Shown: positions 1 through 64,000 of the stretch, piece by piece
Position numbering within the stretch: position 1 is the first letter of the stretch
How the letters are laid out: every line of letters starts with the position of its first letter
Source of the DNA: Streptomyces mirabilis
GTDB taxonomy: Bacteria > Actinomycetota > Actinomycetes > Streptomycetales > Streptomycetaceae
Direction: 5' to 3'
NCBI RefSeq assembly: GCF_018310535.1
Contig: NZ_CP074102.1
Span: 3,100,001-3,164,000, forward strand
DNA: 64,000 nt
Notes under the pieces: model-generated
The model's database searches: none
What the model saw: the letters and a program-made list of their open reading frames with translations, nothing else
What the model was told of the DNA's origin: nothing
Translations under genes and position numbers: made by a program

Positions 1-233
1 ATCGTGCCGTTCGCGATCAGCTGCTTGTAGCGCGCGTTCGACTCCACGGCCGTGCCGAAGCCCGCGTACTGGCGCATCGTCCACGGGCGGCCCGTGTACA
101 TCGACGGGTAGACACCGCGGGTGAAGGGGTACGCGCCCGGCTCGCCCAGCTTCTCGGCCGGATCCCAGCCGTCCAGAACCTCGGGTCCGTAGAGCGGTTC
201 GATGGGCAGTCCGGACTCCGACTCGCGCGCCAT
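1..233 (-). CDS. Methylmalonyl-CoA mutase family large subunit, N-terminal fragment
   Basis: The first 77 residues of a B12-dependent acyl-CoA mutase are present; the gene runs off the left edge of the window. The sequence shows the characteristic N-terminal block with [20 protein letters not shown] and [16 protein letters not shown], which in this family lines the acyl-CoA-binding TIM barrel entrance. Family members interconvert methylmalonyl-CoA and succinyl-CoA (or close homologues) in propionate and polyketide-precursor metabolism. The ATG start is supported by GGGAGG 8 bases upstream. Substrate specificity cannot be decided from this fragment. It is transcribed away from the L,D-transpeptidase, with a TetR-type imperfect palindrome just upstream. 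Confidence 0.9.
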
Positions 234-255
234 TGCTGTGCCTCCCACTGAAGTT

Positions 256-269
256 ACTTACTGGTAGGT
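256..269. promoter_or_regulatory. Imperfect palindrome upstream of the acyl-CoA mutase gene
   Basis: ACTTACTGGTAGGT is an inverted repeat with one mismatch in six base pairs. It lies 23 bases upstream of the mutase start. The ACnnAC..GTnnGT layout is common for TetR-family operators near acyl-CoA genes. Its role here is inferred. Confidence 0.3.
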
Positions 270-445
270 CCGACCCTCGCCACGGACTGTAGCGGCGGCC
301 GTGCGCGGGATGGAGAGGACCGCGCTGGGACCTTCCTCACAGGCTTCATTGCTCACAGGCTTCATTCCCCAGGATCGCGCGTCGTTCGCAACCGGGCGCG
401 CCTGGGGAGCATCTCAGGGGACACGACGACGTACCGGGGGTTGGA

Positions 446-1291
446 ATGCGTACGACTGGTATGAGCAGATCGCTGGCCGCCCTCGTGGCACTCGTCGCGG
501 TGAGCGGCTGTACGGCCCAGGCCGTGGACGCGCACGGGAACGCGCGGGGGAAGACGCCGGGGAGCACGCAGGGCAAGACGCCGCCGTCCGCCTCGAAGAC
601 GGACCGTTCGGCCGCGCCCGGGGACGACAAGCCGGGCGGCACGACGCCGTCCGCCGCCCCCAAGGTCCTCTGGTCCCGCGGCGACAAGGGGAACGACGTC
701 CGTGAGGTCCAGGCCCGGCTGCACCAGGTCGCCTGGCTCATCCCGGCGCCGACGGGGACGTACGACACCCCGACGGTCACCGCGGTGAAGGGGTTCCAGG
801 GCAAGCGCGGGCTGCCGCGGACCGGCGAGCTGGACGCCGTCACCTGGGAGCGGCTGCGGGGGATGACGCACAAGCCGGCCGCGTGGGAGCTGTACCCGTA
901 CGGCGGGCAGCCCGCCGCGCGGCCCGACCCGCGCTGTATGACGGGCCGGGTGCTGTGCGTCAGCAAGACGAGCCGCACCCTGCGTTGGATGATCGACGGG
1001 AAGACGGTCTCGGAGATGGACGTGCGGTTCGGCTCGCAGTACACGCCGACCCGCGAAGGGGTCTTCAGCGTCTACTTCAAATCGCGCTACCACGTGTCGA
1101 CGATCTACCACACGTCCATGCCGTACGCGATGTTCTTCAGCGGCGGCCAGGCGGTCCACTACTCCCCCGACTTCGCGGCCCGCGGCTACTACGGCGCCTC
1201 GCACGGCTGCGTCAACGTACGGGACGAGGGGAAGATCGCGGCGCTGTTCGCACAGGTCCGGGACGGGGACAAGGTCGTCGTCTACTGGTGA
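446..1291 (+). CDS. L,D-transpeptidase lipoprotein with peptidoglycan-binding domain
   Basis: Predicted cell-wall crosslinking enzyme (281 aa). Residues 1-22 form a lipoprotein signal ending in the lipobox VSGC, so the mature protein should be lipid-anchored at Cys22. A Lys/Thr/Pro-rich linker (about 23-75) leads to a PG_binding_1 repeat (about 77-140). The C-terminal half is a YkuD catalytic domain with the signature SHGCVNV at 252-258 (catalytic Cys255 and nearby His). The family forms 3-3 (L,D) peptide crosslinks in peptidoglycan. A second in-frame ATG at codon 6 is an alternative start. The gene stands alone, convergent with the sigma-factor region and followed by a long GC hairpin. Confidence 0.9.
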   Translation: MRTTGMSRSLAALVALVAVSGCTAQAVDAHGNARGKTPGSTQGKTPPSASKTDRSAAPGDDKPGGTTPSAAPKVLWSRGDKGNDVREVQARLHQVAWLIPAPTGTYDTPTVTAVKGFQGKRGLPRTGELDAVTWERLRGMTHKPAAWELYPYGGQPAARPDPRCMTGRVLCVSKTSRTLRWMIDGKTVSEMDVRFGSQYTPTREGVFSVYFKSRYHVSTIYHTSMPYAMFFSGGQAVHYSPDFAARGYYGASHGCVNVRDEGKIAALFAQVRDGDKVVVYW

Positions 1292-1322
1292 CGGCCGGCC
1301 CGGAGGGCGGAAGGAGTGATGG

Positions 1323-1361
1323 GGCGCGGGCGGGACCGGGGGAACGTGTCCCGCCCGCGCC
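1323..1361. terminator. Strong GC hairpin after the L,D-transpeptidase gene
   Basis: A perfect 14-bp stem (GGCGCGGGCGGGAC at 1323-1336 pairing with 1348-1361) encloses an 11-base loop. It starts 31 bases after the L,D-transpeptidase stop, in the 314-base convergent gap 1292-1605. There is no T-run, which is usual for Streptomyces terminators. I see nothing else in that gap. Confidence 0.6.
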
Positions 1362-1605
1362 GATGTGCACCAGGCCTGGGTACGGGGGGAACCCCGGCTC
1401 AGTGCGACGGCCGATGACCAGTCGGCTCACCCAGTACTGCGTCGGCGCGGCCGAAAACGTCACACCCGGGCGGAAGAAAATTCCGAAGGAATGCGAAACC
1501 GCAGGTCAGAGGGCAGATAGCAGGGTTCTCGGAGTCCGGGTGGCTGAGAACACGCCCGGTCCGGATGGCCGAAAGTCTGCCCAGGAGGTGGGCAGCAGCG
1601 GCTGC

Positions 1606-2664
1606 TCAGGAGGTCGGCAGCAGCGGCGCGACGACCGAGCGCGGCGACGGGGCGAGGATCCCGTTGCGGCCGTGGTGGCCTCCCTCGCCGCCCGAACCTG
1701 TGTGGCCTTCGCCGTCACCGCCGTTGTCCCCGCCACCGGCGCCGCCGCCCGAGCCGTCGCCGGAACCGCCCCCGGCCCCCTGGTCGGAGCCGGAGTCCGA
1801 GCCCGTGGCGCCCTGCTGGTCCTGGTCGCCCCGGCCCTCACCCGCTGCGGCGCCCGTCTGGCCCAGGACGCCCGTGCAGTACTTCTTCACGCGCCGGCCG
1901 CCGCCCGCGGCGTCCACCAGAACACGTCTGCGGCCGGACTCCAGGCTCTTGCCGTCCAGCACGTCGCGGCAGTACGAGCGTGTCTTGGCCCACCACTCGC
2001 GGGCGCGGGCCGACCGCCCGGCGTCGGAGGAGTCGGGCTGTCCGCTCGGCGCGCCGGGCCCCTGGGCCTCGTCGTCGCCTGAGCCGGCACCGGTCGGCGC
2101 GCTCGTGGTGGCTCCCGGGACCGGCACCTCGGAACCATCGGTCTTCGACGCTCCGGGCGACGGCGACAGGGACGGCTGCCGCGGCGTCTGCGCCGCGGAA
2201 ATCGTCGCGGCCGGGTTCGGTGAGTCGTCACGGAACGGAGTCGGCAGCACTCCGGTTCCGGCCGCGACGGCGACTCCGCCGATCATCCCCGCGGCCAGCG
2301 CGGCGACGATCCCGAGGCGCACCGGACGGCCCCAACGGGGGCCCCGCAGGGCCGGAGCCGGACGGCCCAGCCGGACGAGACCCGCGTCGGCGGAGTGGGC
2401 CGCGGCCCTCGGGCGCCCCCGGCGGCCGAGCTGGACCAACTCGCCGTTCCGGCCCGCGCGCACCCGTTGGAACGCGGCCAACGCGGCAGCCTCGCCGGGG
2501 AGTTCGGCGCTGGTCGGCGCGGGTTCGGGAGCCAGCGCACCGAGCACGTCGGCAAGCTGCTTGGCCCGGCCCTGGGTGTCGGCGTCGACGGCTTCCAGCG
2601 GCTCACCACGCAGCAGACGCTCCGCGGCGTCACGGTCCAGCCACTTGTCCTGCTCGTCGGCCAT
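1606..2664 (-). CDS. Single-TM protein, putative anti-sigma-type partner of the upstream ECF sigma factor
   Basis: 352 aa, function not established. An N-terminal soluble region (1-115) is followed by one membrane segment (about 116-138) and a long, presumably extracytoplasmic, Ser/Pro-rich then Gly-rich tail. The tail carries a two-Cys module (around SYCRDVLDGKSLESG and VKKYCTGVLG). Its ATG overlaps the stop of the ECF sigma gene (TGATG), so the two are translationally coupled; the layout is that of a membrane anti-sigma factor. The N-terminus lacks an obvious HxxxCxxC zinc motif. It is a paralogue of the protein at 3721-4518, sharing the TM position and the C-terminal Cys module. A GTG one codon upstream is an alternative start. 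Confidence 0.75.
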   Translation of the reverse strand: MADEQDKWLDRDAAERLLRGEPLEAVDADTQGRAKQLADVLGALAPEPAPTSAELPGEAAALAAFQRVRAGRNGELVQLGRRGRPRAAAHSADAGLVRLGRPAPALRGPRWGRPVRLGIVAALAAGMIGGVAVAAGTGVLPTPFRDDSPNPAATISAAQTPRQPSLSPSPGASKTDGSEVPVPGATTSAPTGAGSGDDEAQGPGAPSGQPDSSDAGRSARAREWWAKTRSYCRDVLDGKSLESGRRRVLVDAAGGGRRVKKYCTGVLGQTGAAAGEGRGDQDQQGATGSDSGSDQGAGGGSGDGSGGGAGGGDNGGDGEGHTGSGGEGGHHGRNGILAPSPRSVVAPLLPTS

Positions 2665-3326
2665 CACATGTCCTTCTGCGTCCGCGAACGCGTATGCGTC
2701 ACACCCGCGGACGTCACCGCGCGTGTGCGCGACTCTCGTTGTGGGGGGACGACACCGAGGCCGCCGGCGGATTCCGGATCTGCGCCGAGCAGTTCCGCGA
2801 GCCGCTTGAGACCGCGGTGCGCCGCGGTGCGGACGGCTCCGGGCCGCTTGCCGAGGGTCTCGGCCGCGGTCTTGGCGTCGAGGCCGACGACCACGCGCAG
2901 TACGACGGCCTCCGCCTGGTCCTGCGGGAGTTGGGCTATCAGCGAGAGGGTGCTGTCGGTGGCCAGCGCCTCGATCGCCTCGCCCGCGGTGTCGGAATCG
3001 CCGGCCTTCGCGGTCAGTTCCGTCTCGTCACCGCCGATCGCGGGGCGGCGCCCGCGCATCCGTATGTGGTCGAGGGCGCGGTTGCGGGCGATCCGGGCGG
3101 CCCAGCCTCGGAAGCGGTCCGCGTCGCCGCTGAACCTCTCCAGGTCACGGGCGATCTGCAGCCAGGCCTCGGACGTGACGTCCTCCGCGTCCGGGTCGCC
3201 GACCAGCGTCCGTACGTATCCGAGCAGCCGTGGGTGCACCGAGCGGTACACAGTCCGGAACGCGGTCTCGTCCCCGTCCTGCGCCGCAAGCACCGCGGCG
3301 GTCAGCTCCGCGTCGTCCCCCAGCAC
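2664..3326 (-). CDS. ECF-family RNA polymerase sigma factor (copy 1)
   Basis: 220 aa. Sigma region 2 spans about residues 20-95 (AEDVTSEAWLQIARDL, FRGWAARIARNRALDHIR). Region 4 spans about 125-180 (LPQDQAEAVVLRVVVGLDAK followed by the helix-turn-helix GKRPGAVRTAAHRGLKRL). It should direct RNA polymerase to a small regulon under control of the co-translated membrane protein. The GTG start is preceded by AGAAGGG at suitable spacing. It is clearly homologous to the sigma gene at 4579-5274, so this is a tandem duplication of a sigma/partner pair. The inducing signal is unknown. Confidence 0.92.
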   Translation of the reverse strand: MLGDDAELTAAVLAAQDGDETAFRTVYRSVHPRLLGYVRTLVGDPDAEDVTSEAWLQIARDLERFSGDADRFRGWAARIARNRALDHIRMRGRRPAIGGDETELTAKAGDSDTAGEAIEALATDSTLSLIAQLPQDQAEAVVLRVVVGLDAKTAAETLGKRPGAVRTAAHRGLKRLAELLGADPESAGGLGVVPPQRESRTRAVTSAGVTHTRSRTQKDM

Positions 3327-3720
3327 CGCGCGCCCTTCTGCGCCTAAGCCGGCGCCGCTTTCGCGGACCGGGTTGCTCGCCGTTGTGGTTCCTCAATTGG
3401 TAGCGGTCCTAGGCCCCTCACGGGTGCGGTTGTCCGTCCTCCGCACCCCGGCGCGAATGGCACGTTACGGCCTGAAACCGCTCCCCGTCCATGTTCGTAC
3501 AGCATGCAACTAACTGGTGACACAGCGAGGTGTGACAGAAAACGCAGCCGTGGCGCTGTAGAGAGTACGGGCCGCCGCGCGGCCCGTGCCGCGCGACGGT
3601 CGGGGCCTCTCCTGTGGGGGGTGGCGGCCCCGGCCGTTGCCATCGGCGAGGACGGAAGCGCGTGCGTCGGGCACACCGGCCGACACTCGGGCCCACCGCC
3701 TCCCGGCTTCCCGGCTGTGT
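3327..3720. promoter_or_regulatory. 394-base gap upstream of sigma copy 1
   Basis: No credible coding frame was found. On the minus strand this region must contain the promoter of the first sigma/partner pair. An imperfect inverted repeat (GTGACAC, six bases, GTGTGAC) lies near 3519-3538. No clear -10/-35 pair could be assigned by eye. Confidence 0.35.
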
Positions 3721-4518
3721 TTACCGCTTGCCCTTGGACTTCGTCGGCTTCGGCGTCGCCGCGGCTGTCGCGGCCGGGCTCGACATGCTGTCCGGCTTCT
3801 TCGTGTTCGTGTTCGCGGACCTGGTGTCGTCGCTCAACTGCTCCGCGCAGTACGCCGCGACCTTGTCCGCGCCGCCCGCGGCCTCGACGAGCCGCTGCCA
3901 GGCCGTCGAGTGCAGGGCGCTGCCCCGACCCTTGACCGATTCGTACGCACGGCAGTGGGCCTGCGTGTCCTGAGCCTGCGTCGGGTGGCCGGAGGGGTCG
4001 GCCTGGCCGGAGGTGCCGGGGGCGGACGGATCGGGAGCCTCGGGCGCACCCGGCTGCGCGGCCTCGGAGGCGGACCGGCCCGGGGCGCTGCTCGACGGCC
4101 GGATCCCGGCCCTGCCGTGATCCTCGCTGTCGTCGTCCGACGACGAACCGATGGCCGCGACGGCGACACCGCCCAGCGTCACGCTCGCCAGCAACACGGC
4201 CAACGTGGCCTTCAACGAACGGCCCACCCGCCGCTGCTCACGCGGTCGCCAGTCGTCCCGCCTCCGGGTACGCGCGGCGTGCGCGCCGCCGTCCCGCGCG
4301 GCACGGAATGCGGCGACGGCCTGCGCCTCCGCCTCGGCGTCGTCCGCACGGCCGCGCACGGCGGCGGCGAGCAGCACTTCCAGGGCATGTCCTTCCGAAG
4401 CGGGCGCCTGGGGAGTCGGAGTCCGCGGAACCTTCACGGCGGGCTCTTCGCTCGGGGAACTCGCCTGGTGCGCGACCCGACGGTCGGGGGTTCCGCCGTC
4501 GCTCTGCCGCTCACCCAC
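3721..4518 (-). CDS. Single-TM protein, paralogue of 1606-2664, putative anti-sigma-type partner
   Basis: 265 aa, function not established. Soluble N-terminal part (1-100), one membrane segment (about 101-123), then an acidic/Ser/Pro-rich outer region. It ends with a conserved Cys-containing module (AHCRAYESVKGRG and KVAAYCAEQLSD) that matches the tail of the first copy. The GTG at 4518 is preferred because AAGGGGA lies 8 bases upstream; an in-frame ATG at 4536 would add six residues but has no spaced ribosome-binding site. It lies 60 bases downstream of sigma copy 2, consistent with one transcript, although unlike copy 1 the genes do not overlap. Confidence 0.72.
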   Translation of the reverse strand: MGERQSDGGTPDRRVAHQASSPSEEPAVKVPRTPTPQAPASEGHALEVLLAAAVRGRADDAEAEAQAVAAFRAARDGGAHAARTRRRDDWRPREQRRVGRSLKATLAVLLASVTLGGVAVAAIGSSSDDDSEDHGRAGIRPSSSAPGRSASEAAQPGAPEAPDPSAPGTSGQADPSGHPTQAQDTQAHCRAYESVKGRGSALHSTAWQRLVEAAGGADKVAAYCAEQLSDDTRSANTNTKKPDSMSSPAATAAATPKPTKSKGKR

Positions 4519-4578
4519 GTCCGGTCCCCTTTCCATCCCTGCCCGACGGCGTCCTGCCGTTCGGCGAATTCTTGCCGT

Positions 4579-5274
4579 TCACCCCGGCTCCCCCAGCGTC
4601 CGGGGTCGCTCATCCGCCACGCTCTTGGCACCGAGCTGCCGAGCGAGCCTCTTCAGTCCACGGTGGGCGGCGGCGCGCACCGCTCCAGGGCGCTTGCCCA
4701 GCACCCGCGCCGCCGCAGGCCCGTCGAGGCCGACCACGACCCGCAGCAGCACGGCCTCGGCCTGGTCTCGTGGCAGCCGCGAGACCAGCTCCAGGGCGTA
4801 CTCCGTGGAGAGGGTCTCCAGCGCCTCGTCGTGTGTGCTGCGCGTGCCGGGCAGCTCCAGTACGTCCTGTTCAAGGGTCGTCCCCCGGGGCCGCACCTTG
4901 AGCCGCCGCAGATGGTCCAGTGCCCGGTGCCGGGCGATGGTCGCGGTCCAGCCGCGGAACCCGGCGCCGTCTCCGCGAAACCGCCCCAGGTCCCGTGCGA
5001 TCTCCAGCCACGCGTCGGACGCCACGTCCTCCGCGTCGTCACCGACGATCCCACGCAGGTACCCGAGCAGTCCGGGCTGCACAATCCGGTACGCGACCGC
5101 GAAGGCCGCCTCGTCCCCCTCCTGCGCCCGCACGACGGCCTCGCCCAGTTCCCCGTCGTACGCCTGCACGCGGCGGGATTCCCCTCCCTGGCCCAACACT
5201 GTCCTCGTTCGCACCGAGTTCGCCGAATCAGCTCTGCCCGACACGGACGGCCGCGTCGACATCTCCATGCTCAT
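4579..5274 (-). CDS. ECF-family RNA polymerase sigma factor (copy 2)
   Basis: 231 aa. Region 2 includes AEDVASDAWLEIARDLGRF and FRGWTATIARHRALDHLRRL; region 4 includes LPRDQAEAVLLRVVVGLDG and GKRPGAVRAAAHRGLKRLAR. Those blocks are nearly identical to copy 1, while the N-terminus is about 20 residues longer. The ATG at 5274 is chosen because GGAGG lies 9 bases upstream; a GTG nine codons earlier has none. It probably forms an operon with the TM protein just downstream. Confidence 0.9.
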   Translation of the reverse strand: MSMEMSTRPSVSGRADSANSVRTRTVLGQGGESRRVQAYDGELGEAVVRAQEGDEAAFAVAYRIVQPGLLGYLRGIVGDDAEDVASDAWLEIARDLGRFRGDGAGFRGWTATIARHRALDHLRRLKVRPRGTTLEQDVLELPGTRSTHDEALETLSTEYALELVSRLPRDQAEAVLLRVVVGLDGPAAARVLGKRPGAVRAAAHRGLKRLARQLGAKSVADERPRTLGEPG

Positions 5275-5342
5275 CAGCGTCGGCCTCCACAGAAATGTCA
5301 CAGCGTGTCAGGCGCCCTGCCGTCTCGGACACTTCTGCCCAC

Positions 5343-5780
5343 TCAGGCGGACCACGGCTCGCAGGCGAGGGGCCTGGGGGCCCGCCCGTGCAGTTGCAGG
5401 TACAGCATCCGTACGGACTCCCGCTCGCCTGCCTCGAAACGTTTCACGACCTTGCCGAGCGGGTTCCACACGCGCCCGTCCGGCATCCGTACGCCGACGG
5501 GCTGACCGAACAACTCCCGCTGGTCGGCATCGAATTCGACCCACTGTGCCCCGGCGCGCCGCACGAGCACCTCACCGGTGTAGGCGCCGAGCCCGAACAG
5601 CACGTGCTGTACGTCGGCGCGCTCGGACTTCCCCTTCCGCACCCCGTCGACGATGAAGTCGACGACCCGCAGACTGTTCACGGAGTAGTCCATCGGCAGC
5701 CGGTTCCGCGCCGTTATCTGCCGCACGAACTGTGCCGCGTGCCGCCGCATCCACACCTCGGCCGGCGTCCGCTCCTCCAC
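5343..5780 (-). CDS. Unknown small protein, related to 8688-9083
   Basis: 145 aa, not a family I can name. The core (DYSVNSLRVVDFIVDGVRKG, then HVLFGLGAYTGEVLVR, then MPDGRVWNPLGKVVKRFEAG) aligns along its length with the protein at 8688-9083, so the two are paralogues. There is no signal peptide or membrane segment. The frame stays open back to 5960, but those codons look non-protein-like; the GTG at 5780 with GAGG upstream gives a length that fits the paralogue. It lies 70 bases upstream of sigma copy 2. Confidence 0.65.
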   Translation of the reverse strand: MEERTPAEVWMRRHAAQFVRQITARNRLPMDYSVNSLRVVDFIVDGVRKGKSERADVQHVLFGLGAYTGEVLVRRAGAQWVEFDADQRELFGQPVGVRMPDGRVWNPLGKVVKRFEAGERESVRMLYLQLHGRAPRPLACEPWSA

Positions 5781-6050
5781 GACTCCCCGCACCTCGCCCC
5801 CATGTCCACATGACCCCGTACCTCCGGGGCACACATCCGGGGCGCGGTCACGTCCCGGTCCACCAGACCCAGCGGGACGAGGGCGCCGAACATCACGTGT
5901 GACGCGCGTGACGAACTTCATGGGGTGAGGTTCTCGGTTTCGTACAACCATTCGCGTCATTCGAGCGTCTCAACGCGCTTCACGCCTCGCGAGAGCGCTC
6001 AGGAACCGTCTCGGCCGGGCCGGCCGGACTGTGACGCGGCCATCCGTCGA

Positions 6051-6137
6051 TCAGCCGATGGCGATGCGCGGATGCGCGCCCGGCTCGATCCAGGCCATGA
6101 TCCGGTCCATCGTCGCGCGTGACACGGAGACACAACG
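6051..6137 (-). pseudogene. Remnant of a YkuD L,D-transpeptidase C-terminus
   Basis: A 28-codon in-frame piece reads RCVSVSRATMDRIMAW then IEPGAHPRIAIG before a TGA. The pattern of Cys-Val-Ser-Val, an Arg/Met helix and PRIAIG at the end matches the extreme C-terminus of secreted YkuD-family proteins. Upstream sequence on this strand no longer reads as that family, so the rest of the gene is lost. Confidence 0.55.
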
Positions 6138-6178
6138 CGCCGAGTCGGCGTCGATCAACCGCGGCATCTTCGTCCACC

Positions 6179-6499
6179 AACTTCCTGGTCGACAAGTGCG
6201 GCACGGTCTTCGAAGGCCGCGCGGGCGGCGTCGACAAGCCGGTCTACGGCGCGCACACCTTCGGCTTCAACACCGACACCAGCGGGGTCGCGGTCCTCGG
6301 CGACTACAACACCGCGATCGCGCCGCAGGCCGTGCGCAACTCCGTCGCGAAGCTCGCCGCGTGGAAGCTCGGGCTGTACGGGATCAACCCGTCCGGCACC
6401 GTGGTGATGGCGGCGGGCGCGGACAACGGCAAGTACACACAGGGCCAGTTGGTGACCCTGAACCGGATCTCCGGTCACCGTGACGGCTATCCGACCGAG
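6179..6499 (+). pseudogene. Internal fragment of a PGRP-type N-acetylmuramoyl-L-alanine amidase
   Basis: About 107 codons read as the core of a peptidoglycan-recognition/amidase_2 domain: NFLVDKCGTVFEGRAGGV, GAHTFGFNTDTSGVAVLG and ISGHRDGYPTE. The N-terminal zinc-binding part is missing, and the frame breaks exactly where the family continues with Cys-Pro-Gly after HRDGY.TE. No start codon or ribosome-binding site fits, so this is a truncated remnant. Confidence 0.75.
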
Positions 6500-6500
6500 C

Positions 6501-7070
6501 ACCTCCGAGTCCGGCGCGGTCTCCGGCGGCCAGGTCACCTTGGTCCCCGGCACCGCCACCGGCTTCACCACGACCGGCATGACGACGATCCAGCAGGACA
6601 CCACGGGCGTTCCGGGCGCCAACGAGTCCGGCGACGCGCTCGGTGCCTCGGCGTCGGTCGGCGACCACAACCTCGACGGTTACGCGGACGTCCTCGCGGG
6701 CGCGCCGAACGAGGCCATCACACGGGACGGCGTCAACCGCTCCAACGCGGGTACGGCGATCCTCCTCAAGGGCGCCTCGACGGGCCTCACCGGCTCGGGC
6801 GCGGTGGCCGTCTCGCAAGACTCCTCCGGCGTCCCCGGCTCCACCGAGACCGGCGACCAGCTGGGCTCGGCCGTATCGCTCACCGACCTCACCGGATACG
6901 GACGCACCGACCTGACGGTCGGCACGGAGGGCGAGGACGCGGGCGACGGCGTCCTGCTCCACGTCCCCAGCGGCAGCACAGGGCTCGGCCTGAGCCAGGC
7001 CAAGGTCTACGGCAGGACACAGCTCGGTACACCGACGGGGGCGCACCTGGGCCAGACGCTGACGCCGTAG
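6501..7070 (+). pseudogene. C-terminal fragment of an FG-GAP (integrin-repeat) secreted protein
   Basis: About 189 codons, in a different frame from the amidase piece just before it, encode FG-GAP repeats. Examples are GDALGASASVGDHNLDGYAD VLAG and GDQLGSAVSLTDLTGYGRTD, with the Ca-binding-like D-x-N/T-x-D-G-Y-x-D loops. It runs to a proper TAG but lacks a signal peptide and the start of the beta-propeller. The junction with the amidase fragment is at about 6500. Intact relatives are secreted proteins of unclear role. Confidence 0.7.
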
Positions 7071-7091
7071 TCCCGTACGGCACCCCTCCGC

Positions 7092-7127
7092 GGAGCCGGT
7101 GGTCAGCCCTTGCTGTCCACCGGCTCC
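7092..7127. terminator. Hairpin between FG-GAP remnant and MFS gene
   Basis: GGAGCCGGTGG (7092-7102) pairs perfectly with 7117-7127 around a 14-base loop. It lies after the FG-GAP stop and overlaps the last codons of the convergent MFS gene. It has no T-run; a terminator role is plausible. Confidence 0.35.
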
Positions 7128-8575
7128 GGCACGGGTGCCGGTCGCCCCTCTGGGGCCGGCATCCGGTCCGCGTCCACCACGATCCCGGCGATCAGGGCGG
7201 CCAGCAACAGCGCTCCCATCGCCCACCAGGTGGCCACGTTGAAGCCGTGCACGGCGGCCCGGGAGGCGAGGGCGCGACGGTCGACACCGGGGGTCGCGTG
7301 CGCGGTCGCGTACCGGGTCGTCACGCTCGCGGCGATCGTGTTGAGCAGCGCCGTACCGATCGAACCGCCGACCTGCTGGGCGGTGTTGAAGGTGGCGGAG
7401 GCCGCGCCCGCGTCCCGGGGCGCGACGCTGACCGTGGCCAGCGAGATGGAGGTCATCATCGCCGTGCCCATGCCGAGGCCGAGCATCAGCATGCCGGGCA
7501 GGATGTGCGAGGCGTACGCGGGTGCCACCCCGACCTGCGCGATGATCGCCAGCGCGCCCGCGGCCAGCAGCAGCCCGGGGACGATGAGGGCACGCGGCGG
7601 GACCCGGTTCAGGAGGCGGGCCGCGACCTGCGTGGAGCCGGTGATCATGCCGACGGTGATGGGGAGATAGGCGAGTCCGGTCTTCATCGGCGAGTACCCG
7701 AGCACGCGCTGCATGTAGTAGGTGAGGAAGAGGAAGACCCCGAACATCCCGATGGTGACGAAGAGGATGGTGAGGAATGCCCCGACCCGCTGCCGGTCCC
7801 TGACCACCGACATCGGCAGCAGCGGCACCCGGGCGCGGGTCTGCCAGAGCCCGAACACGGCGAGCAGCACGACCCCGGCGGCCAGCAGTCCGAGGACCAG
7901 TCCGTCGCCCCAGCTCCTCGACTCCGCCTCCGAGAAGCCGTAGACCAGCGAGAGCATTCCGGCGGAGCCGAGCACCGCACCCGGCACGTCGAGGCGGGCG
8001 TCCTCGTAGCGGCCGCCGCTACTGAGCACCGCCAGGGCACCGGCGAACGCGACCAGGGCGATGGGGACGTTGACGTACAGGCACCAGCGCCAGTCCAGGT
8101 ACTGGGTGAGGAAGCCGCCCGCGAGCAGCCCGAACGCCGCGCCCGCGCCGACGATCGCGCCGAACACGCCGAAGGCCTTGCCGCGTTCCCCGGGGTCGGT
8201 GAACGTCGTCGTGAGCAGCGACAGGGCGGCGGGGGCGAGCAGCGCCGCGAACACGCCCTGGAGGGCGCGCGCCCCGAACAGCATCCCGGAGTTCGCGGCC
8301 GCGCCGCCCAGCGCGGACGCCGCGGCGAAGCCCAACAGACCGATCATGAAGGTGAGCCGGCGACCGGCGAGGTCGGCGATCCGGCCGCCGAGCAGCAGCA
8401 GTCCGCCGAAGGCGAGGGTGTACGCGGTGATGACCCACTGCCGGTTGCCGTCCGACATGTGGAGGTCGGTCTGGGCGGAGGGCAGGGCGATGTTCACGAT
8501 GGTCATGTCGAGGACGACCATCAACTGGGCGAGCGCGATGACGACGAGCGCCCACCAACGGCGGTTGTCGGCCAC
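7103..8575 (-). CDS. DHA2-type major facilitator drug exporter
   Basis: 490 aa, about 14 membrane segments. It has the DHA2 signatures: motif D1 (VVLDMTIVNIALPS) in TM1, the loop GRIADLAGRRLTFM between TM2 and TM3, and the antiporter motif C (GAIVGAGAAFGLLAGG). The family exports drugs or metabolites by proton antiport. The GTG start has GGGAGGC close upstream. No regulator gene is adjacent; upstream is the small unknown gene 8688-9083 in the same direction with a 112-base gap. The substrate is not predictable. Confidence 0.9.
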   Translation of the reverse strand: MADNRRWWALVVIALAQLMVVLDMTIVNIALPSAQTDLHMSDGNRQWVITAYTLAFGGLLLLGGRIADLAGRRLTFMIGLLGFAAASALGGAAANSGMLFGARALQGVFAALLAPAALSLLTTTFTDPGERGKAFGVFGAIVGAGAAFGLLAGGFLTQYLDWRWCLYVNVPIALVAFAGALAVLSSGGRYEDARLDVPGAVLGSAGMLSLVYGFSEAESRSWGDGLVLGLLAAGVVLLAVFGLWQTRARVPLLPMSVVRDRQRVGAFLTILFVTIGMFGVFLFLTYYMQRVLGYSPMKTGLAYLPITVGMITGSTQVAARLLNRVPPRALIVPGLLLAAGALAIIAQVGVAPAYASHILPGMLMLGLGMGTAMMTSISLATVSVAPRDAGAASATFNTAQQVGGSIGTALLNTIAASVTTRYATAHATPGVDRRALASRAAVHGFNVATWWAMGALLLAALIAGIVVDADRMPAPEGRPAPVPEPVDSKG

Positions 8576-8687
8576 GAGGCCTCCCGGGTCCGGCGGTTGC
8601 CCTCATGTTCACTCCGGAGACCGCCGTTTGGGAACGGTCGCGTACCTTAAGAACCGGAAATCTCGCCGCCGTTCGGCACGCTCCCCC

Positions 8688-9083
8688 CTATCCCCCGGCC
8701 TCGCGGCACAGCAGCCGCAGCGAGCCGTCGCCCGCGTAGCAGCGGCGGGCCTCGTCGACGGGGTCCCACAGGCGCCCGTCGGGGGTGCGCAGCCAGTGCT
8801 CGCCGCCCGTCTCCCACCACTCGGCACCGGTGCACCGGACGACGACCTCACCGGCGTACGCGCCGAAACCGCGCAGCACGGTGTGGACGGCGGCGTACGG
8901 CGCCCCCTCCCGGCGTATCTCCTCGATCAGCCGGTCGACGCGCCACAGACTCTGCGCCGAGTAGTCGAGGCGCAGCCGGGCGCCCTCGCGCATCGTCGCG
9001 ACGGTGTCCGCGGCCCAGCGCACGGGCTTGGTCGCGGCGGTGGGCCTGGTCACCCGGATCGGGTTCGCACTCGTTGCGTTCAC
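8688..9083 (-). CDS. Unknown small protein, related to 5343-5780
   Basis: 131 aa, unrecognised. It shares the block order of its paralogue at 5343-5780: DYSAQSLWRVDRLIEEIRREG, VLRGFGAYAGEVVVRC and TPDGRLWDPVDEARRCYAGD. It is soluble, with no signal peptide. The GTG start at 9083 is accepted with only a weak ribosome-binding site; an internal ATG (MREGARLRL) is an alternative. It lies upstream of the MFS gene in the same direction. Confidence 0.65.
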   Translation of the reverse strand: MNATSANPIRVTRPTAATKPVRWAADTVATMREGARLRLDYSAQSLWRVDRLIEEIRREGAPYAAVHTVLRGFGAYAGEVVVRCTGAEWWETGGEHWLRTPDGRLWDPVDEARRCYAGDGSLRLLCREAGG

Positions 9084-9203
9084 ACTCGGAAGAGCGCCTT
9101 CCGGGCGGGATTCGTCACGTGTTCCTGGCGCCTTCGCGACACCGGCCCAGGACCCCCATCTCCGGCCCCAGGACGGTCACAGGAACCCCTCAGGTAAACA
9201 GGT

Positions 9204-9755
9204 TTACGACCGTCCGCGCGCCCGGCGTGACACCACCGCGCGCAGGACGCGCCGTCCCTCCGTCGACACCGCCAGGGCGGGGCGCAGTCCGCCCGCGCCG
9301 CGGCCCGCGAGCAGTTCCAGGACGGCCACCTGGCGGCGCAGTTCGGCCGCTACGAGGGGGCCGTCGCCGTCGGCGGCGACATCGAGGAGCCGGTGGATCT
9401 GCAGGGCCGCCGCCGAACAGGCGTCGGCCCAGGCGCGCAGGGCGGACGCGCAGGGGTCGTCGGGGGCGGCGGCGAGCATACGGCGGGCGAGTGCGGCGGC
9501 GCGGTCCTCGTCACTCACGGCGGCCTCGGCCCCGGGGGCGGGGGCGGACTCGGCGTCGGCGTCGGCGGAGTCCAGTTCCGCCCGTGCCTTGGCGAGCCGT
9601 TCGCCCCAGGCGTCGCCGTCCGCGAGACTCGTCCAGAGCGGCCGCAGGACCTCGTCATCGTCGCCCAGCAGGGGCACGCACCGATCCAAACAAGCCAGCC
9701 CGCTCGCTGCCAGACCACGCTCGTCGGCCTGAGCGATCAGGTCCACCAGGCTCAT
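9204..9755 (-). CDS. Unknown alpha-helical protein
   Basis: 183 aa, no recognised domain. Composition is Ala/Leu/Asp-rich and probably all-helical, with no membrane segment. GAGGGAGG lies at the right distance for the ATG at 9755 and too close for the GTG one codon earlier. It is a single gene between two unknown genes on the same strand. I can assign no function. Confidence 0.6.
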   Translation of the reverse strand: MSLVDLIAQADERGLAASGLACLDRCVPLLGDDDEVLRPLWTSLADGDAWGERLAKARAELDSADADAESAPAPGAEAAVSDEDRAAALARRMLAAAPDDPCASALRAWADACSAAALQIHRLLDVAADGDGPLVAAELRRQVAVLELLAGRGAGGLRPALAVSTEGRRVLRAVVSRRARGRS

Positions 9756-9830
9756 CACGCCTCCCTCGACAGGGCGCTCCCGCTTACGGAGCCCGCACTT
9801 TCCCTTACTGCGTGCTCCGGAGCGGGAGTG

Positions 9831-10334
9831 TCACAGGGGCACCACTCCGAGCCGGTCGAGGAACCGGAAGAGCAGGTTTTCGGCCAAGGGGTCGGCGTCC
9901 GCGGTCAGCACGGCGAGCAGGGGTTCGGCGACCACCGTGTGCCCGGCCTCCGCGGCCCAGGCGACGGCCCGTGCGGCGGCGTCGGGAGGCTCCAGGAAGT
10001 AGTCGTCGACGGTGAGCCCCTCCTCGCTCTGCCCGAGACGCGCGGCCATCGCCGTGCGCGCCAGACAGGTCGTCCACGCGCCGCTCCCGGGACCGGCCGC
10101 CTCGACGACCACGCAGTCGCTGTTCATGACGTACCCGAAGAGCGCGGGCGCGCCGGTCTCCCGGGCGAGCGTGTTCATGCTCCCGACGTCGCCGTCACCG
10201 CTCGGGTACTCCCAGACCTGCCAGCCGTCGGGCGCCGTGGTCCGCAGCACCATCCCGTGCGCCGCGCCCAGCGCGTCCAGCTCCGCGAGCGGCCTCTCGC
10301 TTCTGCCCACGACGTAGTAGCCCCAGTAGCCCAT
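9831..10334 (-). CDS. Unknown protein (MGYWGYYVVG start)
   Basis: 167 aa, soluble, not a family I can name. The N-terminus MGYWGYYVVGRSERPLAEL looks like a true protein start and has a purine-rich GGGGGGAAA upstream; the frame extends 60 codons further but that part is low-quality sequence. The middle (FGYVMNSDCVVVEAAGP) and the C-terminal helix-rich part resemble streptomycete proteins of unknown role. The same-strand neighbour upstream is the DUF4328 protein. Confidence 0.65.
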   Translation of the reverse strand: MGYWGYYVVGRSERPLAELDALGAAHGMVLRTTAPDGWQVWEYPSGDGDVGSMNTLARETGAPALFGYVMNSDCVVVEAAGPGSGAWTTCLARTAMAARLGQSEEGLTVDDYFLEPPDAAARAVAWAAEAGHTVVAEPLLAVLTADADPLAENLLFRFLDRLGVVPL

Positions 10335-10458
10335 GCCGGTTTCCCCCCCGGTGGTGTTTCGGTTCGGCCGCGCCGAATACACCACAGAGGTCAGGGAGTT
10401 GGCCAGGGAATCAGCCGAACCGGCGCGCCGCCCGCCCCCAACGGCCCAACGCCGCCCG

Positions 10459-11205
10459 TCAGCGGTGGTCCCTGACGGGCGCCGGGACCGGCTCTCCGGA
10501 CGGGACCGGGCCACGCAGGGCCTTCTCGTTCTGCATCCGGGTCAGCCGCAGGACGACGAGGATGGCGAGTACGGCGGCCACGACGCCGGTGACGTCCGCG
10601 AACAACACGTCGCCCGCGGCGACGTAGAGCTCCACGGCGGTCTCGGCCTTGCGGTAACTCTCGAACCCGCTCCGGCCGACGAACAGCGTGATGGTCCACA
10701 TCACCCACCAGGCGTTGACGAGCCCGTGCGAGGTGCGGGAGCCGGCGGGACGGCTCGCGTCCCAGGTGTTCAGCATGATCCGGCGCGGGAACCAGAAGTT
10801 CACCACTGGCACGAACCAGCCCCAGCCCACCCAGACCCGCCCCATTTCGTGCCCGAACGGGTCGAACACCTCGGCGTTGATCCGCACCCGGTAGAACCAG
10901 ACGAGGTAGAAGACGACCGTGGCGGCCAGGGAGACCAGCTGCACGACCCCGGCCGCGGCCATGACCGAGTCCGCGTGGTCCACGTCCCGCTGGACGGCTT
11001 CGCCGACCCCGCCGTCCAGGACGGTGCCCGTGACGTCGTACACCTTGACGCCCGCCCAGATCGCGAAGAGATCCACGGCGACGACCACGCCGAGCAGCAC
11101 CGCGACCGCTCGCCCGAGGCCCACCGGCGAGCGCAGCCGGGCAACCCCGTGCGGGGGCACCATGGTGCCCCCGGGCACGGGCATGGGCATGGGCGTACTG
11201 GACAT
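10459..11205 (-). CDS. DUF4328 family membrane protein
   Basis: 248 aa with about five to six membrane segments. The DUF4328 signature is clear: FYRVRINAEVFDPFGHEMGR, then WGWFVPVVNFWFPRRIM and GLVNAWWVMW. The N-terminus is a short Met/Pro-rich tail (MSSTPMPMPVPGG). The start at 11205 has a GGGGGG stretch upstream. Function is unknown for the family. It probably stands alone. Confidence 0.85.
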   Translation of the reverse strand: MSSTPMPMPVPGGTMVPPHGVARLRSPVGLGRAVAVLLGVVVAVDLFAIWAGVKVYDVTGTVLDGGVGEAVQRDVDHADSVMAAAGVVQLVSLAATVVFYLVWFYRVRINAEVFDPFGHEMGRVWVGWGWFVPVVNFWFPRRIMLNTWDASRPAGSRTSHGLVNAWWVMWTITLFVGRSGFESYRKAETAVELYVAAGDVLFADVTGVVAAVLAILVVLRLTRMQNEKALRGPVPSGEPVPAPVRDHR

Positions 11206-11310
11206 GAAAACCCCCCGAATCACCGGCATGTGAGACCACGTCGGCACAAGAAGCCGGGCGCGCCCCTCCCCAAGGCACGCCCGGCACACGAATCAAAGGG
11301 AAGATACGCC

Positions 11311-12957
11311 TCAGCCCAGCCGGTTCGCCAGGCTCTTGAAATCCGTCCAGGACAGCGCGGGCCGACCGGGATCCCACAGCTTCTGGATCGTGGCGCGCAG
11401 CGGCATCCTGATCCCCGCCGCCACCTGGTCCTGGGTCTGCGAGTTCGCGCGGTCCGACCAGACGGCGAAGCTCCCGCCGAGGATCTGGCCGTCGTACTTC
11501 GCGGGGACCGGCGTGGTGCCGCGGACGACGAGCGGGGTCCACTGCTCGTAGATGCGCTGCCCGGTCGGGTAGACGAAGGTCTGCGGCTCACCGAGGACGT
11601 AGTAGAGGTACTCGTCGTTGTAGTTGATGAGCTTGCGGCCCGCGCTCAGGTACTCGACGGGCGGGCGCGCGCCGAGCTCCTTGCCGGTCCAGTACGCGAC
11701 CTCCAGGTTCTTGTCCGCCTGGACCGTACCGCCGCTGAAGAACCCGTCGTTCCAGGCCCGCAGGGTCCGGCCGTGTCCGCGCATCACCTGGGCGCGGTCG
11801 TTGAGCCAGCCGGTGGTGAGGTCCGCGACGGTGGCGCCGGGGCCGTAGGCCTGCTTGGCGGCGGCGGCCAGCTGCGGGAAGGAGGTCGACGGGCTGGCCA
11901 CGGTCAGTGCCTGGTACTCGTCGCCGCCGAGGTGCCAGTACGGGCCGGGGAAGAGATCGGCGTACTCGTTCAGCAGGTCGTCGACGATGCTCGCCGCGGC
12001 GGGCTTGGAGATGTCGACGGTGCCACGCGGGGTGGCTCCCGAGACGCTGCGCAGCTGGAGGTCGGGGTGTGCGGCGATCACGGCGCCGAGGTGGCCCGGC
12101 GAGTCGATCTCGGGGACGACATGGATGTGGCGGCTCTCCGCGAGGGCGACGATGTTGCGGACGTCCGTCTTGCTGAGGTGGTCCTTCGACACGATCTCCG
12201 GGTGGGTGTCCGACTGGATGCGGAAGCCCTGGTCGTCGGAGAAGTGCAGCCCCAGCTCGTTGTACTTCAGATCGCCCAGTTCCCGGATCCGGTCCTCTAT
12301 CCAGGCCGCGGAGTAGGGCTTGCGCGCGATGTCGAGCATGAACCCGCGGCGCGGCTTGGCGGGCTGGTCGCGCACGACGCCCTCGGACGCCGTACCGCCG
12401 CCGTGCACCTCCTGCTTGAGGGTGCGGGTGCCGTAGAAGACGCCCGCCTCGCCGGGCGCGGAGATGGTGACGCGGCGGTTCTTGACGGTCAGGGTGTACG
12501 ACTCCGGGTCGGCGCCGCTGGTGTTCAGGCCGAGCTCGACGTCTCCGTCCTTGGCCGCCGTCTGTCCGGCGTACGACAGTTTCAGCTCGCCCGCGAGCAG
12601 CTTCCCCTCGTCGGCGAGGCCGGCGTCGTCGACGACCACACGGGCGCCCGAGGCGGGACGCCAGCCGGGGCCGCGCGCCGGGGTGTGCTCGCGTACGGCG
12701 GGGATGGTGCGCGGGGTCTGAGAGAAGGGGTAGGTCCGGGTCGGCGTGGGAGACGGCGCGGCCCCGGTCCGGTTGGCTGACCCGGCCGCCGTCCGGTCCG
12801 GAGCGACGCTCGCCCCGGTCGGCGCGCCGGCGTCGCCGGACGGCCACAGCGAGACGGTCGCCACCACGGCACCGGTCACCGCCGCCACGCCGACCGCTAT
12901 GAGTACCGGCCGCTTCCCGTCCTGCACCGGCGCCCGTCGTCGCCTGCCCGTGCTCAC
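11311..12957 (-). CDS. Beta-N-acetylhexosaminidase, GH20, membrane-anchored
   Basis: 548 aa. A single N-terminal membrane segment (about 16-37) follows a basic MSTGRRRR start, so the enzyme should be exported and tethered. A GH20b-type domain precedes the catalytic barrel, which has GLHFSDDQGFRI, VVPEIDSPGHLG and the catalytic pair Asp346-Glu347 in HLGGDEYQ (Glu acts as acid/base). The family removes terminal GlcNAc/GalNAc from chitin fragments, glycans or wall debris by substrate-assisted catalysis. The GTG at 12957 is chosen because AAGGG lies 9 bases upstream. It is divergent from the OHCU-decarboxylase-like gene. Confidence 0.93.
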   Translation of the reverse strand: MSTGRRRRAPVQDGKRPVLIAVGVAAVTGAVVATVSLWPSGDAGAPTGASVAPDRTAAGSANRTGAAPSPTPTRTYPFSQTPRTIPAVREHTPARGPGWRPASGARVVVDDAGLADEGKLLAGELKLSYAGQTAAKDGDVELGLNTSGADPESYTLTVKNRRVTISAPGEAGVFYGTRTLKQEVHGGGTASEGVVRDQPAKPRRGFMLDIARKPYSAAWIEDRIRELGDLKYNELGLHFSDDQGFRIQSDTHPEIVSKDHLSKTDVRNIVALAESRHIHVVPEIDSPGHLGAVIAAHPDLQLRSVSGATPRGTVDISKPAAASIVDDLLNEYADLFPGPYWHLGGDEYQALTVASPSTSFPQLAAAAKQAYGPGATVADLTTGWLNDRAQVMRGHGRTLRAWNDGFFSGGTVQADKNLEVAYWTGKELGARPPVEYLSAGRKLINYNDEYLYYVLGEPQTFVYPTGQRIYEQWTPLVVRGTTPVPAKYDGQILGGSFAVWSDRANSQTQDQVAAGIRMPLRATIQKLWDPGRPALSWTDFKSLANRLG

Positions 12958-13197
12958 CGCACCACGCCCTTCGCTTCGGTAACCGAGGCCCACACCCTGT
13001 CGTACGCATCGAGCGCCTCGTACACCTCACGTCGTACACCCCCGGATCTTCCACGGTCCCCCTCTCCACGGCACCCGTCCACCGCAGGTTCCGAAACTCT
13101 CCCGTCCGGGTGAAATTCGGGCATCCGTCGGGCACCTCACGTCAATCGTCGATACCGTGGTGGCACAACTCTCACTTCTTCCCCTGCCGCACCACAC

Positions 13198-13827
13198 GTG
13201 ACGTTCACAGGACGTCACGGCATCCCGTCGTCATCCCACCGCCGAGGACCCACGCTGCCTTCGCACCGTCTTCCACGCCTCCCCGGCCAGGTCGCCCTAC
13301 CCGAGCAGAAGAGCGCGCCGTCGTCCCCGGCGCGCCTGGAGCCGTTCAACTCCGCGCCCGCCGACTCCGTCGTGCGCGCGCTCCTGACCTGCTGCCGCAG
13401 CCTGCGCTGGGCCCACCGGCTGGCCGATCACCGGCCCTACCCGGACCTGGACGCCTTCCTCGCCGCGGCCGACGAGGCGGCCTACGACCTCGCCCCGGCC
13501 GACCTCACCGAGGCCCTCGCGAGCGAGTCCCTCACACTGCTCCCGGACGGCGCGTACTCCGCCGCCCACACGGCCCTGAGCGCGGCCCACGCGGCCTACG
13601 AAAGCCGATTCGGGCACGTGTTCGTCATCTGTCTGGACGACTTCTCCCCGGAGGAATCACTGGATCAGGTACTCGTCGGAATCCGGTCACGATTGACAAA
13701 CGATCCCGAAGAGGAGCGGCTCGTCGCGGCGGAGGAGCTGCGCCGTCTGGCCAGGGGCCGTCTGACGCGCCTCCTCGGGGACGCGGGGCCCTGGCCCGTC
13801 CGGAATAGCCCGAACGTGCCTGATTGA
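13198..13827 (+). CDS. OHCU-decarboxylase-like protein lacking the usual catalytic His
   Basis: 209 aa. The fold family (2-oxo-4-hydroxy-4-carboxy-5-ureidoimidazoline decarboxylase, UraD) is recognisable from FNSAPADSVVRALLTCC, RWAHRLADHRPYPDLDAFL, AHAAYESRFGHVFVIC and LTNDPEEERLVAAEELRRLARGRL. The HPRIG segment that normally carries the catalytic His, and the following W/S/EQ segment, are replaced by ASESLTLLPDGAYSAA. Catalysis as UraD is therefore doubtful. The GTG start lacks a good ribosome-binding site and the first 45 residues are low-complexity, so the true start may be later. It sits just upstream of sdhC. Confidence 0.75.
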   Translation: MTFTGRHGIPSSSHRRGPTLPSHRLPRLPGQVALPEQKSAPSSPARLEPFNSAPADSVVRALLTCCRSLRWAHRLADHRPYPDLDAFLAAADEAAYDLAPADLTEALASESLTLLPDGAYSAAHTALSAAHAAYESRFGHVFVICLDDFSPEESLDQVLVGIRSRLTNDPEEERLVAAEELRRLARGRLTRLLGDAGPWPVRNSPNVPD

Positions 13828-13973
13828 TTGCCAGTTTGATCACATAGATAGGGCCGCTGTAAACGTTCCGACAAGTCGTCGCTACGATGGCCAGGGCCGG
13901 TGGACCGTACCCGGCCGGGCCGACCGACACAGAAGCCGGCAGGCCCCAATCCCCGCTCCCGGAGGGTTCTTCC

Positions 13974-14354
13974 GTGCCGGCTGGAACGCTGTACCGCGGC
14001 CGGGAAGGAATGTGGTCCTGGGTGGCTCATCGAGTCACCGGCGTCCTCATCTTCTTCTTCCTGTTCGTACACGTGCTGGACACCGCTCTCGTCCGTGTCT
14101 CCCCCGAGGACTACGACAGGGTCGTGTCCACGTACAAGAATCCGATCGTCGCGCTGCTGGAGTACGGCCTCGTCGCCGCCATCCTCTTCCACGCGCTCAA
14201 CGGCCTGCGCATCATCGCCGTCGACTTCTGGTCGAAGGGCCCGCGCTATCAGAAGCAGATGCTCTGGTCCGTCGTCGGTATCTGGGTCGTGCTGATGATC
14301 GGGGCCCTGTACCCGGTCCTCGGTCACGCATTCCGCGAAGTCTTCGGGAGCTGA
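13974..14354 (+). CDS. sdhC: Succinate dehydrogenase cytochrome b556 subunit
   Basis: 126 aa, three membrane helices. GMWSWVAHRVTGVLIFFFLF and LFHALNGLRIIAVDFW are typical SdhC blocks; His73 in the second is the expected haem b ligand. The GTG start is set by GGAGGG 7 bases upstream; the frame is open further 5' but that part is not protein-like. It is the first gene of sdhCDAB, with sdhD starting 5 bases after its stop. It anchors the enzyme in the membrane and helps bind quinone. Confidence 0.93.
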   Translation: MPAGTLYRGREGMWSWVAHRVTGVLIFFFLFVHVLDTALVRVSPEDYDRVVSTYKNPIVALLEYGLVAAILFHALNGLRIIAVDFWSKGPRYQKQMLWSVVGIWVVLMIGALYPVLGHAFREVFGS

Positions 14355-14359
14355 CGCCG

Positions 14360-14851
14360 ATGTCCACCACTGAGACCGCCGCTTCCGGTATCGGCCCCGT
14401 CGAGGGCGCGGGTGAGTTCTCCGCGTACAGCGTCGACAACCCGGCGCCGTTCATCGAGGCCCCGCGCAAGCGCACCAAGAAGACCCCGAAGTCCACCCGT
14501 GGCAACTTCGAGATGTACGGCTGGCTGTTCATGCGCCTGTCCGGCATCGTGCTGGTCGTCCTGGTCATCGGCCACCTGCTCATCCAGCTCGTCCTCGACG
14601 GCGGTGTCTCCAAGATCGGCTTCGCGTTCGTCGCAGGCCGCTGGGCCTCCCCGTGGTGGCAGGCCTGGGACCTCGCGATGCTGTGGCTCGCGATGCTGCA
14701 CGGCGCCAATGGCCTGCGCACGGTCATCAACGACTACGCGGAGCGCGCGAACACCCGGCTGTGGCTCAAGGGCCTGCTCTACACCGCCACGGTGTTCACC
14801 ATCCTGCTGGGCACGCTGGTGATCTTCACCTTCGACCCGAACATCCGCTAG
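14360..14851 (+). CDS. sdhD: Succinate dehydrogenase hydrophobic membrane anchor subunit
   Basis: 163 aa. A hydrophilic N-terminal extension (1-50, Lys/Arg/Pro-rich) precedes three membrane helices. LWLAMLHGANGLRTVIND contains His114, the second likely haem ligand. With SdhC it forms the membrane domain of complex II that passes electrons to menaquinone. The ATG follows the sdhC stop by 5 bases, and sdhA begins 24 bases after its own stop. Confidence 0.92.
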   Translation: MSTTETAASGIGPVEGAGEFSAYSVDNPAPFIEAPRKRTKKTPKSTRGNFEMYGWLFMRLSGIVLVVLVIGHLLIQLVLDGGVSKIGFAFVAGRWASPWWQAWDLAMLWLAMLHGANGLRTVINDYAERANTRLWLKGLLYTATVFTILLGTLVIFTFDPNIR

Positions 14852-14875
14852 GCACGGGGCTGAGGTAACCGACTC

Positions 14876-16630
14876 ATGCAGATCCACAAGTACGACACCG
14901 TCATCGTGGGCGCCGGCGGCGCCGGCATGCGCGCCGCCATCGAGGCGACGAAGCGCAGCCGCACCGCCGTGCTGACGAAGCTCTACCCCACCCGCTCCCA
15001 CACGGGCGCCGCGCAGGGCGGTATGGCCGCCGCGCTCGCCAACGTGGAGGAGGACAACTGGGAGTGGCACACCTTCGACACGGTCAAGGGCGGTGACTAC
15101 CTGGTCGACCAGGACGCCGCCGAGATCCTGGCGAAGGAGGCCATCGACTCGGTCCTCGACCTGGAGAAGATGGGCCTTCCCTTCAACCGGACGCCCGAGG
15201 GCAGGATCGACCAGCGCCGCTTCGGCGGTCACTCCCGCAACCACGGCGAGGCCCCGGTCCGCCGGTCCTGCTACGCCGCGGACCGCACCGGCCACATGAT
15301 CCTCCAGACGCTGTACCAGAACTGCGTCAAGGAGGGCGTGGAGTTCTTCAACGAGTTCTACGTCCTCGACCAGCTGATCACCGAGGTCGACGGCGTCAAG
15401 CACTCGGCCGGTGTGATCGCCTACGAGCTGGCGACCGGCGAGATCCACGTCTTCCAGGCGAAGGCCGTGATCTACGCGTCCGGCGGCACCGGCAAGTTCT
15501 TCAAGGTGACCTCCAACGCGCACACCCTGACGGGTGACGGCCAGGCGGCCGTCTACCGTCGCGGGCTGCCGCTGGAGGACATGGAGTTCTTCCAGTTCCA
15601 CCCGACCGGCATCTGGCGCATGGGCATCCTGCTGACGGAGGGCGCCCGCGGTGAGGGCGGCATCCTCCGCAACAAGGACGGCGAGCGCTTCATGGAGAAG
15701 TACGCGCCGGTCATGAAGGACCTCGCGTCCCGTGACGTCGTCTCGCGCTCCATCTACACGGAGATCCGTGAGGGCCGCGGCTGCGGTCCCGAGGGCGACC
15801 ACGTCTACCTCGACCTCACGCACCTCCCGCCGGAGCAGCTGGACGCCAAGCTCCCGGACATCACGGAGTTCGCGCGCACCTACCTCGGCATCGAGCCCTA
15901 CACGGACCCGATCCCGATCCAGCCCACCGCGCACTACGCCATGGGCGGCATCCCGACGAACGTCCAGGGTGAGGTGCTCAGCGACAACACGACCGTCGTG
16001 CCGGGCCTGTACGCCGCCGGTGAGGTCGCCTGTGTGTCCGTGCACGGCGCCAACCGCCTCGGCACCAACTCGCTCCTGGACATCAACGTGTTCGGGCGCC
16101 GTGCGGGCATCGCCGCCGCCGAGTACTCCGCGAAGGCCGACTACGTCGAGCTGCCCGAGGCCCCGGCCTCGCAGGTCGTCTCGCAGGTCGAGCACCTGCG
16201 CAACTCCACGGGCACGGAGCGGGTCGCCGCGCTGCGCCTGGAGCTGCAGGAGTGCATGGACGCCAACGTGATGGTGTTCCGCACCGAGCAGACGATCAAG
16301 ACGGCGGTCGAGAAGATCGCCGAGCTGCGCGAGCGCTACCGGAACGTCTCGATCCAGGACAAGGGCAAGCGGTTCAACACGGACCTCCTTGAGGCCATCG
16401 AGCTGGGCAACCTGCTCGACCTGGCCGAGGTCATGGCCGTCTCCGCGCTCGCCCGCAAGGAGTCCCGCGGCGGTCACTACCGCGAGGACTACCCGAACCG
16501 CGACGACGTCAACTTCATGCGCCACACCATGGCGTACCGCGAGGTCGGCGACGACGGCACCGAGTCCATCCGTCTCGACTACAAGCCGGTCGTCCAGACC
16601 CGCTACCAGCCGATGGAGCGTAAGTACTGA
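14876..16630 (+). CDS. sdhA: Succinate dehydrogenase flavoprotein subunit
   Basis: 584 aa, full length. The dinucleotide fold [14 protein letters not shown] is followed by SHTGAAQGG, where His42 is the covalent FAD attachment site. Downstream are FQFHPTGIW, the substrate-site loop and [12 protein letters not shown]. It oxidises succinate to fumarate in the TCA cycle. Its stop overlaps the sdhB start (TGATG). The antisense strand is open over most of the gene, but that is a by-product of codon bias. Confidence 0.96.
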
Positions 16631-17409
16631 TGGCTACCCCGACCCTCGACAAGGCGGACAGCGCCGGCCAGCCCGAGGCGGGCTTCGCCGACTCGCCGTA
16701 CATCACCGCCACCTTCCGCATCCGCCGCTTCAACCCCGAGGTCGCGGCCGAGGCGGTCTGGGAAGACTTCCAGCTGGAGATCGACCCGAAGGAGCGCGTC
16801 CTCGACGCCCTCCACAAGATCAAGTGGGACCAGGACGGAACCCTCACCTTCCGTCGGTCCTGCGCGCACGGCATCTGCGGCTCGGACGCCATGCGGATCA
16901 ACGGCAAAAACCGCCTCGCCTGCAAGACGCTGATCAAGGACATCAACCCCGACAAGCCGATCACGGTCGAGCCCATCAAGGGCCTGACGGTCCTCAAGGA
17001 CCTCGTGGTCGACATGGAGCCGTTCTTCCAGGCGTACCGCGATGTGATGCCCTTCCTGATCACGAAGGACACCAACGAGCCGACGCGCGAGCGTCTGCAG
17101 TCCGCCGAGGACCGCGAGCGCTTCGACGACACCACCAAGTGCATCCTGTGCGCGGCGTGCACGTCGTCCTGCCCGGTCTTCTGGAACGACGGCCAGTACT
17201 TCGGTCCGGCCGCCATCGTCAACGCGCACCGCTTCATCTTCGACAGCCGTGACGAAGCGGGCGAGCAGCGCCTGGAGATCCTCAACGACAAGGACGGCGT
17301 GTGGCGTTGCCGCACCACGTTCAACTGCACGGACGCCTGCCCGCGCGGTATCGAGGTCACCAAGGCGATCCAGGAAGTGAAGCGCGCGCTGATCACGCGT
17401 CGCTTCTGA
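16630..17409 (+). CDS. sdhB: Succinate dehydrogenase iron-sulfur subunit
   Basis: 259 aa. The [2Fe-2S] ligands are in CAHGICGSDAMRINGKNRLA plus the following Cys (Cys78, 83, 98; Asp replaces the third Cys, as in many Sdh proteins). The [4Fe-4S] and [3Fe-4S] sites are CILCAACTSSCPVFW and CRTTFNCTDACPRG. It carries electrons from FAD to the quinone site. It is translationally coupled to sdhA and is the last gene before a strong terminator. Confidence 0.96.
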   Translation: MATPTLDKADSAGQPEAGFADSPYITATFRIRRFNPEVAAEAVWEDFQLEIDPKERVLDALHKIKWDQDGTLTFRRSCAHGICGSDAMRINGKNRLACKTLIKDINPDKPITVEPIKGLTVLKDLVVDMEPFFQAYRDVMPFLITKDTNEPTRERLQSAEDRERFDDTTKCILCAACTSSCPVFWNDGQYFGPAAIVNAHRFIFDSRDEAGEQRLEILNDKDGVWRCRTTFNCTDACPRGIEVTKAIQEVKRALITRRF

Positions 17410-17437
17410 CGCTTCTGTCAGCTTTCGCACCAAGAAC

Positions 17438-17475
17438 CCCGCCTCCGTACAAGCTACGTACGGAGGCGGGTTTTT
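17438..17475 (+). terminator. Rho-independent terminator of the sdh operon
   Basis: A perfect 13-bp stem, CCCGCCTCCGTAC (17438-17450) pairing with 17458-17470 around a 7-base loop, is followed directly by TTTTT. It begins 28 bases after the sdhB stop and is one of the few classical intrinsic terminators in this window. Confidence 0.92.
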
Positions 17476-17556
17476 CTTTCCACATTTGACCGTATACCGT
17501 CAATCCGATCCCTCTGCCACACTTCGAACCCCGATGTCCACATCAACGGGGGCGGC

Positions 17557-18177
17557 ATGGACAAAGCGAAGTTCGACCCTGCCCTGCACGTCGGATATCC
17601 AAAGCCACTCGGGCTCGTGCACGCCGCAGATGTGGCTCTCACCATCGCCGCTCCACTGCTCACCGCGGGTGCGCTGTCGCTGATCGGCGTCGTCTGCGCG
17701 GACGCGGACAAGTTCCGCTGGCCGGGCCCCACGCTGCTGCTCCTCGTCCTCACCGTGCTCAGCCTCATCACGAGCATCCAACTCGGCTATCAGGCACGGC
17801 AGTACCTCTACTCGTACCAGGACCTCAAGGACTGGCGCGCCGAGGATCCCGAACCGAAGTTCGTGGAGAACCAGCACACGGACTACCTCACGTGGCTGGA
17901 CAAGACGTTCCTCGCGAGCATCGCGTACAACCTCGGAACGGTGCTCCTCCTCCTGAGCGTAGCCGCCGTACTCACCCCTGAGGGGACGGGCCCGCTGGCG
18001 TTGTGGCGATGGATCACCGCCGGCCTGATCCTCGCCGCCACCGGGGGCGAAGCCCTCTGGTCGTACTCGGTCTACTTCCCCCTGCGCCTCGCTCGCCGAC
18101 AGGCCTTGGAGAGCAGGAAGGAGAACAAGAAGCAGTCGAAGGAGAAGGCAGCAGTCGAGAGGAGTACGGCACCATGA
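17557..18177 (+). CDS. Unknown integral membrane protein
   Basis: 206 aa with four likely membrane helices (about 25-45, 58-78, 115-137, 145-166) and a very basic Lys/Glu/Arg tail. No family is recognised. Its TGA overlaps the ATG of the next small gene (ATGA), so the two are coupled. The surrounding 17.5-20.1 kb stretch is made only of poorly known genes. Confidence 0.65.
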   Translation: MDKAKFDPALHVGYPKPLGLVHAADVALTIAAPLLTAGALSLIGVVCADADKFRWPGPTLLLLVLTVLSLITSIQLGYQARQYLYSYQDLKDWRAEDPEPKFVENQHTDYLTWLDKTFLASIAYNLGTVLLLLSVAAVLTPEGTGPLALWRWITAGLILAATGGEALWSYSVYFPLRLARRQALESRKENKKQSKEKAAVERSTAP

Positions 18178-18485
18178 TGTACGACGTCCAACTGCCCGGC
18201 TTTGACCTCCTGTTGATCGAATGCGTAGTTTGCGGCGCACGCCCCGACCCCGACCACACCTACTCGGTCGCGGATCCCCCGCACTGGTCCCGGCTGTGGG
18301 AAACCCGCGACAAGGACGCCATCACCCGCTACCTGGTGAAGGACGGGGACCGCTTCCAGCACGGCACCCGGCGCGACGGGCCCTGCCCGGCGATTCCCTT
18401 GCCCGGACCAGCCCTGTACAAGCTCTCGGGCCAGGAGGCCATCGACCTGGCCGCGGAGCTCAAGGCACTGCTCTGCCAGGACTGA
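18174..18485 (+). CDS. Unknown small protein coupled to the upstream membrane gene
   Basis: 103 aa, starting with MMYDVQLPGFDLLLIECVVC. It has Cys pairs (ECVVCGARPDPDHTY) that could bind metal, but no named domain. The ATG lies inside the stop of the preceding gene. The C-terminus (SGQEAIDLAAELKALLCQD) is helical. It probably works with its coupled partner; the role is unknown. Confidence 0.6.
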   Translation: MMYDVQLPGFDLLLIECVVCGARPDPDHTYSVADPPHWSRLWETRDKDAITRYLVKDGDRFQHGTRRDGPCPAIPLPGPALYKLSGQEAIDLAAELKALLCQD

Positions 18486-18565
18486 CCGCTCCCTGACCTC
18501 CTCGGTACGATGTGCGCCGCGGCGCCGCCCCCCGGCCCGCTGGAACCGGGAGACGGCGCACAGCG

Positions 18566-19255
18566 ATGGCAGACGGTGGCGGGAGCGGTGGCCGTTCGTC
18601 TCGCGCCCGCACGTGGGTGGGGCTCCTCGCCGTCGCCCTGGGATGCTATGCCGTCGGCGACACCGCCGACCGGGTCCGCAGCGCGGCCCAAGTGACCGGT
18701 CGGTGGTGGCCCTGGGTACTGCTCGGGCTGGCGTTGGTCAATCTGCTCCGGTCGGCCGTAGCGGCGGAGGCGCTGATCGGACCGCTGATCCTCGGATCGG
18801 TCGCGCTGGGCGGGCTCGCCCTGTCACAACAAGGCGGCGAGCGGACCATGGAGGACTGGCTCGTCCCCGTCGGGCTGACCGTGGCCGGTGCGGTGTTGGT
18901 GCTGTCCGCCGGCCGGAGCGGGCGGACGACGCGATGGTCCAGAGTGCTCTCGACCGGACGGGTCGTGGCACCGGCGGGCTCAGGGCCGTTGCTGACGGTA
19001 CGGGCCGTGCTCGGGGAGTTGCGAGCGGATCTGTCGCGGATCGACGCCACGGAGGACCAGGTGACGGTGCACGTCACGGCGGTCGGCGGGCATGTGCGGT
19101 TGATGGTGCCCAAGGAGTGTCCCGTATCGGTGCACCGAACAGGCGCCGCACTCACACGAGTGACGGACAGCGGACCCGAAACGCCTCGCGGCAAGGGTCG
19201 GTTCACGATCCATGTACTAGGTCTCTGCGCGGCCGTCAGCATCGCGCGGGTCTGA
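18566..19255 (+). CDS. Membrane protein with LiaF-like C-terminal domain
   Basis: 229 aa. Three to four N-terminal membrane helices (about 15-110) are followed by a soluble beta-rich domain (GELRADLSRIDATEDQVTVH then AVGGHVRLMVPKECPV). That domain resembles the LiaF/DUF2154 cell-wall-stress sensor fold. The ATG at 18566 with GGGAG upstream is preferred over an earlier GTG. Its 3' end overlaps the convergent gene 19217-20119 by 39 bases. The assignment to the LiaF group is by pattern only. Confidence 0.6.
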   Translation: MADGGGSGGRSSRARTWVGLLAVALGCYAVGDTADRVRSAAQVTGRWWPWVLLGLALVNLLRSAVAAEALIGPLILGSVALGGLALSQQGGERTMEDWLVPVGLTVAGAVLVLSAGRSGRTTRWSRVLSTGRVVAPAGSGPLLTVRAVLGELRADLSRIDATEDQVTVHVTAVGGHVRLMVPKECPVSVHRTGAALTRVTDSGPETPRGKGRFTIHVLGLCAAVSIARV

Positions 19256-20119
19256 GACGCCCCTGCCGTGCTCGTACGGCAGGTCGGGTACGCGCAGTCC
19301 CACCAAGCGCTTCGAGACTCTCTCGAACACCTCCTGTTCCTGTTCCTGTTCCGCGGGCAGACGATGGTGCAGCGCCTCCAGCAGATCGAAGCGATGCAGA
19401 TCGAAGACCACATGCATCAACCCGGAGTACGCCTGGGCGGCGATGACCGCCCCTTTGTACGCGACGGCTGCGAGGACGAGTGCCACCAGCGGAAGCCAGC
19501 GCGCACCGGACTCGTCGTACAGCCCGGCAGCCAGAACGGCGGCGAGAGCCAGAAAGGACCAGCACAGGTTGACCGCTGCGTCGAGCGCGTCCCGCGTGGA
19601 GCGCAGGGACTGCGACAGCCGGTCGGACACCTGCATGTAGATGCGCGGCCAGGCGGACAGGGTGGCCAGGCCGTAGCGCTCACCCGCACTCAGCTCGCCG
19701 GCACGCAGGGCATTGCCCAGCTCCGTGGGCAGCAGAACCTCGACAGGCGGCCGGGCCGCCAGGCGCCGCAGGGCATCGGCGGAGGCCGCACCGGGGCGGG
19801 AGGCCTTGTCGCGCAGCGCCAGGTGGCGACGTCGCTGTATCTCCACAAGCACGCCGGCCACTCGGGCGGTTGCCGGCCAGCGGTCCCAGTACCCCTCCAG
19901 CACGCGTACGGCCCGGACTTGAAAGGGCTGGAGGAGCAGGGCCAGCAGCCATGCGCACGCGGTCGGCGCCAGCAGCGCGACGACCGTGGCGCCAGGGCCG
20001 ACAGGAAGCACCCGGGCCCAGTCGCTGTGCCCCGTGAAGCTTCCGGCGCGCACAAGGCTCCAGAAACCGCCGACGAGAAGCCCGCACGGCACGAAACCGA
20101 CCATGAGCAGCCGCCGCAC
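19217..20119 (-). CDS. Unknown integral membrane protein
   Basis: 300 aa. Two N-terminal membrane helices, a long soluble middle (about 75-185) and two further helices near 185-230 (LCWSFLALAAVLAAGLY, LVALVLAAVAYKGAVIAA), then a soluble tail ending HGRGVSDPRDADGRAET. No domain name can be given. The GTG start has GGGGAGG upstream. It overlaps the convergent LiaF-like gene at its 3' end, so the two transcripts are antisense there. Confidence 0.65.
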   Translation of the reverse strand: MRRLLMVGFVPCGLLVGGFWSLVRAGSFTGHSDWARVLPVGPGATVVALLAPTACAWLLALLLQPFQVRAVRVLEGYWDRWPATARVAGVLVEIQRRRHLALRDKASRPGAASADALRRLAARPPVEVLLPTELGNALRAGELSAGERYGLATLSAWPRIYMQVSDRLSQSLRSTRDALDAAVNLCWSFLALAAVLAAGLYDESGARWLPLVALVLAAVAYKGAVIAAQAYSGLMHVVFDLHRFDLLEALHHRLPAEQEQEQEVFERVSKRLVGLRVPDLPYEHGRGVSDPRDADGRAET

Positions 20120-20181
20120 GAAGCCGCCTCCCCATACGCCCCGAACGCCCCTGAGTCCTCACCAGTATGGACACAACCGCC

Positions 20182-20195
20182 CGTCTGTACAGACG
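20182..20195. promoter_or_regulatory. Perfect 14-bp palindrome in a divergent promoter region
   Basis: CGTCTGTACAGACG is a perfect inverted repeat in the 225-base gap between the divergent genes 19217-20119 and 20345-20758. It is a good operator candidate. No regulator gene is adjacent. Confidence 0.4.
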
Positions 20196-20344
20196 ATCAG
20201 CCCGGCACGGTACCGGAAAGCGGATCGACGGCGAGCGCGCGGTCGCCCTCGAAGGAGACACTGCGCGCTCGGCCTTGCACCACCCGGGGGACCCGCACGG
20301 TCAGCCACCGGGCTCCCGGGGTGGCCCGTACCTAATCTGATGGC

Positions 20345-20758
20345 ATGTCAGATGATGTGTCGTACGAGCTGCTCGGCTTCGACAACGTACTGCTGCCCGT
20401 CGGGAACCTCGGCGCCGCGGTGGAGTTCTACGGGCGGGCCGGCATTCCGGTGGCGTTCCGGCTCGACGAGGCCGGGATCGCGCTGCTGAAGGTGGGCAAG
20501 GAGACACCGGGGCTGCTGCTGCGACTGGAGGAGGAGCTCGGTCTCCGGCCGCCGGCGTGGGCCTCGGCGCGGGTGTGGCTGGAGGTCGGGGACGCGCGGG
20601 CCACGGCCGACGCGCTGGCCGCGGTGGGCATCCAGCCGCTCGCCCCCGTCTTCCCGGTCGCCACCGGCTGGACCGTCGAGATCGCCGACCCCTGGGGCAA
20701 CGTCATCGGCTTCACGGACTACGGCAAGCGGCCCGAGCTGGGCCGCCATCAGGCGTGA
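20345..20758 (+). CDS. VOC-family (glyoxalase/bleomycin-resistance-type) protein
   Basis: 137 aa. Typical VOC layout: FDNVLLPVGNLGAAVEFYGR at the N-terminus and FPVATGWTVEIADPWGNVIGF at the C-terminus. The family includes metal-dependent lyases, dioxygenases and drug-binding proteins, so the reaction is not predictable. The ATG follows a weak purine stretch. Downstream is the palindrome-controlled operon starting at 20868. Confidence 0.8.
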   Translation: MSDDVSYELLGFDNVLLPVGNLGAAVEFYGRAGIPVAFRLDEAGIALLKVGKETPGLLLRLEEELGLRPPAWASARVWLEVGDARATADALAAVGIQPLAPVFPVATGWTVEIADPWGNVIGFTDYGKRPELGRHQA

Positions 20759-20794
20759 CCCCCCTCACTCCGTCGTACCTCGTTCCACTCTGAC

Positions 20795-20808
20795 TTGAAC
20801 ATGTTCAA
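20795..20808. promoter_or_regulatory. Operator half 1 of the TetR operon (palindrome)
   Basis: TTGAACATGTTCAA is a perfect 14-bp palindrome 60 bases upstream of the operon start. A near-identical palindrome lies exactly 45 bases downstream. The TetR gene at 21801 is the third gene of the operon, so autoregulation is likely. Confidence 0.7.
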
Positions 20809-20839
20809 AAGCAGGTCTACATTCCTTCTCGACAGCGTT

Positions 20840-20853
20840 TTGAACGCGTTCAA
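20840..20853. promoter_or_regulatory. Operator half 2 of the TetR operon (palindrome)
   Basis: TTGAACGCGTTCAA is a perfect 14-bp palindrome that differs from the upstream one only in its central two bases. It lies 14 bases before the ATG at 20868 and just ahead of the GAAGGGG ribosome-binding site, a position where bound repressor would block transcription. Confidence 0.7.
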
Positions 20854-20867
20854 GAAGGGGTGGGGAC

Positions 20868-21278
20868 ATGGACCTCACGGTCGTCGCGTACGTCATCTAT
20901 CTGCTGGTCAGCATCGCGCTGACGGTCTGGGTGGCACGCACGCTCAGCCACAACGGGCGGATCTTCCTCGCCGATGTACTGCACGGCAACGAGAAGCTCG
21001 CCGACGCCGTCAACCACCTCCTGGTGGTGGGCTTCTACCTCGTCAACCTGGGCTTCGTCGCGCTCTATCTGAACGGCGACGACGGCAGGATCACCGACAC
21101 CCGCGGGATCTTCGAAGCCCTGTCGACCAAGCTCGGCGTCGTCCTGCTCGTCCTCGGGGTCATGCACCTCGGCAACGTGTACGTGCTCAACAGGATCCGG
21201 CGGCGGGGCGTCATGGAGCGGGAGCAGCTGCCGCCCGTCGCGCCGACGGACTGGGTCGCGCCGGCGGCCGGGGCGTGA
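20868..21278 (+). CDS. Small integral membrane protein, first gene of TetR operon
   Basis: 136 aa with three membrane helices (about 4-24, 47-68, 84-106). Not a family I can name beyond 'streptomycete integral membrane protein'. The ATG has GAAGGGG upstream. Its TGA overlaps the GTG of the DCC-thiol gene. Regulation by the TetR protein encoded two genes downstream is suggested by the two palindromes in its leader. It may act with the DCC protein in redox or membrane protein handling, but that is inference. Confidence 0.7.
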   Translation: MDLTVVAYVIYLLVSIALTVWVARTLSHNGRIFLADVLHGNEKLADAVNHLLVVGFYLVNLGFVALYLNGDDGRITDTRGIFEALSTKLGVVLLVLGVMHLGNVYVLNRIRRRGVMEREQLPPVAPTDWVAPAAGA

Positions 21279-21790
21279 GCACCGTGACCGGCCTCGAGGC
21301 CACCCGTGACCGGGACGCCGCACGCGTCCCGGTCCTCGGGCTCACCGTCCTCTACGACGCCTCGTGCTCGCTGTGCACCTTCCTGCGCGACTGGCTGGGC
21401 AAGCAGCCCCAGCTGGTGCCGCTGCGGCTCGTGCCGGCCGGTTCCGAGCAGGCCAGGGCGCTCTTCCCCGCCCTCGACCACCGCGCCACCCTCGACGAGA
21501 TCACCGTCGTCGGGGACGGCGGTCAGGTCTACCGCGGGGCCGCCGCCTGGGTCGTCTGCCTGTGGGCGCTGCGCGAGCACCGGCCGCTCGCCCACCGGCT
21601 GAGCACCCCGGCCGGGGCCCGGCTCGCCAAGGGCGCGATGCTCGCCGCCGCGAAGTGGCGCTCCACGCACGCCCAGCAGGGGTGGGGCGGGGGCGCGTAC
21701 CGGCGGGGCGACGGGTGGGTGTACGAGCCGGGCGTCGGGTGGACGTACCAGCCTCCCGGCTGTGACAGCGGCTCCTGTTCGACTCGTTAG
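21275..21790 (+). CDS. DCC1-like (DUF393) thiol-disulfide oxidoreductase family protein
   Basis: 171 aa. The DCC signature is intact: LYDASCSLCTFLRDWLG, with Asp and the CxxC pair near the N-terminus. The family has a thioredoxin-like fold. A C-terminal tail (HAQQGWGGGAYRRGDGW and on to CDSGSCSTR) is Gly/Trp/Tyr-rich with another Cys pair. The GTG start overlaps the preceding stop (GTGA), and TetR begins 10 bases after its own stop. Confidence 0.82.
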   Translation: MSTVTGLEATRDRDAARVPVLGLTVLYDASCSLCTFLRDWLGKQPQLVPLRLVPAGSEQARALFPALDHRATLDEITVVGDGGQVYRGAAAWVVCLWALREHRPLAHRLSTPAGARLAKGAMLAAAKWRSTHAQQGWGGGAYRRGDGWVYEPGVGWTYQPPGCDSGSCSTR

Positions 21791-21800
21791 GCTCGTTCCC

Positions 21801-22571
21801 GTGCCAGCACCGACAGACAGCCCCGGCCCGGACGACACCGGCGCGCCCGGAAAGGCCCAGGAAAAGGGTCCCGCCAAGAGCGAGCAGACCCGCGCCCTGA
21901 TCCTGGAGACCGCGCTGCGGCTGTTCCAGGAGCGGGGGTACGACAAGACGACCATGCGGGCGATCGCCCAGGAGGCCGGGGTCTCCGTCGGCAACGCGTA
22001 CTACTACTTCGCCGGCAAGGAGCACCTCATCCAGGGCTTCTACGACCGGATCGGCGCCGAGCACCAGGCGGCGATCCGGCCGGTCCTGGAGCGCGAGAAG
22101 GATCTGGAGGCGCGGATCGCGGGAGTCCTGAAGGCGTGGCTGGACGTGGCGGAGCCGTACCACGAGTTCGCGGCGCAGTTCTTCAAGAACGCCGCCGACC
22201 CGGAGAGCCCGCTCAGCCCCTTCTCCACCGAGTCGGCGGGCCCGCGCGAGGAGGCCATCGCCATACACCGCGAGGTGCTCGCCGGGTCGAAGGCGAAGGT
22301 TCCGGAGGAACTGAGGGACGTCCTGCCCGAGCTGATGTGGCTGTCGCAGATGGGGCTCGTCCTGTACTGGGTCTTCGACCGCACGGAGGGGCGCGAACGC
22401 AGCTACCGGCTCGCCGAGCGCGGCGCCCGCCTCACCACCCGGGGCGTCTCGCTGGCCCGCTTCCGCGTCCTGCGCCCGCTCGTCCACGAGGTGCACGAGC
22501 TGTTCACGGACTTCCTGCCGGGGATGACGAAGATGCTGCCGGATCCGGGGCGGGGCTCCACGATCGGGTGA
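21801..22571 (+). CDS. TetR-family transcriptional regulator
   Basis: 256 aa. The N-terminal DNA-binding domain (about 27-75) has LILETALRLFQERGYDKTTM and IAQEAGVSVGNAYYYFAGKE, which is highly typical. The C-terminal domain is all-helical and would bind an unknown ligand. It is the third gene of an operon whose leader has two TTGAAC-n2-GTTCAA palindromes, so it most likely represses its own operon. The GTG at 21801 is the first good start after the previous gene. Confidence 0.92.
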   Translation: MPAPTDSPGPDDTGAPGKAQEKGPAKSEQTRALILETALRLFQERGYDKTTMRAIAQEAGVSVGNAYYYFAGKEHLIQGFYDRIGAEHQAAIRPVLEREKDLEARIAGVLKAWLDVAEPYHEFAAQFFKNAADPESPLSPFSTESAGPREEAIAIHREVLAGSKAKVPEELRDVLPELMWLSQMGLVLYWVFDRTEGRERSYRLAERGARLTTRGVSLARFRVLRPLVHEVHELFTDFLPGMTKMLPDPGRGSTIG

Positions 22572-22647
22572 CGCCGGTGATACGGGGCAGGGGGGACGGA
22601 CGCGGCCTACGATGATGTTCTCGACACCAGCCCATGGGAGGCACGTG

Positions 22648-23256
22648 ATGTCCGCAGCAGCTGTCGAGCGACCGCATGAGGACCGGCCGCTGATCGCCGA
22701 GGCGAACCGCATCATGGACCGTCTTCCGGGCCGCCGCGTCGAGATCATCGGAGGCCAGATCTTCGTGACGCCCTCTCCTGACGTCGCTCACGCGCGGGCG
22801 CTCAAGAAGGTGACTCGCCCGTTCGAATCAGCAGGTCTCGATGAGGGTGAGACCGAGGTGCTCCAAGGCATCGGCATCTGGCTGCCGGGCGGTCTCGAGG
22901 ATTACGCGATCCCCGACTTCTGCCTCGTCGAAGCCGACATCGACGAGCACCTCATCGAGAACAACGCCTACGACCCCGTGGTGTTCCGCCTCATCCTCGA
23001 AGTCACCTCCAGCAACTGGAGGACCGACCTCCGTGCGAAGGTCACCGCCTACGCCGAAGCCAAGGTCCCCGTCTACGTCGTCGTCGACCGCGAACACCAA
23101 CGCCTCCACGTCCTCACCGACCCCGCCGGAGACACGTACGCAACCCATCGCGTGCACGCCCCCGGCGAAATCGTCATCCTTCCCCGCTCCATCGGCGCCG
23201 AGGTCACTCTGGACGCCAACGAGATCCTCAAGGCCGGGCAGCCGAAGGCTAATTGA
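22648..23256 (+). CDS. Uma2-family (DUF820) putative restriction-like endonuclease
   Basis: 202 aa. The PD-(D/E)xK elements can be seen: YAIPDFCLVEAD, then FRLILEVTSSNWRTDLRAKV and YAEAKVPVYVVVDRE. Uma2 proteins are widespread, often multi-copy, and of uncertain function. The ATG at 22648 is chosen because of GGGAGG upstream. The 3' end overlaps the convergent MMPL gene by 8 bases. Confidence 0.85.
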   Translation: MSAAAVERPHEDRPLIAEANRIMDRLPGRRVEIIGGQIFVTPSPDVAHARALKKVTRPFESAGLDEGETEVLQGIGIWLPGGLEDYAIPDFCLVEADIDEHLIENNAYDPVVFRLILEVTSSNWRTDLRAKVTAYAEAKVPVYVVVDREHQRLHVLTDPAGDTYATHRVHAPGEIVILPRSIGAEVTLDANEILKAGQPKAN

Positions 23257-25666
23257 CGGCGTCCACCTCCCCCTCCGTCAACTCCAGGTCGTGCACCAGC
23301 GGTTCGTCGGTCACGAGGATGTGCCGGGCGCGGGCGCCGTACGACGAGGCCGTCGCCGACAGCAGATATGTGCCGGGCGCCGGTACCGAGACGATGTACG
23401 AGCCGTCCGCCAGTGAGGTCACTCGGTCCAGCTGACGCCCGCCCTTGCTGAGCAGGGTGAGGACCGCCCCGTCGACCGGCGCGCCCTCCGCGTCGCGGAC
23501 GAAGCCGTGCACGACCGTCGGTCCTCCCGCCGAAGCCCGCGGCAGCGACTCCGCCTCCTCCGCAGGCTCCACCGCCAGGTGCGGCAACCGCTTCTCCAGA
23601 CCCGCCGGCAGCCACCAGTTGGACTTGCCCAGCAGATGCATCGCGGCCGGCACCAGCGCCGTACGGAGAATGAACGCGTCGAGCGCGACCGCCGCCGCGA
23701 GGCCCACGCCCGCCATCGCCGCCCCCGAGTCACCGCTGAGGACGAAGGCGAGGAAGACGCAGACCATGATCAGGGCGGCGGAGTTGATGACACGGCTGGT
23801 CTCCGCGAGGCCGACCCGGACCGCCCGCGCGTTGTCCTTCGTGTGCACCCACTCCTCGTGCATCCGGCTCACCAGGAACACCTGGTAGTCCATGGAGAGG
23901 CCGAAGAGCAGGGAGAGCATGATGACGGGCAGGAAGGCGTTGATCGGGCCCTCCTTGCCGAGGCCCAGCAGGCTCAGACCCCAGCCCCACTGGAAGATCG
24001 CGACGAGGACGCCGAAGGACGCGGCGGCCGCGATCAGGTTCATCAGGGCGGCGGTGAGGGGCACCACCAGGGAGCGGAAGGCGACCATCAGGAGCAGGAA
24101 GCCCAGGCCGATGATGGTGGCGATGAAGAGCGGCAGCCGGTCACCCGTGACGGTCGAGAAGTCCTTGGAGATCGCCGTCACACCGCCGACATGCGCCTGC
24201 GCCCCCGCGTCCGGGATCACCTTCTCCCGCAGGGTGTCGATGAGTTGGTCCGTCTTCTCGGACTGCGGTGACGTGGTCGGTACGACCTGGATCACCGTGA
24301 CGCCCTGCGCGGGCGGCAGCGCCGCGACCTGGGCGACGCCGTCGGTCGCGCGGATGCCCTGCACCAGCTTGTTCGTGTCGCCGCTGGTGGAGACCACCTG
24401 GAGCGGGCCGTTGAAGCCGGGTCCGAAGCCCTCCGCGAGGAGGTCGTACGCCTTCCTCGTCGTCGTCGACGCGTCGTCGTTGCCCTGGTCGGTCGCGCCG
24501 AGCCGCAGCGACAGCACCGGGATCGCGAGGATCGCCATGACGACGAGGGCCATCACCGCGATCGAGCGCGGGCGCTTCTGGACGCTCGCCGACCAGCGTG
24601 CCGCGAAGCCGCTGGCCCGCTCCGGCTCGGGGCCTTCGGCGGCCAGCTTGCGCCGCTGGCGGCGGCTGAGCACCCGGGAGCCGAGGAAGCCGAGCAGCGC
24701 GGGCAGCAGCGTGACCGCCGCGAGCACGCTGAACACGACGGTGAGCGAGGTGCCGATGACCACGCCGTCCAGGAAGCGCAGGTTGGTCACGAGCATCCCG
24801 GCGAGCGCGATGCACACCGTGCCGCCCGCGAACAGCACCGCGCGCCCGGAGGTGTTGAGGGCGGTGACCGCCGACTCCTCCGGGTCCATGCCGCGCAGGA
24901 TGCCGCGCCGGTGCCGGGTGACGATGAACAGCGCGTAGTCGATGCCGACACCGAGGCCGATCAGCGTGGCGAGCAGCGGAGCCAGGTCGGGCACCGACGT
25001 CACATGGCTGAGCAGCTGGGTGGAGAACAGGCCCGTGCCCACCCCGAAGATCGCGATGCCGATCGGGAGCAGCATCGCGAAGAGCGAGCCGAAGGCGAGG
25101 AAGAGGACGACCGCCGCGGCCAGGATGCCGATCATCTCGGCGAGTCCGGTGGGCGGTTCCTGCACCCGCTGGATCGCCTGACCGCCCAACTCGACGTGCA
25201 GACCGCCACGTTCGGCGCCCTGCGCGGTGTCGACCACGTCCTGCACCAGCTGCTTGGGCACCGCGTTCGCCTGCTTGGCGAAGGTGATCTGGGCGTATGC
25301 GATCTTGCCGTTGGCGCTGATCTGCGCCGCGCCCCGGTCGCCCGCGTACGGGCTGGTGACGCCGCCGACCCCCGCCATCTTGTCGATCTTCTCCAGCGCG
25401 GGCTGGATCCGGGACTGTACGGACTGGTCCCGGACGGTTCCCGTGTCGACCTTCCACACCACCGTGTCGGTGTCGCCCGCGCGCTCCGGGAAGGCCTTCT
25501 CCATCTGGTCGTACGCGCGCTTGGAGTCCGTGTTCGGAAGGGAGAAGACGTTCGCGTAATCCGTGCCCGCGGTCGAGGCCGCGGCCCCGAGCCCGAGCAG
25601 TGCCCCCACCCACAGCAACAGGACCACCAGCCGGTGCCGATAGCACCACCGTGCCAATGTCGCCAC
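23249..25666 (-). CDS. MMPL-family RND transporter with C-terminal carboxypeptidase-regulatory-like domain
   Basis: 805 aa. Two MMPL halves, each with a large extracytoplasmic loop and a membrane bundle (GLGVGIDYALFIVTRHRRG and FGLSMDYQVFLVSRMHEEW carry the conserved Asp-Tyr positions). After the last helix, about 90 residues form a beta-sandwich-like module (TVVHGFVRDAEGAPVDGAVL, then DGSYIVSVPAPGTYLLSA), as in carboxypeptidase regulatory domains. MMPL proteins export lipids or small hydrophobic compounds by proton motive force. The GTG at 25666 has AAGGAG 8 bases upstream; the TTG two codons earlier is too close. Confidence 0.9.
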   Translation of the reverse strand: MATLARWCYRHRLVVLLLWVGALLGLGAAASTAGTDYANVFSLPNTDSKRAYDQMEKAFPERAGDTDTVVWKVDTGTVRDQSVQSRIQPALEKIDKMAGVGGVTSPYAGDRGAAQISANGKIAYAQITFAKQANAVPKQLVQDVVDTAQGAERGGLHVELGGQAIQRVQEPPTGLAEMIGILAAAVVLFLAFGSLFAMLLPIGIAIFGVGTGLFSTQLLSHVTSVPDLAPLLATLIGLGVGIDYALFIVTRHRRGILRGMDPEESAVTALNTSGRAVLFAGGTVCIALAGMLVTNLRFLDGVVIGTSLTVVFSVLAAVTLLPALLGFLGSRVLSRRQRRKLAAEGPEPERASGFAARWSASVQKRPRSIAVMALVVMAILAIPVLSLRLGATDQGNDDASTTTRKAYDLLAEGFGPGFNGPLQVVSTSGDTNKLVQGIRATDGVAQVAALPPAQGVTVIQVVPTTSPQSEKTDQLIDTLREKVIPDAGAQAHVGGVTAISKDFSTVTGDRLPLFIATIIGLGFLLLMVAFRSLVVPLTAALMNLIAAAASFGVLVAIFQWGWGLSLLGLGKEGPINAFLPVIMLSLLFGLSMDYQVFLVSRMHEEWVHTKDNARAVRVGLAETSRVINSAALIMVCVFLAFVLSGDSGAAMAGVGLAAAVALDAFILRTALVPAAMHLLGKSNWWLPAGLEKRLPHLAVEPAEEAESLPRASAGGPTVVHGFVRDAEGAPVDGAVLTLLSKGGRQLDRVTSLADGSYIVSVPAPGTYLLSATASSYGARARHILVTDEPLVHDLELTEGEVDAVN

Positions 25667-25683
25667 GCTCAACGCTCCTTAGT

Positions 25684-25701
25684 CGACCGGTCATCCGGTC
25701 G
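25684..25701. promoter_or_regulatory. Inverted repeat upstream of the MMPL gene
   Basis: CGACCGG, four bases, then CCGGTCG forms a perfect 7-bp inverted repeat 18 bases upstream of the MMPL start. A second inverted repeat (GGTTGGT ... ACCAACC, 25712-25740) follows. These resemble TetR-type operators, but no such gene is adjacent. Confidence 0.4.
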
Positions 25702-25844
25702 TTCGGTTGTCGGTTGGTCCCCCAGGTCCTGGAACCAACCATCGACCGGCGCGCTCGAGCGACGACACAGACCGCCCATGACTCTCAAGGAACTCCAAAG
25801 GGGGAGCCGCCCCCTGGCGCGACCCGCGTGCGGATACTGGGGGC

Positions 25845-26534
25845 ATGACCGCTCACGAGGGGGCCACCGTACTCGTCGTCGAGGACGAGCCGAGCATCGC
25901 GGACGTCCTCGCCATCGCCCTGCGCTACCACCGCTTCGAGGTGATGACCGCGGGCACCGTCCGCCAGGCGCTCACGCTCGCCGAACGCACCCGCCCCGAC
26001 GCGGCGCTGCTCGACGTGATGCTGCCGGACGGCGACGGGCGGGCGCTGGGCCGTGAACTGCGCCTGCGCCGACCCGACCTGGCGATCGTCTTCCTCACCG
26101 CGCGGGACGCGCCCGCCGAGATCGTCGGCGCGCTCGGTTTCGGTGACGACTACATCACCAAGCCGTTCAACATCGACGAGGTCGTCGCCCGGATCACGGC
26201 CGTACTGCGCCGCACGCGCCCCGACGACGTCCTTCCGCAGCGCCCGCCCCTTCGCTACGGCGAACTCGAGCTGGACGAGACGACGTACTCCGTACACCGC
26301 GGGGACCGTACGGTGGAGCTCACCCCCACCGAGTACGCCCTGCTGCGCTTCCTCGTCCGCAACGGCGGCCGGATCGTGCCCAAGGAGCAACTCCTGCGGC
26401 ACGTCTGGCAGTACGAACACTCCGCCGAGTCGACCGTCGTCGAGACGTACATCAGCTATCTGCGCCGCAAACTCGAACCCCTCGGCCCACCGGTGATCCA
26501 GACCCGCCGGGGCGTCGGATACGGCCTCGCATGA
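25845..26534 (+). CDS. OmpR/PhoB-family response regulator
   Basis: 229 aa. Receiver domain 1-120 with the acidic pair Glu13/Asp14, phosphoacceptor Asp57 (ALLDVMLPDGDG), and Lys106 in YITKPF. Winged-helix output domain about 130-229 (VELTPTEYALLRFLVRNGGR ... YISYLRRKLEP ... TRRGVGYGLA). The kinase gene follows with an ATGA overlap, forming a two-component pair. It is divergent from the MMPL exporter, which is a natural candidate target. Confidence 0.95.
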   Translation: MTAHEGATVLVVEDEPSIADVLAIALRYHRFEVMTAGTVRQALTLAERTRPDAALLDVMLPDGDGRALGRELRLRRPDLAIVFLTARDAPAEIVGALGFGDDYITKPFNIDEVVARITAVLRRTRPDDVLPQRPPLRYGELELDETTYSVHRGDRTVELTPTEYALLRFLVRNGGRIVPKEQLLRHVWQYEHSAESTVVETYISYLRRKLEPLGPPVIQTRRGVGYGLA

Positions 26535-28081
26535 CCCCGGCGTCCCCGGACCGTGAGGTCGCCGCGGAGCCCGCGAAGCCCTCCCCCCTCGCGGAAACCG
26601 CACCCCCGACCGAGCTCCCCCTCTGTGTGGGGATTCCCGTGTATGTGAGTGTGCGGCGCCCCCGGCGGCACCACGGGGTCCACTCGCTGCGCGGCAAGCT
26701 GACGCTCACGAACGTGGCGTTGCTGGCGCTGGGCATCATCGTGGCGACAGCCGTCAGTCTGATGGGCATGCGGCACTATCTGCTCGACCAGGTCGACACG
26801 GAACTGTCCAAGACGCGGGATTCGCTGACCGGTTCGCGGCTCACCCTCCACCAGATCGACTCACTCACCGCGCTCGCCTTCGTACGCGAGCGGATGGTCC
26901 CCGGCGCGGACCGGTCCGACAAGCCGGACTCGATCTTCGCGGCGGTGGACGGCCACGGGACCCCCCTCAGCGTCGGCGGTTTCAAGCCCACCGACATCCA
27001 GCGCGCACTGGTCGCCGCGGTGGACGACCCGAGCGCCCTCGCGCACGACCCCGCCCTGCACGACACCACCGTGCACGGCGCCTCCTACCGGGTCACCGGG
27101 GCCCGGCTCGCCGACGGCACCTACGTGCTGCTCGCCGCCTCCACCGACGCCCTGCACAAGGGCGTCGCCAAGGCCCTCAAGCTCGACATGGGCGTCGGAA
27201 CCCTGCTGTTGTCGCTGCTCGCGGCGCTGACCATGATCAGCGTGAGTCGCCGGATGCGGCCGCTGGAGGACATGGTGGAGACCTCGTCCGCCATCGCCGA
27301 GGGAGACCTCACCCGGCGCGTGCCCTCCAGCCACCATCCGACCCAGGAGGTCGAACAACTGCGGCTCGCCCTCAACTCCATGCTCCACCAGGTGGAATCG
27401 GCGTACCGGACCCGCGAGCGCAGCGCGGCGCAGCTGCGCCGGTTCGTCGCGGACGCCTCGCACGAGCTGCGCACCCCGCTGTCGGCGATCCGCGGCTACC
27501 TCCAGTTGTACGAGAAGGGGATGCTGCGCGAGCCGGGTGAGCGCCTGCGGGCCTGGGACCGGATGAACGCCGAGGCGGACCGCATGGGACGCCTCGTGGA
27601 CGAACTGCTCATCCTGGCCCGCCTCGACCAGAGCCCCGAGCTGCGTTTCAAGAACGTCGACCTGAGCCGTCTCGTACGGGACGCGGCCGAGGATCTGCGG
27701 GCCCAGCAGCCCGGGCGTCCGGTGACCGTGGGCGCCGACGGGACACTGCTGGTGCACGCCGACGAGTCGGGGCTGCGGCAGGTGCTGGGCAACCTCGTGG
27801 CCAACGTACGTACCCACACACCCGCCGACGTGCCGGTGCGGCTCGGTCTCGAACGGGAGGACGGGATCGTACGGCTGTGTGTCGCGGACCAGGGGCCCGG
27901 GTTGGCGGAGGAGGACGCGGCGCGCATCTTCGACCGGTTCTTCCGGGCGGGCGGTGGTGCGGGCAGCGGGCTGGGGATGGCGATCGTGCAGGGAGTGGTG
28001 GCCGCGCACGGGGGTGCCGTGGCGGTACGGACGGCGCCGGGAGCGGGGCTGGAGGTCACGGTGACGCTGCCGACGCGGTGA
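26531..28081 (+). CDS. Two-component sensor histidine kinase
   Basis: 516 aa. Topology: a 50-residue cytoplasmic tail, TM1 about 60-79, a 140-residue extracytoplasmic sensor region, TM2 about 219-238, then HAMP (about 238-290). The HisKA domain has phosphoacceptor His311 in FVADASHELRTPLSAIRGYL. The ATPase domain shows the N box (LRQVLGNLVANVRTHTP) and G boxes (DQGPGLAEEDAARIFDRFF, GSGLGMAIVQGVV). It starts inside the regulator's stop codon. The signal is unknown. Confidence 0.95.
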   Translation: MTPASPDREVAAEPAKPSPLAETAPPTELPLCVGIPVYVSVRRPRRHHGVHSLRGKLTLTNVALLALGIIVATAVSLMGMRHYLLDQVDTELSKTRDSLTGSRLTLHQIDSLTALAFVRERMVPGADRSDKPDSIFAAVDGHGTPLSVGGFKPTDIQRALVAAVDDPSALAHDPALHDTTVHGASYRVTGARLADGTYVLLAASTDALHKGVAKALKLDMGVGTLLLSLLAALTMISVSRRMRPLEDMVETSSAIAEGDLTRRVPSSHHPTQEVEQLRLALNSMLHQVESAYRTRERSAAQLRRFVADASHELRTPLSAIRGYLQLYEKGMLREPGERLRAWDRMNAEADRMGRLVDELLILARLDQSPELRFKNVDLSRLVRDAAEDLRAQQPGRPVTVGADGTLLVHADESGLRQVLGNLVANVRTHTPADVPVRLGLEREDGIVRLCVADQGPGLAEEDAARIFDRFFRAGGGAGSGLGMAIVQGVVAAHGGAVAVRTAPGAGLEVTVTLPTR

Positions 28082-28084
28082 GCT

Positions 28085-28142
28085 GCTTTAACAAGCACAG
28101 TGAGGTGCTTGAACAAGCTCGGTGACTCGCTTGAACATAAGC
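28085..28142. promoter_or_regulatory. Three 22-bp-spaced repeats (PHO-box-like) upstream of the sulfatase gene
   Basis: GCTTTAACAAGC (28085), GCTTGAACAAGC (28107) and GCTTGAACATAAGC (28129) start exactly 22 bases apart. Read on the other strand as 11-base units they give GTTCAAG / GTCACCG / GTTCAAG / CTCACTG / GTTAAAG, similar to the 11-bp GTTCACC direct repeats of Streptomyces PhoP boxes. The phosphate link is inference. The rest of the 178-base gap contains a palindrome at 28168. Confidence 0.45.
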
Positions 28143-28167
28143 AAACCCGGATGATTGAACACCGGCC

Positions 28168-28183
28168 GGTACGACCTCGTACC
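28168..28183. promoter_or_regulatory. Palindrome GGTACGA-CC-TCGTACC
   Basis: A perfect 7-bp inverted repeat with a two-base spacer lies 77 bases upstream of the sulfatase start. It could be an operator or part of the promoter region. Confidence 0.3.
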
Positions 28184-28259
28184 CAACAGATGAAGGCGGC
28201 CCCGACCTCAGCCTGGTCCGCCGCGCCACCACCGGGCTTCGCACGGAAGGACCGCCGGG

Positions 28260-30479
28260 TTGTCGTTCAACACGAGCTCTCGACAGCTGTCGAAAACGGA
28301 CGAGGCGCCGGAGGGCTTGCCCTCGCAGGAGGTCACGCCTCTGGACGCCCCCGCTCCGAGGGACACCGTCCAGGTTGAAGCGCCGGAGACGAAGCCCCCG
28401 GAGGCCGACCCCCTGAAGGCGGAAACCCCGGAAGCGAAGATCCCTGAGGCGGAGACCTCTGAGGCGGAGACCCGTGAGGCGGAGACTCCCGAGGTGAGTG
28501 CTCCAGAGGCGAAGACTCCTGAAGCGGAGGCCCCCGAGGCGGAAGCCCCGGAGGCGGAGGCCGCAGAGGCGGAGGCCGCGGAGGCCGAGACCCCCGAGGC
28601 AGAAGCCCCGGAGGCGGAGGCCGCAGAGGCGGAAGCCCCGGAGGCCGAGACCCCCGAGGCGGAAGCCCCGGAGGCCGAGACCCCCGAGGCGGAAACCCCG
28701 GAGGCCGGTGTTCCGGAGGCCGAAGTCCCGGGACCGGACGCCGCCACACCCGCCCCCGCCCCCGCCGCGTCCGATACCCCCGACGCCCCCGCCACCCCCC
28801 ACAAACGCTGGTGGCGGCGGCGTGGTTGGGGTGGGTGGCGGGAGAAGTACCCGGTCGCGGCCCGCGTTCTCGCGTGGACCACCACCGCCGTGGCCCTCGC
28901 TGTCGTGGCCGCCGCGCTGCTCATGCCGACCCAGGCGGACAAGTTCCGGCTGGCCGCTTTCGTGCGTCTCCCGGTGGAGGCGATCTTCGGCGCCGCTCTG
29001 CTGATCGTCCTGCCCCGCAAGCCGCGGATCGCCGTGGCGGTGCTCGCCGGGCTCGGCCTGGGCGCCCTGACCGTCGTGAACTTCCTCGACATCGGTTTCA
29101 ACGAATACCTCGGGCGAGGCTTCAACGTCGTCCTCGACTGGTCGCTCTTCAGTGACGCGCAGGGATACCTCCAGGACACGTTCGGCGAGGGTGGCGCGCT
29201 CGGCATCGCGGCCCTGGCCGTGACGCTCGTGATCGCCGTACTCGCCCTCACGACGATGTCGGTGATCCGACTGGGCAACCTGGCGGCCCGGAACACCGAG
29301 ACGGCGACCCGCACGACGCTGGTGCTGGCCATCGCCTGGGTCACCTGCGCGGCGCTGGGCGTGCAGTACGCCGAGGGGGTGCCCATCGCTTCGGAGCACA
29401 CCATGCAGGCCCTCCAGTTCAAGGCGGACCAGGTGCGGCAGACGCTGCGGGACGAGGCCGCGTTCCGCAAGATCGCGAAGAAGGACAACTTCGCCAACAC
29501 GCCGCCCGACCAGCTGCTCACCGGGCTGCGCGGCAAGGACATGATGATCACCTTCATCGAGAGCTACGGCCGCAGCGCGATCGAGGACCCGGTCATGGCG
29601 CCGGGCGTCGACGCGACGCTCACCGCCGAGAACAAGAAGTTGACCGACGCCGGGTTCGCGGCGAAGAGCGGCTGGCTGACCTCGGCGACATACGGCGGAA
29701 GCAGCTGGCTGGGTCACTCCACCTTCATGTCGGGCCTGTGGATCAGCAACCAGCAGCGCTACCGCACCGTCACCGCGGGCGAGCGCCTGACCCTCCCGGG
29801 CGCGTTCAAGAAGACGGGCGCCTGGGACACGGTCGGCGTGATGCCGGGCATCCAGAAGGCCTGGCCGGAGCAGAAGTTCTACGGCATCGACAAGCTCTAC
29901 GACTCCCACAAACTCGGCTACAAGGGACCGAAGTTCAGCTGGTCGACCATGCCCGACCAGTACGCGCTGACCGCGTTCGAGCGTCTGGTGCACAGCAAGA
30001 AGCACGACAAGCCGCTGATGTCGACGATCATCCTGACCTCCAGCCACCAGCCCTGGGCGCCGATCCCCAAGCTGGTCCCGCAGGACCAGGTCGGTGACGG
30101 CTCGATCTACAACGCGATCGAGAAGGCCGGCAAGAAGCCCGCGGACATCATCACCGACTCCACCAAGTCGAAGCAGGAGTACGGCAAGTCCATCCAGTAC
30201 TCGGTGTCGAGCCTCATCAACTACCTGGTGAAGTACGGCAACAAGAACACCGTGCTGATATTCCTCGGCGACCACCAGCCCATCGCCCGGGTCAGCGGCA
30301 ACCACGCCAGCCGTGATGTGCCGGTCTCGATCGTCGCCAAGGACCCGAAGGTCCTGGACAAGATCGCCGACTGGAACTGGGCGGACGGCCTGCAGCCGAA
30401 GCAGGACACCCCGGTCTGGAAGATGGACGCCTTCCGCGACCGCTTCCTGACGGCGTACGGCTCGACCCCGGCGCCGTGA
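28260..30479 (+). CDS. LTA-synthase-like sulfatase family membrane protein with Pro-Glu-Ala tract
   Basis: 739 aa. Residues 39-157 are a low-complexity cytoplasmic tract of (A/T)PEAE-type pentapeptides. A basic stretch (HKRWWRRRGWGGWREKY) leads into about five membrane helices (203-365). The extracytoplasmic domain has alkaline-phosphatase-superfamily motifs: MMITFIESYGRSAI, GGSSWLGHSTFMSG and FLGDHQPIARVSG. Relatives transfer phosphoglycerol or act on anionic cell-envelope polymers. The TTG start has GGAAGG 9 bases upstream. The PhoP-like repeats upstream would fit a phosphate-responsive envelope enzyme. The substrate is not determined. Confidence 0.88.
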   Translation: MSFNTSSRQLSKTDEAPEGLPSQEVTPLDAPAPRDTVQVEAPETKPPEADPLKAETPEAKIPEAETSEAETREAETPEVSAPEAKTPEAEAPEAEAPEAEAAEAEAAEAETPEAEAPEAEAAEAEAPEAETPEAEAPEAETPEAETPEAGVPEAEVPGPDAATPAPAPAASDTPDAPATPHKRWWRRRGWGGWREKYPVAARVLAWTTTAVALAVVAAALLMPTQADKFRLAAFVRLPVEAIFGAALLIVLPRKPRIAVAVLAGLGLGALTVVNFLDIGFNEYLGRGFNVVLDWSLFSDAQGYLQDTFGEGGALGIAALAVTLVIAVLALTTMSVIRLGNLAARNTETATRTTLVLAIAWVTCAALGVQYAEGVPIASEHTMQALQFKADQVRQTLRDEAAFRKIAKKDNFANTPPDQLLTGLRGKDMMITFIESYGRSAIEDPVMAPGVDATLTAENKKLTDAGFAAKSGWLTSATYGGSSWLGHSTFMSGLWISNQQRYRTVTAGERLTLPGAFKKTGAWDTVGVMPGIQKAWPEQKFYGIDKLYDSHKLGYKGPKFSWSTMPDQYALTAFERLVHSKKHDKPLMSTIILTSSHQPWAPIPKLVPQDQVGDGSIYNAIEKAGKKPADIITDSTKSKQEYGKSIQYSVSSLINYLVKYGNKNTVLIFLGDHQPIARVSGNHASRDVPVSIVAKDPKVLDKIADWNWADGLQPKQDTPVWKMDAFRDRFLTAYGSTPAP
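28374..28730 (+). repeat. Degenerate 15-bp coding repeats (Pro-Glu-Ala tract)
   Basis: About 24 imperfect 15-base units of the type (A/T)PEAE run through the N-terminal coding part of the sulfatase gene. Glu sits every second or third residue, giving a strongly acidic, presumably extended cytoplasmic segment. Copy number probably varies between strains by slippage. Confidence 0.85.
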
Positions 30480-30480
30480 T

Positions 30481-30885
30481 TCAGGGCGCCGGGGCCGCCA
30501 CGAGGGCCCACACGGTCTTGCCGTAGCGGCCCCGGCTCCACACGCCCCACGCCACGGCGACGCCCTCCACGAGGTGGAGGCCCCGGCCGGTCTCCTCCCC
30601 CACGGAGACCGGCCGCAGCCGTGGTGCGGCGAGACCCTCCTCGGAGACCTCGACGAAGCAGGAGCCGTCGGCGAGGGCGGTCACCGCGACCTCGAACTCC
30701 CCTTCATCAAGGGGTCCGTGGCGTACGGCGTTGGTCACGAGCTCGGAGACGATCAGGACGACGTCCGCGAGCGCCGGGCCGTCGGGGCTGTGGCCCCAGT
30801 CCCGCAGATGGTCGCGCACCCGGCGCCGGGCGAGTCCGACGGACACCGGATGCCGGGGCAGCCGGAACGCGTTGCGTCTCAACAC
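30481..30885 (-). CDS. RsbW-like ATP-binding regulatory protein
   Basis: 134 aa, a single HATPase_c domain of the anti-sigma regulatory kinase type abundant in Streptomyces. The N box SELVTNAVRHG (about 47-57) and the lid region EETGRGLHLVEGVAVAWGV are present; the usual D-x-G motif is altered (VSEEGLAAPR). There is no sigma or anti-anti-sigma gene next to it. It ends one base after the convergent sulfatase stop. Confidence 0.85.
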   Translation of the reverse strand: MLRRNAFRLPRHPVSVGLARRRVRDHLRDWGHSPDGPALADVVLIVSELVTNAVRHGPLDEGEFEVAVTALADGSCFVEVSEEGLAAPRLRPVSVGEETGRGLHLVEGVAVAWGVWSRGRYGKTVWALVAAPAP

Positions 30886-30999
30886 CTCAGCTCCTCACCC
30901 CGCACACATCACCGGCACATAGTGCGCACACGGTGCTGCGTCGGGCGAGAGCGCTGCGTCACCGGGGTGGGGGGCCACCCCGCGAGATCACGTCACATG

Positions 31000-32556
31000 T
31001 CATATCCAGCTCAGCCGCCAGAGGCGGAAGACACCGGTCCCGTCGGACAGATACTGGCCGCCTCCGACGTCCTCGCTGCTGAGTACGTACTCCTTGCGCT
31101 GCCACAGGGGAATCAGGGGAACATCGCGGGCCACGATTTCCTGCAGCGCCTGGAAGTCGTCCGCCGTACGGCTGCGGTCCTCGTAGTGCTGACTGTCCTG
31201 AATCAGCCGGTCCACGTCCTTGTCGCTGTACCCGTTCTTCATGCTGTTGCCGGTGCCGACGAGCGGGGTGCTGAAGGTGTCCGGGTCGGGGAAGTCGGCG
31301 ACCCAGCCGACCGCCCAAGCGTCCAACTGGCCCTCGGCGTACCGCTTCTGGAAGTCGGTCCACTCGTAGCCCTTGATGTCCACCTTGAACAGGCCGCTCG
31401 CCTCCAGCTGCCGCTTGAGCTCGGTGGCCTCCTCACCCGCGGCGCCCCGTCCCTCGGCGTACCCGTAGGTGAAGCGCACCGGCAGCGACACCCCGGCCTC
31501 GGTCAGCAGGGCCTTCGCCTTCTTCGCGTCGGGCTTGGGGTAGGCGTCGAAGAACGACGTCGAGTGCCCCGTGATGCCCGCCGGGATCAGCCCGTACAGC
31601 GGATCGGTCGTCCCCTTGTACGTCTGGCTGACCAGTTCCTCGCGGTTGATCAGCGCGGCGACGGCCTGCCGTACGAGGCGGTTGCGCAGGGGCGAGTTCG
31701 CGCGGACATTGAGGACGAGGTTGCGGGTCTCGGCGCTGTCGGACTCGGTGACGTGCTGGTTCGGGTCGCTCGGCGAGAGGGTGGCGAGCGTCGCGGGCGG
31801 CAGCTGGCGCGTCGCGACGTCGACCTGCTTCGCCTTCCAGGCGGTCTCCAGCGCCTTGGGGGTGGCGTAGTAGCGCAGCACGGTGGGCGTGCCGCTCCCC
31901 TCGACGGCGCCCTTGTAGTGCTTGTTGGGCGCGAGGACGGCCCGCTTGTCCTTCGTATACGCCTTCAGTACGTACAGCCCGGTGCCGTCGGCGCCCGCGT
32001 CCTTGCGCAGGGCGCGCTTCGGGTAGCGGGTGTGGTCGACGATCGACCCGGCTCCGGTGGCCACCTTGAAGGGAAAGGTGGCGTCCGGCGAGGACAGGTG
32101 GAAGGTGACCTTGAGGCCCTTGGCGTCCACCGAGCCGAGGGTGGAGAGCAGGGACGCGGGCCCCACCTCGGAGTTGATGGCCTTGACCCGGTCGAAGGAG
32201 AACTTCACGTCCTCGGCGGTCACCTTGCTCCCGCTCGGGAAGGTCAGGTCGTCGCGCAGGGTGCAGGCGTAGGTCCGCAGTCCCGTGCCCACGAACCCGC
32301 AGCTCTTCGCCGCGTCCGGCACGGGGGCTGCGCCACCGGGCTCGAACGTCAGCAGCGACTGGAACACATTGCTGAACAGGGCCCAGGAGCCGGCGTCGTA
32401 CGCGCCCGCCGGGTCGAGTGACGTGACGGCGTCCGTCGTCCCGACCGTGATGGTCCTGTTGTCGTTCTCCTTCGACGGCAGTAACTGCCAGCCGCCCACA
32501 CCCACGGCCGCCAGTACCACCAGCACCGCGAGAATTCGTATGCGAACCGATCGCAT
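31000..32556 (-). CDS. ABC transporter substrate-binding protein, family 5 (peptide type)
   Basis: 518 aa. N-terminal hydrophobic segment (about 5-22) without a lipobox Cys, so it is a signal peptide or membrane anchor rather than a lipoprotein, which is unusual for a Gram-positive binding protein. The SBP_bac_5 body begins TITVGTTDAVTSLDPAGAY and continues with typical blocks (LRDDLTFPSGSKVTAEDVKF, VRQAVAALINREELV). No permease or ATPase genes are adjacent; it is an orphan. GGGGAGGGG precedes the ATG at 32556. Confidence 0.88.
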   Translation of the reverse strand: MRSVRIRILAVLVVLAAVGVGGWQLLPSKENDNRTITVGTTDAVTSLDPAGAYDAGSWALFSNVFQSLLTFEPGGAAPVPDAAKSCGFVGTGLRTYACTLRDDLTFPSGSKVTAEDVKFSFDRVKAINSEVGPASLLSTLGSVDAKGLKVTFHLSSPDATFPFKVATGAGSIVDHTRYPKRALRKDAGADGTGLYVLKAYTKDKRAVLAPNKHYKGAVEGSGTPTVLRYYATPKALETAWKAKQVDVATRQLPPATLATLSPSDPNQHVTESDSAETRNLVLNVRANSPLRNRLVRQAVAALINREELVSQTYKGTTDPLYGLIPAGITGHSTSFFDAYPKPDAKKAKALLTEAGVSLPVRFTYGYAEGRGAAGEEATELKRQLEASGLFKVDIKGYEWTDFQKRYAEGQLDAWAVGWVADFPDPDTFSTPLVGTGNSMKNGYSDKDVDRLIQDSQHYEDRSRTADDFQALQEIVARDVPLIPLWQRKEYVLSSEDVGGGQYLSDGTGVFRLWRLSWI

Positions 32557-32710
32557 CGGCGCCCCTCCCCAGGCCACGCCCCGTGTCACTCCCCAGTGAC
32601 GCGGATCACCCAACCACAGGTGTTTCGTCTGAGGGAAGAGGTGTCCGAAGAATCAAACGGGGTATTGGGAAAGACCGTTTCGCCCCTGTTTCACAGCCGA
32701 TTCTCAGGTT

Positions 32711-32761
32711 CGCTTTCTCAGGCGCTTTTCTCAGACGCTTTTCTCGGGCGCTTTTCTCAGG
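32711..32761. repeat. Four tandem 12-13-bp repeats CGCTTTTCTCAGG
   Basis: Units at 32711 (12 bp), 32723, 32736 and 32749 (13 bp each) match CGCTTTTCTC(A/G)G(G/A). They lie in the gap between two minus-strand genes, ending 10 bases before the metallophosphoesterase stop. Pyrimidine-rich; on the transcribed minus strand they read as repeated GAGAAAAGCG. Confidence 0.8.
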
Positions 32762-32770
32762 CTCGCGCCA

Positions 32771-34051
32771 TCAGGCTTGCAGGGACGCCAGTTCCACGAC
32801 GGTGATGTCCGACGGCGCGCCCACTCTGGTCGGCGGCCCCCACGCACCCGCGCCCCGGGAGACGTACAACTGCGTGTCGCCGTACCGCTCCAGGCCCGCG
32901 ACCGTGGGATTGGCCAGTTCCGCGATGTAGTTGCCCGGCCAGAGCTGTCCGCCGTGGGTGTGCCCGGAGAGCTGGAGGTCGACACCGTGCTTGACGGCAT
33001 CGTGGATCTGGACCGGCTGGTGGGCGAGCAGCACCACGGCCCGCGCGGTGTCCCGGTCCCCCAGCGCCCTCTCGAAGTCGGGCCCGTGCCCCTCGCTCTC
33101 CCCCGCGACGTCATTGACGCCCGCGAGATCGAATCCGGCCATTTCCGTCCGGGCGTTCTCGAGCGGGTGCAGACCCAGTTCCCGTACTTCCCGGACCCAT
33201 TGCGCGGCGCCTGAGTAGTACTCGTGGTTGCCCGTGACGAAGTACGAGCCGTGCCGTGCCCGCAGCCGCGCGAGGGGCGCCGCGGCGGGTCCGAGGTCCT
33301 TCACACTCCCGTCGACGAGGTCCCCGACCACCGCGATCAGGTCGGGCTGCGTCGAGTTGATCGTGTCGACGACCCGCCGGCAGAAGTCCCGCCCGAGGGT
33401 GGGCCCGAGGTGGATGTCACTGACGACGGCGATCCGGTACCCATGAGCGGACCGGGGCAGTCTGGCCAGCGGCACGGTGACCCGCTTCACCCGGGGCCCG
33501 CGCAGAACCCCGTACGTCCCGTATCCCACGGTCCCCACGGCAACGGCCGCGGCGGCCCCGCCGACGGCACGCGCGACGAACAGCCGTCGCGAGGGGGTGG
33601 TGACGAGTCGTGGCGGTTCGGCAGGCGGGAGCTCCTGGGGGGCCGCTCCCGTCGGCACCGACTCCATGTGCGGCACCGACTCCGTCTGCGGCACGGGTGC
33701 CGGGTTCGGTACGGCCGCGGAGGGGGCCTCGCGCCGCTCCACGACCCGGTGCAGCAGGGGTCGTACGACCTCCCCCGCCACCGCCCCCAGCAGCAGATAG
33801 ATGGACAGCGCCATCCACAGGAACCCGGGCCAGGCCAGCACCCGCTGGAGCCAGAAGGGCGCACCGACGCGCTCCGCGGCGACCGCGGCGATCATCAGCA
33901 CCGGCCCGGCGACGAAGACCACCGTGCCCGCGCGCCGGGCGAGCCCCGGACCGGACGTCGTGTCGCGCACCAAGCGGCGCCACACGTACCAGTACAGCCC
34001 CGCGACCGCGGCCAGGGCGAGCAGTCCCACCAGTACGAAGACGATGACCAA
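32771..34051 (-). CDS. Membrane-anchored metallophosphoesterase
   Basis: 426 aa. Three N-terminal membrane helices (about 3-23, 42-60, 72-95), a Pro-rich linker, a fourth hydrophobic segment near 160-182 preceded by RRLFVARA, then a calcineurin-type phosphoesterase domain. Metal ligands are in SDIHLG (Asp212, His214), GDLVDG, GNHEYY, LAHQP and GHTHGGQL. The TTG start has GGGGGA upstream. It corresponds in position to S. coelicolor SCO4849 by recollection. The substrate is unknown. Confidence 0.88.
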   Translation of the reverse strand: MVIVFVLVGLLALAAVAGLYWYVWRRLVRDTTSGPGLARRAGTVVFVAGPVLMIAAVAAERVGAPFWLQRVLAWPGFLWMALSIYLLLGAVAGEVVRPLLHRVVERREAPSAAVPNPAPVPQTESVPHMESVPTGAAPQELPPAEPPRLVTTPSRRLFVARAVGGAAAAVAVGTVGYGTYGVLRGPRVKRVTVPLARLPRSAHGYRIAVVSDIHLGPTLGRDFCRRVVDTINSTQPDLIAVVGDLVDGSVKDLGPAAAPLARLRARHGSYFVTGNHEYYSGAAQWVREVRELGLHPLENARTEMAGFDLAGVNDVAGESEGHGPDFERALGDRDTARAVVLLAHQPVQIHDAVKHGVDLQLSGHTHGGQLWPGNYIAELANPTVAGLERYGDTQLYVSRGAGAWGPPTRVGAPSDITVVELASLQA

Positions 34052-34111
34052 GACGCCGTATCCCCCGTCGCGTGCCGTTATGTTCGGTTGTTCCCCGTTC
34101 GTCCCCTGTTG

Positions 34112-34354
34112 TTATGACGTCTGGCGCAATGCGCGCAGTCCGCGGAACCCGATGCCTCCGACGACCGTCCCCAAGACAAAGGAGACGACCGCGAGCGTCA
34201 GGTGCACCCAGAAGTACGCCGTCGGATCCCCCGCGTCGTTGAACGCGAGCCCGCTGCCGTCCTTCCACAAATTCTTGACGAAAGTGACCCAGATGATCCA
34301 GCTCCACACTCCGAAGGCGAGCAGGAACCAGGAGACGGGGCGGCTGAGCTTCAT
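34112..34354 (-). CDS. SCO4848-family small membrane protein
   Basis: 80 aa with two membrane helices (about 5-25 and 47-68): MKLSRPVSWFLLAFGVWSWI, then YFWVHLTLAVVSFVLGTVVG. It matches the conserved streptomycete family named after SCO4848, and the neighbours (metallophosphoesterase and D,D-carboxypeptidase) fit that locus. Function is unknown. Its start is divergent from the carboxypeptidase gene across a 112-base gap with a 10-bp perfect hairpin at 34401-34425. Confidence 0.85.
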   Translation of the reverse strand: MKLSRPVSWFLLAFGVWSWIIWVTFVKNLWKDGSGLAFNDAGDPTAYFWVHLTLAVVSFVLGTVVGGIGFRGLRALRQTS

Positions 34355-34466
34355 GGGTCCAGTATCGCCGCCGCCGGCCGGGACCCGGCACCGGGGTGGC
34401 CGGGACCTGGGGACTCCAGGTCCCGGTGATGGGACTTCCCGGCCCGCGCCCTGTACTTTCTCGACC

Positions 34467-35777
34467 GTGCCCGTCACCAAAAAGACCATTCGGCGATCGA
34501 TGCTGGTCACTTCCGCCACCCTGTTGTCTCTTTCGCTGACGACGACCGTCCCCGTCTTCGCGGCCGACAAGCCGTCGTCGTCGCCGTCACCGACGGCGAG
34601 CCCGAGCGCGACTCCCCCGGCGAACATGTCGACGGTGGGCGGAGCCCGTCTGGGACAGGCCGGGACCCAGGTGAATCTCGGCGCGAGCGCCCCGGTGCTG
34701 CCCAAGGATGTGACCGCGCGCTCCTGGATCGTCACCGACGCCGAGTCGGGCGACGTGCTGGCCGCCCACAACGCGCACTGGCGGCTGCCCCCGGCGAGCA
34801 CGCTGAAGATGCTCTTCGCCGACACCGTGCTGCCGAAGTTCCCCAGGACCGAGCAGCACAAGGTCGCCGTCACCGACCTCTCGGGCATCGGCGCGGGCTC
34901 CAGCATGGTGGGGATAAAGGAGGAGGAGACGTACACCGTGCACGATCTGTGGCTCGGTGTCTTCCTGCGCTCCGGCAACGACGCCGTGCACGTGCTGTCG
35001 GCGATGAACGGCGGTGTCGAGCAGACGGTCAAGGACATGCAGGCGCACGCCGAGGACCTGCAGGCCCTCGACACGCATGTGGTCAGCCCGGACGGCTACG
35101 ACCAGCCGGGCCAGGTGTCGTCGGCGTACGACCTGACGCTGTTCGCCCGTTCCGGGCTGCAGAAGAAGGACTTCCGGGAGTACTGCTCGACGGTGCGGGC
35201 GAAGTTCCCGGGCGAGACGAAGAAGAACGACAAGGGGAAGACGACCCGCGAGTCCTTCGAGATCCAGAACACCAACCGGCTGCTGACCGGCGACACCGAC
35301 GTCTCCACGTACCAGGGCATCGCGGGGGTGAAGAACGGCAACACCACCAACGCGGGCGCCACCTTCACCGGCGTCGCCGAGCGGAACGGCAAGGTGCTGC
35401 TGGTCACCGTGATGAACCCCGAGAAGGACGAGCACAACGAGGTCTACAAGGAGGCCGCGCGGCTGCTCGACTGGGGCTTCAGCGCGACAGGCAAGGTCAC
35501 ACCGGTGGGTGAGCTGGTGCCGCCGAAGGGCGTCGACACCGGTGCGCAGGCGGGTGCGACCGCGTCCGCCGGATCCAACACGCCGGTGTCGACCGGGGGC
35601 CAGGGGGCCAAGGCCTCGTCGAAGCCGGTGGCCGCCTCCGCGGCGGCGAAGGACGGCTCCAGCGGGATCGGGATCGCCCTGGCCATCACGGGCGGCCTGC
35701 TCGCCCTGGTCGCCGGCGCCGTCTTCCTCGTCAACCGCCGCTGGCCCCTCCCCGACCTGATGCGCCGCCGCCACTGA
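34467..35777 (+). CDS. D-alanyl-D-alanine carboxypeptidase (PBP5-type)
   Basis: 436 aa. Signal peptide to about residue 32 (VPVFA-ADK), a Ser/Pro linker, then the penicillin-binding domain with SxxK (STLK, Ser111/Lys114), SxN (SGN, 169-171) and a K-N-G variant of the KTG box in GVKNGNTT. The C-terminus has a Gly/Ala/Ser linker, one membrane helix and a basic tail (NRRWPLPDLMRRRH). It trims pentapeptide stems in peptidoglycan. An ATG at codon 12 is an alternative start. The last 47 bases overlap the convergent BrkB-type gene. Confidence 0.92.
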   Translation: MPVTKKTIRRSMLVTSATLLSLSLTTTVPVFAADKPSSSPSPTASPSATPPANMSTVGGARLGQAGTQVNLGASAPVLPKDVTARSWIVTDAESGDVLAAHNAHWRLPPASTLKMLFADTVLPKFPRTEQHKVAVTDLSGIGAGSSMVGIKEEETYTVHDLWLGVFLRSGNDAVHVLSAMNGGVEQTVKDMQAHAEDLQALDTHVVSPDGYDQPGQVSSAYDLTLFARSGLQKKDFREYCSTVRAKFPGETKKNDKGKTTRESFEIQNTNRLLTGDTDVSTYQGIAGVKNGNTTNAGATFTGVAERNGKVLLVTVMNPEKDEHNEVYKEAARLLDWGFSATGKVTPVGELVPPKGVDTGAQAGATASAGSNTPVSTGGQGAKASSKPVAASAAAKDGSSGIGIALAITGGLLALVAGAVFLVNRRWPLPDLMRRRH

Positions 35778-36690
35778 CCTCCCCGAAGTCCCCGGGCTCC
35801 GCGGGCTCGTCGGGCTCGTCGTCACGTTGCTTCGGGCCGGAGTCGGCATGTCCCGTGGCCGTCCAGGAGGCGCAGAACAGGACCAGTTTCGAGGTGAAGT
35901 TGATCCACAGCAGCAGCGCGACGGGCACACCGAAGGCGCCGTACATGCTCTTCGACGCCACGCCCCGCATATAGCTGCTGAGCAGCAGCTTGAGCAGTTC
36001 GAAGCCGACGGCGCCCATCAGCGCGGCGACGACGAGCCGGTGGCGCGGCGGCTCGACGCCCGGCAGCAGGGTCAGGACGTACAGGAGCACAAGAAAGTCG
36101 GTGAGTACGGCGACGGCGAACGCGGCGGACTGCAGCAGCACACTCCCCCAGTCGTGTTCGCCGATGCCGAGCTGCCGGGCCGTCAAGCCGACCAGCGAGG
36201 ACGCGACGGTGGAGACGGCGATGGTGACGAGTACGGCACCGCCGAGTCCGACGAGGATCCCGGCGTCCAGGAGCTTGCGCAGGAGGGGGTTCTCCTCCCT
36301 GTCGGGCAGCTCCCAGACCGCGCGCAGACAGTCCCGCATGGAGCCGACCCAGCCGATGCCGGTGAACAGCAGGACGGCGCCCGCGATGAGCCCGATGGTG
36401 CCGGCGTTCTGGACCAGCCCGTTGATGTCGAGCTGGTCGGAGATGCCCGGCACCTGATCGGCGATCTTGTCCTGGAGCTCCTTCTGCCGCTGGCTGGTGA
36501 GGGTGGCGGCGGCGATCGCGGCGCCGACGGTCAGCAGCGGGAAGAGCGCCACGAAGCTGATGAAGGTCATCGCGGCGGCGAGCCGCGTCCACTTCACCCG
36601 GTCCAGGCGCTCGTACGAGCGCCACCCGTGCGTGGCCATCAGGCGGGCGACCAACGGCCCCACGCCCGGAAGCTTCTTCAGCCAGTCCAT
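35731..36690 (-). CDS. YihY/BrkB-family membrane protein
   Basis: 319 aa, six membrane helices, with an acidic/Pro/Gly-rich C-terminal tail. The YihY family (formerly mis-named RNase BN) has unknown function. Recognised from WTRLAAAMTFISFVALFPLL, GIGWVGSMRDCLRAVWELP and YGAFGVPVALLLWINFTSKL. Its start overlaps the end of the GtrA gene by 13 bases, so it is translated from the DPA-locus minus-strand operon. Confidence 0.9.
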   Translation of the reverse strand: MDWLKKLPGVGPLVARLMATHGWRSYERLDRVKWTRLAAAMTFISFVALFPLLTVGAAIAAATLTSQRQKELQDKIADQVPGISDQLDINGLVQNAGTIGLIAGAVLLFTGIGWVGSMRDCLRAVWELPDREENPLLRKLLDAGILVGLGGAVLVTIAVSTVASSLVGLTARQLGIGEHDWGSVLLQSAAFAVAVLTDFLVLLYVLTLLPGVEPPRHRLVVAALMGAVGFELLKLLLSSYMRGVASKSMYGAFGVPVALLLWINFTSKLVLFCASWTATGHADSGPKQRDDEPDEPAEPGDFGEVSGGGASGRGGASGG

Positions 36691-37115
36691 GATCCGACTC
36701 TGCCCTCACCTCGGAAGACCAATGTCCGGGTACCCCAAAAACGCAGGACCGTGGCGAGTGCCATACCGATCCCCGCGCCGGAGACCGTGTCGGCGCGCCG
36801 CGAGGTGAGCCCGAGGCCATAGTGGCTGACGGCGACGCACAGGAGCTGGACGAGGGCGCCCGCGAGGTTCACAGCGAGGAAGACGGCGTAGCGGCGGGGC
36901 CCCCGCACGGGGTGGCGCCGGTAGGTGCCGAGCGCGTTGCCGGTGTAGGCGACCGAGCAGCCCGCCACGAACGACAGCGCCTTGGCGGTGAGCGGGTCGA
37001 GGCCCGCCGGACCGCGCAGCCAGAGGAAGAGTCCGAGGTCGGCGGCGTAGGCGAGGACGCCGACGGTGGCGAAGCCCAGGAGCTCCTGGGTCAGGGGCCG
37101 CTGGGCGAGGCTCAC
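36678..37115 (-). CDS. GtrA-family membrane protein (Rv3789-like position)
   Basis: 145 aa, four membrane helices: LGFATVGVLAYAADLGLFLW, AKALSFVAGCSVAYTGNALG, VFLAVNLAGALVQLLCVAVS and SGAGIGMALATVLRFWGTRT. GtrA proteins move polyprenyl-linked sugars across the membrane or organise transferases. In mycobacteria the GtrA protein Rv3789 sits beside dprE1/dprE2, and this gene has the same company. The GTG start overlaps the stop of the UbiA gene (GTGA). Confidence 0.88.
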   Translation of the reverse strand: MSLAQRPLTQELLGFATVGVLAYAADLGLFLWLRGPAGLDPLTAKALSFVAGCSVAYTGNALGTYRRHPVRGPRRYAVFLAVNLAGALVQLLCVAVSHYGLGLTSRRADTVSGAGIGMALATVLRFWGTRTLVFRGEGRVGSWTG

Positions 37116-38056
37116 CAGTTCACGACCGCGAGCCCGTACATCGCGAGCCACACCAGTCCGATCAGGGCGAGCGCGCGGTCGCGCAGGACCACGTCCTCGG
37201 GCTCGCCCGCCGCGCCCCGGTCGGCGAAGACGGCGTAGCGCAGGACGGCCAGGATGAACGCGACCATGGACAGTTGGCGCCAGGGCAGCACCCCGGCCCT
37301 GGGCACGCCATCCTCCTCCAGGGCCCACAGGCAGTAGCCGAGGACGGCGACCCCGGCGGCCAGCTGCCAGACGAAGCGCAGATATCCGGTGGTGTACTCG
37401 GTGAGCAGCGCGCGGGTGGCACCGGCGTTCCCGGCCAGCTGGAGGGCCTCGGAGTACCGTTTCGCCGCCACCATGAAGAGCGCCCCGAAGCCCGTGGTGA
37501 TCAGGAACCAGCGGGAGAGCGGGATGCCGAGGGCGAGCCCGCCGATCATCGCCCGCATCAGGAACCCGGTCGTCACGACGGCGAGGTCGACGACCAGGAC
37601 GTGCTTGAGGCTGACGCAGTAGGCCAGTTGCATGCCGAGGTAGGCGGTCAGCAGTGCCGCGGTGACCGGGGAGGCCAGCAGGGCGGCGGCGGTCGGGGCG
37701 AGGACGGCGAGGACGCCTCCCGCGGCGTACGCGAGGGGGACGGGGACCTGGCCCGCGGCGACCGGGCGGTGGCGCTTGACCGGGTGGGCGCGGTCGGCTT
37801 CGGCGTCCCGGGCGTCGTTGATCAGGTAGACGGCGGCGGCGCAGGCCGTGAACAGGACGAAGACGAGAGCGAGTTGGACCACCGCGTGCCGGGAGAAGAG
37901 CTGGCCCGCCGCCGCCGGGGCCGCCACGACCAGCAGGTTCTTCACCCACTGGCGGGGACGGGTGGTCCTGAGGAGACCCCGGGCGAGGCCGGAGAGGGTC
38001 CGCACGGGAACCGGCGCGGTCGGCGTGGGGTCCAGGAGCACCGTGCGTTCAGCCAT
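37112..38056 (-). CDS. Decaprenyl-phosphate phosphoribosyltransferase (UbiA superfamily)
   Basis: 314 aa, about nine membrane helices. The prenyl-diphosphate-type motif is NDARDAEADRAHPVKRHRPV, and TRPRQWVKNLLV is typical of the Rv3806c (DPPR synthase) branch. Mycobacterial homologues join PRPP to decaprenyl phosphate as the first committed step of DPA synthesis. The start overlaps the PAP2 gene end by 8 bases. Assignment to this branch rather than to quinone prenylation rests on the motifs and on PAP2, GtrA, DprE1 and DprE2 next door. Confidence 0.88.
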   Translation of the reverse strand: MAERTVLLDPTPTAPVPVRTLSGLARGLLRTTRPRQWVKNLLVVAAPAAAGQLFSRHAVVQLALVFVLFTACAAAVYLINDARDAEADRAHPVKRHRPVAAGQVPVPLAYAAGGVLAVLAPTAAALLASPVTAALLTAYLGMQLAYCVSLKHVLVVDLAVVTTGFLMRAMIGGLALGIPLSRWFLITTGFGALFMVAAKRYSEALQLAGNAGATRALLTEYTTGYLRFVWQLAAGVAVLGYCLWALEEDGVPRAGVLPWRQLSMVAFILAVLRYAVFADRGAAGEPEDVVLRDRALALIGLVWLAMYGLAVVNW

Positions 38057-38579
38057 GGCCGGCCTCGATCCAGCGGGCTCCCAGACGGGCCGTCAGGGCG
38101 CCCAGGGCGGCGCCCGCGACCACGTCCGAGGGGTAGTGCACGCCGGCCACCAGCCGGGAGAGGCACATCGCGGCGGCGAGCGGAAGAAGCGGGCGGACGC
38201 CGAGCGCGCCGAAGGCGACCGCCGCGGCCGTGGCGGAGGCGGCGTGGGAGCTGGGGAACGAGTGACGTCCGGCCGTGCGCACCAGCGGGACGATGTGCGC
38301 CGGGCGTGGACGGCGCACGATCCGCTTCACGCCCATGCTGGCGAGGTGCGCGGTGGCGGTGAGCGCCGTGCCGCGCAGCCACGCGCCGCGCCGCCCGCGG
38401 TCGACCACCGCCCCCGAGAGCCCGGCCGCGAGCCACAGCACGCCGTGCTCCCCGCTCCAGGACAGGGCGCGTGCGACGGCCGCCACGCGTGGATCCGTGC
38501 CGCGCTCGTGGAGGGCCGACAGCAGCCGACGGTCCATGCCGTCCCACCTTCGGCGGTCCATGTCGTCAAGGTCGTCCAT
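38049..38579 (-). CDS. PAP2-family phosphatase (Rv3807c-like)
   Basis: 176 aa. The three PAP2 motifs are intact: KRIVRRPRP, PSSHAAS and SRLVAGVHYPSDV, with the catalytic His in the last. Helices surround them. In the DPA pathway a phosphatase removes the 5-phosphate from decaprenyl-phosphoryl-5-phosphoribose; this gene directly precedes and overlaps the transferase gene. It is divergent from dprE1 across about 140 bases. Confidence 0.85.
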   Translation of the reverse strand: MDDLDDMDRRRWDGMDRRLLSALHERGTDPRVAAVARALSWSGEHGVLWLAAGLSGAVVDRGRRGAWLRGTALTATAHLASMGVKRIVRRPRPAHIVPLVRTAGRHSFPSSHAASATAAAVAFGALGVRPLLPLAAAMCLSRLVAGVHYPSDVVAGAALGALTARLGARWIEAGHG

Positions 38580-38721
38580 GTGATCTCACTCTTCTAGGGA
38601 GTGGCCACAGAATTACGGAAATCTTGTACGACATCCCATTAATCACCCATTTCGGTGAGGAGCCGCGACGACGGGAGAGGTGAGGGCTTTATGCGCCTTT
38701 TTCGCCGATACGGTCACGGTC

Positions 38722-40113
38722 ATGCCTGCCGACACCGCCTCCGACCCGGCCGGATCCGCCTCCGACCCGGCCGAACCCGTCTCCGTCACGGGCTGGGGCC
38801 GCACCGCCCCGACCACCGCCCGTCTGGTCCGCCCGCGCACCTACGAGGAAGCGGCGGCCGCCGTCCGCGCCTGCGGGGTCCGCGGAGGCATCGCCCGGGG
38901 CCTGGGCCGGGCGTACGGGGACGCGGCGCAGAACGCGGGCGGGGCCGTGCTCGACATGACCGGCCTCGACCGCGTCCACGCGATCGACGTCGCCGGCGGG
39001 ACCGTGCTCTGCGACGCGGGCGTGAGCCTGCATCGGCTGATGGAAGTCCTGCTCCCGCTCGGCTGGTTCGTGCCGGTCACGCCCGGGACCCGCTATGTGA
39101 CCGTCGGCGGCGCGATCGGCGCGGACATCCACGGCAAGAACCACCACGTGTCCGGCTCGTTCACCCGCCACGTCCTCTCCTTCGAACTGCTGACCGCGGA
39201 CGGCGCGATCCGCACGGTGGGCCGGGACACCCCCCTCTTCGACGCCACCGCGGGCGGCATGGGCCTGACCGGGGTGATCCTCACGGCGACCGTCCGGCTC
39301 CAGCCCGTCGCCACCTCGCTGATGTCCGTCGACACCGAACGCGCGGCGGACCTGGACGACCTGATGGCCCGTCTCACCGCCACGGACCACCGATACCGGT
39401 ACTCGGTCGCCTGGATCGACCTGCTCGCGCGCGGCCGCTCGACGGGACGCTCGGTGCTCACCCGCGGGGAGCACGCCCCCCTGGACGCGCTCCCCGCACG
39501 CGCGCGCCGGCGCCCGCTGGCGTTCCGCCCACCGCGGTTCCCGTCCGCGCCCGCCTTCGTACCGGAGGGTCTGCTCGGCCGCGGAACGGTGGGCCTCTTC
39601 AATGAGCTCTGGTACCGGAAGGCGCCCCGCGCGCGTGCCGGTGAGCTACAGCGGATCTCGGCCTTCTTCCACCCGCTCGACGGGGTGCCGCACTGGAACC
39701 GGGTCTACGGGCGCGGTGGCTTCGTGCAGTACCAGTTCGTCGTCAGGCACGGGTGCGAGGAGGCCCTGCGGCACATCGTGCGGCGCATCGCCGAACGCCG
39801 GTGCCCGTCCTTCCTCGCCGTCCTGAAGCGTTTCGGTGAGGGCGATCCGGGCTGGCTCTCCTTCCCGATGCCGGGCTGGACCCTCGCCCTGGACATCCCC
39901 GCGAACCTGCCGGGCCTCGGTGCCTTCCTCGACGAGCTGGACGAGCAGGTCGCCGGAGCGGGCGGACGCGTGTACCTGGCGAAGGACGCGCGACTGCGGC
40001 CGGAACTGCTGGCCTGCATGTATCCACGGCTGACCGAATTCCGGCAGCTGCGGGCCGAGTTGGACCCGCGCGGCGTGTTCACCTCCGACCTGTCCCGCCG
40101 CCTCGACCTCTAG
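38722..40113 (+). CDS. dprE1: Decaprenylphosphoryl-beta-D-ribose oxidase
   Basis: 463 aa, a VAO-type FAD flavoprotein. FAD-binding segments GLGRAYGDAAQ and IGADIHGKNHHVSGSF match mycobacterial DprE1. The C-terminal block LSFPMPGWTLALDIP aligns with mycobacterial LSFP.PGWNICVDFP; the Cys387 position is Ala389 here. It oxidises the 2'-hydroxyl of decaprenyl-phosphoryl ribose. ATG 38722 is used. A GTG at 38680 would add 14 unlikely residues including a TTA codon. dprE2 follows after 35 bases. Confidence 0.92.
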   Translation: MPADTASDPAGSASDPAEPVSVTGWGRTAPTTARLVRPRTYEEAAAAVRACGVRGGIARGLGRAYGDAAQNAGGAVLDMTGLDRVHAIDVAGGTVLCDAGVSLHRLMEVLLPLGWFVPVTPGTRYVTVGGAIGADIHGKNHHVSGSFTRHVLSFELLTADGAIRTVGRDTPLFDATAGGMGLTGVILTATVRLQPVATSLMSVDTERAADLDDLMARLTATDHRYRYSVAWIDLLARGRSTGRSVLTRGEHAPLDALPARARRRPLAFRPPRFPSAPAFVPEGLLGRGTVGLFNELWYRKAPRARAGELQRISAFFHPLDGVPHWNRVYGRGGFVQYQFVVRHGCEEALRHIVRRIAERRCPSFLAVLKRFGEGDPGWLSFPMPGWTLALDIPANLPGLGAFLDELDEQVAGAGGRVYLAKDARLRPELLACMYPRLTEFRQLRAELDPRGVFTSDLSRRLDL

Positions 40114-40148
40114 AACCGTCCCGCCTCCTCACCCCTCTAGGAGTTGTC

Positions 40149-40904
40149 ATGAAGGACGCTTTCGGAGCCCCGCAGTCCCTGCTGATCCTCGGCGGCACGT
40201 CCGAGATCGCGCTGGCCACGGCGCGCCGTCTGATCGCCCGGCGCACCCGCACGGTGTGGCTCGCCGGACGGCCCTCGCCGTCCCTGGAGCGGGACGCCGA
40301 GCACCTGCGCGGACTGGGCGCGGACGTCCGTACCCTCGCCTTCGACGCGCTCGACCCCGAGTCTCACGAGACGGTCCTCGGCAAGGTCTTCGCCGAGGGC
40401 GACCTCGACATGGTGCTGCTCGCCTTCGGGGTCCTCGGCGACCAGGCCCGGGACGAGCGGGAGCCGGTGGCCGCCGCCCGGATCGCGCAGACCAACTACA
40501 CGGGTGCGGTGTCGGCCCTGCTGGTGTGCGCGCGGGCCCTCCAGACGCAGGGGCACGGCTCCCTCGTGGTGCTCTCCTCGGTCGCGGGCGAGCGCGCCCG
40601 CCGCTCCAACTTCATCTATGGGTCGAGCAAGGCGGGCCTGGACGCCTTCGCCCAGGGTCTGGGCGACGCGCTGTACGGCACCGGCGTCCACGTGATGGTC
40701 GTACGCCCGGGGTTCGTCCGTACGAAGATGACCGCGGGGCGCGCGGAAGGACCCATGGCCACCACACCGGAGGCGGTCGCGACGGCCATCGAGGTGGGGC
40801 TGCGACGGCGCTCGGAGACGGTGTGGGTGCCGGGGGCGCTGCGGCTGGTGATGGCGGCGCTGCGGCACGTACCGCGAGCGCTGTTCCGCCGCCTGCCGAT
40901 CTAG
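40149..40904 (+). CDS. dprE2: Decaprenylphosphoryl-2-keto-ribose reductase (SDR family)
   Basis: 251 aa, short-chain dehydrogenase. The cofactor loop is ILGGTSEIALATARRL; the catalytic residues are Ser143/144 (VLSSVAGERA), Tyr157 and Lys161 (YGSSKAG). The tail ends RHVPRALFRRLPI, amphipathic and basic, as in mycobacterial DprE2. It reduces the keto intermediate from DprE1 to the arabino form. A TAGGAG ribosome-binding site sits 5 bases before the ATG. Confidence 0.92.
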   Translation: MKDAFGAPQSLLILGGTSEIALATARRLIARRTRTVWLAGRPSPSLERDAEHLRGLGADVRTLAFDALDPESHETVLGKVFAEGDLDMVLLAFGVLGDQARDEREPVAAARIAQTNYTGAVSALLVCARALQTQGHGSLVVLSSVAGERARRSNFIYGSSKAGLDAFAQGLGDALYGTGVHVMVVRPGFVRTKMTAGRAEGPMATTPEAVATAIEVGLRRRSETVWVPGALRLVMAALRHVPRALFRRLPI

Positions 40905-40911
40905 ATCGACC

Positions 40912-40939
40912 GCGGCTAGCGGCTAGCGGCTAGCGGCTA
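40912..40939. repeat. Four tandem GCGGCTA heptamers at the LigT-gene stop
   Basis: Four exact 7-bp copies span 40912-40939 in the convergent gap between dprE2 and the 2H-phosphoesterase gene. The stop codon of the latter lies inside the third unit. A 7-bp unit puts a TAG in every reading frame, so slippage would still end translation close by. Confidence 0.9.
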
Positions 40940-41514
40940 GCGATGGTCCCGCGTTCCACGTCCACGTGGCCCGCCTGCGGTGGCACCACGGATCCGCCGA
41001 AGGCGAACTCCCGGAGCTTGCGCCACACACTGTCGGGGCCCTGTTCGTAGAGCGCGAACCCCGTGCAGGGCCACGCGGCGTCGTAGTCGGCGAGCTCCTG
41101 GAACGCGCGGTCCATCGCCGCGTCGTCGATGCCGTGCGCCACCGTGACGTGCGGGTGGTACGGAAACTGCAGTTCGCGTGCCACGGGACCGGAGGCGTCG
41201 CGGACCCGCTGCTGGAGCCAGGTGCAGGCCTCGGCGCCCTGGACGACCTTCACGAACACCACCGGTGACAGGGGCCGGAAGGTGCCGGTGCCCGACAGCC
41301 GCATCGGGAAGGGCCGCCCGGCCACGGCGACCTCGGTCAGGTGCGCCTCGACGGCCGGCAGGTCGGCGGCGTGGACCTCCGTCGGCGGCAGCAGGGTGAC
41401 GTGCGTGGGGATGCCACAAGCCGCGGGGTCGCCGAAGCCCGCGCGCCGCTCCTGGAGCAGGCTGCCGTAAGGCTCCGGGACCGCGATCGACACGCCGATC
41501 GTTACGGTCCCCAC
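40930..41514 (-). CDS. 2'-5' RNA ligase / 2H phosphoesterase family protein
   Basis: 194 aa. The two HxT motifs are intact: THVTLLPP (His38, Thr40) and YHPHVTVAHG (His122, Thr124). The 2H superfamily includes cyclic phosphodiesterases and tRNA-fragment ligases; the bacterial role is often unknown. The GTG start has AGGAGA upstream. It sits alone between dprE2 and trpS. Confidence 0.88.
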   Translation of the reverse strand: MGTVTIGVSIAVPEPYGSLLQERRAGFGDPAACGIPTHVTLLPPTEVHAADLPAVEAHLTEVAVAGRPFPMRLSGTGTFRPLSPVVFVKVVQGAEACTWLQQRVRDASGPVARELQFPYHPHVTVAHGIDDAAMDRAFQELADYDAAWPCTGFALYEQGPDSVWRKLREFAFGGSVVPPQAGHVDVERGTIASR

Positions 41515-41712
41515 GTCGTCTCCTGTCGTCGTGTCCGGTGCGTTGTCGGTCGCGTCACCGGTTGCGTTGTCATTCGCGTCGCCGGGCGCGTTGTCTGGTT
41601 CGTACTCAGCCGTCCGGCTATCGACTGTAAGGCCACGGCTGTGTCGTGGGCAGGCGCAGCCGTAGTGATGTGCAGCGCTCTGCCCAGCGGTACGTGTGTG
41701 CGGTCGTACGCC

Positions 41713-42822
<1,110 letters not shown>

Positions 42823-42855
42823 TCAAGGTACGTACCTGGGGCGGACGGGGGACGC

Positions 42856-43545
42856 ATGGCGGGCCGGGGCAGACGGGCGAGGTCGGGGATCGCGGTGTTC
42901 GCGGGTGTGGTGCTCGCCGTGCTGGGGGCGGACCAGGCGCGGGCTTCCGCACCGGCCGCGGGGCGGAGAGGACCGGACATGGCCCTGGTCGTCGAGGGCG
43001 GCACGGGGCGGACGACCGCGCTGCACTCCGGGGAGCGTGACTTCACACAGCTGTGGGACCTGCTGACTCCCACCTACATGGGGACGGAGCGGGTGCCGGA
43101 CGCGTGGGCGGCGGGCGACTTCCCGCCGGTACGGGCCACCGTGATGTGGGGGCTGAGCGGGGTCGGGGGTTGGCCGCAGACCGACAGCGCGCCGGGGGGC
43201 GATGTCGCCATGGCGCGCCAGGACCAGCTGTTCCTGGCCGCGGACGGCACGCCCTGGGTACGCACGGACCCCTCGCCCGACGTGGTGGACGACGACATCC
43301 GCTGGCACCGCGCGCCGCGCTCGCTGTTCGAGCGGGTGGTGGGGCGAGGGAGGCTGATCGAGGCCGCCGCAGGCGCACCGGCCTCGAAACGGGGTGTCGC
43401 GGAGCGTGCGCGACGGGTGCTGCCCGGGCTGGGCGCGGGTCTGCTCCTCGGGGTCGGCGGCACCGTCCTCGTACGCCGCGCGGCGGCCCGGCGGGATGGC
43501 GCCGGACCGCCGCGGGAACCACGACAGGAGCTGATCGATCTGTAG
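42856..43545 (+). CDS. Secreted/membrane-anchored protein of unknown function
   Basis: 229 aa. A signal peptide (about 1-32, ending ADQARASA) and one C-terminal membrane helix (VLPGLGAGLLLGVGGTVLV) followed by a basic tail suggest a surface-exposed protein anchored by its tail. The middle has WDLLTPTYMGTERVPDAW and no named domain. It is conserved between trpS and glyA in streptomycetes, as far as I recall. It ends in a tandem repeat facing glyA. Confidence 0.75.
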   Translation: MAGRGRRARSGIAVFAGVVLAVLGADQARASAPAAGRRGPDMALVVEGGTGRTTALHSGERDFTQLWDLLTPTYMGTERVPDAWAAGDFPPVRATVMWGLSGVGGWPQTDSAPGGDVAMARQDQLFLAADGTPWVRTDPSPDVVDDDIRWHRAPRSLFERVVGRGRLIEAAAGAPASKRGVAERARRVLPGLGAGLLLGVGGTVLVRRAAARRDGAGPPREPRQELIDL

Positions 43546-43585
43546 GGCCCCAAGGGCCTGGCCTGTAGGGCCCGAAAGGCCTGGC
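43540..43585. repeat. Two tandem 23-bp repeats in a convergent gap
   Basis: Two copies (43540-43562 and 43563-43585) differ at only two positions. Each contains GGGCCC and a hairpin-forming GGGCC..GGCCT. The first copy contains the stop codon of the gene ending at 43545. The pair may act as a two-way terminator between that gene and glyA. Confidence 0.8.
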
Positions 43586-43595
43586 CAGGGGCGGG

Positions 43596-45041
43596 TCAGC
43601 CGAGGTCGATCTCCGGGTAGAGCGGGAACGGGGCCAGCAGGTCGGTGGCGCGGTGGGAGATCTCGTCGGAGATCTTCGGGTCCAGGACGTGCTGGGCCTT
43701 GGAGGGGGCGCCCTTGGCGGTGGTGCCGGCCTCGGCGGCGGTGAGGACGCGGTCGATGAGACCGGCGATCTCGTCCATCTCGGTGGTACCCAGGCCACGG
43801 GTGGTCAGCGCGGGCGTGCCGATACGAATGCCGGAGGTGTACCAGGCACCGTTCGGGTCGGCGGGGATGGCGTTGCGGTTGGTGACGATGCCCGAGTCGA
43901 GCAGCGCGGACTCGGCCTGGCGGCCGGTGAGGCCGTAGGAGGAGGCGACGTCGATCAGGTTGAGGTGGTTGTCCGTGCCGCCGGTGACCAGGGTGGCGCC
44001 GCGCCGCATCAGGCCCTCGGCGAGGGCGCGGGCGTTGTCGACGACGGCCTGGGCGTAGTCGCGGAACTCGGGGCGGCGGGCCTCGGCGAGCGCGACGGCC
44101 TTGGCCGCCATGACGTGCGGGAGGGGGCCGCCGAGCACCATCGGGCAGCCGCGGTCGACCTGCTCGGCGAGGCTCTCGTCGCACAGGACCATGCCACCGC
44201 GCGGGCCGCGCAGCGACTTGTGCGTGGTGGTGGTGACGATCTGGGCGTGCGGGACGGGGTCGAAGTCGCCGGTGAGGACCTTGCCCGCGACCAGACCGGC
44301 GAAGTGCGCCATGTCGACCATCAGGGTCGCACCGACCTCGTCGGCGATCTCCCGCATGATCCGGAAGTTCACCAGGCGGGGGTAGGCGGAGTAGCCGGCG
44401 ACGATGATCAGCGGCTTGAACTCACGGGCCGACGTCCGCAGCGCCTCGTAGTCGATGAGGCCGGTGGCGGGGTCGGTGCCGTAGGAACGCTGGTCGAACA
44501 TCTTTCCTGAGATGTTCGGGCGGAAGCCGTGGGTGAGGTGGCCGCCGGCGTCCAGGGACATGCCGAGCATGCGCTGGTTGCCGAAGGCCTGGCGCAGCTC
44601 GGCCCAGTCGGCGTCGGAAAGGTCGTTGACGTTGCGGACCCCGGCCTTCGCGAGGGCCGGGGCCTCGACGCGGGCGGCGAGGACGGCCCAGAAGGCGACC
44701 AGGTTGGCGTCGATGCCGGAGTGCGGCTGGGCGTAGGCGTGCTCGGCGCCGAAGAGCTCGCGGGCGTGCTCGGCGGCGAGGGCCTCGACGGTGTCGACGT
44801 TGCGGCAGCCGGCGTAGAAGCGGCGGCCGACGGTGCCCTCGGCGTACTTGTCGCTGAACCAGTTGCCCATGGCCAGCAGGGTGGCCGGGGAGGCGTAGTT
44901 CTCCGACGCGATCAGCTTGAGCATGTCGCGCTGGTCGGCGATTTCCTGACCGATGGCGTCGGCGACGCGGGGCTCCACGGCCCGGATCACGTCGAGGGCG
45001 CTGCGGAAGGCGGTGGACTCGGTGGAGAGGGGCTCGGGCAT
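43596..45041 (-). CDS. glyA: Serine hydroxymethyltransferase
   Basis: 481 aa. The PLP lysine is Lys275 in [15 protein letters not shown], and LIASENYAS near the N-terminus is a family hallmark. It is about 60 residues longer than the standard ~420-aa enzyme, partly through an insert around [20 protein letters not shown], a feature I recall for actinobacterial GlyA1. It interconverts serine and glycine and feeds one-carbon metabolism. GGAGG precedes the ATG. No glycine or THF riboswitch was seen upstream. Confidence 0.95.
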
Positions 45042-45287
45042 TGACGGCCTCCGGACGTGGCGTTCAGCGTTCACGGGTCGGCCCAGGCGCACGGCACACA
45101 GTTCATGGGGCCGCTCCCCGATGGTCGGTCCCATCCCAGCGCGCCAGTCACGGCCCCGTCGGCCAGCCTACCGGGCGCGCCGGATCGCCGGGTTCCCCCG
45201 TCCACCATGCGAGCGACGATAGGAAGAGAGCCACGAGCCCCACCCCCGTGCGGCAGCGATCCCCGCGCTGCAGGAAACGGAGATCCC

Positions 45288-46496
45288 GTGACCACCACCG
45301 AACGACTCATCGCCTCCGCCGAAGCGCACGGCGCGCACAACTACCACCCGCTGCCGGTCGTCGTGGCGACGGCGGACGGGGCCTGGATGACGGATGTCGA
45401 GGGCCGCCGCTTCCTCGACCTGCTGGCCGGCTACTCGGCGCTGAACTTCGGCCACGGCAACCGGCGGCTGCTCGACGCGGCCCGGGCGCAGTTGGAGCGG
45501 GTGACGCTGACCTCGCGGGCCTTCCACCACGACCGGTTCGCCGACTTCTGCGCGCAGCTCGCGCAGCTGTGCGGCATGGAGATGGTGCTGCCGATGAACA
45601 CGGGCGCGGAAGCGGTGGAGACCGCCGTGAAAACGGCCAGGAAGTGGGGGTACCGCGTCAAGGGCGTCCCGGACGGACGGGCGAGGATCGTCGTGGCGAG
45701 CGACAACTTCCACGGCCGTACGACGACGCTCATCAGCTTCTCCACGGACGCGGAGGCGCGGACGGACTTCGGGCCGTTCACACCGGGCTTCGACATCGTG
45801 CCGTACGGGGACCTGGCCGCGCTGCGGGCGGCGGTCACCGAGGAGACGGTCGCGGTGCTGCTGGAGCCGATCCAGGGTGAGGCGGGCGTGCTGGTGCCGC
45901 CGCCCGGCTACCTCGCCGGGGTGCGGGAGGTGACGCGGGAGCGGAACGTCCTCTTCGTCGCGGACGAGATCCAGTCCGGGCTGGGGCGCACCGGCCGCAC
46001 CTTCGCGTGCGAGCACGAGGGCGTGGTGCCGGACATGTACGTACTGGGCAAGGCGCTCGGGGGCGGGGTCGTGCCGGTGTCGGCGGTGGTGTCGAGCAGG
46101 GAGGTGCTCGGGGTGTTCCGGCCCGGTGAGCACGGATCGACGTTCGGCGGGAACCCGCTGGCCTGCGCGGTGGCCCTTGAGGTGATCGCGATGCTGCGGT
46201 CGGGCGAGTACCAGCGGCGTGCCGCGGAACTGGGTGACCATCTGCACCGGGAGCTGGGGCTGCTGACGGGCACGGGGCATGTCACGGCGGTGCGCGGGCG
46301 GGGGCTGTGGGCGGGCGTCGACATCGCCCCCGAGTACGGCACGGGACGCGAGATCTCCGAGCGGCTGATGGACCGGGGTGTCCTGGCCAAGGACACCCAC
46401 GGGGTCACGGTCCGGATCGCCCCGCCACTGGTCATCAGCAAGGAGGACCTGGACTGGGGGCTGGCTCAGCTGCGTGCCGTGCTGGGTGCCGATTGA
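45288..46496 (+). CDS. rocD: Ornithine-oxo-acid transaminase
   Basis: 402 aa, class III aminotransferase. The PLP lysine is Lys255 in YVLGKALGGGVVPVSAV; EPIQGEAGV and LFVADEIQSGLGRTG form the PLP pocket. The N-terminus (HGAHNYHPLPVVV) is typical of ornithine aminotransferases. It converts ornithine to glutamate semialdehyde. The GTG start has CGGAGA upstream. Divergent from glyA across about 245 bases. Confidence 0.92.
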   Translation: MTTTERLIASAEAHGAHNYHPLPVVVATADGAWMTDVEGRRFLDLLAGYSALNFGHGNRRLLDAARAQLERVTLTSRAFHHDRFADFCAQLAQLCGMEMVLPMNTGAEAVETAVKTARKWGYRVKGVPDGRARIVVASDNFHGRTTTLISFSTDAEARTDFGPFTPGFDIVPYGDLAALRAAVTEETVAVLLEPIQGEAGVLVPPPGYLAGVREVTRERNVLFVADEIQSGLGRTGRTFACEHEGVVPDMYVLGKALGGGVVPVSAVVSSREVLGVFRPGEHGSTFGGNPLACAVALEVIAMLRSGEYQRRAAELGDHLHRELGLLTGTGHVTAVRGRGLWAGVDIAPEYGTGREISERLMDRGVLAKDTHGVTVRIAPPLVISKEDLDWGLAQLRAVLGAD

Positions 46497-46525
46497 ACGC
46501 CTTGGCCTGTCCGGCCGATCAGGCC

Positions 46526-47713
46526 CTAGAGGATCACGTGGGGCAGGAAGCGGGCGTACTCGTCCGTGATCAGCCCGGACGACTCGCGAATGCCCAGACC
46601 GGCGGACTCCCCCTCCACCACCCAGGCGCCCAGGACCACGTGGTTGCCGTCGAACGCGGGCAGCGGGGCCAGCTCCTGGTAGCAACAGGGCTCGTCCTCG
46701 CGTACGACGGGGGCGGCGCCCGGTGCGTGCACCGTCACCCCCGCGCCCTCGCGGCCGAGGAGCGGCTTGGCGACGTACCCCTGGGTGGTGGCCAGCTCCC
46801 GGGGTCCGTCGAGGTGGGCGGGGAGGAGGTTGGGGTGACCCGGGTACAGCTCCCAGAGGACGGCGAGGAGGGCCTTGTTGCTGAGGAGCATCTTCCAGGC
46901 GGGCTCGATCCACAGGGTCGTGCCCGTACCGCCGCCGTTGTCGAGGGTGTCCAGGACGTGGTCGGCGAAGCGGTCGGTGGTGAGCCACTCCCAGGGGTAG
47001 AGCTTGAAGCAGCTGCGGATGAAACGGAGCTGGTTGTCGACGAAGCGGCCGGAGAGGGGGTCCCAGCCGATCTCCTCCACCGAGATCCAGTCGGTGTCGA
47101 GGCCCGCCTGCTGCGCAGTCTCCTTCAGGTACGCGACGGTCATGAGGTCCTCGCCGAGTTCGTCGGCGGCGGAGTGCGCGAAGTAGAGGGGGCTGCCCGG
47201 CGGCAGGAGGGCGGACTGCTTCTTCCAGGCGGCGACGAGGCGTTCGTGGAGGGAGTTCCACTGGTCGGCGCCGGGGAAACGGTCCTCCATCCAGAACCAC
47301 TGGGGGCTCGCCGCCTCGACGAGGGAGGTCGGGGTGTCGGCGTTGTACTCCAGCATCTTGGCGGGGCCCGTGCCGTCGTATCGCAGGTCGAACCGGCCGT
47401 AGACGGAGGGGAGTTCGTCGCGGCGCCGCCAGGCCTCGGCGACCGCCCGCACCACGCGCGGGTCGGTGATGCCGAGGTCGGCGAAACGATTCTCCGTGAC
47501 GATGTGCTCGGCCGCCTCCAGGCACATGCGGTGCAGTTCCTCGACGACCTCCTCCAGCGCCTCCACCTCCGGGAGCGAGAAGGCGTAGTACGCGCTCTCG
47601 TCCCAGTAGGGGCGCAGGGAGTCGTCCGGGTAGCGGGTCAGCGGGTAGACGAGGCCCTGGTGCTCGACGGTCTGCTGCCAGCCGGGGCGGGGCTCGATGG
47701 TGCGGCGTTCCAT
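46526..47713 (-). CDS. Glutathionylspermidine-synthase-like ATP-grasp protein (YgiC type)
   Basis: 395 aa. ATP-grasp C-N ligase fold related to the synthetase half of Gsp synthase: LRYDGTGPAKMLEYNADTPT, TLWIEPAWKMLLSNKALLAV and ATTQGYVAKPLLGREGAGV. It has no amidase domain, as in E. coli YgiC/YjfC. Streptomycetes lack glutathione, so the true substrate must differ. The YgiB-like lipoprotein gene lies just upstream on the same strand, the same pairing as E. coli ygiB-ygiC. Confidence 0.88.
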   Translation of the reverse strand: MERRTIEPRPGWQQTVEHQGLVYPLTRYPDDSLRPYWDESAYYAFSLPEVEALEEVVEELHRMCLEAAEHIVTENRFADLGITDPRVVRAVAEAWRRRDELPSVYGRFDLRYDGTGPAKMLEYNADTPTSLVEAASPQWFWMEDRFPGADQWNSLHERLVAAWKKQSALLPPGSPLYFAHSAADELGEDLMTVAYLKETAQQAGLDTDWISVEEIGWDPLSGRFVDNQLRFIRSCFKLYPWEWLTTDRFADHVLDTLDNGGGTGTTLWIEPAWKMLLSNKALLAVLWELYPGHPNLLPAHLDGPRELATTQGYVAKPLLGREGAGVTVHAPGAAPVVREDEPCCYQELAPLPAFDGNHVVLGAWVVEGESAGLGIRESSGLITDEYARFLPHVIL

Positions 47714-47772
47714 GGCGTACGGGTCCGATCGGTGCGGGGCGCGTCCTACAGGTGTGGTGACGTAGGGGACGC

Positions 47773-48123
47773 TCAGCCGCCGGAGCTGCCCTTGCCGCTG
47801 CCGAAGCCGCCGCGGTCGACGGAGTGGTGGCTGCCGCCGCCGGTGCTGCTGCCGGATCCCTTGCTCGCCTTGGTGAAGGAGCCGCCGTCGACCCAGCCGC
47901 TCTTCTTCTTGCCGCCGTAGTACCAGCCGCTGCTGACCGAGGTCTTGGTGCTCTTGCAGTTCTTGTCGGCGACGACCTTGTAGCCCCTGGCCGAGGTGTA
48001 GCTGTCGCGGTCGACGCAGCGCTTGTCCGGCTCCGAGGAGCAGGCGGTGAGAGCCGCCGCGAGGAGTCCCATGCCGCCGAGCACGACCGTGCCCGAGCGC
48101 AGTTGCCGTCGTGTGTCCGCCAT
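47773..48123 (-). CDS. YgiB-like (DUF1190-type) lipoprotein
   Basis: 116 aa. Lipobox LTAC gives a lipid-modified Cys28. A small Cys/Lys-rich core (CVDRDSYTSARGYKVVADKN) is followed by Trp/Tyr/Gly/Ser low-complexity sequence ending SVDRGGFGSGKGSSGG. The RGGFG near the C-terminus and the gene pairing with a YgiC-like ATP-grasp enzyme both match E. coli YgiB; overall similarity is otherwise weak. GGGGGAT precedes the ATG. Confidence 0.7.
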   Translation of the reverse strand: MADTRRQLRSGTVVLGGMGLLAAALTACSSEPDKRCVDRDSYTSARGYKVVADKNCKSTKTSVSSGWYYGGKKKSGWVDGGSFTKASKGSGSSTGGGSHHSVDRGGFGSGKGSSGG

Positions 48124-48254
48124 CTTCGATCCCCCGTTTGTCGTGACAGTGCGTTCTGTTGAGCGTCCTGGTGGGTGCCCTGCTGGGCGCAAGCGATCAG
48201 ATTAGGGAACGGCTCCGACAGGTGGGCGGCAGCCCCCTCATTTTCGGCGTCCCC

Positions 48255-48260
48255 TACAGT
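48255..48260 (+). promoter_or_regulatory. Candidate -10 box for a leaderless transcript
   Basis: TACAGT lies 6 bases upstream of the GTG at 48267, a spacing typical of Streptomyces leaderless mRNAs. No ribosome-binding site precedes that GTG. No clear -35 element was seen. Confidence 0.35.
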
Positions 48261-48266
48261 CACTTC

Positions 48267-49106
48267 GTGCTCTTTGGAATGGTGTGCGCACTTGGTGCGG
48301 CGGTCTGTTTCGGTACGGCGACGGTGTTGCAGGCGATCGCCGCGCGGGCGGCGGCCGACAGCGGCGGCTCGGGCGGGGACGCGGCGCTGCTGCTGCGGGC
48401 GCTGCGGCAGTGGCGGTATCTCGCGGGCCTCGCGCTGGACGGGCTCGGCTTCCTGCTGCAGATCGCGGCACTCCGCTCCATCCCCATCTACGCGGTCGGG
48501 GCGGCGCTGGCGGCGAGCCTCGCCGTGACGGCGGTGGTCGCGGCGCGGCTGCTGCATGTGCGGTTGAGCGGGGTGGAGTGGGCCGCGGTAGGGGTGGTGT
48601 GCGCGGGGCTGGCGATGCTCGGACTGGCGTCCGGGACGGAGGGCAGCGAGGCCGGGTCCATGACGCTGAAGTACTGGATGCTGGGGACCGCGGTGGTGGT
48701 GCTGCTGCTCGGTCTGGTGGGCGGGCGGATGTCCGGGCGCGGCCGGGCGTTGGTCCTCGGCCTCGGGGCCGGGTTCGGTTTCGGCGTCGTAGAGGTGTCG
48801 GTACGGCTGATCGACGACCTCGCACCCGCCACCCTGCTGACCAACCCGGCGACGTACGCGCTGCTCATCGGCGGAGGCGCCGCGTTCATCCTGCTGACCT
48901 CGGCGCTGCAGCGCGGCTCGGTGACGACGGCCACGGCCGGTCTGGTCATCGGTGAGACCATCGGACCGGCCCTGGTAGGGGTGATCTGGCTGGGCGACCG
49001 CACCCGCGAGGGCCTGGCCTGGCTGGCCGTGCTGGGATTCGCGGTGGCGGTGGCGGGGGCATTGGCACTGGCACGGTTCGGAGAGGCGCCGGTGGAGGAG
49101 GAGTGA
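48267..49106 (+). CDS. EamA/DMT-like permease family protein
   Basis: 279 aa, nine to ten membrane helices (GMVCALGAAVCFGTATVLQA, IYAVGAALAASLAVTAVVAA, TATAGLVIGETIGPALVGVI). The duplicated helix pattern resembles drug/metabolite transporters, but substrate is unknown. The GTG at 48267 is preferred; the frame is open back to a TTG at 48159 but that leader is not protein-like, and TACAGT just upstream points to a leaderless message. Divergent from the YgiB-like gene. Confidence 0.78.
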   Translation: MLFGMVCALGAAVCFGTATVLQAIAARAAADSGGSGGDAALLLRALRQWRYLAGLALDGLGFLLQIAALRSIPIYAVGAALAASLAVTAVVAARLLHVRLSGVEWAAVGVVCAGLAMLGLASGTEGSEAGSMTLKYWMLGTAVVVLLLGLVGGRMSGRGRALVLGLGAGFGFGVVEVSVRLIDDLAPATLLTNPATYALLIGGGAAFILLTSALQRGSVTTATAGLVIGETIGPALVGVIWLGDRTREGLAWLAVLGFAVAVAGALALARFGEAPVEEE

Positions 49107-49238
49107 CGGGGCGACGGGCCCGGCGTTGGGGCATCGCCCTCGAATGCCGGGCACGCCGAGGCCTTCAGGGGCGCGAGGAGCTACGCGGCCCCCGGTTCAC
49201 ACTGAGCCCGTCCCGGCGGCGGACGCGGTGACAGGCCG

Positions 49239-49919
49239 TCAGCCGCCGACGGGGCCGGTGTAGGTGCCGGGGTGCGTGGCGCCGTCCTGGAGCAGGACGC
49301 TGCCGCCGGGCCAGGCCAGGGTGGTCGAGGTGGTCTCGTTCGGCGGGGTGACGACGACCGAGGTGGCCTTGAACTCGGTGCCGCTGCCCTGGTTCCACGG
49401 CAGGAAGGTGATGGTGAACGTCGTGCTGCTGCCCGCGGCCAGGGTGACCTTCTTGGGCGTCGCACCGCTGCGGGTCAGCGACCAGCTGCCGCCGGAGGAC
49501 TTCAGGTCGACCCCGGGGAAGCCCTGGATGGTGCACGCGGCGGACGTCTTGTTCTTCAGCACCACGGCCAGCTGCTGCTGGTCGTCCGAGCTGCTGACCT
49601 TGCCGTCGCCGGCTCCGAACGAGAAGCCCAGCCCGGCGGTGTGGCAGCGGCTCGCGCCGGTGCCGCCACTGCTGCCGGTGCCGCCGGTGCCGCCGGTGCT
49701 GGTGCCCGTACTGCCGCTGCCCGTGCTGCTGCCCGCGTCCTTGGCGGCATCCGCGTTTTCGGCCGGGGCGCCGCCGGTCGCAGTGGCCGAGGACGAGGAC
49801 GTCGGTGCGGACGACTGGTCGCCCGAGGCGTCGTTGCCGCTGCCGTTCCCGCAGGCGGTGAGCGTCAGGGCCAGCGCGGACGTGGCGGCGAGTGCGGTGG
49901 CGGCGTGGCACAGGCGCAT
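49239..49919 (-). CDS. DUF4232-family lipoprotein
   Basis: 226 aa. Lipobox LTAC (Cys23), a long Ser/Thr/Gly linker (24-95), then a DUF4232 beta domain with the Cys pair RCHTAGLGFSF / SAACTIQGFPGVDL and LPWNQGSGTEFKATSVVVT. The domain is common on the streptomycete surface; function unknown. The ATG at 49919 has GGAGAAG upstream; an ATG 7 codons earlier is weaker. The 289-base gap upstream holds nothing recognisable. Confidence 0.85.
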   Translation of the reverse strand: MRLCHAATALAATSALALTLTACGNGSGNDASGDQSSAPTSSSSATATGGAPAENADAAKDAGSSTGSGSTGTSTGGTGGTGSSGGTGASRCHTAGLGFSFGAGDGKVSSSDDQQQLAVVLKNKTSAACTIQGFPGVDLKSSGGSWSLTRSGATPKKVTLAAGSSTTFTITFLPWNQGSGTEFKATSVVVTPPNETTSTTLAWPGGSVLLQDGATHPGTYTGPVGG

Positions 49920-50208
49920 GGTGGTTCTTCTCCGTTGCATGAGGGGCGCTGGCGGGCGCCGTGTTGATCACCACAGTACGTGGCGATCCTCAACAGCCCT
50001 GCAACAGAGGCGTCTTGACCTGGTGTCAGCCATTCAGAAGGCTTTCGGAGCACTCGCCGGGTTCCGGGGACCGCGTGCGACCGCCCTGCCAGTGGCGGAT
50101 CTCCGCGCGACCTGACCGAGCGCATCGAGGTCCGGCTGCCGACCAACACCCCCGCCCCTCCACCTGCGCCCCGGCCCCCGGTCGGGGGCACCACCGTTGT
50201 CCGGGATC

Positions 50209-50988
50209 TCAGGCCATCGCCTCCACGATCCCGTCCCACAACCGGACCCTCGCCTCAAGGGCCAGCGTCGCCGTTTCGACCGCCTCCTGCCAGCGCATGT
50301 CGTCCGTGCCGCAGAGGTCGGCCACCATCTGCATGGCCATGGGGGTGTGTTCCTCGCCGTCGACCTCGATATGTCGGGCCAGGTAGTCGCAGAAGAGCGG
50401 GAAGCGGTCGGTGCCCTCCTTCTTGATGACCTGGTCGAACATGTCGGGGATGAGGTCCTCCCGGGAGAAGGCGAACGCGGCCGCCCGGCAGTGCAGGGGC
50501 CGGTCCGAGATGATCTCGAAGGTGGTGCGGACGAACTCGGCGGCAGGGCCCGGGACTTGGGCGACCCGGAGTGCCGAGGGCACGTCGTGGCCCTCGGTGA
50601 TCAGAGCGAGGAAGGTGTCGATCCTGGTCGCGTCGGCGTCCGCCTCGGTCATGCCCGCGCGGTACAGCTCGAAGTGACTGGTGAAGCCGCCGTTCAGTTC
50701 GTCGCTCTCCTCGACCAGGACGATGTCGTTGATCAGGCGCCGGCCGACCTCCGTGCCGCGCGGCACCCAGGGGACGTCGACGCAGGTCAGTTCCCGTTGG
50801 AGGGACTTCAGGAGCGACATGAAGTCCCATACCGCGAACACATGGTGCGCCATGAACGTCGCCATGTCCTCCCGGCTGCCTATCCGCTGGTAAATCGGGT
50901 GGGTGGTGACCTCTTTCCGAGCGGATTCGATCACGGAACGCGCCCGCTCGATTCCCTCGTGGTTCATATTCCAGTCGTACCTGGACAT
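50209..50988 (-). CDS. DUF3050-family protein (haem-oxygenase-like fold, putative metal oxygenase)
   Basis: 259 aa. Conserved potential metal ligands: His48/His49 ([12 protein letters not shown]), Glu93/Glu94 ([10 protein letters not shown]), His105 (SHFELYR), His166, and Asp201...His206...His214 ([15 protein letters not shown]). The spacing resembles haem-oxygenase-like diiron oxidases. That superfamily includes N-oxygenases, oxidative decarboxylases and the chlamydial p-aminobenzoate-forming protein CADD. AGAAGGAG gives a strong ribosome-binding site. Divergent from the p-aminobenzoate operon across 233 AT-richer bases, which suggests a joint role. The reaction is unknown. Confidence 0.82.
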
Positions 50989-51221
50989 GGGATCTCCTTC
51001 TTGGTGACAGATGGGGGCCACAGCGGCGATGAATGGCGATCGTGCAGCTTTATCGACGGACCCCGCAAGCACTTTCGGAAATCACGGGAGAGTTACCAGG
51101 AGTATCGATCGACAGAAGATGTCAAGATAACCGAAAGATAAACAAAAGGTCACGATCCGGACACTCGAAAAACTTCGTTGAATATTTGAACGCGCTGTAT
51201 GCGCTTTCCGTACTCGGTAGC
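50989..51221. promoter_or_regulatory. AT-richer divergent promoter region of the PABA-type cluster
   Basis: Base composition drops sharply here (for example AAGATAACCGAAAGATAAAC near 51124). It separates the DUF3050 gene from the ABM-pabAB operon and should contain both promoters. One plus-strand frame is open through it, but it contains a TTA and reads as non-coding. Confidence 0.5.
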
Positions 51222-51809
51222 GTGACCAGGAATCCCGTAACCGTCACCGTGGCGTATCACGTGATCCCGGGCCGCGAGACCGACTTCCACTCCTGGGGGT
51301 GGGCCGTGCTGCGGGCGAGCTCGCGCGAACCGGGCTTCCTGGGGGGTGGTGTACTTGCCGACGGAGAGGCGGAGTGGCATGTGGTCTACCGCTTCGACAG
51401 CGAGGGGTCGGCCCTGGCCTGGGAAGACTCGATCATCCGGGCGCAGTGGGCCACCCGGGCGGACCCGTTCGCCCGGGAGACGGGCCGGCGGAGCGTGCGG
51501 GGCTCCAAGAGCTGGTTCGACGCCCAGACCGGCGCGCCGAAACCGCCGGCCGCACCGCTCCCGCCCGCGAAATGGAAGCTTTGGTTCGTGAATATGAGTG
51601 CGGTCTTCCCACCGGTTCTCTTATTCAATCTGCTCGTGATTCCGTATCTCGGCGGTCTCAACCCACTGATCCGTACGCTGCTGCTGTGTCTGTGTGTGAC
51701 GGCCCTCGTCACCTGGATTCTCATGCCGCGACTTCAGCGATTCTTCAAGAAATGGCTGTACCCACCGCTCCAGGCGCTCCGCGGACGTCATAAAAGACGG
51801 ACCGCGTAG
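51222..51809 (+). CDS. ABM-domain protein with C-terminal membrane helices; contains a TTA codon
   Basis: 195 aa. Residues 1-100 form an antibiotic-biosynthesis-monooxygenase (dimeric alpha/beta-barrel) domain (TVAYHVIPGRETDFHSWGW, EPGFLGGGVL). Two membrane helices (about 125-165) and a very basic tail follow. Such proteins may be cofactor-less oxygenases or act in haem/quinone handling. Leu134 is encoded by TTA (51621-51623), so translation should depend on the bldA tRNA. It is the first gene of the cluster operon; pabAB follows after 30 bases. The GTG start has no strong ribosome-binding site. Confidence 0.78.
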   Translation: MTRNPVTVTVAYHVIPGRETDFHSWGWAVLRASSREPGFLGGGVLADGEAEWHVVYRFDSEGSALAWEDSIIRAQWATRADPFARETGRRSVRGSKSWFDAQTGAPKPPAAPLPPAKWKLWFVNMSAVFPPVLLFNLLVIPYLGGLNPLIRTLLLCLCVTALVTWILMPRLQRFFKKWLYPPLQALRGRHKRRTA

Positions 51810-51839
51810 GCCCGAGAACGATCAAAGGGAGGTGGGCGG

Positions 51840-54038
51840 GTGAAGACCCTGCTCATCGACAATTACGACTCGTACACGTACAACCTGTTCCAGCTGATCG
51901 CCGAGGTCAACGGCGAGGAGCCGGTGGTGATCCTCAACGACGCCGCCCCCGAAGGAGCAGGCGGAAGAATTCCGGATCTCTCGGAATTCGACAATGTGGT
52001 GGTGTCGCCCGGACCGGGGCACCCGGCCGAATCCCGTGACTTCGGGATCAGCGCCAGAGTGCTCGCGGAGTCCACGATCCCGGTGCTCGGTGTCTGCCTG
52101 GGCCACCAGGGCATCGCCCTCGGGGAGCGGGGCCGGGTGCTGCCCGCCCCGGAGCCCCGGCACGGGCATCTGTCGAGAATCCGGCACGCCGAGCGGGACC
52201 TGTTCCAGGGGCTGCCGCAGCACTTCACCGCGGTCCGCTACCACTCGCTGTCCGTGCGCGAGCCGCTGCCCGAGACGCTGGAAGCCACGGCCTGGTCCGA
52301 GGACGGCGTCCTGATGGGACTGCGGCACCGCACCCGGCCGCTGTGGGGCGTGCAGTTCCACCCGGAGTCCGTCCTCACCGAGTACGGCCACCGGATGCTC
52401 GTGAACTTCCGCAACCTCACCGCGCAACGCGCCCGCAAGACTCGTACGAAGAACACCGCGGTCACCCCGTCCGCGGCGGCCATCCCCGCCCCGGCCACGC
52501 CCTCCCGCCCCACGCGGACCGTCCGCCCCGCCCACCGGCTGCACACCCGCCGCATCGCCACCGCCATCGACGCGGAGGCCGCCTTCACGCGGATGTACGC
52601 CACCTCCCCGCGGGCGTTCTGGCTGGACAGCGCGCGGGTCGAGGAGGGGCGGTCACGGTTCTCGTTCTTCGGTGACGGCTCCGGGCCGCTGTCGGAGTTC
52701 GTCCGGTACGACGTCACGACCGGCCGCTGCGAGATCGAGCGGGCCGGACGACCGCCGCGCAAGGTCCGGGCGAGCGTCTTCGACTACCTCAAGCGGCAGT
52801 TGGCGAACCGGCGCGTGGACGCCACCGGGCTGCCCTTCGACTTCACCGGCGGATACGTCGGCTACTTCGGGTACGAGACCAAGGCCGACTGCGGCTCCCC
52901 GAACCGCCACCAGGCCGAAACCCCCGACGCCTGCTGGCTGTTCGCCGACCGGCTGATCGCGGTGGACCACCAGGAGGGCTTCACCTACGCCGTCTGTGTG
53001 GCCGAGGACACCCCCCAGGCCACCCGGGAGGCCACCGACTGGCTCGACGGCGCACTCGCCCAGCTCACCTTCGTCGGCGCCGACCCGCAGCCGTTACCGC
53101 CCGCACCCGTGTCTGCCGAGCCCGACCTCGGCGCCGCCGAGCCGTGGCTCGTCCGCGACCGGGCCACCTACCTCGCGGACATCGAGGCCTGCGCGCGTGA
53201 ACTGCGCGCGGGCACCAGCTACGAGATCTGTCTGACCAACGCCGCCCGGCTGCCCGCGCCGCCCGACGCGTACGACTTCTACCGAGTGCTGCGCCGCGTC
53301 AACCCGGCGCCGTACGCGGCCTTCCTGCGGTTCGGCGACCTCGACGTGGCGAGCGCCTCCCCCGAGCGCTTCCTGCGGATCACCCGCGGCGGCGTCGCCG
53401 AGGCCCGGCCCATCAAGGGCACCGCGCCCCGGGGCGACACCCCGGAGGAGGACGCGCGCCTGCGGGACGCGCTCGCCGCCGACGCCAAGATCCGCGCCGA
53501 GAACCTGATGATCGTCGACCTGCTCCGCAACGACCTGGGCCGGGTCTGCCGGACCGGGACGGTACGCGTCTCCCGGCTCATGGCCACCGAGACCTACGCC
53601 ACCGTGCACCAGCTCGTCTCCACCGTCGAGGGCCGGCTGCGCCCGGACACGGAAGCGGTGGACTGCGTGCGCGCCTGCTTCCCCGGCGGCTCGATGACCG
53701 GCGCGCCGAAGCTGCGCACCATGGAGATCATCGAGACGCTGGAGACCGAGGCGCGCGGGGTGTACTCCGGGGCCCTCGGCTACCTGGGATGCAGCGGCGG
53801 CGCCGACCTCAGCATCGTCATCCGTACCGCCGTACTCGCGGACGGGCTGATGCACCTGGGCGCGGGCGGCGCGATCGTCCTCGACTCCGATCCGGTCGCG
53901 GAGTACGACGAGATGCTGCTGAAGACGGCGGCACAGATGCGGGCCCTGCGGGAGCACCAGGAAGCCACCCCGGCAGGGGTGAGCGCCCGTCGGACGGACA
54001 CCCCCCGCCGCGCCGCCGTAGAGGAGCCCGCCCGGTGA
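51840..54038 (+). CDS. pabAB: Fused aminodeoxychorismate synthase (PabA-PabB)
   Basis: 732 aa. Residues 1-195 are a class I glutamine amidotransferase (SPGPGHP, nucleophile Cys86 in GVCLGHQ, GVQFHPES). After a Pro/Arg linker (200-245), a chorismate-binding PabB domain runs to about 710. Lys526 in RPIKGTAPRG marks aminodeoxychorismate synthase; anthranilate synthases have PIAGT. It converts chorismate and glutamine to 4-amino-4-deoxychorismate. The fused form is typical of antibiotic-linked pab genes in actinomycetes. AAAGGGAGG precedes the GTG. The stop overlaps the next start (GTGA). Confidence 0.93.
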   Translation: MKTLLIDNYDSYTYNLFQLIAEVNGEEPVVILNDAAPEGAGGRIPDLSEFDNVVVSPGPGHPAESRDFGISARVLAESTIPVLGVCLGHQGIALGERGRVLPAPEPRHGHLSRIRHAERDLFQGLPQHFTAVRYHSLSVREPLPETLEATAWSEDGVLMGLRHRTRPLWGVQFHPESVLTEYGHRMLVNFRNLTAQRARKTRTKNTAVTPSAAAIPAPATPSRPTRTVRPAHRLHTRRIATAIDAEAAFTRMYATSPRAFWLDSARVEEGRSRFSFFGDGSGPLSEFVRYDVTTGRCEIERAGRPPRKVRASVFDYLKRQLANRRVDATGLPFDFTGGYVGYFGYETKADCGSPNRHQAETPDACWLFADRLIAVDHQEGFTYAVCVAEDTPQATREATDWLDGALAQLTFVGADPQPLPPAPVSAEPDLGAAEPWLVRDRATYLADIEACARELRAGTSYEICLTNAARLPAPPDAYDFYRVLRRVNPAPYAAFLRFGDLDVASASPERFLRITRGGVAEARPIKGTAPRGDTPEEDARLRDALAADAKIRAENLMIVDLLRNDLGRVCRTGTVRVSRLMATETYATVHQLVSTVEGRLRPDTEAVDCVRACFPGGSMTGAPKLRTMEIIETLETEARGVYSGALGYLGCSGGADLSIVIRTAVLADGLMHLGAGGAIVLDSDPVAEYDEMLLKTAAQMRALREHQEATPAGVSARRTDTPRRAAVEEPAR

Positions 54039-55606
54039 CGATCCCCACGTCCACGCCGACTCCGCAGTCGCCGACCGGCACCCACGCCGACGCCGACGCC
54101 CCCGGCAATCTCGCCACCCATCTCGCCGCGCTCGCCGAGCGGCGCGGCTGGGGTGAGCGGGTCGCCTTCCACCAGGGTCACCGGGCCTGGACGCACGGCG
54201 AGGTGCACGAGCTCGCGGGCCGTGCGGCCGGTGTGCTCGCCGCGCACGGCGTGGGTGCGGGCGACCGGGTGCTGCTCGCGCTGCCCGACGGGATCGCCTG
54301 GGTGGCGGCCTTCCTCGCCACCGCCCGGATGGGAGCCGTCGCGGTCCTGGTCAACCCCGAACTGCCCCCGGCCGAGCACGCGTTCATGGCCAAGGACGCC
54401 AAGGCCGTGCTCTGCGTGACCGGACCGGGCCTGGAGGACCGCTTCACCGACCGCGTGCGTCTCGGCGCCGACCAGCTGATGGCGCTCACCGCCGACGCCG
54501 AGCCGGCCGCCGCGCACCCGGTCGACGCGCACACCCCGCTCTACGTCCAGTACACCTCCGGCACCACGGGCCGGCCCAAGGGTGTCGTGCACTGTCACGG
54601 CGACCCGAAGACGTACCACGACCTCATCGGCCGGCGGCTGCTGCGGATCACCCCGGACGACGTCACCCTGTCGGTGTCGAAGCTGTACTTCGCGTACGGC
54701 TTCGGCAACGCCTTCGTCTTCCCGCTCTTCTCCGGCTCCTCCGCCGTCCTGGTGGACCGGCGTCCGAACCCGGCCGCCGTGGACGAGCTCGTCGCCCGGC
54801 ACCGGGTCACCCTGCTCTACTCCGTGCCCTCCGCGTACGCCGCCCTCGTCGCCGACCGGGGCAGCGGTCACGCGGCCTGCTTCGTCTCCGTACGCGCCGC
54901 CGTGTCGGCCGGGGAGGGCCTGCCCGAGGGGCTCGGGAAGCAGGTCACCGAACTGCTGGGCGCGCCGGTCCTGGAGCAGATCGGCTCCACCGAGGCCGGT
55001 CACGCGTTCTGCGCCAACAGCTTCGAGCACAACCACCCGGGCACGGTCGGCCGCCCGGTCCCCGGTTTCGAGGTGGAGCTGCGCGACGAAGCCGGTATGC
55101 CGGTGGAGGACGGCGCGCAGGGCGAACTCTGGGTGCGCGGGCCGACGCTGACGCCCGGCTATCTGAACAGGCCCGAGGAGTCGGAACGCACCCTGGTCGG
55201 CGGCTGGCTGGCCACCCACGACCGGGCGCGCCGGGAGCCGGACGGCAGCTACCGGCACCTGGGACGCACCGACGACCTGGAGATGGTCGGCGGGATCACC
55301 ATCTCCCCGCTGGAGGTGGAGGCCGTGCTGCGGGCCCATCCGGCGGTGAAGGAGGTCGCGGTCGCGGCCATGACCGACTGGCGCGGCTTCAGCCGGCTGC
55401 GGGCCTTCGTCGTCCCCGTCTCACCCCTGCCGCCCGGCCTCTCCGGACTGTCCGGGCCGTCCGGTCTCGAGACCGAACTCGTGGGCCTGGCGCGCGAGCA
55501 CCTCGCCGCGTTCAAGGTCCCCAGAGCCATCAGTTTCGTCCCGTCCCTGCCCCGCACCTCGACCGGAAAGCTCCGCCGCCACCTCGTCCGCCAGGGCGCC
55601 TGGTGA
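54035..55606 (+). CDS. Benzoate-CoA-ligase-like acyl-CoA synthetase
   Basis: 523 aa, ANL superfamily. Core motifs: YTSGTTGRPKGVVH (phosphate loop), SKLYFAYGFGNAFVFPLFSG (characteristic of benzoate/aminobenzoate-CoA ligases), IGSTEAGHAFCANSF, and the C-terminal catalytic Lys in RTSTGKLRRH. It should activate an aromatic acid with ATP and CoA; in this operon p-aminobenzoate or a derivative is the obvious candidate. The GTG overlaps the pabAB stop, and its own stop may overlap a GTG of the next gene. Confidence 0.9.
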   Translation: MTIPTSTPTPQSPTGTHADADAPGNLATHLAALAERRGWGERVAFHQGHRAWTHGEVHELAGRAAGVLAAHGVGAGDRVLLALPDGIAWVAAFLATARMGAVAVLVNPELPPAEHAFMAKDAKAVLCVTGPGLEDRFTDRVRLGADQLMALTADAEPAAAHPVDAHTPLYVQYTSGTTGRPKGVVHCHGDPKTYHDLIGRRLLRITPDDVTLSVSKLYFAYGFGNAFVFPLFSGSSAVLVDRRPNPAAVDELVARHRVTLLYSVPSAYAALVADRGSGHAACFVSVRAAVSAGEGLPEGLGKQVTELLGAPVLEQIGSTEAGHAFCANSFEHNHPGTVGRPVPGFEVELRDEAGMPVEDGAQGELWVRGPTLTPGYLNRPEESERTLVGGWLATHDRARREPDGSYRHLGRTDDLEMVGGITISPLEVEAVLRAHPAVKEVAVAAMTDWRGFSRLRAFVVPVSPLPPGLSGLSGPSGLETELVGLAREHLAAFKVPRAISFVPSLPRTSTGKLRRHLVRQGAW

Positions 55607-55668
55607 CCACCGCGGCACCACGACCACAGACCACAGCCACAGACCACAGGACAGAAGGGAACGGGCAC

Positions 55669-57240
55669 ATGCGACAACAGCAGCCCCTGCTCGCCGACCG
55701 CGGTTTCTACCTGGGCCCGATGTTCCGGCACGCGGCGGACCGCCACGGAGCCGTCTTCGTCACCCTGGACCGGCCGCTCGACGTCAATCCCGGCCTCGGG
55801 GTCGACCTCAGCTATCCGGTGCTGGCCGAAGTGGTCGAGGAGCTCTCCGGACGGCTGTGGGAGGCCGGGGTCCGGCCCTCGGAAGAGGTGGTCGTCCACA
55901 AGAGGGACAACGTCGACATCGTTCTGCTGACCTGCGCCGTCTCCCGTATCGGGGCCGTTCCCGTCCTCCTGTCCCCCGCGCTCGCCGGTCCGGTGGTGGG
56001 CCGGCTCCTCGAACGGCTCCACCAACCCTGGCTGATCACCGACAGAGCCAAGCTGGAGGGCCCGCTGGAGGAAGTCGACCTCTCCAGCCTCGTACGCCGG
56101 ACGCTCTCCGTGGACGACGCGCCCGGGGCCGAACCCCTGGAGAAGTACGCCAGGGCAAAAACCCCCTCTCCCGTCCGGCTGCATCCGCGCCAGCCCGCCC
56201 TGATCACCCACAGCTCGGGCACCACCGGCCTGCCCAAGCTCGCCGTGCACTGCGCGAACACCATGTGGAACCGGCTCGTCCCGCAGAAGGCGATGGGCTG
56301 GCCCACCCGCGGCGAGACCGCCGCGCTGCACATGTCGTTCGTGCACTCGCGCTTCTACCATCTGCTCGGCGTCCTGCTGCACTTCGGCAGCCCGCTCGTA
56401 CTCATCACCGACCCGGACCCGGCCACGGTGGGACCGCTGCTGACCCGGCACCGCCCCGGCATCGTCGAGACCCACCCCAACACGTTCGTGCTGTGGGAGG
56501 AGCTGGCCGACGCGCCCGGAGCGCCGCTGTCCCGGGTCCGCTCGTACGGCTCCACGTTCGACGCGATCCATCCGCGCACCGTACGGCGGCTGCTGGACGC
56601 CTCGAAGCGGCGCATGCCCTGGCTGATGCAGCTGTACGGGCAGAGCGAGACGGGTCCGGTGGCCTTCCAGTGGTTCACCCGGCGCAGCGCCGCCCGCGCG
56701 GACGGGCGCCGGGTCGGGATCGGGATCCCCGGCTTCACCCGGGTCCGGGTCACTGACGACTCCGGCGGGCGGGCCAGGCCCGGCACGCCCGGCCGCATCG
56801 AGGCCCGCACCCGGGGGCGGATCCTCACCTACCTCGGCGCCCGGGAGCAGTACCTACGCCAGCTCGACGGCGGCGGCTGGTGGCAGATGGGCGACATGGG
56901 GTACCAGGGACGGCTGGGCGGGCTGTATCTGATCGACCGTGAGATCGATCGGATCGACTCGGTGCACAGCAATCTGGAGGTCGAGGACGCCCTGATGGAC
57001 CGGCTGGAGGAACTGCGTGAGGTGGTCATCGTGCCCGGCGCGGACCGGGAACCGGTGCCGGTGGTGTGCGTACGGGGCGAACGGCCGCTGGACCCGGCGC
57101 GCTGGCGGGAGGCCACGGCCGATCTGCCGCCCCTGGCCGAGCCCCGGCAGTGGCGCTTCGAGGAGCTGCCGATGACCGCGACCTGGAAGGTGAAGCGGGT
57201 GGAGATCACCCGCATGCTGGCCGAGGGCGCGCGCACGTGA
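55669..57240 (+). CDS. Second ANL-superfamily adenylate-forming enzyme
   Basis: 523 aa. Phosphate loop HSSGTTGLPKLAVHC, YGQSETGPVAFQW, and the hinge DREIDRIDSVHSNLEVEDAL; the C-terminal Lys lies in ATWKVKRVEITR. It is distinct from the benzoate-type ligase upstream and nearer to fatty-acyl or NRPS-like adenylating enzymes. No carrier protein is encoded nearby, so the acceptor (CoA, amine or a carrier elsewhere) is unknown. ATG 55669 has GAAGGGAACGGGC upstream; a GTG at 55603 overlapping the previous stop is an alternative. Confidence 0.87.
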   Translation: MRQQQPLLADRGFYLGPMFRHAADRHGAVFVTLDRPLDVNPGLGVDLSYPVLAEVVEELSGRLWEAGVRPSEEVVVHKRDNVDIVLLTCAVSRIGAVPVLLSPALAGPVVGRLLERLHQPWLITDRAKLEGPLEEVDLSSLVRRTLSVDDAPGAEPLEKYARAKTPSPVRLHPRQPALITHSSGTTGLPKLAVHCANTMWNRLVPQKAMGWPTRGETAALHMSFVHSRFYHLLGVLLHFGSPLVLITDPDPATVGPLLTRHRPGIVETHPNTFVLWEELADAPGAPLSRVRSYGSTFDAIHPRTVRRLLDASKRRMPWLMQLYGQSETGPVAFQWFTRRSAARADGRRVGIGIPGFTRVRVTDDSGGRARPGTPGRIEARTRGRILTYLGAREQYLRQLDGGGWWQMGDMGYQGRLGGLYLIDREIDRIDSVHSNLEVEDALMDRLEELREVVIVPGADREPVPVVCVRGERPLDPARWREATADLPPLAEPRQWRFEELPMTATWKVKRVEITRMLAEGART

Positions 57241-58436
57241 GCGGCGCCTCCGGCCATCCGGTCCTCGTGGTGGGTGCCGGGCCCGTGGGGCTGTCGGCGG
57301 CGCTCGCGCTGCGCGCGCACGGGCTGCCGGTCGTGCTCCTGGAGGCGGACCCCCAGGAGCGCGAACGCCCGGGCAGCCGCGCCCTGTTCGTACACCGGGA
57401 GACCCTGCGGCTGCTCGACGGGATGCGCCCGGGGCTGGCCGCCGAGATCACGGCGTACGGGCGTACCTGGCACACCAGACGGACCCTGTACCGGGGCCGT
57501 GAGGTGTACGCCCGCACCTTCCCGCCGCCGTCCACGCCCGGCCTCCCGCCCTTCACCAGCCTGCGTCAGGTGGACACCGAGCGCTTCCTGCGCACCGCGT
57601 GCGAGGCGGCCGGAGTGGAGTTCGCGTGGGGGGCGCGGGTGACGGGGGTGCGCGTCGCACCGACGGAGGTCGTGCTCAGCGGCGCGGACGGCCGCGTCTG
57701 GACGGGCACGTACGCCGTCGCCGCGGACGGGGCACGCTCGGCGGTCCGGGGCGAGCTGGGCATCCCGATGGAGGGGACGCGCGCGGACGGCTTCCACGTC
57801 GTCGTGGACGTCGCCGACCTGCCGGACGCCGAGCTGCCGTTGGAGCGGGTCTTCCACTACGAGCATCCGGGGGTGGGCGGCCGCAGTGTGATGCAGGTGC
57901 CGTTCACCGGGGGCTTCCAGGTCGACCTGCAGTGCCGTGACGACGACACGCAGGAGGCGTACGGGACCGAGGAGGCCGTACGGGAATGGCTGCCCGCGGT
58001 GGTGGACGACGGGTACGCCGAGCGCGTTCTGTGGGTGTCGACGTACCGCTTCCTGCGCAAGGTCGCCGCCTCGTTCAGCGACCCGCAGCGGCGGGTGCTG
58101 CTCGTCGGCGAGGCCGCCCACCTGTTCCCGCCGTTCGGCGCGCGCGGGATGAACAGCGGGATCGCGGACGCGGCGGCGGCCGCGCGGGCGATCGCCGACG
58201 GGACGGCCGCCGCGGTCGCCGGGTTCGCCGAGGTCCGGCGGGCGGCGGCCCTGTTCAACAGCGCGGCCGCCGGCAGCGCGCTGGACCATCTGCGGCCGCA
58301 CCGCCGGATCGTCCGGGTCAAGCAGCGGGCGGCGGCGGCGCTCGCGCCCGTGCTGCCGTGGTGCGGTTCCTGGCTGGAGCACGCGCCGTACGGGCCACGG
58401 AACGGTTCGCCCGCTGTCGCGGGCCGCAAGTACTGA
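57237..58436 (+). CDS. FAD-dependent aromatic monooxygenase
   Basis: 399 aa, class A flavoprotein hydroxylase. The dinucleotide fold is VVGAGPVGLSAALALRAHG; the DG motif is VAADGARSAVRGELGI. The usual GD motif appears as VLLVGEAAHLFPPFGARGMN, with Glu in place of Asp at the ribityl contact. Relatives hydroxylate phenols or aminobenzoates with NAD(P)H and O2. It is coupled to the upstream ligase (GTGA). A likely substrate is a p-aminobenzoate derivative or its CoA ester. Confidence 0.9.
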   Translation: MSGASGHPVLVVGAGPVGLSAALALRAHGLPVVLLEADPQERERPGSRALFVHRETLRLLDGMRPGLAAEITAYGRTWHTRRTLYRGREVYARTFPPPSTPGLPPFTSLRQVDTERFLRTACEAAGVEFAWGARVTGVRVAPTEVVLSGADGRVWTGTYAVAADGARSAVRGELGIPMEGTRADGFHVVVDVADLPDAELPLERVFHYEHPGVGGRSVMQVPFTGGFQVDLQCRDDDTQEAYGTEEAVREWLPAVVDDGYAERVLWVSTYRFLRKVAASFSDPQRRVLLVGEAAHLFPPFGARGMNSGIADAAAAARAIADGTAAAVAGFAEVRRAAALFNSAAAGSALDHLRPHRRIVRVKQRAAAALAPVLPWCGSWLEHAPYGPRNGSPAVAGRKY

Positions 58437-58454
58437 GACCGAGAGGGGTACGCA

Positions 58455-59261
58455 GTGACACAACCGGCCATCGCGGAGGAGCTGTTGGCGTGGTCACCCG
58501 GCCGTGGGCTGACCTCCGGACCGGCCCCCGGCACGTTGCCGGGCGGGCGGCTGCTCGTCGCGGACTCGTGGCTGCTGCGCGACGGCCGGATGCGCGGCTT
58601 CGACCGGCACCGGGAACGCTTCCTGCGGGCCTGCGGCGACTGCGGCGGCCCACCGCTGGACCGGCTCGTCGCGTTCTGGCGGGACATGACCGCCGCGCTG
58701 CCGCGCACCGGGGAGTGGTTCCCCCGGGTCGAACTCGCCGCGGGCTCCATGGAGTTGCGGCTGCTGTTGCGGCACGCGCCGCCGCTCGGCACGGGCGTGC
58801 GGGTCTGGGCGGCGGGGCAGAGCGATCCACGGACCGTCCCCCGACGCAAGGGGCCCGACCTGGACACCCTGGCCCGGGTGAGGCGGCGGGCCTCCGGGGA
58901 GGGCGCGGAGGAGGCGGTGCTGATCGCGTCCTCCGGTGTGGTGCTGGAGGCGGCCACGGCCAGCGTGCTGTGGTGGGAGGACGACACCCTGTGTTCGCCC
59001 TCGCCGCAGCTGCCCGTCCTGGCCGGAGTGACGGCCGGCCTCATCCAGGAGCGGGCCCACCGGACCGGGATCCGTGTCGCCCACCGCGAACGGACCGTGG
59101 CCGAGCTCGACGGCCGTGAGGTGTGGCTCGTGAACGCGCTGCACGGGATCCGGCCGGTGACCGCCTGGACGGCGCGGCCGATGAGCCCGGCGCCGGCCGT
59201 GCGCGCCCCGGAATGGCGGCAGTGGCTGCACGACGTCATGGAACCGCTGCCGGTCGACTGA
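58455..59261 (+). CDS. pabC: Class IV aminotransferase, aminodeoxychorismate lyase type
   Basis: 268 aa. The PLP lysine is Lys132 in RRKGPDLDTLARVRR, and VLEAATASVLWWEDDTL and GVTAGLIQERA match ADC lyase. With PabAB it would release p-aminobenzoate and pyruvate. It is the last gene of the cluster operon, 18 bases after the monooxygenase, with GAGAGGGG upstream. A branched-chain/D-amino-acid transaminase role is possible for the fold but unlikely beside pabAB. Confidence 0.85.
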   Translation: MTQPAIAEELLAWSPGRGLTSGPAPGTLPGGRLLVADSWLLRDGRMRGFDRHRERFLRACGDCGGPPLDRLVAFWRDMTAALPRTGEWFPRVELAAGSMELRLLLRHAPPLGTGVRVWAAGQSDPRTVPRRKGPDLDTLARVRRRASGEGAEEAVLIASSGVVLEAATASVLWWEDDTLCSPSPQLPVLAGVTAGLIQERAHRTGIRVAHRERTVAELDGREVWLVNALHGIRPVTAWTARPMSPAPAVRAPEWRQWLHDVMEPLPVD

Positions 59262-59287
59262 ATTCCGGAGTCGACCGGATTCCGGGC

Positions 59288-59326
59288 GGGATCACCGGGA
59301 AAAAAGACGGGATCACCGGGAAAAAA
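59288..59326. repeat. Two 18-bp direct repeats, 21-bp period
   Basis: GGGATCACCGGGAAAAAA occurs at 59288-59305 and again, exact, at 59309-59326. Both lie just before the hairpin at 59328, so each supplies a T6 run on the minus strand. Confidence 0.85.
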
Positions 59327-59327
59327 C

Positions 59328-59354
59328 GCCGGGTCGAATTCAATTCGACCCGGC
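59328..59354 (-). terminator. Intrinsic terminator, mainly for the minus-strand AhpD-like gene
   Basis: A 13-bp perfect stem GCCGGGTCGAATT (59328-59340) pairs with 59342-59354 across one base. Read on the minus strand it is followed by CG then TTTTTT, so it should terminate the AhpD-like gene ending at 59375. It may also stop pabC transcripts from the other side. Confidence 0.8.
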
Positions 59355-59374
59355 ACTCTCCCTCGTACCCGAAT

Positions 59375-59866
59375 TCAGCTTTTCTTCTGGGCGGGCTGAT
59401 AGGCGCCCGGCACCATACGGGTCGCGATCGCGATCCGGTTGTACGCGTTGATGACGGTGGCCGCCCAGATCAGCGCCGCGATCTGGGCCTCGTCGAAGAC
59501 CTCCGCCGCCGCGGCGTAGACCGCGTCCGGCACGTGTCCGTCGTGGACCAGTGTCACCGCCTCGGTCAACGCCAGTGCGGCACGCTCCCGTTCGGTGAAG
59601 AACGGGGTCTCCCGCCAGGCGTTCAGGGCGTAGATCCGCTGCTCGGTCTCACCCCCGGCGCGGGCGTCCTTGGTGTGCATGTCGAGGCAGAACGCGCAGC
59701 CGTTGAGCTGCGAGGCGCGAATCCTGATCAGCTCCAGGAGTTCCGGTTCGACCTTGGCGTCCTGGGCCGCGGAAACGGCGGCGCCGTGCAGGGCACCCAT
59801 GGCGCCGGACGCCTCGGGGGTAATCGTCTTCAGGGCCACACGGGACAGGGCTTCACTATTGCTCAT
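59375..59866 (-). CDS. AhpD-like carboxymuconolactone-decarboxylase family protein (copy 1)
   Basis: 163 aa. The redox motif QLNGCAFCLDMHTKD has Cys57, Cys60 and His64 in the E/N-C-x-x-C-x3-H layout of AhpD-like peroxidases. The rest (RERAALALTEAVTLVHDGHV, AATVINAYNRIAIATRMVPG) is typical. Such proteins reduce peroxides with help from thiol partners. Its start overlaps the end of the MocR gene by 11 bases, so it is co-translated with the regulator. Two paralogues are divergently transcribed beyond MocR. Confidence 0.9.
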   Translation of the reverse strand: MSNSEALSRVALKTITPEASGAMGALHGAAVSAAQDAKVEPELLELIRIRASQLNGCAFCLDMHTKDARAGGETEQRIYALNAWRETPFFTERERAALALTEAVTLVHDGHVPDAVYAAAAEVFDEAQIAALIWAATVINAYNRIAIATRMVPGAYQPAQKKS

Positions 59867-61394
59867 GAGGCGACTCTATTCCATGAAAAGGGCCGCCGAC
59901 TCCCTCGTTGTGGAAAGTACCGTTGAAGGTGCTGTCGAAAGTGCTGTTGAACGTTCCGTTGAAAGTGCTGTCGAAAGGCAGTGCCGCGCACAATGCGTCC
60001 AGCGCCCCCGACCACCCGTGGTCCGGCGGTGTCCCGTACCCCACCACCAGCGCGTCGGTCCGCTCGGCGGGCGACTCCGGGTGGCGGTAGCGGTCGAGCC
60101 CGTGCACCGCGAGCCCCTGCCAGGCCGCCGCCCGCAGCGTCTCCTGCTCGGTGCCGGGCGGCAGGCGCAGCACCACGTGCAGGCCCGCCGCGATGCCCGT
60201 GGCCCGGACTCCGGGGGCCTGTTCGGCGAGCCGCGCCACCAGGGCGTCCCGGCGGCGCCGGTAACGCAGCCGGGACGCCCGGACGTGGCGGTCGTAGGCG
60301 CCCGACGTGATGAACTCCGCCAGGGTGAGCTGGTCCAGCACCCCGCACGACCAGTCCACCCCGCCCTTCGCCGCGACCACCTCCGGGGCGAGCGACGGCG
60401 GCAGCACCAGCCAGCCCAGCCGCAGACCGGGGGCCAGGGACTTGCTGGCCGTGCCCACATGGACCACGTGATCGGGGTCGAGGCCCTGGAGTGCGCCGAC
60501 CGGCTGGCGGTCGTAGCGGAACTCCCCGTCGTAGTCGTCCTCCAGGATCAGACCGCCGCCACGCCGCGCCCAGTCCACCACCTGCGCCCGCCGGTCGGGG
60601 TGCAGCGGTACGCCCATCGGGAACTGGTGGGCGGGGGTCATCAGCACCGCCCGTACGCCTCCCAGCGCGTCCCCGCCCTGTGGACCGGCCGCCAACTCCT
60701 CCGTACGCGTGCCGAGTTCGTCGAATCCGAGCGGCACCGTCCGCAGTCCGGCCTGCTCCAGCAGCCGCCAGTGGACGTCGAGCCCGTACGACTCCACGGC
60801 CAGCGAGGTCAGTCCCCGCCCACGCAGCACCTGGCCGAGCAGCATCAGGCCGTGCACGAAGCCTGAGCAGATGACGATGTGCTCCGGGTCCGTGCGAACG
60901 CCCCGGGCCCTGGCCAGATATCCGGCCAGGGCGGTGCGCAGTTCCACCCGGCCGCGCGGGTCGCCGTAGTCGAGGGCCTCGTGCGGGGCGACGGCCAGGG
61001 CGCGGCGTGAGGCCTTCAGCCAGGCCGCGCGGGGGAAGGAGGACAGGTCGGGGGAGCCGGGGACCAGGTCGTACGCCGGGCGGGCGTGGGCCGGGCGGCC
61101 GGGCGCGGAGGTGGTGGAGGGGGCCTGCACCGGGCGGCGTGCGACGCTCGTGCCCGAGCCCTGGCGGGCGGTGAGCCAGCCCTCCGCCACCAGGTCCGCG
61201 TACGCCTCCGCGACCGTGTTGCGGGCGATACCCAGGTCGGCGGCGAGGGAGCGGGAGGAGGGCAGCCGGGTGCCGGGGGCGAGGCGGCCGCTGCGGACCG
61301 CCTCGCGGAGGGCTTCCGTCAGACCTCTGCGGACACCGGGTCCGGTCGGCTCAACGTGCAGGTCGACCCCGAAAGTGGCCCATGATTTCGCCAT
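59856..61394 (-). CDS. MocR-type GntR regulator with aminotransferase domain and tetrapeptide tail
   Basis: 512 aa. N-terminal GntR winged helix (about 15-85: LAPGTRLPSSRSLAADLGIA RNTVAEAYADL). The rest is a class I aminotransferase-like domain with PLP Lys318 in VGTASKSLAPGLRLG. MocR proteins sense PLP-linked ligands. After residue 470 the tail is (F-D/N-S/G-T) repeated five times, encoded by a 12-bp tandem repeat, which is unusual. Divergent from two AhpD-like genes across 47 bases with two TGGnCCAT sites; it likely controls them and itself. The PABA operon is another possible target. Confidence 0.92.
   Translation of the reverse strand: MAKSWATFGVDLHVEPTGPGVRRGLTEALREAVRSGRLAPGTRLPSSRSLAADLGIARNTVAEAYADLVAEGWLTARQGSGTSVARRPVQAPSTTSAPGRPAHARPAYDLVPGSPDLSSFPRAAWLKASRRALAVAPHEALDYGDPRGRVELRTALAGYLARARGVRTDPEHIVICSGFVHGLMLLGQVLRGRGLTSLAVESYGLDVHWRLLEQAGLRTVPLGFDELGTRTEELAAGPQGGDALGGVRAVLMTPAHQFPMGVPLHPDRRAQVVDWARRGGGLILEDDYDGEFRYDRQPVGALQGLDPDHVVHVGTASKSLAPGLRLGWLVLPPSLAPEVVAAKGGVDWSCGVLDQLTLAEFITSGAYDRHVRASRLRYRRRRDALVARLAEQAPGVRATGIAAGLHVVLRLPPGTEQETLRAAAWQGLAVHGLDRYRHPESPAERTDALVVGYGTPPDHGWSGALDALCAALPFDSTFNGTFNSTFDSTFNGTFHNEGVGGPFHGIESPHEQ
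59917..59976 (-). repeat. Five 12-bp tandem repeats encoding the MocR tail
   Basis: Five in-frame 12-base units (GTGCTGTCGAAA and variants) occupy 59917-59976; a partial sixth precedes them. On the coding strand they give FDST/FNGT/FNST units. The 12-bp length keeps the frame if copies are gained or lost. Confidence 0.9.
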
Positions 61395-61407
61395 GTAAAT
61401 GGACCAT
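61375..61407. promoter_or_regulatory. Two TGGnCCAT sites between MocR and AhpD-like genes
   Basis: TGGCCCAT (61376-61383) and TGGACCAT (61400-61407) are repeated 24 bases apart and flank the MocR start codon. Pairs of short direct repeats at about two helical turns are typical MocR/PdxR sites. Binding is inferred. Confidence 0.5.
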
Positions 61408-61441
61408 ACTCCTGGGCTGCTTCGCTCGTAGGGTCGAGAAC

Positions 61442-61954
61442 ATGACGACGAACGACGCCACCACCGCCACCACCACCGAGTACGCCCCCGAGCACAGCCC
61501 CCGACTGCACTGGGCCAAGCACGCCCCCGAGGTCTACAAGGCCATGCTCCGGCTGGAGACGGCCGCGCAGCAGGGGCTGGAGCCGAAGCTGCGCGAGCTG
61601 GTGAAGATCCGTGCCTCGCAGCTCAACCACTGCGCGTTCTGTCTCGACATGCACACCAAGGACGCGCTGGCCGCCGGGGAGAGCGTGCAGCGGATCGTCC
61701 AGCTCAGCGCGTGGGAGGAGTCGAAGCACTTCTACACGGAGAAGGAACTCGCGGCGATCGAGCTGACCGAGGCCGTGACCGTCCTGACCGACGGGTTCGT
61801 ACCGGACGAGGTGTACGAGAAGGCGGCACAGCACTTCGAGGAGGCCGAGCTGGCGCAGCTGATCGCCGCGATCACGGTGATCAACGCGTGGAACCGGTTC
61901 GGCGTGAGCACGCGGATGGTCCCGGGCCACTACGAGGCGGGCCAGCACCAGTGA
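61442..61954 (+). CDS. AhpD-like carboxymuconolactone-decarboxylase family protein (copy 2)
   Basis: 170 aa. Cys64, Cys67 and His71 in QLNHCAFCLDMHTKD match copy 1, and VTVINAWNRFGVSTRMVPG closes the domain. The ATG at 61442 is preferred over an earlier one (61382) that would overlap the MocR gene and add improbable residues. Its stop overlaps the GTG of copy 3. Predicted thiol-dependent peroxidase; partner unknown. Confidence 0.9.
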   Translation: MTTNDATTATTTEYAPEHSPRLHWAKHAPEVYKAMLRLETAAQQGLEPKLRELVKIRASQLNHCAFCLDMHTKDALAAGESVQRIVQLSAWEESKHFYTEKELAAIELTEAVTVLTDGFVPDEVYEKAAQHFEEAELAQLIAAITVINAWNRFGVSTRMVPGHYEAGQHQ

Positions 61955-62418
61955 CGAAGCGCGCCGAACCCGCCAGGGAGCGCCCGAAGGTGCTCGACCC
62001 GGCGGTCGGGCGGGCCCTGTCCGCGTTGAGCGCCGCCGCGAAGAAGGGGCTCGGCGAGCCCGCGCTCGCCGAACTCGTCATGATCCGCGCCTCCCAGCTC
62101 AACCACTGCGCGTTCTGCCTCGACATGCACCTCGAACTGGCCCGCAAGAACGGCGAGTCCGAGGACCGCATCCAGCTCCTCAACGCCTGGGAGGAAGCGG
62201 AGGATCTCTACAGCGAGCGCGAGCGGGCGGCGCTGACGCTGACGGAGGCGGTGACCGTCCTGACGGAGGGCTTCGTGCCGGACGAGGTGTACGCGCGGGC
62301 GGCCGAGCACTTCGACGACGTCCGGCTCGCGCACCTCATCGCCCTGATCACCGCGATCAACGGCTGGAACCGGGTGATGGTGAGCCGTCGGATCCCGCCG
62401 GGGGGATACGCGCCGTGA
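61951..62418 (+). CDS. AhpD-like carboxymuconolactone-decarboxylase family protein (copy 3)
   Basis: 155 aa. Cys53, Cys56 and His60 in QLNHCAFCLDMHLEL. It is very similar to copy 2 (ERAALTLTEAVTVLTEGFVPDEVYARAAEHF), so the pair is a recent tandem duplication. Both ends overlap neighbours by GTGA: with copy 2 upstream and with the PEP-mutase-family gene downstream, making one coupled three-gene operon. Confidence 0.9.
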   Translation: MTKRAEPARERPKVLDPAVGRALSALSAAAKKGLGEPALAELVMIRASQLNHCAFCLDMHLELARKNGESEDRIQLLNAWEEAEDLYSERERAALTLTEAVTVLTEGFVPDEVYARAAEHFDDVRLAHLIALITAINGWNRVMVSRRIPPGGYAP

Positions 62419-63128
62419 GCGGGGTCGAGGTCTTACGGGCACTGCATCGCCATCGCCTCCCCGACGATCCCCTCGTCCTGCCCGGCCCCTGGGACGCCGT
62501 CTCCGCGCGGGTGTGCGTGGACGCCGGGTTCCCCGCGCTCGCCACGCCCAGCGCGGGGATCGCCGCCTCGCTCGGGTACGAGGACGGGGCCACGCCCGCC
62601 GCCGAGATGTTCGCGGCGGTCGCGCGGATCGTGCGGGCCGTGGAGGTGCCGGTGTCGGCGGACGTCGAGGACGGGTACGGGCTCGCGCCGAAGGAGCTGG
62701 TGGCACGCCTGCTGGAGGCGGGGGCCGTGGGGTGCAACCTTGAGGACTCCCACGGCGGAGCCCTCAAGGACCCGGCCCGGCACGCCGACTGGCTGGCCGA
62801 GGTGCGCTCCGCCGCGGGCGACCGGCTCTTCGTCAACGCCCGCGTCGACACCTTCGCCCGCGGGGACGGTGATCCGGAGCGGGCGATCGAGCGGGCCGCG
62901 CTGTACGTCGCGGCGGGCGCCGACTGCGTGTATCCGATCGGCGCCCCCGTCGGCGTACTGCCGCTGCTGCGGGCGGGGATCCAGGGCCCGATCAACGTGT
63001 TCGCACGGCTCGACGGCCCCCGGGCCGCCGAACTCGGCGAGCTGGGGGCCACCCGGATCACCTTCGGGCCGGGCCTCCAGCGCCGCGCGACCGGGGCACT
63101 GCGGGAGATCGCCGCGCACCTGAGATAG
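62415..63128 (+). CDS. Isocitrate lyase / PEP mutase family protein; contains a TTA codon
   Basis: 237 aa, TIM-barrel of the ICL/PEPM superfamily. SADVEDGYGLAPKELV carries Asp83/Glu85/Asp86 of the Mg site; the KKCGH loop of true isocitrate lyase is absent. LFVNARVDTFARG and YPIGAPVGVLPLLRAGI support the family. Members cleave or rearrange C-C or C-P bonds of 2-oxo acids, and the substrate here is open. Leu7 is a TTA codon (62433-62435), making it a likely bldA-dependent gene although its upstream partners lack TTA. The GTG overlaps copy 3's stop. Confidence 0.88.
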   Translation: MSGVEVLRALHRHRLPDDPLVLPGPWDAVSARVCVDAGFPALATPSAGIAASLGYEDGATPAAEMFAAVARIVRAVEVPVSADVEDGYGLAPKELVARLLEAGAVGCNLEDSHGGALKDPARHADWLAEVRSAAGDRLFVNARVDTFARGDGDPERAIERAALYVAAGADCVYPIGAPVGVLPLLRAGIQGPINVFARLDGPRAAELGELGATRITFGPGLQRRATGALREIAAHLR

Positions 63129-63134
63129 CCGGGG

Positions 63135-64000
63135 TCACGACAGCCACGCGCGCCACGTCGACGCGTGGCTGTCGACCCACTTCTTCGCCGCGTCCTGCGG
63201 CGACAGCTTGTCGTTCGCGATCATCAGGGAGACCTCGTTCTGGTCCTCGGTGGTCCACTTGAACTTCTTCAGGAAGGCGGCCGCCTTGCCGCCGCTCTTC
63301 GCGAAGTCGGCGTTCAGGTACTTCTGGAGCGGTGTGTGCGGGTAGGCGCAGGCGACCTTGGCCGCGTCGGCGTCGCAGCCCTCCTTGTACGGCGGCAGCT
63401 TCACCTCCGTCATGGGGACCTTCTTGAAGAGCCACTGGGGCGAGTACCAGTAGGTGAGGAAGGGCTTCTTCTCCTTGGCGAACTGCTTCATCTGGGTGAT
63501 CTGCGCGGCCTCCGAACCGGCGAACACCACCTGGTAGTTCAGCTTCAGGTTGGTCACCAGGGCCTTGTCGTTGGTGACGTAGGAGGGTGAGCCGTCCATG
63601 AGCTGGCCCTTGCCGCCGCTCTCCGCGGTGCGCAGTTGGTCGGCGTACTTGTTGAGGTTCTTCCAGTCGGTCACGTCGGGGTGCTGCTTGGCGAAGTACG
63701 TCGGGACGTACCAGCCGATGTGCCCGGTGACGCCCAGGTCCCCGCCGGGGGCGATCGTCTTCTTGTCCTCGACGTACCGCTTCTCCTGGTCGGGGTGGCC
63801 CCAGTCCTCCAGGATGGCGTCGACCCGGCCCTGGCTGAGCGCGTCCCACGCGGGGACCTCGTCGACCTGGACGGTGTCGACGCGATAGCCGAGCTCGTGC
63901 TCCAGCAGGTACTGCGCGACGGCCACGTTGGCCTGTGCGCCCACCCAGGACTGGACGGAAAGGGTCAGGCTCTTCGAGCCCCGCGCGTTCGCGAAGGGCG
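63135..64000 (-). CDS. Glycine-betaine/proline-type ABC substrate-binding protein, 5' end outside window
   Basis: At least 288 residues; the start lies beyond the right edge. OpuAC-type body: SVQSWVGAQANVAVAQYLLE, QVDEVPAWDALSQGRVDAIL EDWG, GHIGWYVPTYFAKQHPDV and FLTYWYSPQWLFKKVPMTEV, whose aromatic residues usually form the betaine-binding cage. It would deliver osmoprotectant to a membrane transporter that is not in the window. A GTG at 63944 is internal, not the start, because the frame continues upstream with family-like sequence. Confidence 0.9.
   Translation of the reverse strand, partial: PFANARGSKSLTLSVQSWVGAQANVAVAQYLLEHELGYRVDTVQVDEVPAWDALSQGRVDAILEDWGHPDQEKRYVEDKKTIAPGGDLGVTGHIGWYVPTYFAKQHPDVTDWKNLNKYADQLRTAESGGKGQLMDGSPSYVTNDKALVTNLKLNYQVVFAGSEAAQITQMKQFAKEKKPFLTYWYSPQWLFKKVPMTEVKLPPYKEGCDADAAKVACAYPHTPLQKYLNADFAKSGGKAAAFLKKFKWTTEDQNEVSLMIANDKLSPQDAAKKWVDSHASTWRAWLS

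Follow-up and report, generated by a model that had tools for sequence, protein, structure and literature searches.

A conserved p-aminobenzoate gene cluster in Streptomyces with a predicted CreM-type arylamine diazotase

Described pathways and the layout of the locus

Diazo natural products are rare, reactive and readily lost during isolation. In the cremeomycin (cre) pathway a flavin hydroxylase acts before diazotisation. Aureothin-type pathways (AurF, PABA synthase and a CoA ligase) produce p-aminobenzoate (PABA) and activate it on the way to a secondary metabolite, as is predicted for the locus described here, but they differ in involving N-oxidation by AurF and a PKS. We know of no CreM-type ANL enzyme in aureothin-type pathways, and of no DUF3050 gene or equivalent of the benzoate-CoA-ligase-like ANL1 (below) in the cre cluster, which, unlike the present one, has creE and creD within it. 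The cre ANL enzyme is described as diazotising an aminohydroxybenzoate with nitrous acid from CreE/CreD (the ANS pathway), a reaction of the type predicted here (PMC11705231), but the starter is 3,4-AHBA, made via CreH/CreI, rather than PABA, and the methyltransferase CreN acts before diazotisation (PMC11429834). Penzonemycin (pzm) biosynthesis is similar to the present system in its use of a chorismate-derived aminobenzoate (3-HAA), a CreM-type AMP-binding protein, Pzm18, and a separate acyl-CoA ligase (PMC9323291); it differs in its PhzE/PhzD/dehydrogenase-type route to 3-hydroxyanthranilate, its in-cluster CreD/CreE and its SRPBCC protein. The tasikamide (aha) pathway has an ATP-dependent arylamine diazotase too, Aha11, whose substrate is a hydroxyanthranilate ester and whose reaction is followed by hydrazone formation (PMC11705231), although there the ester is a 5-hydroxyanthranilate alkyl ester, ANS genes (Aha1/Aha2) are present and coupling is to an NRPS product. 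Finally, the avenalumic and p-coumaric acid (ava/cma) clusters share an ANL diazotase and, in about half of cases, the lack of local ANS genes (PMC10777205), but employ a 3,4-AHBA starter, a type II PKS and AvaA6-model proteins that belong to a separate ANL clade. In the literature searched, PABA was not met as a starter in diazo chemistry, no report was found of a diazotase acting on PABA, and no known product was found for the present cluster.

The window, a 64,000-nucleotide stretch of Streptomyces mirabilis DNA, contains the following genes of the cluster:

50209..50988, minus strand: DUF3050 gene, haem-oxygenase-like diiron oxidase family, 259 aa from ATG (PF11251)
51237..51809, plus strand: ABM-like small protein; GTG start chosen, start uncertain (PF03992, below cut-off)
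51840..54038, plus strand: PabAB, fused aminodeoxychorismate synthase (Chorismate_bind and GATase; TIGR00553)
54035..55606, plus strand: ANL1, benzoate-CoA-ligase-like, 523 aa (TIGR02262 near cut-off; solved relatives)
55603..57240, plus strand: ANL2, predicted ATP-dependent arylamine diazotase of the CreM/Pzm18-type clade (PF00501, trees, motifs)
57237..58436, plus strand: FMO, group-A flavin monooxygenase, 399 aa, predicted ring hydroxylase (PF01494)
58455..59261, plus strand: PabC-like aminodeoxychorismate lyase, class IV aminotransferase (PF01063; PLP-lysine candidate)
59375..59866, minus strand: CMD1, carboxymuconolactone decarboxylase/AhpD family; convergent cluster end (PF02627)

The genes ABM–PabAB–ANL1–ANL2–FMO–PabC (about 51237–59261) form a plus-strand operon from which the DUF3050 gene diverges. 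GTGA stop/start overlaps at PabAB/ANL1, ANL1/ANL2 and ANL2/FMO were read directly in the sequence, and the remaining gaps are, by coordinates, 30 bases (ABM/PabAB) and 18 bases (FMO/PabC), in keeping with the tight coupling described in the first-pass annotation. A domain profile search bore out the positions and families of the seven genes named there, while CMD1, which lies outside the interval it gave, had been missed. As also stated there, no PKS or NRPS gene was seen beside the cluster when the translations of all ORFs that overlap 46.0–64.0 kb and encode 90 aa or more were inspected, a size limit that a shorter carrier protein would escape.

Conservation of the cluster and predicted supply of PABA

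Of 59 named loci whose flanks are complete, every one has ABM, PabAB, ANL1, ANL2, FMO and CMD1 and 58 have PabC, with identical gene order throughout, including the locus without PabC; an order shared so widely shows that the grouping is not due to chance. The core is constant though neighbouring genes differ between loci, and CMD1 persists even where the flanking MocR and CMD2 genes are absent, making it a core member of the cluster. The core is found again in Lentzea and other genera, and together with the 59 named loci this clearly excludes a neighbourhood confined to a single genome. Some loci show additions, namely a DAHP-synthase homologue in L167, L203, L211, L212, L220, L221 and the plasmid pSMg1-1 (a class II DAHP synthase being demonstrated for L203), and an O-methyltransferase in L204/L205.

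PabAB carries Chorismate_bind and GATase domains and scores 343.4 bits against TIGR00553 (cut-off 328.4). The PIKGT signature claimed for it is present, at residue 524, and among 80 loci with a readable stretch the motif is PIKGT in 77 and PVKGT in three; by these signatures the protein is PabB-type and not TrpE-type. PabC matches PF01063 (E 1.2e-25) and its candidate PLP lysine, K132, is kept in 80 of 81 sequences, but its best NCBIfam equivalog score (46.7) is below the cut-off of 253, the assignment being supported by its position inside the PabAB operon. The PABA-centred pathway originally proposed, with no PKS/NRPS seen beside it in the window, is real and conserved. CMD-family genes occur in aromatic catabolism, and folate is also served by PabAB/PabC; nevertheless, a role for the cluster in either process is highly improbable. 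Of the 295 genomes sampled from the same genus just 40 have the PABA-type ANL2, and the window's genome has four other chorismate-binding genes, any of which may serve folate, hence the cluster is probably not for folate supply; with respect to catabolism, it builds PABA itself and does not draw on an aromatic from outside.

The adenylating enzymes and the nitrous-acid genes

The first of the two adenylating enzymes, ANL1, falls just short of the TIGR02262 cut-off (374.0 versus 375.25 bits), has benzoate-CoA ligase 2v7b as its best solved relative (E 1.8e-87, with anthranilate-CoA ligases lower down the list) and has an SGTTG motif and an A10 lysine that are conserved throughout (87 of 87), which fits the benzoate-CoA-ligase-like enzyme initially described. 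The second, ANL2, proved to be the telling gene, its membership of an apparently diazotase-type clade having been overlooked. ANL2 matches PF00501 (AMP-binding) yet, as judged from trees, is not a second benzoate-CoA ligase but groups with ANS-linked ANL proteins. It shares 38–52% identity with the L054–L073 homologues of the ANS-linked clade and 46–51% with clade members adjoining SRPBCC genes, compared with 25–28% for the AvaA6-model matches with which it aligns; its score against the AvaA6 model NF058622 is 65.7 bits (cut-off 975), and AvaA6-model proteins form a separate clade in the tree.

This clade is linked to nitrous-acid genes. Of the 107 non-PABA members listed, 53 have a nitrosuccinate lyase gene within 25 kb and 54 have no listed CreD within that distance (counted irrespective of contig ends), and the lyase occurs in 52 of 66 genomes with non-PABA members versus 29 of 229 others (p 4e-24). 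Profile searches of 20 ANS-type clusters revealed exactly one ANL gene in 16, two in three and none within the stretch in one, the single ANL adjoining CreE/CreD in L171, L172, L174–L176, L178 and L179. The commonest content, an SRPBCC gene next to the ANL with CreE, CreD, PhzE, PhzD and DAHP synthase, resembles that of the published pzm cluster, with partly different gene order, in which Pzm18 adjoins the SRPBCC protein Pzm19 and is reported to be 48% identical to CreM (PMC9323291). The ANL2 clade thus appears to include a reported CreM homologue, Pzm18, and the place of CreM itself in the clade is based on Pzm18 and on the likeness of the layouts.

PABA-type ANL2 proteins keep VHSR, STFDAIHP, YGQSETGP and the A10 lysine, and the clade motifs are equally conserved in PABA-type and ANS-linked members. 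The clade motifs persist in nearly all of 89 homologues (a decayed L052 copy excluded), across which SSGTTG, YGQSETG (E349) and the A10 lysine show little or no variation. In one tree the PABA-type proteins group as a single clade (98/98.6, 18 rows), but are no longer strictly so upon addition of L224, an ANS cluster with PISGT in its synthase, although their monophyly is not rejected (p-AU 0.48). ANL2 is predicted, then, to be a CreM-type ATP-dependent arylamine diazotase, and N–N bond formation is predicted because its clade is tied to nitrous-acid genes and is apparently that of the CreM/Pzm18 diazotases. Since the ANS clusters L054, L055 and L063 hold two clade members each, not every member need be a diazotase.

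Nitrous-acid genes accompany the PABA cluster itself in two lineages. In Lentzea terrae creE/creD adjoin the cluster, roughly 0.2 kb separating CreE from the ABM homologue and CreD scoring 640 bits against a cut-off of 650, whereas on pSMg1-1, a plasmid of Streptomyces sp. Mg1, they lie about 15 kb away and CreD (802 bits) exceeds the cut-off. Seven plasmid records with a 55.6% identical ANL2, constituting one close group of which only pSMg1-1 was read gene by gene, all have a CreE as well, with about 17 kb between the two gene starts. Conversely, no creE/creD lie near the window's cluster, none of the 41 places in the genus sample with a PABA-type ANL2 has CreD within 25 kb, and a scan of 112 PABA-type loci, many of them with truncated flanks, showed CreE/CreD at only one. 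By genome, CreD is present in 14 of 40 with the PABA cluster versus 67 of 255 others (p 0.26), or 13 of 40 versus 65 of 255 at the strict cut-off (p 0.34), i.e. there is no association. The window's genome has a lone CreE homologue, and CreD was not found there (best NF052556 match 546 bits, cut-off 650); the CreD-like match is pcaB, being over the TIGR02426 cut-off and situated in a pca operon. With no neighbouring CreE/CreD, nitrite in this genome would have to come from elsewhere.

These absences could feasibly reflect an ANL2 of diazotase descent that has, in most Streptomyces, reverted to carboxylate activation or to amide or ester formation, with ANL1 making a CoA ester, ANL2 acylating an amine or transferring the acyl group, and a hydroxylated aminobenzoate conjugate as product, with no N–N chemistry. 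Two ANL genes, in a set of eight proteins none of which was recognised as a transferase, would also suit this scheme. It is considered rather unlikely, given that motifs in the PABA-type proteins are as conserved as in ANS-linked ones and that ANS genes accompany the cluster in Lentzea and on pSMg1-1. Moreover, known diazotase clusters often have no ANS genes close by: avaE/avaD are reported missing from 72 of 134 clusters of the ava type (PMC10777205).

Predicted pathway and the DUF3050 oxidase

Gene content, conservation, clade, motifs and the nearby ANS genes in two lineages are established by the sequences, from which we infer all reactions, their order, their regiochemistry and the nitrite source. 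It seems likely, on balance, that the window encodes a small dedicated cluster for a PABA-derived metabolite formed via a diazo stage (an aryl diazonium or quinone-diazide). PabAB and PabC would convert chorismate to PABA, the carboxylate of which would be activated by ANL1, most likely as a CoA thioester. FMO (PF01494, 157.5 bits; GAGPxG in 59 of 59 rows covering the region, DG in 87 of 87 and a GEAAH-type motif in nearly all of 87) would hydroxylate the ring to give an aminophenol of the kind used by known diazotases. ANL2 would then diazotise the amino group using ATP and nitrous acid, the latter presumably from the neighbouring CreE/CreD pathway in Lentzea terrae and on pSMg1-1, while CMD1, ABM and, at about half of the loci, the DUF3050 oxidase may tailor or protect the product, which would be a PABA-derived diazo or diazonium metabolite or something made from it. 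The hydroxylation foreseen in the first-pass annotation, which proposed a hydroxylated, N-oxidised or amide-linked aminobenzoate, is retained in this scheme; the N–N bond formation suggested by the ANL2 clade had been missed.

Diazotisation might instead serve only to strip the amino group, the diazo compound being transient and a (hydroxy)benzoate the end product, as the same kind of enzyme functions in avenalumic and p-coumaric acid biosynthesis (PMC10777205). None of the eight proteins was recognised as a reductase in profile searches run without AvaA7 as a query, and to synthesise PABA merely for deamination would be costly; this outcome is judged improbable.

If a diazo product is indeed made, a common and very short operon would represent an overlooked diazo source. 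Since the core runs to just five to eight genes, and a megasynthase gene was not seen next to it in the window, every step should be testable with purified enzymes. The origin of nitrite in diazotase clusters without an ANS pathway and the role of DUF3050 oxidases also become open to test. More tentatively, PABA may represent a third chorismate-derived aminobenzoate branch into bacterial diazo chemistry, beside 3,4-AHBA and 3-/5-hydroxyanthranilate, with about one-seventh of the same-genus species sampled carrying a short cassette for a PABA-derived quinone diazide or diazonium, nitrite being supplied not by the cluster itself but, for instance, by a lone CreE-type aspartate N-oxygenase, and the DUF3050 oxidase providing an optional further N- or C-oxidising step.

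The DUF3050 protein (PF11251, 320 bits; solved relative 9vwb) is a predicted haem-oxygenase-like diiron oxidase with conserved E/H/D candidate ligands, the candidate metal-ligand segments ([12 protein letters not shown]105, E177, [10 protein letters not shown]) showing little or no variation in all 40 homologues compared. PvfB, a homologue of MgoB, has N-oxygenase activity. MgoB of the mgo operon is itself a DUF3050 protein (PMC3298696), and the family is predicted to be of the diiron haem-oxygenase-like type (PMC4520260), which would accord with the original proposal that this oxidase makes an N-oxidised aminobenzoate (nitroso, nitro, hydroxylamine or azoxy). That proposal now appears very unlikely. 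Although DUF3050 homologues (57–60%) recur beside the cluster at four loci from other genera (L204, L205, L220 and L221), indicating that this is probably a real tailoring gene, none was found in L203, L210–L213 (L210 cut), L167 or L222 of pSMg1-1. Furthermore, the gene is present in 32 of the 59 full named loci and absent from 27 in which the other genes stay intact; rather than the central gene it was taken for, it is a facultative, accessory member of the cluster. As to the smaller proteins, ABM matches PF03992 weakly (22.0 bits, cut-off 23.1), has a translation that is hydrophobic towards the C-terminus and was detected (E<=1e-6) only in L167 (38%) among 16 loci compared, while CMD1 homologues occur in L167, L213, L220, L221 and L222.

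The p-aminobenzoate cluster and its limits

The window (G000:C1:3100001-3164000) belongs to a genome of 9.6 Mb, and the genes of its p-aminobenzoate (PABA) cluster are arranged as follows, names beyond the family searches often being derived from translations or similarity and several of the gene calls in this study being rough.

DUF3050, - strand: divergent gene, lying upstream at 248 bases from the start chosen for ABM
ABM–PabAB–ANL1–ANL2–FMO–PabC, + strand: six tightly packed genes; three junctions are GTGA overlaps, and the other two leave 30 and 18 bases
55603-57240, + strand: ANL2, the second adenylate-forming enzyme of the six
CMD1, - strand: convergent gene, 113 bases past the PabC end (by coordinates)

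Searches with ANL2, whose closest relatives among named records derive from Streptomyces, located 80 loci, of which 59 were counted after 21 with flanks that were too short had been dropped. PabAB has the motif PIKGT at 77 of the 80 loci and PVKGT at three; the window copy has PIKGT, the PabB-type sequence. ABM, PabAB, ANL1, ANL2, FMO and CMD1 are present in all 59 full-flank loci, PabC in 58 and DUF3050 in 32, while flanking chromosomal genes are found in 13 to 35. The cluster limits are constant despite changing neighbours, according to rough gene calls, in 20 loci, mostly away from the commonest context. Since the limits are kept while the neighbours vary, the unit is taken to run from DUF3050 or ABM through CMD1. 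An upstream class III aminotransferase was considered as a member and is treated as a neighbour: it directly adjoins the cluster only in L051, L052, L070 and L071 among 22 checked loci, and lies somewhere in the fetched span of 13 of the 59.

Within a sample of 295 same-genus genomes, 103 have ANL2 matches at E <= 1e-40. Homologues located inside PABA clusters (PABA-type, defined in this sample as at least 64% identity to ANL2) occupy 41 places in 40 genomes among the matches listed, one genome contributing two fragments, and the neighbourhood was confirmed for 22 of these places (L034-L053, L070 and L071) in addition to the window itself. One of them, L052 (in genome G069), is a reduced cluster without an FMO or ABM match and with a degenerate P-loop in ANL2, and is apparently decaying.

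The five-gene core of PabAB, PabC, ANL1, ANL2 and FMO recurs outside the genus, including at L167 of Lentzea terrae. Further loci were picked from the class and family genomes with a match (30 of 394 and 28 of 341, respectively); L203-L205, L210-L213, L220 and L221 proved to be PABA-type, and L206, L207 and L214-L219 did not. The core is accompanied by a DAHP-synthase homologue at L203, L211 and L212, by an O-methyltransferase and DUF3050 at L204 and L205, and by both DUF3050 and a DAHP-synthase homologue at L220 and L221, the former also having an aldehyde-dehydrogenase-like gene; at L213 it adjoins PhzE and PhzD genes, and L210, where the core is present, is cut by the contig. The two types cannot be told apart by identity alone: by gene content, both L220 (48%) and L221 (46%) are PABA-type.

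The pattern of DUF3050 presence across loci and genera indicates an optional but recurrent companion. The family is described as predicted diiron oxidases (PMC4520260) and as including MgoB (PMC3298696). The predicted structure of the window protein has a mean pLDDT of 78.4, with residues 67-102 below 50.

Several further genes were noted, with names partly from translations. Three CMD/AhpD-like genes flank a MocR-type regulator at 59375-63128 of the window and are followed by a PEP-mutase-like gene; roughly half of the full-flank loci (23 to 33 of 59) share this block in synteny, only CMD1 being found in all 59. A glutathionylspermidine-synthase-like gene adjoins a small lipoprotein-like gene at 46526-48192, and 35 of the 59 full-flank loci carry the synthase-like gene within the flank retrieved. 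Near the start of the contig, a second gene with Anth_synt_I_N and Chorismate_bind matches (778-aa frame) lies at G000:C1:48713-50026.

Assignment of ANL2 and a proposed pathway

ANL2 is distant from its nearest solved relatives (98 bits). In a tree, it forms one clade with homologues from L054-L073 (38–52% identical), separate from ANL1 and from matches to the AvaA6 model; membership of the AvaA6 family is rejected by score and tree. Many members of the clade outside PABA clusters are linked to the nitrous-acid (ANS) pathway of CreE and the nitrosuccinate lyase CreD: of the 107 listed, 53 have a nitrosuccinate lyase gene (NF052556) at no more than 25 kb and the remaining 54 have none that close, and the lyase is present in 52 of 66 genomes with such members versus 29 of 229 others (p 4e-24). 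Three entries of the CreD list behind these counts (G264, G050 and G073) score less than the curated cut-off. Twenty lyase-linked clusters contain one ANL gene in 16 cases, two in three and none in one stretch, as counted within the stretch by an HMM of 50 ANL proteins, to which only genes like the query set are visible. The single ANL gene adjoins CreE/CreD in seven clusters (L171, L172, L174, L175, L176, L178 and L179). The ANS clusters L054, L055 and L063 each have two clade members, which fall in two subclades, one beside a WrbA-like gene and the other beside CreE and an SRPBCC-like gene.

A common content of the lyase-linked clusters, with an SRPBCC gene adjoining the ANL gene in addition to CreE, CreD, PhzE, PhzD and DAHP synthase, resembles the published gene table of the penzonemycin cluster; Pzm18 of that cluster is given there as a CreM homologue of 48% identity (PMC9323291). 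A review (PMC11705231) counts CreM, AvaA6 and Aha11 among the enzymes with confirmed diazo formation. On the strength of the ANS-linked clade, the likeness to penzonemycin via Pzm18 and cluster content, and the enzymes confirmed in that review, ANL2 is read as a putative CreM-type diazotase. The alternative, that ANL2 is a second CoA ligase, was dismissed as the main reading by the clade and its motifs, the PABA-type rows retaining FVHSR, STFDAIHP, YGQSETGP and the A10 lysine.

PABA-type ANL2 sequences form a single clade in one tree (18 rows, support 98/98.6). When L222 (from plasmid pSMg1-1) and L224 were added, L224 fell among the PABA-type rows, and constraining the PABA rows together was not rejected (p-AU 0.48). 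L224 itself (NZ_CP107949.1:62385-81950) is an ANS cluster with a clade member, annotated phenylacetyl-CoA epoxidase subunits and a hotdog thioesterase; its synthase is an anthranilate-synthase-like gene with PISGT.

Under the diazotase reading, PabAB and PabC would convert chorismate to PABA, a step well supported by family and operon, and ANL1 would activate PABA, by family likely as the CoA thioester. FMO, again judging from its family, may hydroxylate the ring, and ANL2 would then diazotise, as its clade and context suggest. FMO is placed before ANL2 because the diazotase substrates named in PMC11705231 and PMC10777205 are either aminophenols or ethers and derivatives of these compounds. 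The simplest product to fit this scheme would be the quinone diazide of 4-amino-3-hydroxybenzoate. A literature search that covered few subscription journals and only parts of its sources brought up no description of a diazo cluster based on PABA.

Nitrous-acid genes and the source of nitrite

ANS genes were found in one of 112 PABA-type loci scanned (L167). CreD was within 25 kb of none of the 41 genus-sample PABA places among the matches listed, nor was it enriched in the PABA genomes of that sample, also when the strict cut-off was applied. About half of ava-type diazotase clusters are also without ANS genes (PMC10777205), and their local absence is therefore not fatal to the diazotase reading.

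The CreD search of the window's own genome yielded a 546-bit candidate, which is pcaB within a pca operon, and none beyond it. A Nar nitrate reductase was rejected as the nitrite source, no narG above cut-off being found in that genome. A lone CreE-type gene (PF13454; 58% identical to an ANS CreE) is located at G000:C1:6140044-6141999 (L201:10044-11999), with no CreD seen in the surrounding 20 kb. Among the matches listed, homologues of at least 68% identity to it occur in 92 of the 295 genomes and are commoner in those with the PABA cluster (23/40 versus 69/255, p 3e-4, a statistic that ignores kinship); the association is a lead only.

Among seven further genomes searched, those of S. scabiei 87.22 and Lentzea have a CreD above the cut-off, which in Lentzea lies elsewhere than the CreD homologue of the cluster itself. 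Adjacent to the Lentzea terrae cluster, a divergent CreE homologue (PF13454; 53% identical to an ANS CreE) lies ∼0.2 kb from the cluster start and is followed by a CreD homologue; against a cut-off of 650, this gene reaches 640 bits with the model for nitrosuccinate lyase, and it stays under the cut-off of the PcaB model. Plasmid pSMg1-1 of Streptomyces sp. Mg1 encodes homologues of DAHP synthase, PabAB (PIKGT), ANL1, ANL2, FMO and PabC that are 46–61% identical, with CreE ∼15 kb from ANL2 and a CreD of 802 bits, above cut-off. All seven plasmid records with a pSMg1-1-type ANL2, which form one close group, have CreE, ∼17 kb away start to start. The Lentzea and pSMg1-1 groups are two separate lineages.

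Next to the PABA and putative diazotase genes on pSMg1-1 (L225, NZ_CP011665.1:396000-442000) are genes for a fatty acyl-AMP ligase, three desaturases, an ACP, a rubredoxin and a P450, a set reminiscent of polyyne or terminal-alkyne biosynthesis. The same locus has a distant BagK/FevA1-like oxidase (114 bits versus a cut-off of 800) and butyrolactone-type regulators.
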